Source of the DNA: Plumapathes pennacea
Taxonomy: Eukaryota > Cnidaria > Anthozoa > Antipatharia > Myriopathidae
Direction of reading: 5' to 3'
DNA: 64,000 nt
Assembly: GCA_964036295.1 (NCBI GenBank)
Contig: OZ038465.1
Span: forward strand, 6,765,667-6,829,666
Position 1 is the stretch's first letter, and each line of letters opens with the position of its first letter. The translations under genes were made by a program, and so were the position numbers. Under the pieces are notes generated by a model. The model was not told the origin of the DNA and ran no database searches. It saw only the letters and a program-made list of their open reading frames with translations. Shown here piece after piece: positions 1 to 64,000 of this stretch.

Positions 1-3000
1 CTATTAAATGAAATGCTAATCAGTGTGGGTCATTTTCACATTTGGTCTTTATCTGCGTTTTATTAATTAATGACTCGAACGCAAACGGATGTAACATTTT
101 GGGTTGAGAAATCTACTTTTCCTGAAAATAAACAAAGTAAAACGTTTACCCATACACGTAAAGTATTCTAGCTACTTATATAAATAGATATAATACTTTA
201 TCAGTACACACTTTATCAGAGCTGGTTCTAATTACAAGAGGTCGGAGTAGAAGAATCACTATTACTTGATCGAGCTTTCTAAAACTGATGGTAGATAGAC
301 CCAATGGTATTCAGTCCACCGATACAGGTTGAACTATCTATAACATAGAATGTACAGAGAGGCTTATGTCAATTATTTCTGATTGGAATGTAAGTTTTAC
401 CACGATCGTCCTGTTACGGAAGTCGTGAGCAGCTGGTATATATATTGTGACCTGCGGAAGCCGAAACTGAATAAAGCACTGAGTAAACTGGACGAGTTAG
501 TAATAACAGTTAGCTCTTCGGCTTGAAAACCGCGTTTTTCTCAATCTATTTCGTTTTCAGCGATTTATAACACGAGCAATTTGTTTAAACACGAAATACT
601 GGCTGTGAGATTTAGAAGTGCCCTTGAACAACAAAAACAAAATTCTCTTCCTTCAAATTTACTTCAGTGTAGTCGTCTTCTCAAAGAAAATGAAATACTT
701 AGCATACTGAGTGTGGATAGTTTAAATTATGGTGGAATATGTACTTGGCATTTTAGAGAATACAGCAGCTTACCGTACTCATGATGGCTCGTGAAACGCC
801 CCTAAAACTTTTGGTTGGCTTTGATTTTCTTTCTGCTTGCAATAATAGTATGTCCTGCTACTTAGGCATCTATTCATTTTATGAACACCTTCACTAATGG
901 ACGAAATTATTTGTTTGACACTTATAGTTAAGGTGCAAATTTGAAGGCACTATATTCCAACAGCTCTCCATTTCGTGAGTGATTAAAAGGTGGCAACAAA
1001 AGGAGCAAGAACAATAATAATAATAATAATAAAAACACCAAAAACAAAAGTGTAATGAAGTGTGCCAAATGAATAAAACGACGTGATCCGGCATCGTTAT
1101 AATTTCCATCGTGTTTAAAATAATAATTATCGTATTGTATTATATTTTACTGTATTGAAAAGTTATGGCAAGGAAACACCTGTTCGGATAACGGTCAGAA
1201 TTTACGTTCGTGGCTCAAGCAATGCCGTGGCTGCAGTGTTAGAGCTGCTGAAAATTTGAAAACGTAATTTCTAAAAGTTAATCCACGACATTTCAACGTA
1301 CGAGGATAAAGTATTCGCATTTTTAACACAGCTTTTGTGGCCATTGTCAAAGAAGTAAAATTATTAATTATTGAGTTAGGTCTTGTTTCTCTTGATGTTT
1401 TAAATTATCTTCTGGATGTTAAAGTGTGAGATAATCATTTTAATTTGTGTTCTATAGTTGTGGTTGAAAGTCAGTTTCGAATCATACTGCTTTAAGTTAT
1501 GAAAACTTTCACTAGTTTATCTTGCAGAGAACCTATTATTGTTTTGAGTTCTTCTTTATAACAAGACTTATCAGCGTTGTCGCTCAATAAGCCAGGCATC
1601 AGTTTTTATGGTCACCTTTTTGCAATTTTCTCTCAGTACAGCATGTCTCAAATGTTATTTAAATTTATTGTTGTAAAAAATAACTTTTTAGGAGGGCTCC
1701 CGTTGATAGCAGTGACTTTAGACACTGACGCGGGGCTTACCCTCGATAAATAAAGGCGTCTGTCTGTCAAAACGCCCTTGCGGCGGCTCCAATGGTCAGC
1801 GTTCGTCCCCATTACTATGTAACTCTGTCTATTGTGTAGGACAAAACAACAACAACAACAACAACAAAAACTGCTCCTTCTCATCTATGACTAATATGGC
1901 AAAAAAAAGAGAGGAATTTAAAGAAGAAAAAGCCAGTAAGGAATAAAAACAGAAGAAAAAGAATGAATTACTGAAGTGAATGCATACTTAAAGACCTAGT
2001 TACTAAAGATTACGGACTGATTTTTGGCATAAGGAACCTCTAAGGAGTTTGTATATACATCGTGACGACGGCCAGGTGGTCAAAAATAAAATACAACACA
2101 TTATCCTTAGCCACAGCTTAGGAAGGCGGTTAACAATTGCCATAACACATAGTTTTGAGGTTTACCACATTTTCTAGCTGGTGGCACAGTATCATGTTTC
2201 TTTGATTAACTGTAAGTGCCATGCTATTTTGATTTCCGTACCCATTTTTTCCGGCGTTTACTCCGTTAGGTGCCACTTCCTAAAACTTGCAAGATATTTC
2301 TCAAATAAGATTTGCATGTATATGGTTATTCGCCTAAGTGTATTATGGTAAAACAACAGGTGTATGTGGGAATTCAAAGTAATGACTTCAGTAAGAATGC
2401 TTTGAGCATCAACACTTGAAATGACGACTTTCGAACTGAATCAGAATAAACTAACAATGTGCAAAATATCAATCACCAGCCTGTATTTTAAAAATTAAAC
2501 CACTAAAATGTTTTAAAGAAGTTAATCAATGCAAAAACAAATAAACCACAATGAAAATAAAGATGTCCCTGGACCTTGTGTCAGAGTTGAATTTGGATAA
2601 ATAAAAAACGTGACCGTAGCCATGTTGTAGATAAACTAGAAAAACAAATATAACAAATGAAAGAAGAAGACGTAATGTTCGTTGCTGGGCGGGCTACTTC
2701 TCTTTCATTGATTAGTTTTACATCAGGTCAAGTCTTCTTAATACGTTCTAACTTAGTCCTCTTACTTGAGTATAGTATATTTTACAAACAAAAAGCTTTC
2801 AATAAAAAGCTATCCACCTTCATGGGCTAATTTTGTTAATTATTAATGTCCATTATTGCCCTCCATTACTCATGACAGAAAGCAGGATTCGCAATCAAAC
2901 CTCTCTGACCAAAATCCCGAATGGTTTTCAATCAAACTGCCATAAGGCAGTACGAATAAAATTTTTGCCAGTTGTTATGTTAGAAACGTTCTGAAAACGA

Positions 3001-6000
3001 CCGTGACCACTTTCAAGGCTTGCCACTACAATTTGTTTGTTTATAACCTCCGGTACACGACCACCTGTGAACCGCGACAGCAACTTTCACAAAATTAGTA
3101 ACAACTTTACAAATAGATTGACCGAACAAAACACTAACAAGTGTAATTAGAAGTGACAACAAGACAAAAGGTTGATACATTCTACAAGCGACCTCATTTT
3201 ATAACCTGTAGTGACGGGGGAAACCGAGAGTTGCGGAAGGTTCCACTGTCACTGCGTAATTTCTGTTGCATAAAGTCAAGTTATTTTTGTTTTTACATTG
3301 CCCACTAAAGACAGATATCGGCTCTTTCAAAAAACACAATGTACCTTCCTTATCAAAATTGACGTAATCGATTCAGAAAACCAACAAAATCCCTTCTATA
3401 TGTACACATTATCAATGATCATGTATCTATCATGCACGTGTGATTCTTAACACATCTAGAATATACTATCCACCGCATTTTCATGGGAATCTATAGTTTC
3501 CTGTTAATTATTTATGTCTCATTAGTGCCCTAGATTCATTCTGAGTGACTGCCATGCTAAGTTAAGTATGCCATGTGTTCAGCTTGAGAGGTTACTAAAC
3601 TGAAAAGATGATTTTATGGAAGGTAAGATTCTCAGACTAAAGGACAAAACTACCGAGAAATATTGCTAAGAACGCTCAAACAGGGCAAGTCTTTGTCATA
3701 TAGTGTTGAGTAGGCCGGGACGCTCTGTGATACGTTCGTTTATATGTACTAACGCTTTAGTTAACTTTACTCGTAAACGCAGAGAATATACTGCGATGTT
3801 AAATATTTTTATGTGACGGGTATTAAAACCCACGAAATGTGCTCCAAAGAAGGCAAGGAATCTATACTGATGAAAATGTACCCGAATGATTTGAATCGTA
3901 AATATTTTATCAAAACTTGTGGCAGTTTAGATGCAGCATTTCCCCCATTTTTAAGCGCTTATATCACAGACACAATGCCTTGGCTATACTTTCTACCGTC
4001 AGCTTAATCGAGCACGCTTTTCTGTGATTGTTGAAAAAGGGAAATGCAGAATGATGATAAAATGACAAAATGGAAGAGCATGAAATAGTACCAGGGGACG
4101 ATCGCAAGCATTTAAATATATCTGATAAAACAATGTAAAAGTTCCTGATTGAAACAAGCTTTCTGTTTCTAAATTTTCACTCACGCGAAGGTAATCAGGA
4201 AGCTCATGATTGCAATGCATAACGTATAACGCCACGATACGGAAAAGGGGATTGGGTCCGAATTACGATTCGCAGAGATTTATGGGATCGTTGCAGTGGA
4301 CGTGGAAGCCATTTTGTAGTAGAGTGAAATATATGACTGAATCAGGATCGAACTGAGAGGCTCAAGGGATCGTACCTGAAAGTGATGGCAAATGTGTTCT
4401 GCTCTGCTTCGGTGGACCGAGAAGAATCTTGTGTTGTTCGAAGCAAGTTAAAACTGCCATTCGTACCTCTTATTTCTGTTTATACGGTCACTGGGAAGAC
4501 ACCAAATTATGCGTCCGGCGTTGTGTTTCTGTGGTCACCTATTTTCTTTATTCTTCTTTCTATTATCTTGCCCACATGCATTAAACTTGTTCGAAACACC
4601 TGTAACGATCCCAAAAAGCCTCGCGAGAGGAAATTCGGACTCAATCCCCTTTCGTTTCTGAAGTAGCAGTCAAGCCTATAGATTTTATGCCAGGCTGCGA
4701 ACCCCGCGGTGGAGTCCACAGTTGTTGACCACTGCTAGCGACTATCCAACTTGTAGAATGATTCAATTTGAGATGTTTAGGTGCTGGGGCTTGATCAGGT
4801 ATTCGCCTAACATGCAGATTGTTGCAAGGTGACATGTCCACAACAAGAAGTTTAAATTTAATTTTTCATCTACAGGTCAGTTTGATAATAAACTTGGTGC
4901 TGTGCATCACGTACCAAGTGGCCGTCGCGCCAGGAGGTCATTGGGGAGGTAACTCATAGAATGCCAAACTGATGACGTCACAAAGATCTTTTTATAAAAT
5001 AATGGATTTTGTCCAAATTTCGGAATAGCCTATCTCAAAAAGTTCACACAGCTGAAATATGGGCTTTTGAAGTTTGATACTAAACCTCCTGTTTTGATGT
5101 CGGTACCTATGATTTAGAACTGACGCTAAATTAGAGAGTTTAGTATGGGACTATCTGGAAGTTTAAACTTCTGTAACTTTGCTTTCAGAACACGTTCTTG
5201 CAGCAGCTGGTTATAACCCATGATGGGTTTAGAGGTTCGAATTTTCCAAAATGATGACGGCACACTTTGTCCCTCTATTTTCTCTTTCAAATGAGTCACA
5301 TTATATATGACCTTATACGGTTTTGTAGACAAGTACCTAGCTGACCCCGACTACGCTTAGCCTTGAACTCCCAAGAGCGATCAACCTAAATTTTCTCTTT
5401 CAGTTTCTAAACAGATTTATATCAAACAGTGAGGAGAACTTGGCTTTTGATACCTTGCTCAGATGAAAACTGATTAAACTATCAACTCGTCACGTCCCTC
5501 ATACATTTTCTTCTTAAAAGTTGAGAGAAACTGTATTTTGGTCTTGGGAGGTTTAAGTTTAATTTGGACGGAAACATCGAAGCAAAATGATTCAACAAAT
5601 TATATTCACAAGGCAGAAAACACTAAACCGGCTGACTAGGTCAAAAAATAAATAAAACTTATCAAAGTTTTATCGCGAGTAACGACCAACAATAAAGGCC
5701 CTTCCAATCAATGCTATTAGCTTAGTTTTTTAGGGATCCTTTTATATAGATATATTTATAGTAAGTCATTCAGTTACGTCATTTATAGAGTAGGTTACTT
5801 ATTGCCGTTATTATTTAATATCATTAAAATAAGTCAGGTCATTACCACTGTTATCATTACCTTTTATTGTTGTAGATGTATTAGGTTAGTTTAGGAATCC
5901 CTTTTACATAGATATATTTATAGTATGTCATTCAGCTAGGTTTCATTCATTACTATAGTAGATCATCACTACTATATTGTTAGCTTGTAGATCTTACTGT

Positions 6001-6160
6001 CGCAGATGTATAGCTGCTCTATAGATAAGCTGCAAATAAACCATTATTATCATTAATATTATTATTAAATTAAGTTACTGTAGAAGGTCATCACTAATAA
6101 TATTATTAGGTATTTTTATATTTACCGTTGCAGATGTATAGCTACTCTGTATATTACTTC
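1..6160. other. AT-rich 5' region, no supportable gene
   Basis: No open frame here has recognisable domains or plausible splice context. Short simple repeats occur: (AAT)n near 1013-1031 and (CAA)n near 1849-1868. A degraded member of the CTTTCACTCCCAAGA inverted-repeat family lies at 5361-5553. The signal-peptide exon of the downstream receptor gene should be here or outside the window, but I could not identify it. Confidence 0.6.
5720..6140. repeat. Locally duplicated AT-rich repeat segments
   Basis: A segment of about 50 bp, containing TAGATATATTTATAGTA and ending GTCATTCAG, occurs at 5720-5772 and again at 5886-5936. A second motif, GCAGATGTATAGCTACTCTG, occurs near 6131 and 6496, with a diverged copy near 6000. 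The stretch ending at 6060 reads like a retroelement 3' end with an ATT-rich tail. These copies bracket the truncated EGF exon copy at 6168, so local duplication is the likely history. Confidence 0.6.
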
Positions 6161-6167
6161 TGCATTT

Positions 6168-6251
6168 AGGCGGAAGTCCTTGTGCAAGTAATCCATGTCA
6201 AAATGGCGGTACCTGTGAAGAACACGGCCATGGCCATCATAAATCTTAAAT
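6168..6251 (+). pseudogene. Truncated duplicate of the EGF exon
   Basis: After a plausible acceptor (TTTAG) the phase-1 frame reads through PCASNPCQNGGTC, nearly matching the first half of the intact EGF exon at 6914. It then hits a His-rich stretch and a stop (TAA) at about 6249 before the last cysteines, with no donor site. It is best read as a partial, non-functional copy of the EGF exon, 0.7 kb upstream of the intact one. A retained cryptic exon is possible but would truncate the protein. Confidence 0.65.
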
Positions 6252-6283
6252 AGTAAAGCACCCCAAACATCACTAATAAAATC

Positions 6284-6305
6284 ACTATCACTAATATCAT
6301 CATCA

Positions 6306-6340
<35 letters not shown>

Positions 6341-6393
6341 ATCATCATCATCATCATTATCATCAACATCATCATCGTCATCATTATCATCAA

Positions 6394-6431
<38 letters not shown>

Positions 6432-6440
6432 ATAAAATCA
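6284..6440. repeat. (ATC)n / (TCG)n microsatellite
   Basis: About 150 bp of TCA and TCG triplets with a few interruptions. It yields a spurious Met-rich open frame on the minus strand. Confidence 0.95.
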
Positions 6441-6913
6441 CTAAAATCACTAAATCACTAATAAAACTATTAGCTATTTTTTATATTTTACTGTCGCAGA
6501 TGTATAGCTACTCTGTATATTACTTCTGCAAGTTACAGTAGCTAAATAGTAAATCACTCCAAACTGAGGAAAGTTGTTGATTTACTAGCAAATTTATTTA
6601 GAAATTTAGACTGCCATATAAACTCTAAGCTTCCAATAACGGTACTACCGGGACAATCGTGTCGGTTAATATTGAAAATTAAATAAAAGATCGAGCAACA
6701 AAGAAAATGCATTCAACGTCCTTCCAATCCGATAACAAGTAAATTCTCATAAATGGGGTTTCACAAACAAGGAAAGTAAATTTAATCGACCGACTGAAAT
6801 CTTGCTCATAAAAACTCAACCTGGAAACTAGATGAAAACCAAACCATGTTAAACACTTTAGATAAGAATACTGTACAGCCAACAAGAATATTCTCATTTG
6901 CCTTCGATTGCAG

Positions 6914-8746
6914 TTGATCCATGTGCAAATAATCCATGTCAAAATGGCGGTACCTGCCAAAAACACGGCAATGGAGGAGGTTGGAAGTGTACTTGTCACA
7001 GTGGCTATAGCGGATTCAGATGTCAATACCAGCAACAGCAACAACAGGGACAACAAGGACAAAAAGGTCAACAAGGACAACAGGGACAACAAGGTCAGCA
7101 GGGACAACAAGGTCAGCAGGGACAACAAGGACAACAGGGACAACAAGGACAAAAAGGTCAACAGGGACAACAGGGACAACAAGGACAACAGGGACAACAA
7201 GGTCAACAGGGACAACAGGGACAACAAGGACGACAGGGACAACAAGGTCAACAGGGGCAACAGGGACAACAAGGTCAACAAGGACAACAGGGACAACAAG
7301 GTCAACAGGGACAACAAGGTCAGCAGGGACAACAAGGTCAGCAGGGACAACAAGGTCAGCAGGGACAACAAGGACAACAGGGACAACAAGGACAAAAAGG
7401 TCAACAGGGACAACAGGGACAACAAGGACAACAGGGACAACAAGGTCAACAAGGACAACAGGGACAACAAGGTCAACAGGGGCAACAGGGACAACAAGGT
7501 CAACAAGGACAACAAGGACAACAAGGTCAACAGGGACAACAAGGTCAACAGGGACAACAAGGTCAACAGGGACAACAAGGTCAGCAGGGACAACAAGGTC
7601 AGCAGGGACAACAGGGACAACAGGGACAACAAGGACAACAGGGACAAAAAGGTCAAAAAGGTCAACAAGGACAACAGGGACAACAGGGACAACAAGGTCA
7701 ACAGGGACAACAAGGTCAGCAGGGACAACAGGGACAACAAAGTCAACAGGGACAACAAGGTCAGCAGGGACAACAAGGTCAGCAGGGACAACAGGGACAA
7801 AAAGGTCAACAGGGACAACAAGGTCAACAAGGACAACAGGGACAACAAGGTCAACAGGGACAACAAGGACAAAAAGGTCAACAAGGTCAACAAGGACAAA
7901 AAGGTCAACAAGGACAAGGACAACAGGGACAAAAAGGTCAAAAAGGTCAACAGGGACAACAAGGACAAAAAGGTCAACAGGGACAACAAGGTCAACAGGG
8001 ACAACAAGGTCAGCAGGGACAACAGGGACAACAAGGACAACAGGGACAAAAAGGTCAACAGGGACAACAAGGACAACAAGGTCAACAGGGACAACAAGGT
8101 CAACAGGGACAACAGGGACAACAAGGTCAGCAGGGACAACAGGGACAACAAGGTCAGCAGGGACAACAAGGTCAACAAGGACAACAGGGACAAAAAGGTC
8201 AAAAAGGTCAACAAGGACAACAGGGACAAAAAGGACAACAGGGACAACAAGGACAAAAAGGTCAACAAGGACAACAAGGTCAACAGGGACAACAAGGACA
8301 AAAAGGTCAACAAGGTCAACAAGGACAAAAAGGTCAACAAGGACAAGGACAACAGGGACAACAGGGACAACAAGGACAACAGGGACAAAAAGGTCAACAA
8401 GGACAACAAGGACAACAGGGACAACAAGGTCAACAGGGACAACAGGGACAACAAGGACAAAAAGGTCAACAAGGACAACAGGGACAACAAGGTCAACAGG
8501 GACAACAGGGACAACAAGGTCAACAGGGGCAACAGGGACAACAAGGTCAACAGGGACAACAAGGACAAAAAGGACAACAAGGACAAAAAGGTCAACAAGG
8601 ACAACAAGGCCAAAAAGGTCAACAGGGGCAACAAGGACAAAAAGGTCAACAAGGACAACAAGGCCAAAAAGGTCAACAGGGACAACAAGGACAACAGGGA
8701 CAACAAGGACAACAAGGTAAACAAGGACAACAGGGACAAAATGGAG
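6914..8746 (+). CDS. Exon: EGF-like domain plus proline-free Gly-Gln-Gln collagen-like tract
   Basis: Phase 1-1 exon of 611 codons. The first ~36 residues form a six-cysteine EGF domain (DPC, NPCQNGGTC, WKCTC, GFRCQ). From about 7030 to the end the protein is Gly-X-Y triplets, overwhelmingly GQQ with interspersed GQK, single GRQ and GKQ triplets and a closing GQN. No proline occurs in the tract. Breaks are few: one Gly-to-Ser change (QQSQQ near 7740) and two register slips (GQGQQ near 7915 and 8345). The triplet register is kept across ~570 residues, which argues for selection on Gly periodicity. Whether it folds as a triple helix without proline is unknown. Confidence 0.85.
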
Positions 8747-11700
8747 GTATTTTAACGGAGAAACAGTATAGAAGAATATATAGAAGCAGTATATTCCGAT
8801 ATTTGGTTGAACACTTGACCGAGTTAAGTTTGTGGTCTTCTGGCATCAGGACCATTTAAATAGCACTGAAAGTGAACACTACGTGTTACGCGATTTGCTG
8901 TAAAAGAAAGCGTCAAAGAAAATACTATCTATATACTACAGCCTCCTAACTATATTTTGTAACATTGATGCTGTGATTTCAGTAGCAGCAAGAATGACAT
9001 TTAACTATCTTTTAAAACTTGGATTGCCGCCAATGCACTCAAAAAAATTATTCAGGTTGGATACCACATGTAGAGGGTTTGCACGACGGCCATGTTGTAT
9101 GGCAGGAACATAGCAACAGCATTTATTTTGTCCAACATGGCCGCCGTGCAAACCGTCTATTGCGTACCCACAGGTATCAGAATAGTCATCTATTTATTCG
9201 GTGATGTTTTAAGTATACAGTATCCATGTTGACCTCTTCTAGTTCCATATGGCATGCTATTCAGATGTATTTACACTTCCAAGTCAGACGGCATCTGATT
9301 ATCATGACAACCCGCTCTCGAATCTTAATATCTTTCCTCCGCAATAGTTACTACTTCCTTCCGTGCATACACCACGCAATTAATATTGTATTACTGGCTT
9401 TCAATCTAATGTCAACCGGGTCCGGCACCATGGAAATAAATTTTCGACCGTGCGATTACCTTATTTTCCATGTTATAACGATACGCTTTAAAATGAAACA
9501 AACTTGTTAGTTGTAAAGTATTCGTCAGGTTGGAAAGGAAATTCAATCAGCCGGTGAAACGCTTGCTTTTTCGAAAAGACAGAAATACAACCAGAGTTTT
9601 ATTTCTCAGTAGCATATGTGATCGGCAACCAACAAACACATTTTATCTCTTCACAAATCGTCTGAGGTATAATCATATGAAATTGCAAATGATTAAATGA
9701 CGATGCAGTAGTCATGTCAAACTCTTTCGCCATAACAGGTCCTTGCACGCGCAATGACATCATTGAGTTAAGGGAAGCGGATCGATCCATGACGTCACAC
9801 AGTGTAGGCCCCTATCTGTGTGATGGTGGAATGGACAAAACCAAGTGGTTTAGATTCAGTGGAGATGCTGGAACAGCGATGGCAACTGCTTGTGGATCAG
9901 GGGCAGGTCGGTGCAGAACAAATATTCCTTCATGGCTTCAAGGTGCACATCCGCAGTATGAAGATGGTATAGTGAGGAGAGAAGTGTGCTGGGTTTATGG
10001 TCAGAACTGTTGCATGTGGAAGAGTGATATGAAAGTTCGCAATTGCAGTGGCTTTTACATCTACAAAAAAATTGAAGCTTACGAGGCATGCAGTCAAAAT
10101 TGGTACTTCCGGTTTTGTGGAAATGGTTTACGAGGTAGGTTTTTCTGACCTTTTTATCTGCACTTGGTTCATTTCTTTTTATCAATTAACTCAGTTAGCC
10201 CTACATATCTGAATCTTGAATAATACACATTTAATCTATCAAATCAACAAGGTTGTGGATGGGATTTCCAAATTCGTTTTTTGCCGTCTAATCGATATAA
10301 AATTTCGGTTGGAAATGCGCTTTAAACATTTATAATCAAAGGCACATCTTTTCAGCTCAGCTCAGCTCAGTCAAAATTATCACAGAAAAATTAGCTGAAA
10401 TTCAGGTCCAGTGGCTCAAGATCTATCTTTTAAATTAACTGAGGTTTTTAATGTCATTCCCAAAGTTGTTTTCACGTGTTTCGACATAAAATGAAAAAGT
10501 GAATAGTATTAAAAAACCCATAAAAGTTATAGTAAAATAGTAGAAATCTCTTCCGTAACACTTGTGTTATGGTGCATCATGAGCATGCGAAAGTCTTTCT
10601 GATGAGAAAGAAGGTTCACCTAACAATTATTCGGTGTGAGCCATAAAACGAGTATATTTTCAGGTAGTCAAAAAGGGCATTGCTTTGTCCAAATATTGGT
10701 GTTTAAAGGCAATGGTTCGGAAATCTAAACGGAACCTCGCCGCACAGATTTCTCATGAGTAATCCTTCTCAGCTTCCTTTTCGCAACTGTCGCTCCAAAT
10801 GCATTAATAATTTCAAGGTGATCGACTTGCAATAAGGACCAATAACTGGGCTGATAATGGCTTGACGTCGTAATTCTGTCTTTGTCGTCGCCCTTGTCCT
10901 TTTTTCGTATCATGAACAATTGCCAATGAATAACGTTTTCGTGCTTTCGAAAGCATAAAGACTTTTTAGAACGAAAAAAAAAAAAAAGCCAATTGTACCA
11001 AACAATGTAGCACAGAAGTATGTTTCATAAAATTCGCTCCATTCACATGCAGGCCTTTTTCGATCCCTTGTGGCTCGTTATAGATCGACTTTGTTTTCAG
11101 ATCCATGTGCAAACATCACTTGTCAAAATAACGGGAAATGTTCACAAGACGGAAATGGAAACGCATACTGCAGCTGTGGACCAAATTACAGCGGAGATCG
11201 ATGTGAGATTCCTGTCATGGTGACATCATCTATGCAGCCTACTGCAGTTGCCTCCTCCCCTAGCGGTGTCTTCAGTTCCACGACTGGAATATCCCCATCC
11301 TTTAGCGGTGTCTTCAGTTCCACAATTGGAATATCCTCATCCTCTAGCGGTGTCCTCAGTTCCACGACTGGAATATCCTCACATCGAAGCGCAGTTGTTC
11401 AAAGTACTACAACCGCCATTACTGGTGCAACTGGAACCGCCGCAATCAAGGTGACGCCAACCAAAAAGGTTTCCAGTACCCAAGGTTCTGCTGCTGCTGG
11501 CCAGTCATCTGCTGTATCTACAGCAGTTCTAAGTATGTTTACACTCGCGAATACTTTTTGTTTCCAACTTAGATACAATAAATACAAGTGCAGATACGGA
11601 CAAAACTTACACAAGATAACTGAGCAGTCAACTTGCAACTTTTATCTGATTTAATCCCATTTTAAACTAAATTCAAGTCACATGAAAATATTAATAAAAA

Positions 11701-14700
11701 AAATTCAAAGCAAATGCAAATCACAAAGCTTCTTAATTCGCCACCTTTCAATGCTCTTATTCACTTTACGACCTAAGATCACTACAGAACTAGTCTTTCT
11801 TTTTTACATGTAATTTATAATATTATGATTTATAAATGATACACAATAGTGTTGTTTTATTAGTTATAATACTAGCTGGACCCCCGTAAAATACGGGGAA
11901 GTGTTTTTGCAATTTCTGATTTGTTCTGTTTTTGTTTTTGTTTTTGTTTTGTTTTTTTTTCTCAGTTCGGAAACGTCATGCTGGCATGACTGAACCAAGA
12001 AAATATTGAAATACAAATCAAAAGAAAATATTTTATGTTGAACGATGCTGTTCACAAATTCAGAAAGGACATTTCGATTCGGCCATATAGCGAGAAAATA
12101 TCATTCCACTTTATTTCCGACTATTAACAGAATGCTTGTTGATGGAAATGCCAAGATTTTTAACGAGACTCTTTCACTCGCATGAGTGAGCCTGGAAAAG
12201 AGTGTTACAGACACACAGACGGACGCTTAGCATATTATTAATAGATGTATTTTGTCTCTTCATTTAAAAATAAGAAAACTCTGAAGAATGGAGCAGTTGG
12301 ACCCAGTGCACTACATCCTGTGGATCTGGAGTGGAAATGCGCACGCGCATTTGTAACCGGCCCATGCAAAGCGTTAGTGCTTCAAACTGTTCTCAGAATG
12401 AGACACGTGCATGTAACACATTCCCCTGTCCAGGTTTGTACACCCATTACTGGATGCGTTAGCGAGTTTTTAGACATCACACAAGTTCACATTGTACAAG
12501 GTAGCACTTTTTTCATCCATACATTTTTTTTATAAGTACCTCGATTTTTCTGATAGTTTGGGATTTGCATATAACTCTATATTTTCAGATTAGGTCCGAT
12601 GTTATTCGGTCTAAAATTACTTTTGAATGAGTTCATTCTCAATAAATGCAGTGTTTTATTTTACTTAGTATTTCGCACAGACGCTTTCAGGACAAGTTCA
12701 ACCTTTCATGCACCTCATCTCGCAAGCTTTCGCAATGATCGTAAAATATCATGACTTTCTCAGTTACGAAAAATATGACGTTGCTATGGCTTCATTTTAT
12801 CCCGGACTTATTTGGCCGCAGTTGATGGAAAGTGGACTCAATGGTCACCATGGACGTATTGCAACAGACCGTGTGGAACTGGGCACGAGAAAAGAGAACG
12901 GTCGTGCACAAACCCCCCTCCACTGCATGGTGGGAAAAACTGTGAAGGAGACAGCAAACTAACGAGGGACTGTAACACAAAAGAATGTCCAGGTACAATT
13001 GGGACACATAAAAGTAAACAGCCAAAGAATCACACTAAGCAATTAGCAATATTCTATTTACGTTTGGTACTGGGAGAAAGGCAATTTCCAAAGTTGTTAG
13101 TGCTTCTGTTTCAAAACGAGGTATAGTGCAAAACATTCTATTTAAAATTAGAATCATTAAAATTTAAATCATTTTTGTTTTGCTCAGACTCTTTCACGGC
13201 GTCCAGTTTTCACACATCGACCCTTAGTCGATCCAAGTTATGCGATTTCACCACTCCGACGCAGTCAATCTAGTTCTCTTTTAGGACTTACTCTCATATG
13301 AATATGTTGTAGCAGGCCTCGTTTTGAAAGCGAGGAAAAAGCTATAGCTCGAAAATAGTCTATTTGACATAATAGCTGTAAAATAGGGTAAGGATCACGC
13401 TTCGTGTCTTAGCCAAATACAAATAAACACTGAACTAGTAACATTTCAAACAGTCTCTCTCGATGAACAAGCATTTTAAAACAAAGCTGACTGAAACTTT
13501 TATTACCATTGACTGAAACTTCTGCAGAACAGTTCAAAACTTTGATTGCCAAGATTTATCTATGTAATACCATAAGTTGTCGTTGTTAATGCTTATACAC
13601 ATTAGTATCTGATGGGCGACCATCTTAAAATTGGAGTTAGTGTTGTTCACATATTGTGCTTATTTTTTCAAATGCCTTGCAAGTATTTTCGTTTATAGCT
13701 GTAGTGTTTCTTTTCTCTCATCATGACTATTATTGCCCTCCTATGCACAGCTTCAGAAGTCAAGTACACTGTTCGCCTTCGCGACGAAACATGGGTTGAC
13801 GATCTTAAATACCCCAACCATTCTGCTTGGCAAGAACAAGAATCCAAAGTGATACACAGCGTAAGGTTCTCTATGTGCAATGCATTTCCTTGATGGTTTC
13901 CTTGTTAAATATCAGAGGAATGTCAGCCCATGTATGTTCCTATAGAGGGTTTGCACGGCGGCCATGTTGGATGACAGGAACAATAAAATACTTTTCCATA
14001 ACAATAGCATTTCTTTCCCAGAGGACTGAATTCTACTGTTCCTGCCATCCAACATGGCCACCGTGCAAACCCTCTACTGTTTTCCGTAACCTTTTTGCAC
14101 TTTTTAGAATTTGAGAACTATCAGAGGGTTCATTACTAAGATTTCCTCGTTAATTTGCCTGCTCCTGTGTTCTTAAATGCGCATAAGCCCCCATCCATAG
14201 ATAATCGTCAAATGTTCAAAATATAATGAAATGTGGTCCATTCTGGCTAAGCTACCTACAACAAGGGACAAAAGTCTTGGGATATTCGGCTCAATTTACA
14301 GCAAATAATATATCATCCAATTTTCCTGCCCAAAGCAAATGTTGCAGGATGTAGAGTTTATGTTCAAACTACAAGCAACAACGTACAGTGGGAAGGGAGA
14401 GGTGACAAAATGACATATATGTGAAATGTGCACTTTTTGGTACGTGTCCCATAAACGTTTGACTCGATCGTGGTCAACTTGGTTAGGGGAACTACAGGGG
14501 CTGCAGGGGAGAAGTGCTAAATTTCGAGAAATTGCTGTAGAATTCAATACAATCTTTAAAATAATACGCATGTTCAATACGTGTTCGAGTGGTACTCAAA
14601 AGTTTCCTCCTTAATTTCAGGTGACGCAACTTTATAACAGTCTGGGATACACAGAAATTGCCGTCATAGTTCTTGGATTCCGGTATATCACAATGTTCTT

Positions 14701-17700
14701 TTCATTTTTAATTTATATAGAGCGGTTTTCGGATGACTGTCGAAAGTAATCGTGTTATTGCTTTGGTTTTGCGTTTGCTACGCTTTCCGGTTGGTCCACA
14801 CAAGTTTGGCAGCATTTTCAACCAATCAGGAACAAAACCAAAACCAAAACCAAACACTACTCACGCAAGCGATGGCGTGTACTCGCACTGCTGATTGGAA
14901 AGTAAAACCAAACGCAAGACCAAACGTGAATTACTTTGGCTTCTGATTGGCTGAACTGTTTTCTCTCAGTCTCTGTGATTGGCCTGTGTGATTACTTTGA
15001 TTTTGGTTTTCGACAGTCATCCGAAAACGGCTCTATTTTTTATGCTAACGTTACATTTGCGTCCACTAAAACAGCGGGTGTGAGACAGACAGGCAGAGAC
15101 AGGGTGACAGAGTTTGATAACTTCCGGTGGTGCTTCTCAGAGACGAACGTACTGAATGCTTTTTTCTCTTTCATTTTCTTTTTGCAGTAAAGGAAGTGTC
15201 GTTTCCGTGTTTAATGTTAGCTACCCGGCAGTGGACACCTTACAGATTGTACATATCCAGGAAGATGTTATCAATAAAGGAAAGCTTGGTGATATGTCCG
15301 CGGAAATAACAAGCATAACCACCAATAACGGTACGCTGTTAGGCAGTTACCTTATTTATAACACAATCGTTAATATCAATCAAATCGTTCAATACTGCAT
15401 TTGTTTTGTGCGTAATATTTATAGCGTTTTAAAGCAAGTGCAATAACCCATTTATAGTATGGCCATAGCCAATGTCAAACGTTTCCTTGTGGTTCTTTTG
15501 GGCATGAAATGTCCGTGTCAGTCACTGAATTTTCGATAGCTCTTATAAATGTATAGCGTTTTAATTGTGTTATGTTTTAGACAAAGAAAACTGTCACACA
15601 ATCATTGACATGTGTTTGGTTAAACAACAATAGGAAACTACCGTAAATGCTCTAATGAGCTCCCCCCCCCCCCCTCTCTCTAATAAGCCCCCCTTTACAA
15701 GGTCAAATTTCGAAATAAGCCCCCCTTCCCCGATTTTCATCCTGTAGACTTTGAGCACCAAAATTAGTTGAGAAACAAGACAAATGACACGCATTAGATG
15801 CTTGGTGATATATTTTTGAACTTTATATTTCCTACCAAAAATACAGTTCCTCCTGTTGTCATCTAATCTTTTTAATGCCCCCTCTCCCTCCCCCCCCCCC
15901 CCCCCCCCCCAAACACAGGCAGACAGACAAGTTTATTAGAGCGCCTTGTTACGGGTGACGTACATAGGCAGTATCCTCTCTAATATTCCAGGGCTTATAG
16001 TGTTTATGAGCTGTTGTCTAATTTTAAAACATTCATAGATATATTCTGCTATTTGTGCCGCGTATTTTTCTGGTGTTATCAGTTTAGTTAAAGTTGTACT
16101 CCTTCCAGTCTAGGAACCGGAAGAGGGCCTCCCTTTTTTCTTTGTATGGTTCATGCAATTAGGAAATGTTTCTCATCCTCCATCTGTCGGCATTGGGGGT
16201 ATGTCCTTAATTCAGGGCTTACATAGTTTTTCCGGTCAATGTTTAAATGAGACCCCCCCCCCCCCCTTCCCCCGTAGGCCTATTAGAGCATTTACGGTAT
16301 GTCAGTAGAGTTCGTTGGAACAATATGCTAAACTTGATAAACAATAGAATTTCATCTTCACAGTTCCGAACGAGGTGCCAGTGATCCTCGAGATTCGCAA
16401 CAGCACCTCGACCAGCGTCTACTTAAAGTGGACCCCCGTCAACGATACCAATGGCGCTCCTTTGCGCGGTTACACCATCTTTTACAAGCCGAAAGCAAGT
16501 CAGGCATTTGTGATTGAATCATTGAAATCTGTGAGGCCCGATGTGACCGAGACGGAGGTGGACAAACTAGAAAAATATTCCAATTACACTTTTCGAGTTC
16601 TGGCTTTCACGGAAAATGGGAATGGAGTGTCAAGTGAACGAAGCCTCGTGCTGACGGATGAGGACGGTGAGCCGCGTATTTAGAAACGGAAGCAATATGC
16701 TTATTAATTCTAGATATTTCTCAGACGTTTCTGAGACTGTTGGGTTACTTAAATATGGGCATGGTTCGTGTGTCTTATTTCCGTCCCTTACTAAAAAGTG
16801 GGTGAAGGTATAGCCGGGTTTTTTCATCGACTTTCAAATCCCGAAAACCAAGGAGATTACAATGCCAATAAAAAAAAACACACACTTTTACTAACCAGAA
16901 GACAAGTAAGTTGTAATTGCTTTACTTCTGGACAACAGACCAATCAGAGTACTTGCTTTTAGAGTGGGCAGAACGCAATCAGACGAACTCATTCGTCATT
17001 CGAACGTCATTCGCTCTGACGAAGGGCTAGCGCTCGAAACGTCAGCTATTGTCTCTTTGACGGCGTTCCATTACCCTCATCAACACTTAGTTGATACACC
17101 AGTTCGTCTTCCGCCACGCCGACGCAGTCAACCTAGTTCTCTTAAGAGCTGGTATTACACAGAACGCAATCAGGTTTGCTTTTGCTTCTTAACGCGCAGC
17201 CAAACTGGTGGGGGACCAATCAAAACACGCTGCAATCACATGCACAATTGATTTCGACATGTCATCCGGAAAACGTTCTAAGAATTCTCCATTTTCTTTT
17301 TTTTTTTGTTCGGTGCCAAAGGGTATAGTCGACTACTGAGAAAAGTTAGATGGACTACTAGAGCAAGAGAAGTGAGGAAGAAACGAAGTACTAATCTTTA
17401 AACACAGTTCGGATGAATAGTGCTTTTTGACTGATATACATTTGATCAGTAAGAGCGCAACATTTACAAAAATTTGCTTTGTAATTCTTTAGTTCCAAGT
17501 GAATGGCCACCCAACCTAAAAGTAGAAGCTATCAGTTCTACTGATATATCGGTTACCTGGCAACCAATGGACCAAGCCCACGTTCATGGAATACTGTTAG
17601 GGTATAACGTGACGTACGCTCGAGAGGATGTAACGCCCTTATCTTGGGAAACCAAGACTCTGGCACCATATCAACACATGGCTGATCTACAAGGTCTTAT

Positions 17701-20700
17701 CAAATATACCCCCTATGTTGTCAGAGTGTGTGCTTTTACCTCAAAAGGCTGTGGGAAAACGAGCGTGAGCCACGAAAAAACATTTGCTGACAGTAAGTAA
17801 AGTTTAGCATAGAGATGTTGAACCGCTTAGACTTGTGTTGTCAGTGTTACAGTACGTATCTCCTTTGGTTAAGAGTTGCCGTTTGAACAGCTTCAGCTCA
17901 AGATACAAATAGCTTAATTATCTGGGATGAACAACATGAAATACGGCGACGATGAATGCAATTTTCGCAGTTATGAAGTTGACCAACGAAAGTGACGTCA
18001 AGAACGTGTTTCCGCGGTGTCTTTGAAACTTTTAAACATCACAGTATACTAGAATGCTACGACCTGATATGAATGGAATACTAATTTCCCACAAAATCCT
18101 CCTCACTCTACAAAACACTGTTACATTATAAATCACTGTTACATTAAAACGAAGTCAGAGCACTATAGAATTGTAATTTTTAATCTGTACAGTTCCAACT
18201 ATGCCCCCAAGCAATTTTAAGATCATCAACCTCACATCATCCACTGAGATCCAAATTAGCTGGGGTCCAGTTCCTGCGGGGGAACTTAATGGCGACCTTC
18301 AAAGCTTCACAATTGCCTATAAGCTGTTACGATTATCGGACCAAGACGTGGATGGAGAGCCAGAGCAAAGAGTTACAGTTCCAGCAGCGAGATTGTCACA
18401 TGCGTTACAGGTTGGACCATTTGGCTTGTACCAGATCAAAATCGCTGCCTCCACTCAAAAAGGGCTTGGTCCTTTCAGTGAATACTTGAGCGCAGGTAAA
18501 TGTTCGGAAAGACGTGAATGCGAATACTTTGTTATTGGTCACGAACTGCAGTAATGTTGTAGTATTTTTAGGGCCTGTTCACTGCACTACAGGCATTTGG
18601 TTAGATGAATCCGAGATCGGTTCAGGCTATAAATGAGAACCGCGAGTGTTTACAACAACGGTCTAAAGAAAAACTCCATCATGCAAATGAACGCGTTAGT
18701 GGTACAGTGTTATCTGCATAGGCAAATTTAAGGTGCTTGAATACATTTCCGGTGTTATTGAGCAAGTTTTGCTCTTTTAAAGTATATTTCCCCTAGTTTT
18801 CTACAAATATGTTCTCAATTTCAGTATTATTATAACTTCCTTCACATACACGAAGCCGTACCGTAGGTCCTTTACTAGTAAGGCTTATAACATTTGGTAT
18901 AGTATCACAAATATTTAATACTAGTAAGGTTATATTAAAACAAGGGTGCTTTCTCCCTGAGGGTTTAAACATTTCAAATGTATTGACCCTTTAATTACAG
19001 AAAGCTGTCGATGCCCTAAAGATCTGTACACAAACTACTGGCTTCATCCGCCCTACCTGAATCAATCGAAAGATGGCAATATAGGTGGAATTTTCCCCGA
19101 AATCGTTGTCGATATGGTGCGATGGGCTTGTGGAGAATGCACAAACGGTTACAAGAAGACAACCATCCATCTGGAATCTAACGGAGCGGGCAACAACGCA
19201 TTGAAAGAAAGCTCACAGAAAACTGTGAAGGACATTGATGACGTCCCACAGATAAGTTTCCCGATCTATGGAAACAAATACATGACTAAATACATGGGTA
19301 CTTACGCCTACATCTTCCTTGTAGAGTCCCCAGGGGTAGCTTTTGTCGCAGGCAAGCCTCCAGCTGGAACCTCTGCAAAGGCCATGATAGCGTCTGTGTT
19401 TGCTTGCTATCCTCTTATCCTCTTCACCATCGTCCTGGCCAGCATCTCAGGAATCGTAATGTGGGCGCTGGTGAGTAAGAATCATAATCAACATACACAC
19501 AAGCAAAGTTTGTTGAAACCGCCTTTTAACCCTTGGGTTCCTGAGTGACCAACTTCCTCTTGTCACTCTACCATCATATACAGACAGTGTAGAAAAGTTG
19601 GTTCTTGATCACTTAATTAGATGGAAAACGATTGAACTATGAACTCCCAATCCATCCCTCATACGTTTTGTTTTGACAGATAAATCGAATGCAGTGGTCT
19701 TCTCTTTTTCCTGCAACTTTCACTAAACGCTTTATAACACCAAAACTTGCTTGTAATTCATATCCAAAGACCGTCTCCTAGGTTTAATAAAATCAAGCCT
19801 GTCTATAGCGACCCTAACTACTACCACAGTATAGACATAAATTTTTTATCCATATTGTCTCAGGAATACAGGACAAATCCTGACCACTTTCCAGCATCAT
19901 TTCCGAAAGGAGCAGGCGAAGGGTTTTGGTGGTCCTATATCACCATGACGACGGTGGGGTAAGTGTCTGTGTCGACTTTAATGTTCAGCCGGCTGTTTAT
20001 GGAAATAAACGTTAGCATTTCTTTTTTTTTTTTTTTTTGCTGTTCTCAATTGTCAGGTATGGAGATAGAGCTCCTGTTACGATACTTGGGCGTTTGTTCG
20101 GCGTTGTGTGGACTCTCGCTGGACTGTGTATCATCTCTATGCTGACTGGATCGATTGCTACGTCACTGACCACAGTCAGCGTGGACCAAGACATCATGTT
20201 ATACGGCTCTGAGGTAAACGTAGCAGATAACAAAGATCCCCTCCTCTCCCCCTAGATAGATAAGTGCAGTACGTGTAGTGTGGGCCTAGATGGGGTTTAT
20301 TCTTGTTATGGGCCTGAATTTTTTATTGTTAAGTGTTATGAAGCCAAAAAAATTAATGTTAAGTGTTATGTAAAAAAAAAAAGACATAAAACAAGACAAG
20401 AGGCTTAGATGGGGTTTAGTGTTTTTATAGGCCTGAATTTTTTACTGTTAAGTGTTATGCAGACCCCCGCCCCATCTAGGCCCTCTGTACTCAAACACAT
20501 ATAATAATAATCCTATACTGGCCGTCTAATTTAACAGATAGCTGCTATACAAAACTCCGTGGAATTTCGCCTAGGAATACTTATGAATGCCAAAGTTAAC
20601 ACAAGTAAGTGAAGTTCGTATTTTTTCGAGGGTGGGAGGTTATTCGAGGATTTGCGGTATCTAGACTGCTTATTATTAACTTCATTGTTGCAATAACAGA

Positions 20701-21897
20701 GTACGAGTACAAGAGTATCGAAGACATACGCAAGGCCCTGTTGAGCAGAGAGGTGGAAGGTGCCCTCATCGACACCTACGTAGCGGCGGAATACGGTGAC
20801 GTTATCTTCAAAGACGGCATCAAGGTCAATAAAATGCTGGATAGGTCATTTGGCTATGGTGTTGTCTTATCAGGACCGGCGGTGTATGTCAAAAAGCAAT
20901 GCCGAGACTACATTGCAAATAGAATAGGCTGGATATACAAGATCATAGAACAGAGAACCAAAACACTAAAAGTAAGTAACGTACATTTAGTAATATGCTA
21001 GGCTTTTCGCCTAGTGTATGTGTTTGAACTATTTTTGCGCTATTAGTGATACATCGGAAGCTGTTTGGGAAAGAAGACTATTTTTATGCTGAATATGTAT
21101 ATTTAGTTATATTTGCTCCCGGAAATGAAGCGATCGGGATTTGTGAAACAATGAAAGTTTTGTCTAACAAACTTATATGTATTCCGCCTTTTCAATGGGC
21201 GGCTAATCAGATAACAGTGACTGTGAAAACAAATTAATAATGACCCTCCCCATCCTCGTTTTTTTAAGAACCCAGAAGATGGTGGAGGAGAAGAGAGCAC
21301 AGGCTTATTCGATGCTGCTTCGCCACAATTTCAAACCACACTCTTTTCTCTGCTTGGAATGTTGGGTGTTCTGGTAATTGGAGGACTGTCCTGGCATTTC
21401 ATGTTTTACATTCCTCGCAAAAAGAATCACGAGAAGAGGGGTAAGTATTCTGGGGTGCAACGCAATTTTTTGAAAGGCTAGCGAGAGACTGACACCATAG
21501 CCCTTAAACGCTAGGCCCTAATTTTCTCAACCTAACCTGACTTCAAGACGTACACCATAAATGCTCTAATATGCCCCCCTCTACAAGGTCAATTTTTGAA
21601 ATAAGCCCCCCTCCCATTTCCCCTATTTTCACGCCTTCGCTGTGAGCACCAAAATTAGTAGAGAAACAAGACAAACGACACGCATTAGATGCGTTGTTGG
21701 TGATATATTTTCGAACTTTACACTTCCCACATCTAAGTTCACGTTGTAGTTTGTTGACCAAGAATACGCAGTATCTCTTGTTGTTATCTTATCCTTTTTA
21801 AATAAGCCCAATTGGGTTCCCTGAGAGCTCCTGCTCCTATCTATCAACTCTAAAATAGAAACACTCTTGTAAAAATATCTTCAATGGGGCAAATAAA

Positions 21898-21961
<64 letters not shown>

Positions 21962-22463
21962 ATTAATGTTCGTCGCTTCGGTCCTTTTCTTATCATCAGT
22001 TGCTGAAAGGAGAAACTCCACGCCCTTAGTACAGTACCGTGAAAACCTGATGGAAGAAATGAGAAACCTGGTGACGGAATTCCATTCCAGTTTGTCCTCG
22101 ATAATGAACGACAAGGCCCAAATCCACGCAGCACAACAACTGAAGGTGCTGAATCGCAGCCACAAAGGGAAGCGGAACGAACCTGAAAGTTCAGGAAACA
22201 GTCAATCCATATTGTTTACGAAGAGGAAGTCTTCTGTAAGCCCATCAGAACTATCAAGCTCCCACACGTCGGCATGGAATCCTCGTGAAGAGTCGATAAT
22301 TGAGGACCTTGAACTAGAAACTCAGCAAGTAGAAAGCGAAGACGGAGCCAACACGAGGAAAAAATCAGCAACTCTGTCCGTTGATTCCCAAATCAGCGCT
22401 CCACGCTCTCTAACACACATCAGGTTGTCTTCTTCAGAGCTGGAGACTTCAGCATCCACATGA
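6914..22463 (+). CDS. Chimeric adhesion ectodomain / K+-signature ionotropic receptor (5' partial, 18 exons)
   Basis: Predicted membrane receptor-channel of at least 1969 residues. Exons: 6914-8746, 9739-10134, 11101-11532, 12275-12433, 12822-12992, 13751-13860, 14621-14682, 15188-15330, 16364-16666, 17493-17792, 18193-18495, 19001-19470, 19864-19958, 20057-20213, 20538-20604, 20700-20971, 21269-21440 and 22000-22463 (stop). Every junction is GT-AG and all phases agree to the stop codon. Most ectodomain modules are single phase 1-1 exons, typical of exon shuffling. Domain order: EGF, Gly-Gln-Gln tract, D8C, EGF plus Ser/Thr linker, TSP1, TSP1, SEA, FN3 x3, ligand-binding lobe S1, M1, pore loop TVGYGD, M2, lobe S2, M3, cytoplasmic tail. 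The topology is that of ionotropic glutamate receptors with a potassium filter, known from cyanobacterial GluR0 and rotifer AvGluR1. The matrix-like ectodomain is the odd part. First exon(s) and signal peptide are not found. Two adjacent genes cannot be excluded without transcripts. Confidence 0.8.
7030..8740. repeat. 9-bp-based coding minisatellite (GGACAACAA / GGTCAACAG)
   Basis: The Gly-Gln-Gln tract is encoded by near-identical 9-bp units with synonymous variation (GGA or GGT, CAA or CAG) and AAA for the Lys positions. It also creates long spurious open frames on both strands. Length polymorphism between alleles is expected. Confidence 0.95.
9071..9159. mobile_element. Short MITE, TAGAGGGTTTGCACG family
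   Basis: Inverted ends TAGAGGGTTTGCACG...CCGTGCAAACCGTCTA enclose GGCCATGTTG-type subterminal arms. Length is 89 bp. It looks like an internally deleted relative of the 134-bp copy at 13943. The ends fit a TA target (TA|GAGGG...). It lies in an intron of the receptor gene. Confidence 0.85.
9739..10134 (+). CDS. Exon: D8C (uromodulin-type eight-cysteine) domain
   Basis: Phase 1-1 exon of 132 codons. Landmarks of the D8C family seen in uromodulin, GP2 and OIT3 are present: WFRFSG, CRTNIPSWLQGAHP, DGIVRREVCW, the CC pair (NCCMW) and NCSGFYIY. Such domains lie outside the cell, often in matrix or zona-type proteins. The exon joins in phase both to the GQQ exon upstream and to the EGF exon downstream. 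Confidence 0.85.
11101..11532 (+). CDS. Exon: second EGF-like domain and Ser/Thr-rich linker
   Basis: Phase 1-1 exon of 144 codons. The EGF module (DPCANITCQNNGKC, YCSCG, SGDRCE) has six cysteines. It is followed by about 100 residues rich in Ser, Thr, Gly and Ala, likely an O-glycosylated stalk. Within the linker a 42-bp unit coding SGVFSSTTGIS-type residues is repeated three times (about 11258-11382). The acceptor is TTTTCAG and the donor is TAA|GTATG. Confidence 0.85.
11258..11382 (+). repeat. 42-bp coding tandem repeat, three copies
   Basis: Unit starts TAGCGGTGTCTTCAGTTCCA. The three copies differ by a few bases and keep frame (14 residues each). It is part of the mucin-like linker. Confidence 0.9.
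12275..12992 (+). CDS. Two exons: tandem thrombospondin type 1 (TSP1) domains
   Basis: Exons 12275-12433 and 12822-12992, both phase 1-1. Each has the TSP1 signature: WSSWTQCTTSCGSG with later NCSQNETRACN and FPCP, and WTQWSPWTYCNRPCGTG with later KNCEGDS and ECPG. Six cysteines are present in each, and the W-x-x-W mannosylation motif occurs in both. The first exon could instead start at 12287, since both acceptors keep frame. Confidence 0.88.
13751..15330 (+). CDS. Three exons: SEA domain with GSVVS cleavage motif
   Basis: Exons 13751-13860, 14621-14682 and 15188-15330 (phases 1-0, 0-2, 2-1). The product starts YTVRLRDETW, contains a helix ending GFRKGSVVS and continues with FNVSYPAV. G-S-V-V-S on the strand after the first helix is the autoproteolysis site of cleaving SEA domains (MUC1-type GSVVV). 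It predicts a two-chain ectodomain split N-terminal to the FN3 repeats. Cleavage is inferred from the motif only. Confidence 0.78.
13943..14076. mobile_element. MITE, TAGAGGGTTTGCACG family, 134 bp
   Basis: Terminal inverted repeats of roughly 35 bp, TAGAGGGTTTGCACG... against ...CGTGCAAACCCTCTA, flanking a short unique core. Same family as 9071-9159. It lies in an intron inside the SEA-coding region. Confidence 0.9.
14717..15036. mobile_element. MITE with GAGCGGTTTTCGGATGACTG ends
   Basis: Left end ATAGAGCGGTTTTCGG... is matched in inverse by ...CCGAAAACGGCTCTAT at the right, with the GACTGTCGAAA/TTTCGACAGTC inner arms also paired. The core carries repeated TGATTGG and CCAAAACC motifs. A diverged copy lies at 43216. 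The ends are compatible with TA target duplication. Confidence 0.85.
15639..16299. mobile_element. Non-autonomous element with TACCGTAAATGCTCTAAT termini
   Basis: Terminal inverted repeats TACCGTAAATGCTCTAAT...ATTAGAGCATTTACGGTA bound 661 bp with C-rich homopolymer tracts near both ends and no coding capacity. Related fragments occur at 21550-21850 and, inverted, at 36695-36800, both sharing the internal ACCAAAATTAGTAGAGAAAC type sequence. Confidence 0.85.
16364..16666 (+). CDS. Exon: fibronectin type III domain 1
   Basis: Phase 1-1 exon of 101 codons. FN3 landmarks: VYLKW strand, LRGYTIFYK, YSNYTFRVLAFTENG. Two or more N-glycosylation sequons are visible (NST, NDT, NYT). Confidence 0.88.
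17014..17141 (+). repeat. Dispersed repeat with GACGAAGGGCTAGCGCTCG core
   Basis: Contains GACGAAGGGCTAGCGCTCG followed by AAACGTCAGC, and downstream CGCCGACGCAGTCAACCTAG. The first block recurs inverted at 42322-42362, and the second block recurs at about 13240-13284. A dispersed family is clear, but its class is not. Confidence 0.7.
17493..17792 (+). CDS. Exon: fibronectin type III domain 2
   Basis: Phase 1-1 exon of 100 codons with ISVTW, ILLGYNVTY and YTPYVVRVCAFTSKG landmarks of the FN3 fold. Confidence 0.88.
18193..18495 (+). CDS. Exon: fibronectin type III domain 3
   Basis: Phase 1-1 exon of 101 codons with IQISWGPVP, LQSFTIAYK and YQIKIAASTQKGLGPFS landmarks. It directly precedes the ligand-binding exon. 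Confidence 0.87.
19001..19470 (+). CDS. Exon: ligand-binding lobe S1 and first membrane helix (M1)
   Basis: Phase 1-0 exon. It encodes a periplasmic-binding-protein-like S1 segment (WLHPPYL, GIFPEIVVDMVRW, then VESPGVAFVAG), followed by a hydrophobic helix ending VMWAL before the donor GTGAGT. In animal glutamate receptors S1 normally carries a PLTIT..RE-like stretch whose Arg binds the ligand carboxylate. I see no equivalent here (ISFPIYGNKYMTKYM instead), so the ligand may not be glutamate. Confidence 0.72.
19864..20213 (+). CDS. Two exons: K+-channel-type pore loop TVGYGD and M2 helix
   Basis: Exons 19864-19958 and 20057-20213. The product reads GFWWSYITMTTVGYGDRAP, then a helix LFGVVWTLAGLCIISM and LTGSIATS. 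TMTTVGYGD is the canonical potassium selectivity filter. The intron falls inside the filter's first Gly codon (GG|G), and the filter is only restored by splicing. The placement between S1/M1 and S2/M3 is the iGluR pore topology, not that of a voltage-gated channel, and no S4-type charged helix is present. Confidence 0.88.
20282..20483. mobile_element. Intronic inverted-end repeat GGGCCTAGATGGGG
   Basis: Starts GGGCCTAGATGGGG and ends CCCCATCTAGGCCC. A ~55-bp segment with TTAAGTGTTATG is directly duplicated inside (about 20282-20341 and 20402-20460). Non-coding, MITE-like. Confidence 0.65.
20538..20971 (+). CDS. Two exons: ligand-binding lobe S2
   Basis: Exons 20538-20604 and 20700-20971. Landmarks of the second lobe of PBP-like/iGluR domains: RLGILMNAKV, VEGALIDTYVAAEY (an Asp in the place where iGluRs put the acidic residue that binds the ligand amino group) and RSFGYGVVL. 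They follow M2 and precede M3, as in glutamate receptors. Confidence 0.8.
21269..21440 (+). CDS. Exon: third membrane helix (M3)
   Basis: Acidic linker (NPEDGGGEES), then FQTTLFSLLGMLGVLVIGG and WHFMFYIP, ended by a basic stop-transfer cluster (RKKNHEKR). The basic side marks the cytoplasm. Confidence 0.82.
21550..21850. mobile_element. Truncated copy of the TACCGTAAATGCTCTAAT element
   Basis: Starts TACACCATAAATGCTCTAAT and shares the GCCCCCCT, ACCAAAATTAGTAGAG and CGCATTAGATGC blocks with 15639-16299. The right terminus is not found. Confidence 0.75.
21900..21965. repeat. (ATT)n microsatellite
   Basis: About 20 ATT units after CAAATAAAATT, in the last intron, possibly a retroelement tail. 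Confidence 0.95.
22000..22463 (+). CDS. Last exon: cytoplasmic tail of the receptor
   Basis: Phase-1 acceptor ATCAG, 154 codons including the TGA stop. It opens with a charged, possibly helical segment (NLMEEMRNLVTEF) and continues Ser-rich and disordered, with basic-Ser motifs such as KRKSSVS and RKKSATLS that would suit kinases. No known domain seen. Confidence 0.8.
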
Positions 22464-25050
22464 GCTGCTACTTTCACATGTGCAGTAGCTAATAGTAGTT
22501 GTACTTTTACTTTTCGTTTGTACGCGAGTGACGGTGAAGAATGTTCTACTTAGCCTGTGACTTTATTTCTGCATGAGTATGGCCCGTTCACACAAGACTG
22601 TTTAGTTTATAAGAACTATAAGCATCCAGAGAAAAACAACGGCTTCTTTGGGGTAGGGGTTTTCCATTCTGCCCATCAACTTTGATGTGAAGTAACCCGT
22701 GGCTCACTTGCTGTATTCACGGCTTGTCAGTTTATAGTCAAGCACCAACCAATCTCTTCAGTGTATTTTGTTTTGCTACATCATAAACTGAAAGCCCAAG
22801 ATTTCTCGAAGAAGAAAACACTTTTTCGCATAAGCTTCAGACTGAAGCATCAATGCAATGTATTACTGAGCTAACATCGTGCCCATAGTAAAGTGCGTAC
22901 TTGTTCAACTACGAACACCTTGTAGTAAGATTCGCGGAAACGCTGCTCTAAGTTCCTTATGGACAGAAAGGACACTACTGTTTTATAAATCGCTAACTTT
23001 ATCCTGACACTTAATTCACAAAGCAATATACAGAATAGCAGCCTGTTGCTCTTCCGCGATGCGTCATAAAGTTATTGCCGGGGAGTTACGGGCACAAATT
23101 AAAAGGAAATCTTCAGAATTACACTAGAAAAGACTCCGGCCGCAATGAGCTCTTTTATTTTGAATTGCCTAAAAAAAAAATCAGTTTTTTGATTTATTAA
23201 TCATCAAGGATCCAGTTGTTGAAAGCTCGAATAGTCTAATCTAGATTTGGTCTAACCATATTTGGCCCATTTTTGAAACAAAGCCTACCTTAGACCTCGT
23301 TTATCGCTAAATTGAATTTTAGAAGGATTCCGTGAACCAGGACATAAAGCCAAAAGTTAAGATGTATTAGAACATTGATCAGCGACGGTTTATAAAGACC
23401 GCGTTTAGCCGTGGTCCGGTAAGTATGGCTATTGTACAAACCTTGTTTAGAGCAGGGCTTTCTTAACTGCGGTCCAAACTTTGCTTTAAAAAGTCGGCCC
23501 TTTATCTTTTATTATCCCGAACATTGAAAGGTTTCATTCACAACACAATGCATTGATATGAGTTAGAAAACTCCTTTTGTATCATCTTTGATTAAAAAGT
23601 ACAGTTTATTGGCCAAGAAGTTGGGTGAAAGATTACTCCTGGTTACTTCTGGATTAGTTTAATGACAAGGGAGGAGAAGATAAGAGAGGACATAACAGAA
23701 GACAGTTAAAAACAACAGAGCATGGCAGAAAAAGAAAAGACAGGTCAGGAGAAGAGACTAGAAGACAGGTCATGACATGGGATATGCAGAAAAAGGTAGC
23801 AATAGGGAGTAAAAAGGAGACAGGACAAGAAAGTGCAGAATAGAAGACAAGATGAAGTCTAAGGAAAAGTAGGCAGTGTAGGCAGAAGAAAAGAAGACAA
23901 GAGAAGAAAGGACAGGACCGGATAGGACAGAAAAACAGAAGGCATGATGGTGCTGGACAGGGCATGACAGAAGAAGAGAATGCGTGACAGACAGGTCTTG
24001 ACATGACATGAGATATGCAACACAGAAGTGGCAACAGAGTAGGAAAGAAATTGTATATAGAAAACCAAACGATGCTCACCTTGACAGGTTTGAATCTTGG
24101 TTGTTCCAACCCATCTCTGTCCACTGCTACAAGTCAATGGAGTCACCTTGGACAGCGGAAATTGGCAACATTGTGCAGAAACCTTTGGTTTGCAGAAGAA
24201 ACTTGTATGTTAGTGATTTTATCATCCTTTACACTAACTTGATGTATGCTGTATTAGAATAGCTACTGACTTAACTAAGGGGATAAGTTTATTAGATATC
24301 ACTGGACCTTGATTGATAGCATTGGTCAGAAATATGTCACATAGTTTGAAAAACTTGCAAACGAAAATCTTAAGCTCTGCTTATTATGGGCACAGTGGAG
24401 ACAGGGAGAGGGGGGCCGAACTGAGTGGTGTGGACCCTGATACAAGATCCAGAGTGAGAAAAAAAAAAGCAACTTATTCTAAATTGATAATCTTTAAAAT
24501 TTTGGTAGATGAGTAGATCATGTACAACAACATACAGCACACACAGTATATAGTCCTCAATCTGCCTTCTGAAAACGTATGAAGAAGAAGGCTCTGCCAA
24601 CAAGCTTGGCTTTTTCTCCATTGTGTTTGAACTAGCCCTATGTAACCAAGCCTGTTGAAACTTTGTTTCAAAGAACACCATGGACACAAACACAGTCAGC
24701 AGTTTACCGAACTGCACATATGCGGAGCAGCCCAAACCCGTATGACTGGTTTATTGACTCATCCAAATGTTTGGAAGAGCGGCTCACGCATGTTCAACAA
24801 AGAAAGATAAGGTGGAGGCTCTGCCAGCAGGCTAGGTTTAAAGTGCAGGCATGCATCCGCACTATAATTTCTCAAACAGGACAACTACAACATACCCCGC
24901 ACCTAAATGTCACAGATTTCAGAGCTTTGTAGAACGATTAAAAAGACAAAAGGTGTCAATAGTCGTTAAAATTCTGTGTTTCAAGCCTTTCAAACGGAAC
25001 GGTCCCATGTAAATATTGAGAACAGTTATTAATTGGGGTTAAACTCCAGG
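22464..25050. other. Intergenic, no gene recognised
   Basis: Downstream of the receptor stop. I see no AATAAA close to the stop codon. Contains the purine-rich tract at 23670-24010 and a region (24580-24935) where a segment reading GGCTCTGCCA-CAAGCTTGG appears twice in diverged form. The longest open frames there lack family motifs. Confidence 0.5.
23670..24010. repeat. Purine-rich degenerate minisatellite
   Basis: Strongly A/G-biased on the plus strand with recurring AGAAGACAGG-like words. A ~50-bp block (GACAGGTCATGACATGGGAT...AGCAATAGGGAGTA) recurs in altered form near 23990-24045. It produces spurious Ser/Leu/Phe-rich frames on the minus strand. Confidence 0.7.
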
Positions 25051-25199
25051 AATATTAAGCTAGTCTTTACACCAGGTTTACCTCTGTGGCTCCTTTAACG
25101 TTCATGTTCAGCTGTTTTGAAGACCCGGCGCCTTTTTAAAGCTCTTTTAGCGTGACCGCCATGTTTACCATACAGCTCGAACCCAGCTTTTGTGGCGCG

Positions 25200-25480
25200 C
25201 GACGGTGACGTCATGTGAGGACGACTCTTCGAGCTCGCCAAACGACGCGGGAAAAAGAATCGCTTTTTCTCGAGTTCAGAGGGTAGTGGGGCATGGCATG
25301 GTGAGCTTCTGCGTGCAGTGACTACCCTCGTATGTGCTCAGAAACCTACAGAAACGCTTGCTACGCAGGCTAGTGACTACCAAGATCTGATGCGAGCCGC
25401 CGGCGCAGGGAGTATAAAACTTGTCGACAACGGCCGAACTTTCAGGACTACCAAGCCTTAAAGTCTGGAGGTAAGATTCA
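25200..25480 (+). promoter_or_regulatory. Candidate core promoter with CRE and TATA box
   Basis: A full CRE palindrome TGACGTCA at 25206-25213 lies in a locally GC-rich segment, about 200 bp upstream of a strong TATAAAA at 25413-25419. Downstream, AGTCTGGAG|GTAAGATT at about 25471 looks like the donor of a short leader exon. I found no coding exon to attach to it, so the transcript may be non-coding or recently lost. Confidence 0.4.
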
Positions 25481-26425
25481 ATCTCTTCTTGCGGCCATGC
25501 TAGAATAGCCCCCTTTTATTTTTATTTTATTCCTTTTTTTTTTCCTTCTGCGTCACCACGGGCATGATCCGGCACGTCATGATAGTTTCCCACTGATTTC
25601 CCAGGGGGTTTAGCGGTGGTGCCAAAAATGACCGCGCTTTAGGGGTGCCGTCTAGTGAGAATTTTAAAATTTGCAACTGAAACCCGGCCTTTAGATTCTT
25701 CTGCTTACTTTTCTCCCAGTTTTAATATTAGGTCTTTTTTTTTTTTTTTTTTTTTTCTTTTTCACCACCTTTTTTGTCACTATTTTGTTTCCAATCTTTG
25801 ACTAAACTAATAAGTGCTTCGGCTTTTATCCTCACGTGAGATCTGAATATATCTGGTTACCATCATCGCATTAATATATAATAGACTAGTTCAAAGGTTA
25901 TCACGGACCAGCCAACATGCACATACTATTATACGATTAAACCAATTTTGCATTTGCCGTGTTTTATTTCTACAATCAGCGCGACCCAAGTGTATACACG
26001 CCGGTCTCCCTGTTTACCTTGAGATCGACAGCCTGTTCACATGTTGCTTTGTTGTCCCTTTAAAAAAATTGTGACTACAAATTCCACGATCACTAACCAT
26101 GACACAGATCGCACGGGAAGTAAACCTCTTGAGGACAATGAATATTAAAATCACCTCACGATCGATCATTATTAGCCGACTTGTACACCGTCAAAGACTT
26201 ATAATACAAAACTGATCTTACCCACATTAAAACCTGATGGTGAAACACCAGGCCAAAGCCAAATTATTGGCCACAGATCGTCGATCGCGTTTGAGATAAA
26301 TTTGAACAATCAACTATAAACATGTTTCTAAGTGAATCAAGCGTTGATAAAGTGTCTCCGAGTTCTTTGTTTTCGGTTTGCCGAGCTCCAATGAAGGTCC
26401 GGAGTTCGCCGGTTTGTCCAGACAT

Positions 26426-26725
26426 TCAAGACGTTCGCCAAATGAATCTGTGGTAGAAGCCGTTTATATAGGTGAACTGAACCCCCAGACATCCCATTCG
26501 CTGGGCTTGAGTCCAGTGCCTGTTCAGGAGAGCGTCTGTGATGCCCTTCAAGCGTTCAGGGTCCATTCCTGGTGTGAGAAGCTTCTGGGCCCAGTTGTAC
26601 GTCGTCTGCCAAGCATCGTCTTCTCGAAGGGATGTAGACAACTCCAACAATCTGTTCGGTCCAGGGATGTTATCATACCAACTGGACAGTATCCACTCAC
26701 CGTAATGCTTGTCGAGTCGCGACAT
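26426..26725 (-). CDS. Uncharacterised 99-aa open frame
   Basis: The minus-strand frame begins MSRLDKHYGEWILSSWYDN and reads LREDDAWQTTYNWAQKL and MDPERLKGITDALL, with Trp/Tyr content and amphipathic periodicity more protein-like than the neighbouring frames. No family recognised, no promoter or splice site identified, and an open frame also exists on the opposite strand. It could be a remnant of a mobile element gene or chance. Function unknown. Confidence 0.25.
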   Translation of the reverse strand: MSRLDKHYGEWILSSWYDNIPGPNRLLELSTSLREDDAWQTTYNWAQKLLTPGMDPERLKGITDALLNRHWTQAQRMGCLGVQFTYINGFYHRFIWRTS

Positions 26726-27084
26726 TGTAGTTCTTTAGCTTCTGAGTGATTGCAATTACTCGGACCACTGCTTGTTGCCAATGACGCTGTGATATAGTCA
26801 GACCAAGAATTTTCTCTCGAGTGGCCAGCGCCACGCGCTGTGATTGGCTGCATATTTAGTCATGTTGTCGGTCATCCGAATTGAAAAACTTTCTCGGATC
26901 GGGGTAATGATCATTTCCGATCGCTGCTGGGGGTTAAAAGCAGATGGTTTTGTGCCGATACCTGATATCGTGGCCAGACGGTTTTTTTGTTTGTGTTTCT
27001 CTCGGGGTTAAAGAAGGCGAAGCGGCTGTATCCGCAGTCTCAGGGTAGAATCTAATAGCATACATTTATTATATGGCACTGATA

Positions 27085-27209
27085 CTACGCACGCTACGAT
27101 TGGTTAATTTACCGGTCCATACTTTCCTGTACGGACCGCAAATTGATTTTACGCACGTTCTGATTGGTCAATTTTACCGGTCCATAACTTACTGTACGGA
27201 CCGCAAAAT
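27085..27209. repeat. Two direct copies of a 60-65 bp unit
   Basis: Each copy reads ACGCACG..C..GATTGGT, then ACCGGTCCATA and TGTACGGACCGCAAA. The GGTCCATA/TGTACGGACC part is shared with the hairpin element at 28234 and with 33832-33965. Confidence 0.75.
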
Positions 27210-28233
27210 CAGTTTGCACATGTGGATCGCAAATGATTACTCGAAAAGTTGCTAAACGTTTGTCATAAAAGGCCCAGAAGTGCAATGGGAAGTTTAAACG
27301 TTCCGGATACTCACTGTTAAGTTATGATGATCGGGGAATTTACAGTCTTGGAAAATGACCGTTACGAAGAAGGAAAATGTCCGAGGAAAAAATTGCTTGC
27401 GACCTCAGCCGTCATTGACAACAAGTGCTGCAGAGTGTGGAGGGTTGTTTCACCCCTGTGTTAAAATTTGCACACTTGCCAGGAAGAAAGTGGAAAGCGA
27501 ACTATCACCGTGAACAGTTATGACTAAAACCGTGCAAGAATCAAGTTTTGCAGACATGTTTGCTGGTCATGGCGCACTGTGAAGACTGTAAATAAATTTT
27601 TCACAATGCACGAGAACTCTGTATTTCGAAATCACTGACTGGGACAAAAACGCCGTGGTGATTTGAGGACGTTTATTTTGCTGGAAGAAACCTAAACGCT
27701 CCACGAGGAGGCAGGAAAATTAAGCGGTGAGTTTTGAATAATATAACTTTCAACGATGTGTCGGTCGCAGTTTGTGATGAAATGATTTTCTTTTAGTGCC
27801 ATTTTGCCTTCTACATTATTGTACGTGTAAGGAACTTATTCAAAAGAATAAAAATACTCTGAGTTACAAAGCAGTTTCTTCTGGAAAGGGATAAGACTGC
27901 AGTTTTTTTAAATCTTTAGTGAGCGAGCAAGGGCGAGTTCGAGTCGTTCACCGAATAAAGTTCACTGCAGTGTCGTTGTTTGACGTACGCTATGGTCCAT
28001 TTCATTCAGCTCAGAACAAATTAGTATTTATCTAGGCAGTTGGTTCGACAGACGCTTATTTTCTTTCAAGATTTTCAAATCGGTAGAATTGTAAGCTGTT
28101 AACTGAATTTGTTGTGAAAACAAACGTGCGTAATTCATGCCTGATCGCGATTGATCTTGTTGAATGAACAAGACGAGTACTCATTGGGGCCTTGTTTTAT
28201 GTTTGCCGAAAGATCTAAAGCCATATAATAAAT

Positions 28234-28395
28234 ATCTTATTAACCTCGTTTGCTTGGTCCGTACCGTAAGTTATGGATCCTCGTTTTTTTCGTCGCCTTA
28301 TGGCCCTCGCGCGAAGCGCGCTCGGGCCATAAGGCGACGAAAAAAACTCGGTCCATAACTTACTGTACGGACCAAGCAAACGAGGTTAATAAGAT
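28234..28395. mobile_element. Near-perfect hairpin MITE (~76-bp arms)
   Basis: Left arm ATCTTATTAACCTCGTTTGC... and right arm ...GCAAACGAGGTTAATAAGAT pair over about 76 bp with only a few mismatches. The loop is about 10 bp near GCGCGAAGCGCGC. It could extrude as a cruciform. A diverged copy lies at 33832-33965. Confidence 0.9.
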
Positions 28396-28399
28396 CTAT

Positions 28400-29785
28400 G
28401 TATGTGACCAGCGAGTACACAATTCTAGGCCAACCATCCAGCGACTTTGAAACTTTCAGAAACACAACTGATATCTGCAGTAACCAACGACGGGATGTGT
28501 TCGCGCTCAGCTGGTTAGAAGTTCGCGCCAACTCTTATCGTTTCTGGCGCGTTACTGCTGCGAATGCAAACGCCTTTTGGCTCACGAAATTCCACACATG
28601 GGATACGTTGTTAAGGACGATATTCTAGTTTCCTCCGCTTCCCACAATGAACATTATAGATGGAGAAAGCAAGTTTTAAAACATTTTAGGCAGTAGCAAA
28701 CTCTGTTAGAACTATATCGAGAAAAATTTTTTTTGCTCTGGTGAAATCCACACGGCCAGGGGAGATCGCGCGCGCCGAAATGCGACGGCTGGGGACCGAA
28801 CGCAGCAGAGCGCAATTTATGACAGATGTACGGAAAAAGACCTCGAAAAAAATGTTTTTCTGATCTGGAGCTTGTTTTGTGTGCTGATCAGTTATCATAA
28901 AAATTTTTTTTTCTCATTCATGGCCACCGGAAAAATATTTTCCCTGCGAACGGCGACGGGGTGGGAAAGAAGAAATCATTCGTTTATTTCTCATTCTTGA
29001 CCGAGATGAAAATGATAGGTTGTCTGACTTAAGATTCCAAGATTGTCTAAAACGTAATATAAACCTCGACAAATCATAATAAAAATATGTACAATAACAA
29101 CAATTGGAAATACACGTCTTAAATGTCATCGTCAAATTATCCTAAATTACAATTTAGTACATCACTTCCACACCCTCCCTCCCTCCCTCCCACACCCAAC
29201 AAAACACAACACACACACACACACAGATGAAACAAAACAGGTAGTTCACACATCGATTAATCTAAAACGGTGTCTGCTTCTAAAAATGCTCTTGAGGATG
29301 CTTTTGCTGACAAACAGATCCTCTTTGCTGTAAATATTTTTACCTTCTAAAAGTATTCACGTTAGATTTTAGAGTTATCCAATTATAGCCAAGGTCTTCT
29401 GTGGAGATAAATAACGTGCTTATCATTTCAACCAGCCTAACACTGTCTTAAGCCCTCCCTGATTACGCAAGCAAGATTACAGCTGTCTCTCCCTCGTTGA
29501 TAAAATGCTTTTTACGTTACTGTGACTTCAGAGGAATCAAATAAAGATTTCTTCGTCTTAAAAAAATATCCTAAATCGTCATTCTAAAACAATAAGAGAA
29601 ACTATGCTTTGCATATAAAATTAATTTCATCCAGTATGACGACCAAGATCTTAAATTAGGAGAAAAGTGAATTAACTGGCGTCACTAAAATGATCTCCAA
29701 TTCGCGCGCGATACATGCGCAGCTAAGACGTTTGAATACTCGCCCACCCCTCCCCCTAAATTAAAATGATCTAACAGTTATGGCG
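28400..29785. other. Intergenic / probable 3' UTR of the kinase gene
   Basis: No open frame with family features. Contains a short CCCT-rich tract and (CA)n near 29160-29225. The part nearest 29785 is expected to be the 3' UTR of the minus-strand kinase gene. Confidence 0.5.
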
Positions 29786-38296
<8,511 letters not shown>

Positions 38297-39764
38297 GTTC
38301 GTTGAGTTCCTACAGGCACCTTGGTTCTCGCAACTCGGTTAGTTCGAGTGCCTTCGGAAGTCACTGATGAACGGACTATCTTATAAATGTCACGTTCCCT
38401 AATACTCCTCGTTACAATAACGCTCCAAACGATTCTGTATGCCCCACTATATGCCCTTTGTCAGAAGAGCGCTATATATGGACACAATGCCCATATAAAG
38501 TCAGTGGGCCGTTTTCTCAAACATCCGGCTTCTGTTGTTTTAAATTTGTGACGCAAAGCGAGGCCCACACGAATAAGATCACACACCCAAACCGGCTGCT
38601 GATTATAGTTCCACGAAAAAGCGCTGCGACACCCACTCACAATATGCATATTAAAGTTCCCATGGAGACTGATGGCCGCGGGTGTCACTTAAGCCACAAC
38701 TGTTGTTTCGTTTCCTGTATAAGCACTTCGTTCGGAAGGAAATTGTTGTGCAGATAAGCATCGGCACAAGTGTAGATTCCACTAATCTCTACCTGACTTT
38801 TAGCGTCTTTTTCGTTAATTATTCACAGATTTCCGCAACTCGACATCCGAGTGCGTTTATCCGGAGGGGACAGTTAATTTCTGATTTTCATAGTTTTTTT
38901 TTTCCGCGTGAGTCATCACTACAAAGTCTACAGACTATGAACTTGGCCGTCCAACTGCTACTCAAGCGTAAAAATGTCCTGTACTACTGACTGTCATTCC
39001 AAATTTGTGGGCCAATAGCGGATAAGTCAGTTGTATACCGAACAAGTGGTAAACGGAGTTAATAGTGTGACAGCCGAGATGATTTATTGTGTTATGCTGG
39101 TTTCTACAAAGAAAGGAAAATATCAAAGTACCGATTAATCACGTCTGAAAATAGAAATGACATTTATAGGAACGACTACGCATGACTGACTCAGCAGACG
39201 CACCTTCTACCCTCGGGGGAGGATGGGAAGGGTTTCACCCTTAAACAAAGGCTGCTCTTGAGCTACCTACGTAATAGGCCAATTCATGCCAGGGCGAGGG
39301 GGTTAAGGCTGGCTCGCACGGTAAATCAAGCGCAAGAGAATGAAAACTTTTCCATTCTCTTGCGCTTGTGCCTGCGCTTGCTTCACCAATTTTATTGTGT
39401 GAACCGGTCGCTTGCACTTGCGCTTGCTTTACTCGTGTGCCAGCCTTTAGGCGCGCGAGTGACAAGAAAAGGAGATTTCTATAGAGTGCCAGGTTCGTAT
39501 GTGTACTCGGCGAAACGCAATGTTCTGACCTAGCACTCGGCGAAACTCAAGGTTTTCACCTTGTTTACGGCCTGGCTCGAAAATTCTATAACCCTAGAAG
39601 CCCGGGTCTAACCCTACTATCTCTGACTTTGACCGTTTTTTGTTATTATTTAAAGGGAAAATTTCTATCAGTTACCAGCTCAATTAAATACCTATTTTCT
39701 GCGTTCTATCTGGGCTCAGAGACCAAGGCATTTTTGGTAAATTTGAAGAGCTTCGCAGAAAAAC

Positions 39765-39795
<31 letters not shown>

Positions 39796-40309
39796 ACAAA
39801 AACAAAAACAAAAAAATATGCAAGTCATGATAGTCGTTCTTAGCTGTCCTTAAACTTTTTGAAGCACTCGCAAAATAAAAAATAAGGTAAAAAACAAACA
39901 AACAAACAAACAAAACAAAAAAGGAATAATGCTATCATGTTCGATTCCCAGAGTGAAAATATCGTTATTTTCACCAATAAATCTAAAATAACGCAAAATA
40001 ATATATGACTTCAAAACAAAGACCGGCAAATGGAAATATTTATTTCCCTTCCTAATTCTTTGAGAACATGCGGCGACCTGGCCTACCAGCTTAATAGTCT
40101 ACATGATCCTAGTACTGCCTACGAATCGCTTTATTTTGGCAACGTCAAATCATTTCATGAGAAAATACTGTTTAGTTGCAATACGGACCTATATCATTCA
40201 TCAAACACCAAAACAATCCGAGTTTTCTAAAAAAAAAAAAAAAAAAAAAAAACTATTCATTATTCATAGGCCTGGATCCTCAGCACTTCGTGGACAACTC
40301 GCGTCTCTC
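38297..40309. other. Spacer between kinase and hydrolase genes
   Basis: Holds the PKC 5' region (no TATA box recognised), a MITE at 39303-39449, an (AAAAC)n tract at 39765-39815 and the hydrolase 3' UTR. TTTATT at 40130-40135 is AATAAA on the minus strand, about 175 bp past the hydrolase stop, a reasonable polyadenylation signal. Confidence 0.55.
39303..39449. mobile_element. 147-bp palindromic MITE, TTAAGGCTGGCTCGCACG end
   Basis: Left end TTAAGGCTGGCTCGCACG pairs with CGTGTGCCAGCCTTTA at the right. Inner arms are built from CAAGCGCAAG/CTTGCGCTTG words. Non-coding. Confidence 0.82.
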
Positions 40310-41378
40310 TTATGCCAGGCCCAGGTCCTTGGCTACCAGGTCGGCCGCAACTGGATGATAAAAATCTCGGTGCGCCTTGAAAGTGTCGATAGCCAGCTGA
40401 CGAGAAGACTCGTGCTTGTTCATCTCCCTGGGAAAGAGAAAATACTTTGACAACCCATTCTTCCGCAACACCGAGTTTGTAAGACAAGTAGCTACAGACA
40501 AAAAAACATAGTATAAGTTGTGTATCACTCACACGCACGCAAGCACACGCAAACGCGTAGCTATTGCGAGTACTACACTAATATGTAACCACGCACACGC
40601 GCGTGGCTATCGCGAGTATAATGAGTGAGGTACTCACTGGTAGATTGGGCGAATGAACTTCATCCGTCCCTGGATTGTGATGAAGTCCGTCGCGGACTTG
40701 TAGTACAATTCGTACTCACTGCGGCAACACTGCAGACACCACCTACAAAAACAAACAAACAAGCAAGCAAAACAGGATGAGGCGATCCAGAAGTGGATAA
40801 GTACAAACAGTATTAATCAAACATCGAGCTATTCTGCATGAGGGCGCACCTGTACTTAATCTCAGAGTTGCTCGATGAATCGAACTCATACACCTCATTC
40901 ATTCTGTTCAAATGCGTTTTCGGCAGTGGCTTCTGTAATAAGGACAAAATAAAAATAGAAATAAACACAACACAACACAACAACAATATAATGTTCACAT
41001 CTATATGTACATTTTCCCTCGTTCATTTACCCTATCCACCTTTCTGTAGTTCATATCTCCCCCTCCTTCTCTTCTCTCACCCCCACCCCTCCCCCCCACA
41101 GTTGAGGCAGTGTGGCCGAGTGGTTTAGGGCGCCGGACTTGAAATCCGGAGGTCCCAGGTTCAAGTCCCGCTCTGACCACTAACTGAATTTGCAACAGGG
41201 TAGCCCCGGGTTCAAATCCTCGGCCACACTATGTAAATAGCCAACCGGTTAGCCTCCGACCAGATGGGATTCTTAACAAATTTACGTTCAGTTTACGATA
41301 TTTGGTTTCTGCATTTCAAGTCTCCCCAATTAGCACGGCAGTGCTAAATATATTGAGACTTAAATAAAGTGATTTATT

Positions 41379-41457
<79 letters not shown>

Positions 41458-44400
41458 TTCTGTTAGCAGGAAGATGGAGTCCACTCTTACCAATCAAATC
41501 ACGCGTACTATGTAACCTTATCTTACCGGTTTACCGCGCGTCCTACTGCATTTGCATCCTCCCCTTTTCCTTGCTCTATCCACCTGTCCTTACTCTGCTG
41601 TCTTCCACTCTCCGTCTCGTAAAAAATGTCAGATTGCTTTTTTCGCGAACAAAATTTCTCGCATTAAAATAGGTCTAGCAACATTCTGGTGTTTAAGATC
41701 ATGCAAATAGAGCCGTCTCTTTTGCCTCGCTCCGCTCTCCTGTGGCCCTTTACTAGGTCCCATACCCACACCCACTGGTCGACAAACGTACCTGTTCCAA
41801 TGTAAGCGCCAAAAATTCAATCTTTTGCGAAGTAGTGAAGTTCACAATGTCATTCGGAGTGAACGACGAAAGGTCCTCTACTGTTGCCTGCATAAGAAAA
41901 TGGCAAGTTTACGTCGAACTTTCAGATAAAGAATTATATTTACGAGGGCTTATAAAATTGAAATCTTGCATGAATACAGCAAAAGAAACGAAATGCCCTC
42001 ATTTGACATTTTAAGAGCAACACATCAAGCACGTTTCCTTGTTAAACGTTTCATTTTTAGCTTCTCCCTTATCAATCATGGCTACAGGTCAACTTAATAA
42101 CAAAAAAGACAACAAACCTGCACCCATCTTTTGCAGAGGTCCGTGCAGGGGATTTGTAAAGTGTTGTCATACCTGTGCAAAGAGAAAGATAGACAGGAAA
42201 CAAACAGATCGACATACATACATACATACACGCAGCAGACAAGCAGACAGAGACATAGTTACACTTTATGATGAATCGACCAGGGATCGATGCGAGAAAA
42301 CTGGACGCCGTAAAGAAACTTGAGCTGACGTTTCGAACGATAGCCCTTCGTCGGAGAAAGTGCTCTGCTGTCGGCGATTTATCATACGCTTTTCTCCTGG
42401 TCAACACAATGTAAAACCAGTTCTCCCAAGCACTAGCCTTCCACAGCTACACAGTAAAATCACGATAACTCGAACCCTCGGCTGGTAGTAGTGTAGCATA
42501 CTACTAACAACAACACAAACAGTACTGGAAACATACAGACGCTAACAACAGAAAGAACCTTACATCTCCAGCATGTTGATCGGCGGCATTCCTGGCTTAT
42601 AAAGCCACGTGTCCCAATCTACCTCCTTCAGGACGTCGGCCTACAAAGAAAAGAAAATGCACGTAGGTATCTGCTGCTCTTGACTGGAGCAAGGCCCCAC
42701 TCCTACCTTTTTCAAGACAATACATGTGCAGCATTCGTCTGCCAAACTGATTTTGTTTATACATGCAATCCATTACACTAGGTTTGTATTGAATATCAAT
42801 GGTGTCGTCTTCATAAAGACGACAATATTTGGCCACGATATTGGATTAAAATGTGTTTTTAGCCGAACTTGTAAAAAATACACTTGTAAAGGTCTTCTTG
42901 AATGTGCCGTTAATATAAACATATACCTAAAATAAGGCCGACTGAACGTGCAAGAGCTTATGGTCACGTACCTTGTCGTGGAAGTAACCCTCAAAGTAGG
43001 CTCTCCACTGCTCGGTAACCAGGCTCTGGTATTTAAAGTTCTTCAAGTAGTCCCTCAGGAAAGGCTGGAATGCAGCTGAGACCAAGAAAAGAGAACCACT
43101 GATTACTTTCAATACTTGTAGCGACGGTGATAAAAAAGCTAACACCCGCGATAATGGTGCCAATCCGGCAGACGATTGTTGATTTTGACGACAACGATAT
43201 CAGTGACAATGACAATAGAGCCGTTTTCTGACGATTGTCGAAACTAATTATGCAATTGCTTTAATCGTGCGTCTGCTGCTTATTTTTTCATTGGTCCAAA
43301 CAAGTTTGACTGCATTCTCGACCTATCAAGAGTAAAACCCGATTACGATCTTCTAACGTAAAGCAAGTAAGCGAGCAAGCAGGGCGTTTCCTTGCGCTGC
43401 TGATTGGTTTATTCTTTTGAATAAAACCAAATGCGAATTACTTTGGTTTCTGATTGGTTGACAGTGTTTTTTAACAGTATCTCTGATTGGCTCAACAAAG
43501 TAGTTCGAAAATAAGTGCACTTACTAGGGCCGCCAACAAGTGACTCCAGGTAATACAAGAAGCAGGAACCTTTCTCGTACGGCACACTAGAAAATGAATC
43601 ATCTGGATTGGTGTTTTTCACCTGCACTACCAGGCAAGTGAACGGGTGGTCGGCACCAAACTGGTCCACCTACAAGGACAAACGATTATAAAACAATTCA
43701 AGCAAGTCTCCGACCCGACTGTCTTGGAAGCTTGGTTTTTTGTTTTGTTTTGTTGTTTTTCACGCGCTTTTCCAAGCTGGGGGCTCTGTACTGTATATGA
43801 AACAAATCTAACCTAACTTTTGTGCATTTTCAACTCACCGCCTGTTTCAAGGCCTTCCATCCGCCTAGATGTGCAAAAGAAAACAAAAACAAAAGTAAGA
43901 CAATGATGGCGTAAAAAAAACTCTTTTCATAGCTACTCTTACCAATGAATGCGAAATCCCTTATCTGCTTCTCTTCAGTTGGTGTTTTACCGTTCATTTT
44001 CCCGACAATCATTCGCTCAAACATCACTGTGAAACCTTCATTCAACCTGGTAAAAGGATAAAGCCCTCGATTAGCAATGGTAGACATCAACTATACAAAA
44101 TTATACTGCATCACTCTGATTGGCCACAGAATTTTCGTTAGCACTGATCAACACAAAAAAGGCGCACAAGGTAGATACAACGTACAACGTACAATGTGGG
44201 GTCGTTATTGTGGGTAGACAGGTGTTGATGGTCACGTGGATAAGCAGCGTCTGCAGCAATGACCTGCAGACGTTCATCTCTGTTTCAGGCAAATTTTCGT
44301 TCGGGAGCAGAAATGAGCGAAGCAAAAGCTACGGAGGGGGAGGGGGGAGGCAAAGGAGGGATACTGCAGTCAGCTCACCAGAAATGCTCCCACGTCCTGT

Positions 44401-44865
44401 TGGTCACAAGGTTTCCAGTCCAGCTGTGAGCAATCTCATGGGCAATCACCTTTTGTAATTCAAGGCACATAAAAGTGTTAACTTAGGGTGCATCCTTTTG
44501 GAACTATTCCGTCTATATTCAGACGGAAAAGGACGCGCCCTTAATTACTCAGACAAAAGAGCCACTCCCAGACGCCATAAGGTCAATTACTGTAGATCCT
44601 GCATGGGAGAAACAAGTCGGTGGTAAGCACACAGCAGTGAAGCGTTACTTACATCAATAAGTGATTGATCACCAGCCTGTCAATATAAAAAACATATGTC
44701 AGCAGAAAAAGACGGCAAATATTTTTTACAAAAGCTAGCAACATGTAGTTAAAATGATACTGTGAGATTTAGGTACTCTTGGTGTAATCAGAATGTGAAA
44801 AAAAAGTCCAAGAACTGAAGACAGCTGTTTTCACAGCAAAAAGTAAACAACCAAATAATAAATAA

Positions 44866-44903
<38 letters not shown>

Positions 44904-47900
44904 AATGCACTTTAACCTTGACAAAACCAAAACAAATTGTGCCACTAGAGATGTTACGAGGTTGTAACTTTATGACAAAGAATATAAAGACAATTATCGT
45001 GTTGACGTCGCCGTCCTAATCCAATTTGGTCGATATCATTCACATTAATAATCAAAGAGTGCTTGACATTTGCAAAGTAAAGAGCTTCGTAAATTTTTTG
45101 AGATGGTCAGTATAAAAGCTTGGGTGAAGCTAGAGGCGTGAGCTACCACATTTCTCCACCAAATTTTTGTCCACTTTTATCTGGTCCTTGCCGAAGCACA
45201 AGTGCAAAACTACCAAGAATCAAAGTAAGCAGTTAGTAATATTATAAGCATGCAGACCCCACTCACCAGTAAAGTAGGAGTCACAAAAGTCAAGCAAGGG
45301 TTCTCCATCCCTCCATAAGGAAAAGAAGGCGGCAACACCAGAAGGTCGTAGATGCCATACGCATAATCAAACGTCAATAATTCTGCTGTGTGGACTTGTT
45401 CCTCCACCTTGAAAATGAAACGATCAAACCCAATAGCATACCAAATATTTACACTTTTTAACATCCTGACTTGGCAGTCATGCCTTGTTGTCTGGGGCTG
45501 AATTCTTGCAAAACAGGATGGGCATGTACAAGCATTGTATGTACAAGGATAACTCATCGCTTTCACCGTTAATTAAAGACATGTTCGCTGTCACTGGATA
45601 TAAACCATGATAAACAAGATGGTTTTTGCCAGTGCTACAGTCAAACCTTTATTAAGTGGACACCATTGGGGAATTGTAAAGTGTCTCCCTAATACAGGGC
45701 ATTCACAAATGCCATTATTGTGAACCCAATATTGCTCTAATACTCACTCGACTGAACTCTTTAACACTTGCTTCTAACATCTTCCCTTCTGTCCACACAG
45801 TTGAACGTGGCCCAACCTTCCTGCAGCAGAGTTCAGTTGCATTTTAAGGAAATTTGAGCTTCCAGAAATCAAATTATCTACTGTTATAATACTGCTGTGA
45901 ATATATTTCTGCACAACAGTACTTCAAGATTGTGATGTCAAAATTTAGATGTCTTATGCCTTGATACTTTATGGTATACTGTATAGACTTCACAAATTTA
46001 CCATATACAGATTGAAATAATAATCAAAAAAATTATTTTTATATGCACACCCTATCCACGTATGTTGACATACAAGTAAGACTAATATGTACATACATTA
46101 TATGCAGAGCTTTTTATAAATTTTATTTTACAATAATATTTAATATCACAGTAAGTTTTGAGGTGATATTGACCATACCCATGCCCCAAGGCTCCACAGA
46201 CAAGGGCAATCAGATAACTTGGAATAGGAACCTGGAACAAAAATAGAAGAAACATGGTAAACAGTTGTGTACATAAATGGCAGTTTACGGGATGATGATG
46301 GTGATGGTGATGGTGATGGTGATGGTGATGTTATGGTCAGATGGTAGTAGGTAATGACAGCTGTGTAGTTGGTGATGGTGATGAGATGGTAATGGGTTGC
46401 ATTCTTGTAACATACCGGCTGGGTAAACTTGAACACTCTTTTGTTCCCCTTGCTGTTGTCATCTTTTTCTTCAATCTTCTTAGCACTCATAGCAGCCACC
46501 AGTGGTTTGCGCACAAAAACCTTAAGGTGATTCCATCGAAAATGAAGTTGCAGTGATTTTCTTTTGAAACTTTGCACTTTTTATTATTAATTAGCTATAG
46601 TACTTGGAAAAAATAAAATAAAAAAAGGGGGTTACGGTACTTGTTTCCGCGCTACATGGCTGTGGTTTAGACCTACTTTGCTATGTGACAACAATATGGA
46701 AAAAAATATGAAAAAAGTGCCAGAAGAGAGAATGTAGTATTGTTATTGTGATAACACAACATCATTCCTGTGAAACGCCTAAAGTAGCAAAAAATGAAAA
46801 ATAAAAAGTAGAAAAAAATATCAAGCCAATGAAATAATAAGCAATTTGGTCATTTTCACGCTTCCTGTGGAACACCTAGCAACACATCGTAACAGTGATT
46901 CAATGGGAATATTTCAAAATTGAGCAGTGAAAATTTATGTAAATTCGGATATGTAATGGAGTCTTATTTTCTTAAAATAATTATATTAAATAAAAAAGGG
47001 GGGTCACCGCACTCGCTATAACAGCAGCTCTTGCAGATTAGTCTTTTATGGTGTACTAGTGCCCAGGCCCCTCATTGTTATGATGGCAACAAAACAGGGT
47101 TTCTATCGTTTTCAAAAAGGTTTTCTAGTTCGATTATGTACTAGAAAGCCTTAGGTGTATTTTCATGTCTCCCCTCTGCATTCAGTGTGAACAATTTATG
47201 AATTATTGCTTGTTTTGTATCATACGACCAGATTTTCAAAATGGTGGACATTGCTGACGCAAGCCATAACGCATGAACTAAAACCTCCTGCAAACTCAAT
47301 CTGAGTTGTAAAAAATGATGAAAAATAAAACTTATTTGCATACAAAATGAAGGAAATTTCGTTCTTGAAAATTTAGTGGTCCTCAATGTCTACTGTCTCA
47401 AAAGTGTTATGCGCAGTAAAGATGCGCAATGCAAAACCAGGGAATCACCTTAAACAATCACAAATGTTCAAAAAATATTTCAAGCGTGTATGTGTCTATC
47501 TTTAATGCTGTGGGAAGAATGGGAGGGGTGTGCTCCATTACATATATAACATTAGACCCAGATGCCAAGCACTACTACCAATAACCACACCTGACGCCAA
47601 TTTTGGTTGTTACTTAGTAGCTTATTTTTCCAACATTCCAGTTAATAGTATTACCTCTGCATCATATGGTGCCTTCACAGAGGGTGTGTCCTGACAGGGC
47701 AGAAGGGTGCGAGCCAAGATGGCCTGAAATAGATTTAAAAAAAAAAACAGGTTTCTATTAAGTGTATTGTTACATCATTCTATCTTGAGGACATCACAGC
47801 AGATGTATCCCTATCAGGCTCCTGCACCACCCCACCCTACCTTCCCCACATGTTCCACTTGTGATTTTATGTATCATCCACCAATATTATCTGGACGAGG

Positions 47901-49514
47901 CTCTTATTGTCATTTGCTTACACCCTTATATCCATCAATGTACTGCATTGCAGCCTTCATCTACCCCTTAGTGCTTCACCCATACACCCCATGCTTCATC
48001 TTAGGCCATTGCTCCATCGTGTCAATCAATTTGTAATGTTAACATCCCCCCCCCCCCCCCCCCCCAGGCATTTGATACCCTTCCCTGTCCCGGGAGTGGG
48101 GTATTTGACCTCTACCCCAGCTGTATCTATGTACCATTCCCTACCTGGCACTGAGTGAATAGGTATGGCTGCTTCCCTCCAGATGTCATTTCAGGTTCAA
48201 GCCACTGAGCAGCAAATGCACTTGGAGAGGTGTCATAAGTAATGGACAGTTTAAGAGATGCTTCTTTGCTGAAAATATTGAGCAATAAATGGTACCAATT
48301 AGTCAGTTTTACTAAATGTCGCACTGGAAATGAACAAGTACAACTTTATATCATTTTAGGAACATCCTTGTGTATAAACCATCATCAGGAGAAAAACATA
48401 TGTGGCTGATTGTTTTGCTCTGATATGCATGGAACATGGGTGTCCGTTGGTTAGATTTAGACTTTGGCTATGTCCACAGTATCATTTCCTCTGTCTATTG
48501 GACAGCCCATCTTGATTGTCCCTCTTACCCATTGCATTCAGATGGAATTTGGCATTAGAAAACATCAGGGGAGAATTAAAGCTGATCACTCCTGGTAGTG
48601 AAAGTGCTACAAATGTGCACACATCCAAAATTGTAAAAATAAATGGGCCTCATAGAGAATTTCATATAAAATTCTGATCTTACCCTTGTGGAGAAGGCTT
48701 CCCCAGCATGATCACTAAAGGACGACCAAATGCTGGGTTGACATCTTCACCAGGTGGGTCACATGTAAAGGTAAGCTTTTCACATGTGTCTCTGTTTACT
48801 ACACTTTTGATGGTCAAATCACGGGAGTCAAGAATCTAGAATTTGACAAAATTAGGACAAAGTGCTAAATAATATTTATTTGTAAAACATTAATAATTCA
48901 GCCAGAAAGAAATAGAACAGACAATGATCTTATGTGGGTTGTATTTCCTTGAATATAAGCACACGTGTTAAGCTCAATGTGTTGGTTCCTTTGATAATCT
49001 CAGGTAAACTGTGGTATTCATACAGACTGATGCGATCGATACCTGTGGAGAGCTATTTTAGTGAGCTCATGCAACTGATATCAAAGAGTATTTGTTCGAT
49101 GTGGCTATATGCTACACAGTCGAAATTAAATTCCTGAATTAACATTAAATTGTGCAGTGGCGCGACGTTTGAAACAGGCAAAATTTCAAACTCCCAAGAG
49201 GTGCATGACGATCTGTATTTGATTTCCACAGTGAGCTCAGCTCGAATCTAAAACCCCAAAACTCATTTTCCTTCAGTACTATGCTTGTTTTTTTCCCACA
49301 ATACTAAATCAAAACCATCCAATGACACACTACCAGCTGAGCTACAGTAATTTATGGTACTCACCAATTTCGTGGCGTCACTGTTGAGCACTTTGAAATC
49401 CAAGTCAATTGTACAGTGCAGCACGTGGTGTTTAAATTCTACGTCCACATGCCAGTAGATTTTTGTGCAAATAAACTCATCGGTGTTGGCAAAAGAACAC
49501 AGATCGGTAGACAT
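40310..49514 (-). CDS. LTA4H: Leukotriene A4 hydrolase / M1 aminopeptidase (complete, 20 exons)
   Basis: Bifunctional zinc epoxide hydrolase and aminopeptidase, cytosolic. Exons in coding order: 49514-49365, 48835-48684, 48268-48145, 47723-47655, 46520-46416, 46231-46179, 45820-45748, 45407-45267, 44676-44653, 44449-44379, 44046-43943, 43864-43839, 43669-43525, 43075-42972, 42640-42564, 42172-42118, 41887-41792, 40932-40850, 40742-40638, 40427-40310. They total 1875 nt, or 624 aa plus stop (human enzyme 611). Landmarks: QCQ (140-142), substrate loop GGMEN (274-278), HEIAH (301-305) with the third zinc ligand Glu324 exactly 18 residues later (WLNEG), VPYEKG with catalytic Tyr395, and GRMKF with Arg577/Lys579 that bind carboxylates. 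The residue matching human Tyr378 is Phe390. GRMKF and the C-terminal helical domain favour LTA4H, but an aminopeptidase B-type relative cannot be fully excluded without alignment. Confidence 0.93.
41105..41460 (+). mobile_element. tRNA-Ser-derived SINE with (ATTT)n tail
   Basis: The head has A-box TGGCCGAGTGG, a CTTGAAA anticodon-type loop and B-box GGTTCAAGTCC, like tRNA-Ser. The two acceptor-stem halves do not pair, so it is not a working tRNA. A second B-box-like GGGTTCAAATCC follows at about 41209. The body ends AATAAAGTGATTTATTTT and then ~20 ATTT units. It sits in an intron of the hydrolase gene, antisense to it. Confidence 0.8.
43216..43515. mobile_element. Diverged copy of the 14717 MITE, abutting a splice donor
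   Basis: Left end AATAGAGCCGTTTTCTGACG and core TGATTGG / AAAACCAAATGCGAATTACT match 14717-15036. The right inverted end has decayed to TTCGAAAATAAG. It stops within about 10 bp of the splice donor of hydrolase exon 43525-43669. Confidence 0.75.
43525..45407 (-). CDS. LTA4H-like exons 8-13: catalytic thermolysin-like domain
   Basis: Six exons, two of them tiny (44653-44676, 24 bp; 43839-43864, 26 bp), yet phases close exactly. They encode [57 protein letters not shown] and SSVPYEKGS. All three zinc ligands and the general base Glu302 are present. Confidence 0.93.
44864..44903. repeat. (AAC)n microsatellite
   Basis: About 12 CAA/AAC units in a hydrolase intron. Confidence 0.95.
46292..46332. 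repeat. (GGTGAT)n microsatellite
   Basis: Hexamer GGTGAT repeated about six times in a hydrolase intron, with looser GATGGT copies to 46395. Confidence 0.92.
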
Positions 49515-50370
49515 CTTGGTACACGTCTACACGGAAGATAAGGACAAAGAGAGACTGGGTACTAACAAGTAACCAGACAGAACTCTCAGGAACTGGTGGG
49601 TGGTGGGGAGGGGTACGGTGGGCTTGTCGGTATGGTGTAAAATCAGGAACAATTTGAGTTTGCGGAAAATCTGTAAAACTTTCTGCCTTCTTCACTCGTG
49701 GTGGACTTAATAAATGTGTGGAGTCTTAACACGAGTTTGCGGTTTAGTCCGAGTGCACAGTTTATTTAGCTAAATAAGCAATGCGTCTGCTCCGCTAAAT
49801 GGCGTCGCCTGAGTTGTTGTCGCCCTGGATAGGTGGAGATTTTTTTTTCTTTTTTAATTCGTTTCGTGTTCGGAATGGGAACCCCACCTTTCTACTGAGT
49901 GAAAAATAACATTGGCCGGGTCAGAGGTTGGGCGGATTAGAAGTGACGGAAACTCGACATCGCCGCTGGATAACCACCCGGTCTGCCAACATCGGATACC
50001 TTGGATTAAATTTCTTCGGGGTCTCACGTTTAAATTCAAGGCGGTACCCGATGTGAAGCGGCTCTGTTTTTGCAGGTGATCCTTTCACGAGCGTTTTATG
50101 GATGTCGTTCACTTTACTGCCTTACGTACGAACCACAAACTTTTTGGCGAAATGTCAGTGATTGATAAGTGCATCTCTAACTGGCCCACGGCGCGTAACT
50201 GGTGAATGTTCCACAGACTAAATGGCTGTAAAGCACACGCGCTCGCATTCGGCATTTTGATCGCTTGGTTTTGTTCCAATATTCTGTCACAGCTGTAAAG
50301 CCATGACCGGGTCGGACTGCGAAGCCGTGCATCGAGTTCAAAAACACAGCCCCACAAGCTGGAGAGCAAT

Positions 50371-50404
<34 letters not shown>

Positions 50405-51540
50405 TCGGAAAAGGCATTGATGTGACTGAAAACATAAAACTCATTGGTGGTCTATAACTGGGCTTTGCTTTACAATTATACAATCCATGACTTTTGGTCA
50501 TTTAAGAGGAAACGGATAAAGCGTAAAAAAAACAAGAAGGAAACTGAGTAGCTAGAGGAAAGACGGAAAATCTAAATAAATGAGTTCTGGACTTTCGTTA
50601 AACACAGTAATTTAACTATATGACATACACTAAAGGCTGGCGTTTAAGGTAAAAATAGTAATAAAAAAAATACCTCTTGCGATACGTTGGGTACCGCTAG
50701 TCATAGAACGTACCTTAGAAACGTATGCAGCAAACGCCAGAGATGAAAGAGGCCTAGATTGATTCGACTAAATGTTATATTGTGCGAGGTTAGACGATAT
50801 CACTCGTAGATTGAATTTCTAGTATGCATTGTCTGTGGCTATTATTTGCAAGCCTTGTTTACTTAGTTGTGGGAAGTCACTATCTATATGTAACATTTTA
50901 CACATTACTTTTTTTCTGTTTCTGATATTTTCTGTAGAGTGCCAGAATCAAAGTAGGAATACTCTCTAAATATCAGACTACTGTAGGACCCGCACATATT
51001 GGCGGAGGGGCTAATCTATTACGCTTTGCCAGTTGGTGGTAGACCGTTTGTTTTGTCCGTATAGCTTCTCAAATTAGCCGTCATTAATCACATTTTTTAC
51101 AGCGTTCAGAGAATCTATAACAACTCACACAGTTCAGATAAGGTGAAAGAAACATCTGGACCTCAGAATGATAGCAAGCCAGAAATTGCCACCAGCTGCG
51201 CGTTTTGGTCATAAAGGTCGAAGAAATGAGATACCAGGACGTCAGTAAAGCATGCATGCCGCCGACAAAAGTCGCCCACTGATGATTCAAACAGTCATCA
51301 CGTATTGTATATATTAAGCCAAGTTCAGGAGGTAACAATAGAAACTGTTGTATCACTCAAAAGGTAAAATTACTCAAATAGTTTTAACCAGCAATTTAAT
51401 ACAAGATACCGATCATTGTGTAAGTGTAATCTATAAACTGTAAAGCGATACTTCACCGAGCGCATGACTGCAAAAGCTGAGCATTGGCCGTCAGTGAAAA
51501 GGCTATTTAAGGTCTGCAGTCATGGACATACATAAATTAT
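49515..51540. other. 5' flank of the hydrolase gene, no other gene seen
   Basis: No TATA or other clear core promoter recognised. A 35-bp poly-G run at 50370-50404 is the main landmark. Open frames here lack family motifs. Confidence 0.5.
50370..50404. repeat. Poly-G run (~35 bp)
   Basis: Uninterrupted G homopolymer, likely length-variable and a G-quadruplex candidate. Confidence 0.95.
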
Positions 51541-51584
51541 TAGGAACGAGGTTGGAGCAGCTTTAAACTAAATCTTGTATAAAT

Positions 51585-51599
51585 AAATGCTTATTATTA

Positions 51600-51649
<50 letters not shown>

Positions 51650-51662
51650 ATTATTATTATTG
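51585..51662. repeat. (ATT)n microsatellite after a retroelement-like end
   Basis: ATT repeat preceded by AATCTTGTATAAATAAATGC, resembling the tailed end of a non-LTR element or SINE. Confidence 0.85.
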
Positions 51663-51777
51663 CTCGCGGGGTGTGGCCCCGGCGAGCTTAAAAATGGAGT
51701 TTTTTTTTCTTCTGGGTCGAGAATCAGCACACGGTGATTGGTTCATATGATCACGTGATATGCGATGACGTAACCGC

Positions 51778-52141
51778 CGCCCGGTTGGCTCAGTTGGTTG
51801 AGTGCCGGTCTTTCGTGCGGGAGGTCGCGGGTTCGAACCCCGGCCGGACCAGCACTCAGGGTCTTAAAATAATTGAAGAGAAGATGCTGCCTTTGTTTCT
51901 AACAGCAGATGGTAAGATCTTCACTTGGCTCGGCTGACTACGTAAAATGGCGGTCCCGTCTCCCTATACTTCTATACTTGATGACAGGGGGACGTAAAAG
52001 AACCACTGAGGACGTAAACAAATCTCTGGCAGTGACCACCCTCAGTGCCTGTTTTCCACAGTAATATGGCGAAGTCAAATTGTCGCTGAAAAGCCCCTTG
52101 AGGGGAGCATCAATAAAAATATGTATGTATGTATGTATGTA
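51778..52141 (+). mobile_element. tRNA-derived SINE with (ATGT)n tail
   Basis: Head GCCCGGTTGGCTCAGTTGG (A-box) and GGGTTCGAACCCC (B-box) spaced as in a tRNA. The acceptor pairing is imperfect and no clean anticodon arm forms. The body runs about 270 bp to AATAAAAATATGT and five ATGT units. It is a different SINE family from 41105-41460. Confidence 0.78.
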
Positions 52142-54150
52142 ATTGACTTCGCTAAACAACTCGAGATGTGGCCAGTGAATTGCTCGTTACTTGTGTGTAA
52201 AAGTTAACTGCATCCCATCCAAACTCAACACCATTGGGCTCTGTGGAACATGCACGGATAAATTGGATTTTAGGGAACGATTTTGGCTTGCGTTCTTTAG
52301 TTCACCGCGGAAGCTTTGAGAATAGCCGTAAACTAAATGTTTGATGGATACCGCTCGGGGATTGCAAATTTCTCTGTCGCCGCTAAATATTTAGTCCCGA
52401 CGAAACTTTCTGTGGCGGCACGAAATACTTCTGGGAAGATAACAGGCCGAAAACCAAAGCTACGATGAGCTTTAGCCGCAAAACAATGGCGATTTATGCT
52501 TTACTTTGTACATGACATCTGTTGCCTCATAAAATTCTTCTGCTTATCGTACTTTGCCTGTTGAAATGTTTCTTTCATTCAATCATGTAGCCTTTGTTTC
52601 GCAATGGTCATTGTATACCAGATATGAAAAATACACCGAAATAGTCCTGAGCATTGAGTTTGCAGTTCACAAATGACTGAACACACTGTGAACAAAACCG
52701 CAATAATATTGACGTAAACAAGTGTCGTGTTACATTCCTCGCTTGTTACAGAACACGAAAACTCGAAAGCCTGATAGAAGAAACGTATTCAGTTAATAAA
52801 AGAAAACACAAAAGTATTGAAGCGAAGGCTGGATTAATCGTGGCCTCTCGTTAGAAATAAGAGTCGAAGTCAAACTGTCAAAAATCAATTGTGCATAAAA
52901 AGATATGTCACGCATTCTCAAAATGCAGGGTCGCTCAACCTTTAAGAAGCAAGTGTATGAGTGTTGTAATGATAATTTATAGTTTAATCAGGTTTCATTT
53001 GAGCAAGGTGTCAACAGCCAAGTTCTCTATAACTGTGTGATATTTTTCTGGTGAGAAACTGGAAGTCTCTCTTGGGAGTTCCACTCTTGTCCCTACTTTC
53101 CATTTTAGTATATTCTGGTCTCGACGCAACTCACGCCGCGAGCTCACTGGCAATGCCAGTCTAACACTGCTGCGCTCACAATCACTATGTTCAGCAGTCG
53201 TATGACCATCAAAGTTTGTCGGGTAATTTACACAGGATTAAGATACATTTTTTTTTTGATAATACACAGGATTTGCACCTCTAGCATTCCCATATAAAAA
53301 GAATGGGGATGCTCATCGAGAATTTTGCCCCCTAAGAGGTATTAAAATGGGTGTGGCTCAAGCTCAGTTTGATCCCTAAAACATACCAATAAAGCATGCA
53401 AAGAATTTAAAGTTTTGGTGCCTTTAATTGCTATAAAAACCCACACAATAAAAGTTCATTTGACTGACACCTGACCCTAAATGGTACCATGTCACATTAA
53501 AATGTCAGCGTTTGATGTTGAGCACCTTAAGCGGTACCAAAACCAGTGGAGGTACAACAAACATCCCTGTCCTTTTTTATAGGGGATTCCCCCCCCCCCC
53601 CCCCCCCCCTCAGGTAATTAAGTCATCTAGCTTACCAACCTGGACCACTGCAGAGAGCACTCCATGGATAACACTCCTTGCTTTTCAACATTGTACTCAT
53701 GAACCCTTTTGAGACAAATAAAATGATGAGAATTAGTTACAACTATATGTATACGCTGCACAGGAGGGAGTAGTGGGGTGGAGGATACATGTTGTATAAT
53801 AATTAGCCATATAGGCAAAGGGTCAAGCATTTTAGTTTGATGTATGGTATCTATTGTTGTTTAGGTCTAGAATAGGGTAGTATATTTATTTTGTTTTGGT
53901 ATGTGGGGCATTTGATCAGTCCTGTTAAACCAACCCTTAAGAATTTGACCTGGAGTCTGGCCCCCAAGGTAAGGACACCTGGACTTTTGTGAGGTGGGTC
54001 ACTTATTGTGGACATCTCGAATTTTCAAACGCCTCAACATGGGGAATTTGATTAAATGTGACCCATATTTCTATCCCAAGGGCAAGAAATTTGACCAAAA
54101 AATCCCCAAAAAAGGCAAATTCCAACCCTTTGCCCCCTTGCCCACACTTA
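52142..54150. other. Intergenic, no gene seen
   Basis: A degraded CTTTCACTCCCAAGA-family copy at about 52915-53090 (GTATGAGTGTTGTAATGAT...CTCTTGGGAGTTCC) and a poly-C run at 53589-53609. No supported coding exon. Confidence 0.5.
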
Positions 54151-54153
54151 TGA

Positions 54154-54410
54154 CTGGGCAAAACGAGGACACATTGTGGCGGCAACATTGTGTCCTTCGA
54201 TGTTTCCAGGGTGGCAAAACGTGCTGCAACATTTTTGCGCTCCGCGCGGACACAACAAATGTTTTTAAAGTTTTTCAGAAACAATTTTTGTGTCCAGGAC
54301 ACAAATTTGTGTCTGCAACAAATGTTTCGCGTGTGGCAAAACGGGGCAACATTTGGGAAACATGTGCGCGGTGGCAATGTTGCCGCCACAATGTGTCCTC
54401 GTTTGGCCAG
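54154..54410. mobile_element. 257-bp palindromic MITE, CTGGGCAAAACGAGGACAC end
   Basis: The left arm CTGGGCAAAACGAGGACAC... and right arm ...GTGTCCTCGTTTGGCCAG pair over about 45 bp with inner AACATT/AATGTT words, and the centre is GTCCAGGAC. The symmetry makes 147-codon open frames on both strands, which are not genes. Confidence 0.88.
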
Positions 54411-55097
54411 GCCTTTAGGCTTAGCATAGGCGCATAAAAGCAACACTGCAACCTTCCCCCACCCTCGGCCCGGCTAATTTACATTGTGCATAAACGCAAA
54501 TACACTTCTAGCAACAATTGACGTGGGGAAATCAGGGATATGCAAATGAAAAAAACTTTGGAATGGTACAGTTCTACCCAAATAAATGAGAACATACCAA
54601 TTATTCACTAAAGGTGACGTGCTTTTATTGATCTTATGCAAGAATATCTCTTTTTATAGTGTGTACTTGCCAATTCCAACTATTCCAAGCGGGAATTTCG
54701 ATAAAAGCAATCTAACAATATAGCACTGGCCAAATATCGATTTCGATTTACATCATTCTACTACACTTGCAGTAAGAGTTACGTCCACATATTCATACGT
54801 TGCTCTACGACTTCTTATTCGTACAAACCATCAAAATTAAACCAAGGGAACATGCAATCATGCTTAACAAATAACTGAACGAGTACACTCCCATCTTTAG
54901 AGCTCTATATGACTCATATGTGGGAGTTCTCCCAACCACCCCTCCCCCCGGGATACGGCGTCTTTAGTCAGTTCACTGGCGGCCAATTCACAACCTTCAC
55001 AAAAACGATGCTTCCACAGAAAAATTTAGCTTTGGGTTTCAATTATATGTCGCAGCCATTATATGTTGTGTTAGTACGAGAAGTTTGCTTGTGGTCA

Positions 55098-55303
55098 TTA
55101 ACCCTTTCACTCCCAAGATCAAAATACAAATTCTCCCATACCTAAAATAAGAAAATGTACGAGTGATGAAACGAGAATTAATGTTTTAATCAACTGTCAT
55201 TTGAACAAGTTATCAAATGCCAAATTCTCCATACTGCATAATATATCTCTGGTGGGAGACTGAAAAGAGAAAATTGAAGTTGATCACTCTTGGGAGTGAA
55301 AGT
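55098..55303. mobile_element. Best copy of the CTTTCACTCCCAAGA MITE
   Basis: CCCTTTCACTCCCAAGATC at the left and TCACTCTTGGGAGTGAAAG at the right form terminal inverted repeats around a ~170-bp core. Other copies: 5361-5553, 34058-34259, 52915-53090 and 61560-61718. Confidence 0.82.
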
Positions 55304-55431
55304 ACTTTACCTGGCATGACGTTGCCCCCGTGGCCACAGGAAATGTAATCCTAGTGACAAACAAGAGCACCATGAAATATGAACACGTGGCCCAATTCAG
55401 CAATGACGCACGGTTTTCGGGTGATTGTCAG

Positions 55432-55665
55432 TTAACTTTTTGTCCGAAATCGGCCGTTTTTTGTCTGCTACTAAAAACGATGTCCCGTCTCGGCCGATCA
55501 TTCAAATTGCATACAATTTATAGGGAATGTCTCTGAATGATTTCCAAATATGCTGTTGCAAACTTTATGTATATTTCCATCTATCCGCGAGAAATAAGAC
55601 ATCAAACTTCGTATAACAAACCGCCATTTCTGGTCAAATTTACAGATAAATAAATGCGTAGTTTT
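55432..55665. repeat. Host repeat copy 1, left part (interrupted)
   Basis: Begins TTAACTTTTTGTCCGAAATC and ends ATGCGTAGTTTT. It aligns with 60124-60355, with ~80-85% identity by eye. Its continuation (TTTAAAGCTTTATCTCG...) resumes at 59970, after the inserted transposon. Confidence 0.88.
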
Positions 55666-57061
55666 CACTGTGTCAAAAGAGGCGTACACGGGAATATCCG
55701 TGTCATTGATATTATGTTTGCACGCTGCGCGTCAAGGACGAGAACGCCGCGTGTCTTATCACGTGGAGTGTCACTTAGAATCCAGTTCACGACACATCCC
55801 TACACGGAGTGTCTGTTAGTGTCACGTATCCCAACACTTGCACGTTGCGTGTAGTCCCATGTCGAGCAACCTGATACTCGAGTTACTTAGCGTGTTTGGA
55901 ATGGGAACGCGAGGTGTCTACGCATGTGGCGTGTCACAAAGAGCCTGATTCATGCCACTTTGTTACACGAAGTGTCCGGCGTGTTATCTGGTGTCGTACG
56001 ACGAGTACTTTGTCACACGCACGTCCGTCTTTATGTCAGTAAATCTTCACGCCAAGGAGAATGTAAACTTGAGTTTGAAATTTTCAATGTTTAGGCAAAG
56101 TCAGGGGGCTGTTTAAATATTTTTTGAGACCGATTTAGTCGTGTATCAAGTGGTAAATTTAGTTATTTCCATGTTTCCTGATTGTTTTCAGTTGGATTGA
56201 ACTGACACTTGATAGAAACAGTAAAGTAGAAGTCTAAAGACTCTCCTGACGCCATTTCGATAATTGCAGTTTTGCGCCGCATGGCAGCATCGGAGATCAA
56301 GGCGAGCGCAATTCTTTATGTATACAAAATTTGAATACATCCTGATATTTCCTTGAATGTCATTTAGTTGCAACTCCCACGGGGGAGAAGGCTACGAACG
56401 GAAAGACAGGGAGAGGGAAAACGATCATGAACGAATCATGAAGCCACAGGCAAACAGATGTGAGAGACAAAGGCCTCCCACATGTGGTATATCTGTAATT
56501 TTGGTGCTACATGTTCACCATAACTGATTCTGGATATTACAAGATCAACTATGATAAATCTAAATAATTATTTGTTTTAGTTTTGGACAGTTAACTATGC
56601 TAGTGCTTCATGAAGCTGCTCGGTGCAGCCAAAATATTTTGAAGTATATTTTTAAATTTCAAATTGAAGATGTATTTTATGCGACCAAGGATTAGCTGGA
56701 TTGCTACATGTGAATGAGGATTTCACTAACTGACCAAAGAAAGCGTTCCTCTCACAGTACTGCAGCATCACAACGCATTTTTAACTCGTCATATGTTAAT
56801 ATGCTTATTGATAAATGAGAATTCCACTAACTGCCTAAAGATGAGACATCTTGACAGTCTGTTGCCCAAAGATGGGACATCTTGACAACACAAGAGCTTT
56901 CCTCTCATTTATCGCTAAATAAATCTGAAATCCACAAAATAAATAAGAAAAAACTGGAGGAAATGAAGTCGTGACCAGCAGGCGATTAAAAGAGCATATC
57001 ATATGAAAACATAAAGCACGTGCATAGTTAAACACCTTTCGTAAAAGTTAATATTTTTGTA

Positions 57062-57525
57062 GTTGCCAAAATGCGGGTGCCATTGTGTCAATATAAATCC
57101 TGAAGCTTGCTGCAAATTTCTGCAATCAAAGGCCTTCGTTTAGGTTCTTGATTTAATGCATTTCTCAGCTAATGTCATCAAGTGCTCAGAGCTGATCTTA
57201 ACAGCAACACACCTAAAAATCTGTCCAAGGGAGTAAATGTCACTGACAGCTGATGTGTTCCATTAACTATTTCAGGAGCAATTTTGCGGGTGATGTTTCT
57301 TGTACAATTCTTGATTTTAAAGTGAGAGCTTCTTAATGGACGCGTGTGATTCTCCGATACATTTCCCAAAATCAATTAAAATTGCATGGTAGTTATTGTT
57401 ATGGAATGAAATCAATATGTTATCAGCCTTGATGTCCCTATGTACATCGTCTTTGATATGTAAGAACTGTAGAGAATTTGCTAAATCATTTAGTAACTTT
57501 ACCCAAGAATTAAGGCATGGCAAGA
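57062..57525 (-). pseudogene. Protein kinase fragment, frameshifted
   Basis: The minus strand reads FLHIKDDVHRDIKADNIL and LIDFGK (catalytic loop and DFG). After a frame change it reads TRKIAPEIVNG (APE motif), after another AVSDIYSLGQIF, and after a stop and third shift KRRPLIAEIC. Subdomains VI to XI are therefore present in order but in at least three frames, so it is a pseudogene. The N-lobe is not recognisable. Position inside the transposon suggests captured or co-mobilised host sequence. Confidence 0.75.
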
Positions 57526-58276
57526 TTCAAAGAGCTTTTGTGCAACGTTTGAAAAAAAATCCCTACAACTAACACCAATAACCCTGAGAAGAAATCTATT
57601 TGGCAAGGTTGTATAACCTGGTTTTGCGTTATTTGTGCTAACACAGGATCTATTGTGTTTAATGGGCGGTAAAACAATACGCACGGAAATGCCTGACGAC
57701 TAAGTAATTCCGGTCTCTTACTAACAATCACGAACATTCAGCTTTCGTTGGAGAGAAAATAACAACACTGCAGTTTCAACGAGCTAATGATATTTTATAC
57801 CGAGTTATAATTAATGTAAGTTACGATTTAGTCTGTTTGCTTGTGTATGCCTATCAATTCTAATTCTTCAGTTCTTGCCTTACGAAAGTGTCTTTTCCTC
57901 TTCTTTCTCTTATTTCGCATTAGCCTCTTTTCATCTTTCTTATTCTCTCGACTGAACCTCTGCTTTCCCATCGCCGCCTTCTCTACGAGGTCGCAGGTTC
58001 CCGCGTCAGCCACTGTTTCCCGCGCGGCCGTTTACAGCCTGGTTTTGAGTGTGACCGCTAGAATCCGAAATGCGGGCGCAAGATTTAAGGGATTAACGTG
58101 ACGCTCTTGGATTGGACAATCTTAGCTGTCAAGTTTTTCCTTTCAATACATATAATCGTCAAACAGTTAACATACGACCTTTGGACTCTGTAGGACTTTG
58201 AGTCAGTAACTCTTAGTCGGACCTCGTAATTTTTCTTGTTAGCGATAAAAAACCTCTTTGCAGACGTTGTAAGCTC

Positions 58277-59409
58277 AAATGGTATCCACTGGCACCTTTT
58301 TCGGATCGAACAGTAGTAGCAGTCGAAACAACGGATCTTCTGGGCCTTCGAGATTTAGGCACGCAAATGTACCTGCCGCTTCAAATGGTCGTGCTCGGCA
58401 TCAAACAGAGAAACTACGACGCCGATAATTCAAGGAAATGTTGTCATATCGTCAAGAGAGTTAGGGGCACTTTTGGACAGAAGGAAAACTCAGACTCTGA
58501 CAGACCTACTGAAGAGACAGAACAACGACATTCAGAGAATGGCGGGAAAGGTGAGGAGTCCCAAAAAGAAATGTCGGAGATCAAGGACCAAATCAAGCAG
58601 ATAAGAACTGAACTGAGCAATGGCCGCACATTACAGCATTAGGAATCCTCTCACTATGGGCCCGTTCCTAAAGCTTTGAAGGTAATTATTCCTATCGTGA
58701 CTCTGACTCCGTCGAACAATGAAGATAGTGAGGGAACAGGAATTTGTATTAATTATAATGAGATTAGAGAACAGGAAACCACACAAGAGGTGTGAAAAGC
58801 TCTGATAAATTTTAGACACGTGCTAATGCATTTTAGCATGCTTTCTTATCTGTGGTTGCTCCGTTATTACTAGGATGAAGTTCATATGCTGCATAACCGA
58901 CAGGAGGACGAAAAGCGAGGGGTATGTATATGAAAAAGTCCTGAAAATTATCTTCATAATATCCTTTTCTTATTGACGTTCATACATGCAGCGTGTGTCT
59001 TTTCTATTTAGTATTGACAGCACTCACAATAAAAGAGTTAGAGGCTTTCTGTACGAGCAGCTCTCAAAAGAAAATGACAGTTATCCAAAGAGCGTTGTAA
59101 TGCGTAAGTTCTACAAACATATTTCCTCAAATATAACGTCTTTGTATAGAATATGTGTAGTACATGATTATAAAATAAACGTCGGCTTGCGGTATCTGTA
59201 CAGCTGACGCTAAAACCTGGAATTTGTACAGGGTTATATAGGTCTCATGTCTGTTGCCCCGCTTTATGTTTTCAGGTGCTATTTCAAGATACTATGAGAC
59301 GAAGAGGCAACAGCATCTTGACAACTTGCCTGACAGGAGGGAAGCCGTAGGAAAACGGCACAGAAATGTATTGACCTATGATATACTTGTTTGCAATAAA
59401 ACTTATTAA
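58277..59409 (+). CDS. Small spliced gene inside the transposon, function unknown
   Basis: Well supported are two 3' exons: 59018-59102 (IDSTHNKRVRGFLYEQLSK, donor GTAAGT) and 59276-59409 (acceptor TTTTCAG, RYYETKRQQHLDNLPDRREA, stop TAA, AATAAA overlapping the end). They join in phase 1 and code a basic, helical C-terminus. Upstream, 58277-58798 contains candidate exon sequence: MVSTGTFFGSNSSSSRNNG, a charged coiled-coil-like stretch (EMSEIKDQIKQIRTEL) and, beyond an in-frame TAG at 58640, YGPVPKALKVIIPIVT. The 5' part is therefore either mis-modelled or broken. No family recognised, and a DNA-binding or accessory transposon protein is possible. Confidence 0.4.
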
Positions 59410-59969
59410 CCTGAACGTATTGCATGGTGTTTCGCTTTGAACTACAGATGGCAGAGGGAGGCCGATATAGAACTGAATGCATTGCAGAAATAAAATAGTG
59501 CCGTAATGTAATATAAATTCTGCAAGGTAAAGCAAAAAGCCAGAAGAATTCGTCACATTCATTACTTGAGAACTGTGGAATTTCAGTGGCGGGATACGAG
59601 GCGTGTCGCGTAATTTCTTGGCGTACACGATTCCCAGTACGTACAAAATTCAGCTAATATAAACAGCGTGCTCTAGCAGTCACGCCAAGCGTCGTGTAAT
59701 GCCCGGTGCTTGATTCCCAGGTAATTTTTGCGTGTCGTTCAATATCATGACATTCCCGGAGCCAAACACGCCAAGTATCAAAGACGTGTCAACATCCGGA
59801 TATTCGGTGATAGGGAAAAAGTCCGAATCATAGCGTGTCCGGTGCCGACATTTCCATGACACGTTAAATGTTCGGAACACTGAAACGTAATGACACTCCC
59901 GTATTCTTTAAGAATACGAGTTCGTATCGGCAAATGTCATGCACCGTGCACGCCTCTTTTGACACAGTG

Positions 59970-60420
59970 TTTAAAGCTTTATCTCGTTAATAATGACAAG
60001 AAATAAGCCAGTTCAACCGCCTGAAGTCTCGTTATAGTCGCAGTAAGAATCCCCGTAAGTTTGGAAGGATTTATATTTTTGGTCGAAATGGGCCGATTTT
60101 CGACCAGAAGCTAAGCCTAACACCTTAACTTTTTGTCCAAAATCGGCCGTTTTTTTTGTCTCTTACTGAAAACAATGTCCCGTCTCGGCCGATCATTCAA
60201 ATCACATGAAACTTTCAGGGAATGTTTCGGAATGATTCGCAAATATGTTGATACAAACTTTATGTCTACATTTAGATCTGTGTGCAAGTAAAAGGACTTT
60301 AAACTTCGCATAACAAACCGCCATTTCCGGTCAAAATTACAGATAAATATATGCGTAGTTTTAAAGCTTTATCTCGTCAACAATGACAAGAAATAAGCCA
60401 GTTCAAATGCCTGAAAACTC
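59970..60420. repeat. Host repeat: end of copy 1 and intact copy 2
   Basis: 59970-60030 is the right remainder of interrupted copy 1 (AAAGCTTTATCTCGTTAATA). 60124-60420 is an uninterrupted second copy including ATGCGTAGTTTTAAAGC, which matches the two flanks of the transposon joined with a single TTT. Confidence 0.85.
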
Positions 60421-60547
60421 CCTGCGTTCCAGTTGGTATTCCAGGAATTCACTCTCCGCATCTAATGTTGTGTCACCTAGCCAAGTCTCTGTGAAGATTC
60501 ATACATCCAGTTGGAGTAGTAGCATTGGAGCTTGCATCTAGTGCTGT

Positions 60548-60800
60548 GTTGTTCCTAGCCAGGGCCACTCTACTGCGATGCGGAGCATGTAGTATTTATA
60601 ATTGTTCAAAGGTATCTTGTGATGTTTTATATTCCTAGCCAGGACTACTCTACTGCGATGCGGAGCGTGTGGTATTCATAATTGTTCAAAAAATTCTAAT
60701 GATCTGATGTTCCTAGCCTATGTTTCTATCACTTTTTTTTTAAATATTATCATATTTGCAGGACTACTCTATTGCAGTGTGGCGCATGTATCTATTGTTA
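60548..60800. repeat. ~85-bp tandem repeat, about three copies
   Basis: Core CTACTCTACTGCGATGCGGA followed by GTATT.ATAATTGTTCAAA at 60552 and 60636, with a third diverged copy at about 60760 (GACTACTCTATTGCAGTGTG). Confidence 0.75.
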
Positions 60801-61780
60801 TTATTTTTCCAAGCTATGTGATGATGTGTTATATTCCTATAATCAGAAATAATCAAATGAACAACATAATAAACCCTTACCAGACTACAGACATGAAGCC
60901 GTTCAAGCTGTCGCTTTTTTTCGTTGTCACTGTTGATTTTTATTCTGTACCACATCTTTCATATAGATTGAAGTTAGTGTGTATATGCCTTTAGTGTAAG
61001 ACAACCACTCTAGCTTGTACTCGACACCATGCCAAGGCTAAGTACATTGGCCAAACCTCGTCTTGTTACATATTACCGGCTTCCGTTTGCCTTCGTATCA
61101 AGACTGAACCTGGTGAATTGTTACAACACTAAACGAATCTAATGTAACAAACAATCAGTACAATGCAGTTCGTGCCAAGAAAGTCAACAGCTTTTACATT
61201 GACGCACAATGCCGTCACTGTAAACAATGCAGCTACGATTTTCTCCACGTATGAACACTGTTTTGATTTCAAATGCACGATCGAAGAGTCACACATACTC
61301 CGACAAAACATGAGACCAGAGTAGAAACACATCCGAAGGACAGAACGTGTCAGCGAAAAAAAGGGCGCCCAACCAACCAGCGTGTGCCATTTCTCGATCC
61401 CAACAAGCAAAAATCGGCTACCCTTGGACTTGGCTAAAGGCCAAGTAACAAGTGCCGTCTAGTGTTACATTCCTGTCTTAAAAATTTATATTTGCCGGAA
61501 GCCAAGCTGTCAAAATCGACGGTGCATGTAATTGAGATGAGTCTAGATATATTATTTTCTTTGCTCAAAATGCAGATTCTCTAAAGCGTATGGGTGTTGT
61601 AATGATATTATCTTTTTCAATCAGTTGTCCTTTGAGCAAGTTGCCAAAAACCAAGTTCTCTGTACTGTATGAAATTTTTCTGGTGAGAGACTGAACGAGA
61701 AAATTAAAGTTCGTCACTCGACTAAATTATATTCATTGGTTTCCCTAGTCTTATCTCGTGTTCTCCCGACTTCCCGCGTG
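60801..61780. other. Spacer before the satellites, no gene seen
   Basis: Only a degraded CTTTCACTCCCAAGA-family copy (about 61560-61718) is recognised. Open frames lack family motifs. Confidence 0.5.
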
Positions 61781-61845
61781 TTTAGATGAGGCTGTTACAC
61801 TTACACTTACCATTGAAAAGTATTATTAATCATCACTACAGCGGA

Positions 61846-62850
61846 ACGAATCAGCACTGCACGGAAACGCATCATCACTACAGGGGAACGAATCATCACT
61901 GCACGGAAACGAATCATCACTACAAGGGAACGAATCATCACTGCACGGAAACGAATCATCACTACAGGGGAACGAATCAGCACTGCACGGAAACGAATCG
62001 CCACTACAGGGGAACGAATCAGCACTGCACGGAAACGAATCATCACTACAGGGGAACGAATCAGCACTGCACGGAAACGAATCATCACTACAGGGGAACG
62101 AATCAGCACTGCACGGAAACGAATCATCACTACAGGGGAACGAATCAGCACTGCACGGAAACGCATCATCACTACAGGGGAACGAATCAGCACTGCACGG
62201 AAACGAATCATCACTACCGGGGAACGAATCAGCACTGCACGGAAACGAATTATCACTACAGGGGAACGAATCAGCACTGCACGGAAACGAATCATCACTA
62301 CAGGGGAACGAATCAGCACTGCACGGAAACGAATCATCACTACAAGGGAACGAATCAGCACTGCACGGAAACGAATCATCACTACAAGGGAACGAATCAG
62401 CACTGCACGGAAACGAATCATCACTACAAGGGAACGAATCAGCACTGCACGGAAACGAATCATCACTACAAGGGAACGAATCAGCACTGCACGGAAACGA
62501 ATCATCACTACAGGGGAACGAATCAGCACTGCACGGAAACGAATCATCACTACAAGGGAACGAATCAGCACTGCACGGAAACGAATCATCACTACAAGGG
62601 AACGAATCAACACGGCACGTAAACGAATCATCACTACAAGGGAACGAATCAGCACTGCACGGAAACGAATCATCACGACAGGGGAACGAATCATCACTGC
62701 ACGGAAACGAATCATCACGACAGGGGAACGAATCAGCACTGCACGGGAACAAATCATCACTGCACAGGAATGAATCATCACTACAAGGGAACGAATCATC
62801 ACTGCATGGGAACAAATCATCACTACACGGGAACGAATCAACACGCACGG
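61846..62850. repeat. Satellite 1: 42-bp unit of two 21-bp halves
   Basis: Half-units start ACGAATCATCACTACAGGGG and ACGAATCAGCACTGCACGGA and alternate for about 24 dimers, with a less regular 3' end. The period is a multiple of 3, so long frames open on both strands; these are not genes. Confidence 0.95.
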
Positions 62851-62869
62851 TAACCGCCTGGAGGCGGTC

Positions 62870-64000
62870 ACGTGGTGAGAGACGACTTCAACGGTGAGAG
62901 ACGATCCCATGACGGTGAGAGACGATTCCAGCATGGTGAGAGACAATTCCAACATGGTGAGAGATGATTCCACGACAGTGAGAGACGATTCCAACATGGT
63001 GAGAGACGATTCCATGACGGCGAGAGACGATTCCAACATGGTGAGAGACAATTCCATGACGGTGAGAGACGATTCCAACACGGTGAGAGACGATTCCATG
63101 ACGGTGAGAGACAATTCCAACTTGGTGAGAGACGATTCCATGACGGTGAGAGACGATTCCAACTTGGTGAGAGACGATTCCATAACGGTGAGAGACGATT
63201 CCAACTTGGTGAGAGACGATTCCATGACGGTGAGAGACGATTCCAACTTGGTGAGAGACGATTCCATGACAGTGAGACACGATTCCAACATGGTGAGAGA
63301 CAATTCCATGACAGTGAGAGACGATTCCAACATGGTGAGAGACAATTCCATGACGGCGAGAGACGATTCCAACATGGTGAGAGACGATTCCATGATGGCG
63401 AGACGATTCCAACATGGTGAGAGACGATTCCATGACGGTGAGAGACGATTCCAACATGGTGAGAGACGATTCCATGATGGTGAGAGACAATTCCAACATG
63501 GTGAGAGACGATTCCATGACAGTGAGAGACAATTCCAACATGGTGAGAGACAATTCCATGACGGCGAGAGACGATTCCAACATGGTGAGAGACGATTTCA
63601 TGATGGCGAGACGATTCCAACATGGTGAGAGACGATTCCATGACGGCGAGAGACGATTCCAGCATGGTGAGAGACAATTCCATGATGGTGAGAGACAATT
63701 CCAACATGGTGAGAGACGATTCCATGACGGCGAGAGACGATTCCAACATGGTGAGAGACGATCCCATGACGGTGAGAGACGATTCCAACATGGTGAGAGA
63801 CAATTCCATGACGGTGAGAGACGACTCCATGAGGGTGAGAGACGATTCCATGACAGTGAGAGACGATTCCATGATGGCGAGACGATTTCATGACGGTGAG
63901 AGACGATTCCATGACGGTGAGAGGATGAGAGGCGGTCACATCAGGGTGAGAGACGATCACATCAGGGTGAAAGACGGTCACATCAGGGTGAGAGACGGTC
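62870..64000. repeat. Satellite 2: 21/42-bp unit, runs off the window
   Basis: Half-units GGTGAGAGACGATTCCATGA(C) and GGTGAGAGACGATTCCAACA(T) alternate. After 63900 the unit changes to CATCAGGGTGAGAGACGATC and relatives. It continues to the window end, so its full length is unknown. Confidence 0.95.

Follow-up and report, generated by a model that had tools for sequence, protein, structure and literature searches.

A cnidarian gene that very probably joins an adhesion ectodomain to a potassium-signature channel of the ionotropic glutamate receptor type

Introduction

The cases of ionotropic glutamate receptors (iGluRs) of the K+-type named in the consulted parts of recent reviews are the bacterial GluR0 and the rotifer AvGluR1 (PMC12332018; PMC11479355), and the corresponding part of a further paper mentions a K+-type filter for GluR0 only (PMC12226733). 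GluR0 (Synechocystis Slr1257), a K+-selective prokaryotic glutamate receptor, is described in the consulted part of one review as lacking a helix after the S2 lobe (PMC11479355), whereas the family described here has one. GluR0 further lacks the adhesion ectodomain found in our protein, and it binds glutamate, while our protein has apparently not retained the S1 arginine. AvGluR1 of Adineta vaga is given the architecture of eukaryotic iGluRs in the parts of the reviews that treat it (PMC12332018; PMC11479355); it is set apart by this description from our protein, in which adhesion modules occupy the place of the amino-terminal domain. The main text of a survey of metazoan iGluRs contains none of the terms 'potassium', 'GluR0' or 'GYG' (PMC6307864).

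The same channel module is present in proteins of cnidarians, hemichordates and annelids, many of them titled 'potassium channel domain-containing'; the short forms among them, unlike the protein studied here, lack adhesion modules. Adhesion GPCRs and mucin-type SEA proteins build their adhesion ectodomain from modules, one of which, ahead of the membrane part, may cleave itself. Their ectodomain plan is similar to that of our protein, the effector of which is instead an ion channel. Cnidarian TSP1 proteins with novel architectures have been reported, and a channel fusion is not named in the consulted part of that report (Neubauer 2017; PMC5446238). A preliminary description of the present locus had known of no account of its architecture; in agreement with this, the open-access articles covered, judged by title, opening of the abstract or consulted part, yielded no description of a fusion of adhesion modules with a K+-type iGluR.

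Gene structure and ectodomain

The window, a stretch of 64,000 nucleotides from the antipatharian Plumapathes pennacea, corresponds to C4:6765667-6829666 of a 290-Mb genome in 24 contigs. The proteins nearest to the gene of interest come from corals and sea anemones. As the preliminary description had it, positions 6914-22463 hold 18 exons, phase-consistent at every junction; they have GT-AG borders, are closed by a single terminal stop and encode 1,969 amino acids. These exons stand, while the start of the gene probably needs to be moved. A search of positions 1-6913 for an exon starting with ATG, encoding a strongly hydrophobic core and ending in a phase-1 donor returned 4834-4948 as the sole candidate; the same criteria found no candidate in ten control blocks, each of 6.9 kb. 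The signal-peptide exon thus probably lies at 4834-4948, and the gene therefore begins before 6914; with this exon the protein reaches about 2,007 residues. The exons of the extracellular part of the gene, together with one relic exon and with a slash marking an exon junction, are:

4834..4948, + strand: probable exon 1, signal peptide MSTTRSLNLIFHLQVSLIINLVLCITYQVAVAPGGHWG/G, phase-1 donor (only ATG candidate in 1-6913)
6170..6248, + strand: truncated relic of an EGF exon, ending in a stop (tblastn of EGF1 at 6178-6234 and reading of the sequence)
6914..8746, + strand: first large exon, EGF and collagen-like Gly-X-Y stretch with 156 GQQ and 25 GQK triplets (Pfam EGF1 3.7e-6, Collagen 2.1e-25)
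9739..10134, + strand: D8C exon, uromodulin-like (Pfam)
11101..11532, + strand: EGF and Ser/Thr-rich exon (Pfam)
12275..12433, + strand: TSP1 repeat a exon (Pfam)
12822..12992, + strand: TSP1 repeat b exon (Pfam)
13751..13860, + strand: SEA-like exon, first part (alignment to homologues, weak Pfam)
14621..14682, + strand: SEA-like exon, second part (alignment to homologues, weak Pfam)
15188..15330, + strand: SEA-like exon, third part; the motif GFR/KGSVVS crosses the junction of second and third parts (alignment to homologues)
16364..16666, + strand: FN3 a exon (Pfam)
17493..17792, + strand: FN3 b exon (Pfam)
18193..18495, + strand: FN3 c exon (Pfam)

The full order is thus signal, EGF, collagen-like Gly-X-Y, D8C, EGF, Ser/Thr stretch, two TSP1, SEA-like and three FN3 modules, then S1-M1-P(TVGYGD)-M2-S2-M3 and a tail. 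Profile searches recovered most of the modules that had been proposed by eye, namely FN3 (three copies, 1.7e-35), TSP1 (two copies, 2.2e-18), D8C (D8C_UMOD, 1.4e-12) and the first EGF, while the second EGF matched below its cut-off (E 0.0015). The region previously labelled 'GQQ' is better described as a collagen-like stretch, given its Pfam Collagen match and its GQQ and GQK triplets; since this region is open in each of the three forward frames, its open frame, taken alone, is no proof of coding. The three SEA-like exons reach an E-value of only 0.074 with Pfam SEA; the assignment draws on their alignment to the Oculina proteins P0128 and P0126 (41% and 45% identity over 103 amino acids), both of which have SEA among their precomputed domains. 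The module keeps FRKGSVVS, with GS[VI][VI] present in 15 of the 20 homologues examined. We take GSVV to be the self-cleavage site of mucin-type SEA domains, by analogy with which the protein may be cleaved here.

Elsewhere in the window, the minus strand at 32041-38338 carries exons for a protein kinase C of the novel type, with a C2 domain at 37913-38338 (PKC_C2, 2.8e-34) and kinase-like pieces near 32041-33712 that were recognised by eye, two of them having no Pfam match at E<=0.01. Two adjacent 42-base minisatellites of about 24 and 25 copies, open in several frames, occupy 61828-63923.

The channel module

The channel part is encoded by the last seven exons:

19001..19470, + strand: S1 lobe and M1 (family alignment; fold from homologue model)
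19864..19958, + strand: pore helix and first filter half, TTVGG/ (exon chain, paralogue exons)
20057..20213, + strand: second filter half, /GYGD, and M2 (exon chain, paralogue exons, profile)
20538..20604, + strand: start of S2 (family alignment)
20700..20971, + strand: S2 core with the conserved acid, GALIDTY (family alignment, profile)
21269..21440, + strand: end of S2, LFD motif and M3 (family alignment)
22000..22463, + strand: cytoplasmic tail, stop at 22461-22463 (exon chain)

The order S1-M1-P-M2-S2-M3 is present both in the window sequence and in homologue models, M3 being the helix that follows S2 and the counterpart of M4 in eukaryotic iGluRs. In Pfam the channel part matches Ion_trans_2 (1.2e-12) and Ion_trans (2.8e-8); Lig_chan reaches 5.5e-6 but stays under its cut-off (26.7 against 30.8 bits), and is matched at E<=0.01 by 59 of the 60 members of a family alignment. 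The filter, TVGYGD, fits the TXVGYG signature of K+-type iGluRs, and TVGYGD or TLGYGD is found in 163 of the 166 proteins gathered, a set in which three (P0164-P0166) resemble ordinary channels. In an alignment of 120 of these 166 proteins (those with a channel stretch of >330 amino acids and a recognised filter), the most conserved columns include the filter residues, the pore tryptophans and an acidic residue of S2.

AlphaFold models of two homologues of the window protein match iGluR structures, and are predicted to have the two-lobed fold of periplasmic binding proteins, split by the pore. With an FN3-bearing model, Foldseek listed 50 FN3-containing proteins, for which reason a channel-only homologue was folded and searched instead. 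The matches to the ligand-binding domain (LBD) were led by GluR0 and bacterial amino-acid-binding proteins, and the predicted fold agrees with the LBDs of GluR0 and AvGluR1; AvGluR1 was not among the matches of a PDB sequence search with an LBD profile. The earlier assignment to ionotropic receptors with a K+ signature is thereby borne out, the S1 and S2 lobes flanking the TVGYGD pore. No S1-S4 voltage sensor precedes the pore in the homologue models, its place being taken by the S1 lobe and one membrane-length helix.

Fusion in relatives and paralogues

The channel family is matched in anthozoans, hydrozoans and one scyphozoan, with short forms in hemichordates (Saccoglossus, Ptychodera, Glandiceps) and annelids (Dimorphilus, Owenia). 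Searching long proteins with the channel part gave 46 matches, three of which (P0164-P0166) are apparently ordinary channels. Among them, Oculina LOC144628876 (P0128) and Nematostella LOC5496379 (P0132) have D8C, TSP1, SEA and FN3 followed by the same channel. The open frames of two further matches, P0123 and P0156, fill short contigs that we have taken for transcripts. Other branches of the family carry CUB and Ig domains, EGF arrays, FN3 only or FN3 arrays with pentraxin or laminin-G, or a lectin with F5/8C.

The order from D8C onward is shared by the Oculina and Nematostella gene models and by a paralogue 0.8 Mb away in the same genome. This paralogue, at 5.97 Mb, repeats the order D8C, EGF2, TSP1a, TSP1b, SEA (two exons out of three), FN3a, FN3b (L044), after which come FN3, S1, pore, M2 and S2 exons (L007); a search of the 4.3 kb that L044 covers ahead of its D8C detected neither EGF1 nor the collagen-like stretch. 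More widely, a same-strand D8C precedes S1 by 6 to 12.5 kb in seven of the 11 C4 loci with an S1 at least 45% identical, the window included; as 150 of 239 D8C candidates were scored (150 of 647 for TSP1), absence is not implied for the other four. In a scan of both strands for paralogous exons, an FN3 precedes S1 by no more than 1.5 kb in 13 of the 17 loci read, and in 15 of the 17 the split filter codon is represented by its two halves, the first followed by a donor. D8C exons are themselves abundant in the genome (C1, C2, C3, C7, C10 and C11 among the 150 of 239 candidates scored), often in tight tandem clusters such as that at C11:1.06-1.74 Mb.

A tandem family with exchanged heads

The gene belongs to a tandem family of 11 related loci on chromosome C4. 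A tree of the S1-M1 exon places the window within a group of 21 rows (support 98/95), the named members of which are FN3-fused and come from Actinia, Nematostella, Stylophora, Oculina, Porites and Pocillopora; the same tree recovers an eight-locus expansion at 5.98-6.28 Mb of the genome studied here (100/98). Some 13 kb ahead of the window, and oriented the other way, lies another related S1 exon with a TLGYGD filter and FN3 upstream (C4:6752446-6752916, minus strand).

Comparison with the paralogues at 5.98 and 6.05 Mb revealed a sharp disparity between head and channel. The window TSP1a is 95-96% identical to theirs at the DNA level (dS 0.07-0.10) and its D8C 84% (dS 0.22-0.27), whereas TSP1b is 71% identical to the 6.05-Mb copy (dS 0.85) and S1-M1 59% to the 5.98-Mb copy with dS saturated, the S1-M1 proteins sharing 51-52% of residues with both. 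Conversely, these two paralogues resemble the 6.22-6.28 Mb loci in TSP1b (91-98%) and S1-M1 (90-94% of residues), with D8C at only 43-45%; rows labelled TSP1a at the 6.21-6.28 Mb loci are the same single exon as the TSP1b rows, and no TSP1a comparison is made with them. As head exons 84-96% identical in DNA accompany channels about 52% identical in protein, heads have been exchanged between channel bodies. The tract concerned is:

9698..12644, + strand: tract of the exchanged head, covering D8C, EGF2, TSP1a and the introns beside them (blastn to the 5.97-Mb paralogue, 74-86% DNA identity, four of five pieces at 84-86%, with unaligned gaps)

Beyond 12644 the blastn identity to this paralogue falls, leaving TSP1b at 75%, one 48-base match in FN3a and little else; matching bases number 141 of 149 in TSP1a and 126 of 163 in TSP1b (Fisher p 9e-6). 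The tract borders are those of blastn, a gap-tolerant global alignment giving 71-85% over few bases even outside the tract. These sequence comparisons are most simply read as a transfer of the outer head from one channel body to another through recombination in phase-1 introns. Within the tract, TSP1a (12284-12433) is much closer to the paralogues by dS than D8C (9742-10134), a difference for which more than one exchange or uneven conversion could account. About 300 bases of the EGF2-TSP1a intron (11900-12200) have no counterpart in the 5.97-Mb paralogue while their flanks align, and may be a mobile-element insertion.

Putative ligand binding and a possible mechanism

In glutamate receptors an arginine of S1 holds the ligand carboxylate and an acidic residue of S2 holds the amine. 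A low-confidence profile alignment places Lys 93 at the position of the arginine, with lysine in 36 of 121 rows, so that the arginine is apparently not retained; at the S2 acid, 116 of the 121 rows have Asp and the other 5 Glu, and the residue aligns with an Asp of GluR0. PF10613, the glutamate-binding S1 profile, has 40 matches in the genome, none of them at the K+-type loci. In view of the undetected PF10613 and the apparent loss of the arginine, the protein should not be named a glutamate receptor. Conventional iGluR S1 exons occur in tandem clusters at C10:5.01-5.17 Mb and C3:20.75-20.78 Mb, and the PF10613 match at C2:667420 lies in an uninterrupted iGluR reading frame of 995 residues.

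In the mechanism that we regard as the most likely, the EGF, collagen-like, D8C, EGF, TSP1, SEA-like and FN3 modules would be placed outside the cell after the signal peptide, with the FN3 stalk running straight into an S1/S2 clamshell around M1-pore-M2, and M3 after S2. The head might bind matrix, mucus or a surface, the ectodomain positioning the channel at contacts and perhaps transmitting tension. A small ligand could close the clamshell, where the S2 acid is kept and the S1 arginine apparently is not, and closure would open the pore to K+ and hyperpolarise the cell, as the preliminary description had suggested for matrix or small ligands. By the analogy with mucin-type SEA proteins, GSVV could allow release of the head.

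Alternative explanations

Exon chaining alone might have linked a gene for a secreted adhesion protein to a second gene, encoding a K+-type iGluR. Adhesion domains are listed for 7 of 120 homologues found with the channel query, in a search that admits only proteins of about 0.55-1.75 times its 411 residues. Against this, gene models of several genera keep the fusion, the paralogue L044 has the same exon order, FN3 lies just upstream of S1 in most loci read and phases agree at all junctions, which makes two genes highly improbable; in relatives and paralogues a single gene spans the stretch corresponding to 13000-19000, where a break had been considered. It is scarcely credible that the channel is of the Kv or two-pore K+ type and lacks ligand-binding lobes, even though the pore alone is closest to K+ channels by sequence: in pairwise comparison the 60 solved-structure matches listed consist of K+ channels or a close relative of these, headed by KcsA and Kv pores, and with the family profile a Kv control scores 114.3 and iGluRs 49.2. 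The lobes on both sides of the pore, in sequence and predicted fold, led us to drop this identity; each chain, moreover, has one pore with a single membrane helix ahead of it, and a signal in M1 and M2 common to iGluRs is missing from the two-sequence Kv control. The module order, the fusion kept in relatives and the homologue folds together argue for an iGluR-type, K+-signature channel with an adhesion ectodomain, and we consider it very probable that one cnidarian gene encodes an adhesion receptor with this channel as its membrane part.

How such a receptor acts is a separate matter. The channel might not be ligand-gated at all, being either constitutively open or force-gated via the ectodomain with the clamshell as a mechanical link. 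FN3 stalks and SEA modules bear force in other proteins, and the long FN3 stalk and SEA-like module here, together with the apparent replacement of the S1 arginine and the undetected PF10613, would suit this reading; it nonetheless appears somewhat unlikely, given an S2 acid that is D or E in every aligned row and a predicted clamshell of the amino-acid-binding-protein type. We found no conduction data for family members, which would be compatible with a non-conducting adhesion receptor that keeps the channel fold as a membrane anchor, but the near-universal TVGYGD/TLGYGD filter and the top conservation of filter, pore tryptophans and S2 acid render this improbable.

Implications

It is conceivable, though we offer it only as a rather doubtful proposal, that these tandem genes encode contact receptors with a conserved K+-channel body, onto which recombination in phase-1 introns has swapped interchangeable heads recognising matrix or surfaces. 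Recognition of self, a neighbour, a symbiont or a substrate would then be coupled to a K+ conductance in one protein, from which cleavage at the SEA site could release the head. The exchange of heads between paralogues makes a role in recognition directly testable. K+-signature iGluR-type channels emerge here as a large animal family, one branch of which is joined to adhesion modules. The evolution of iGluRs thereby gains a broad K+-type animal branch to test, and an iGluR with matrix modules would newly link contact to membrane potential, with no second protein needed.
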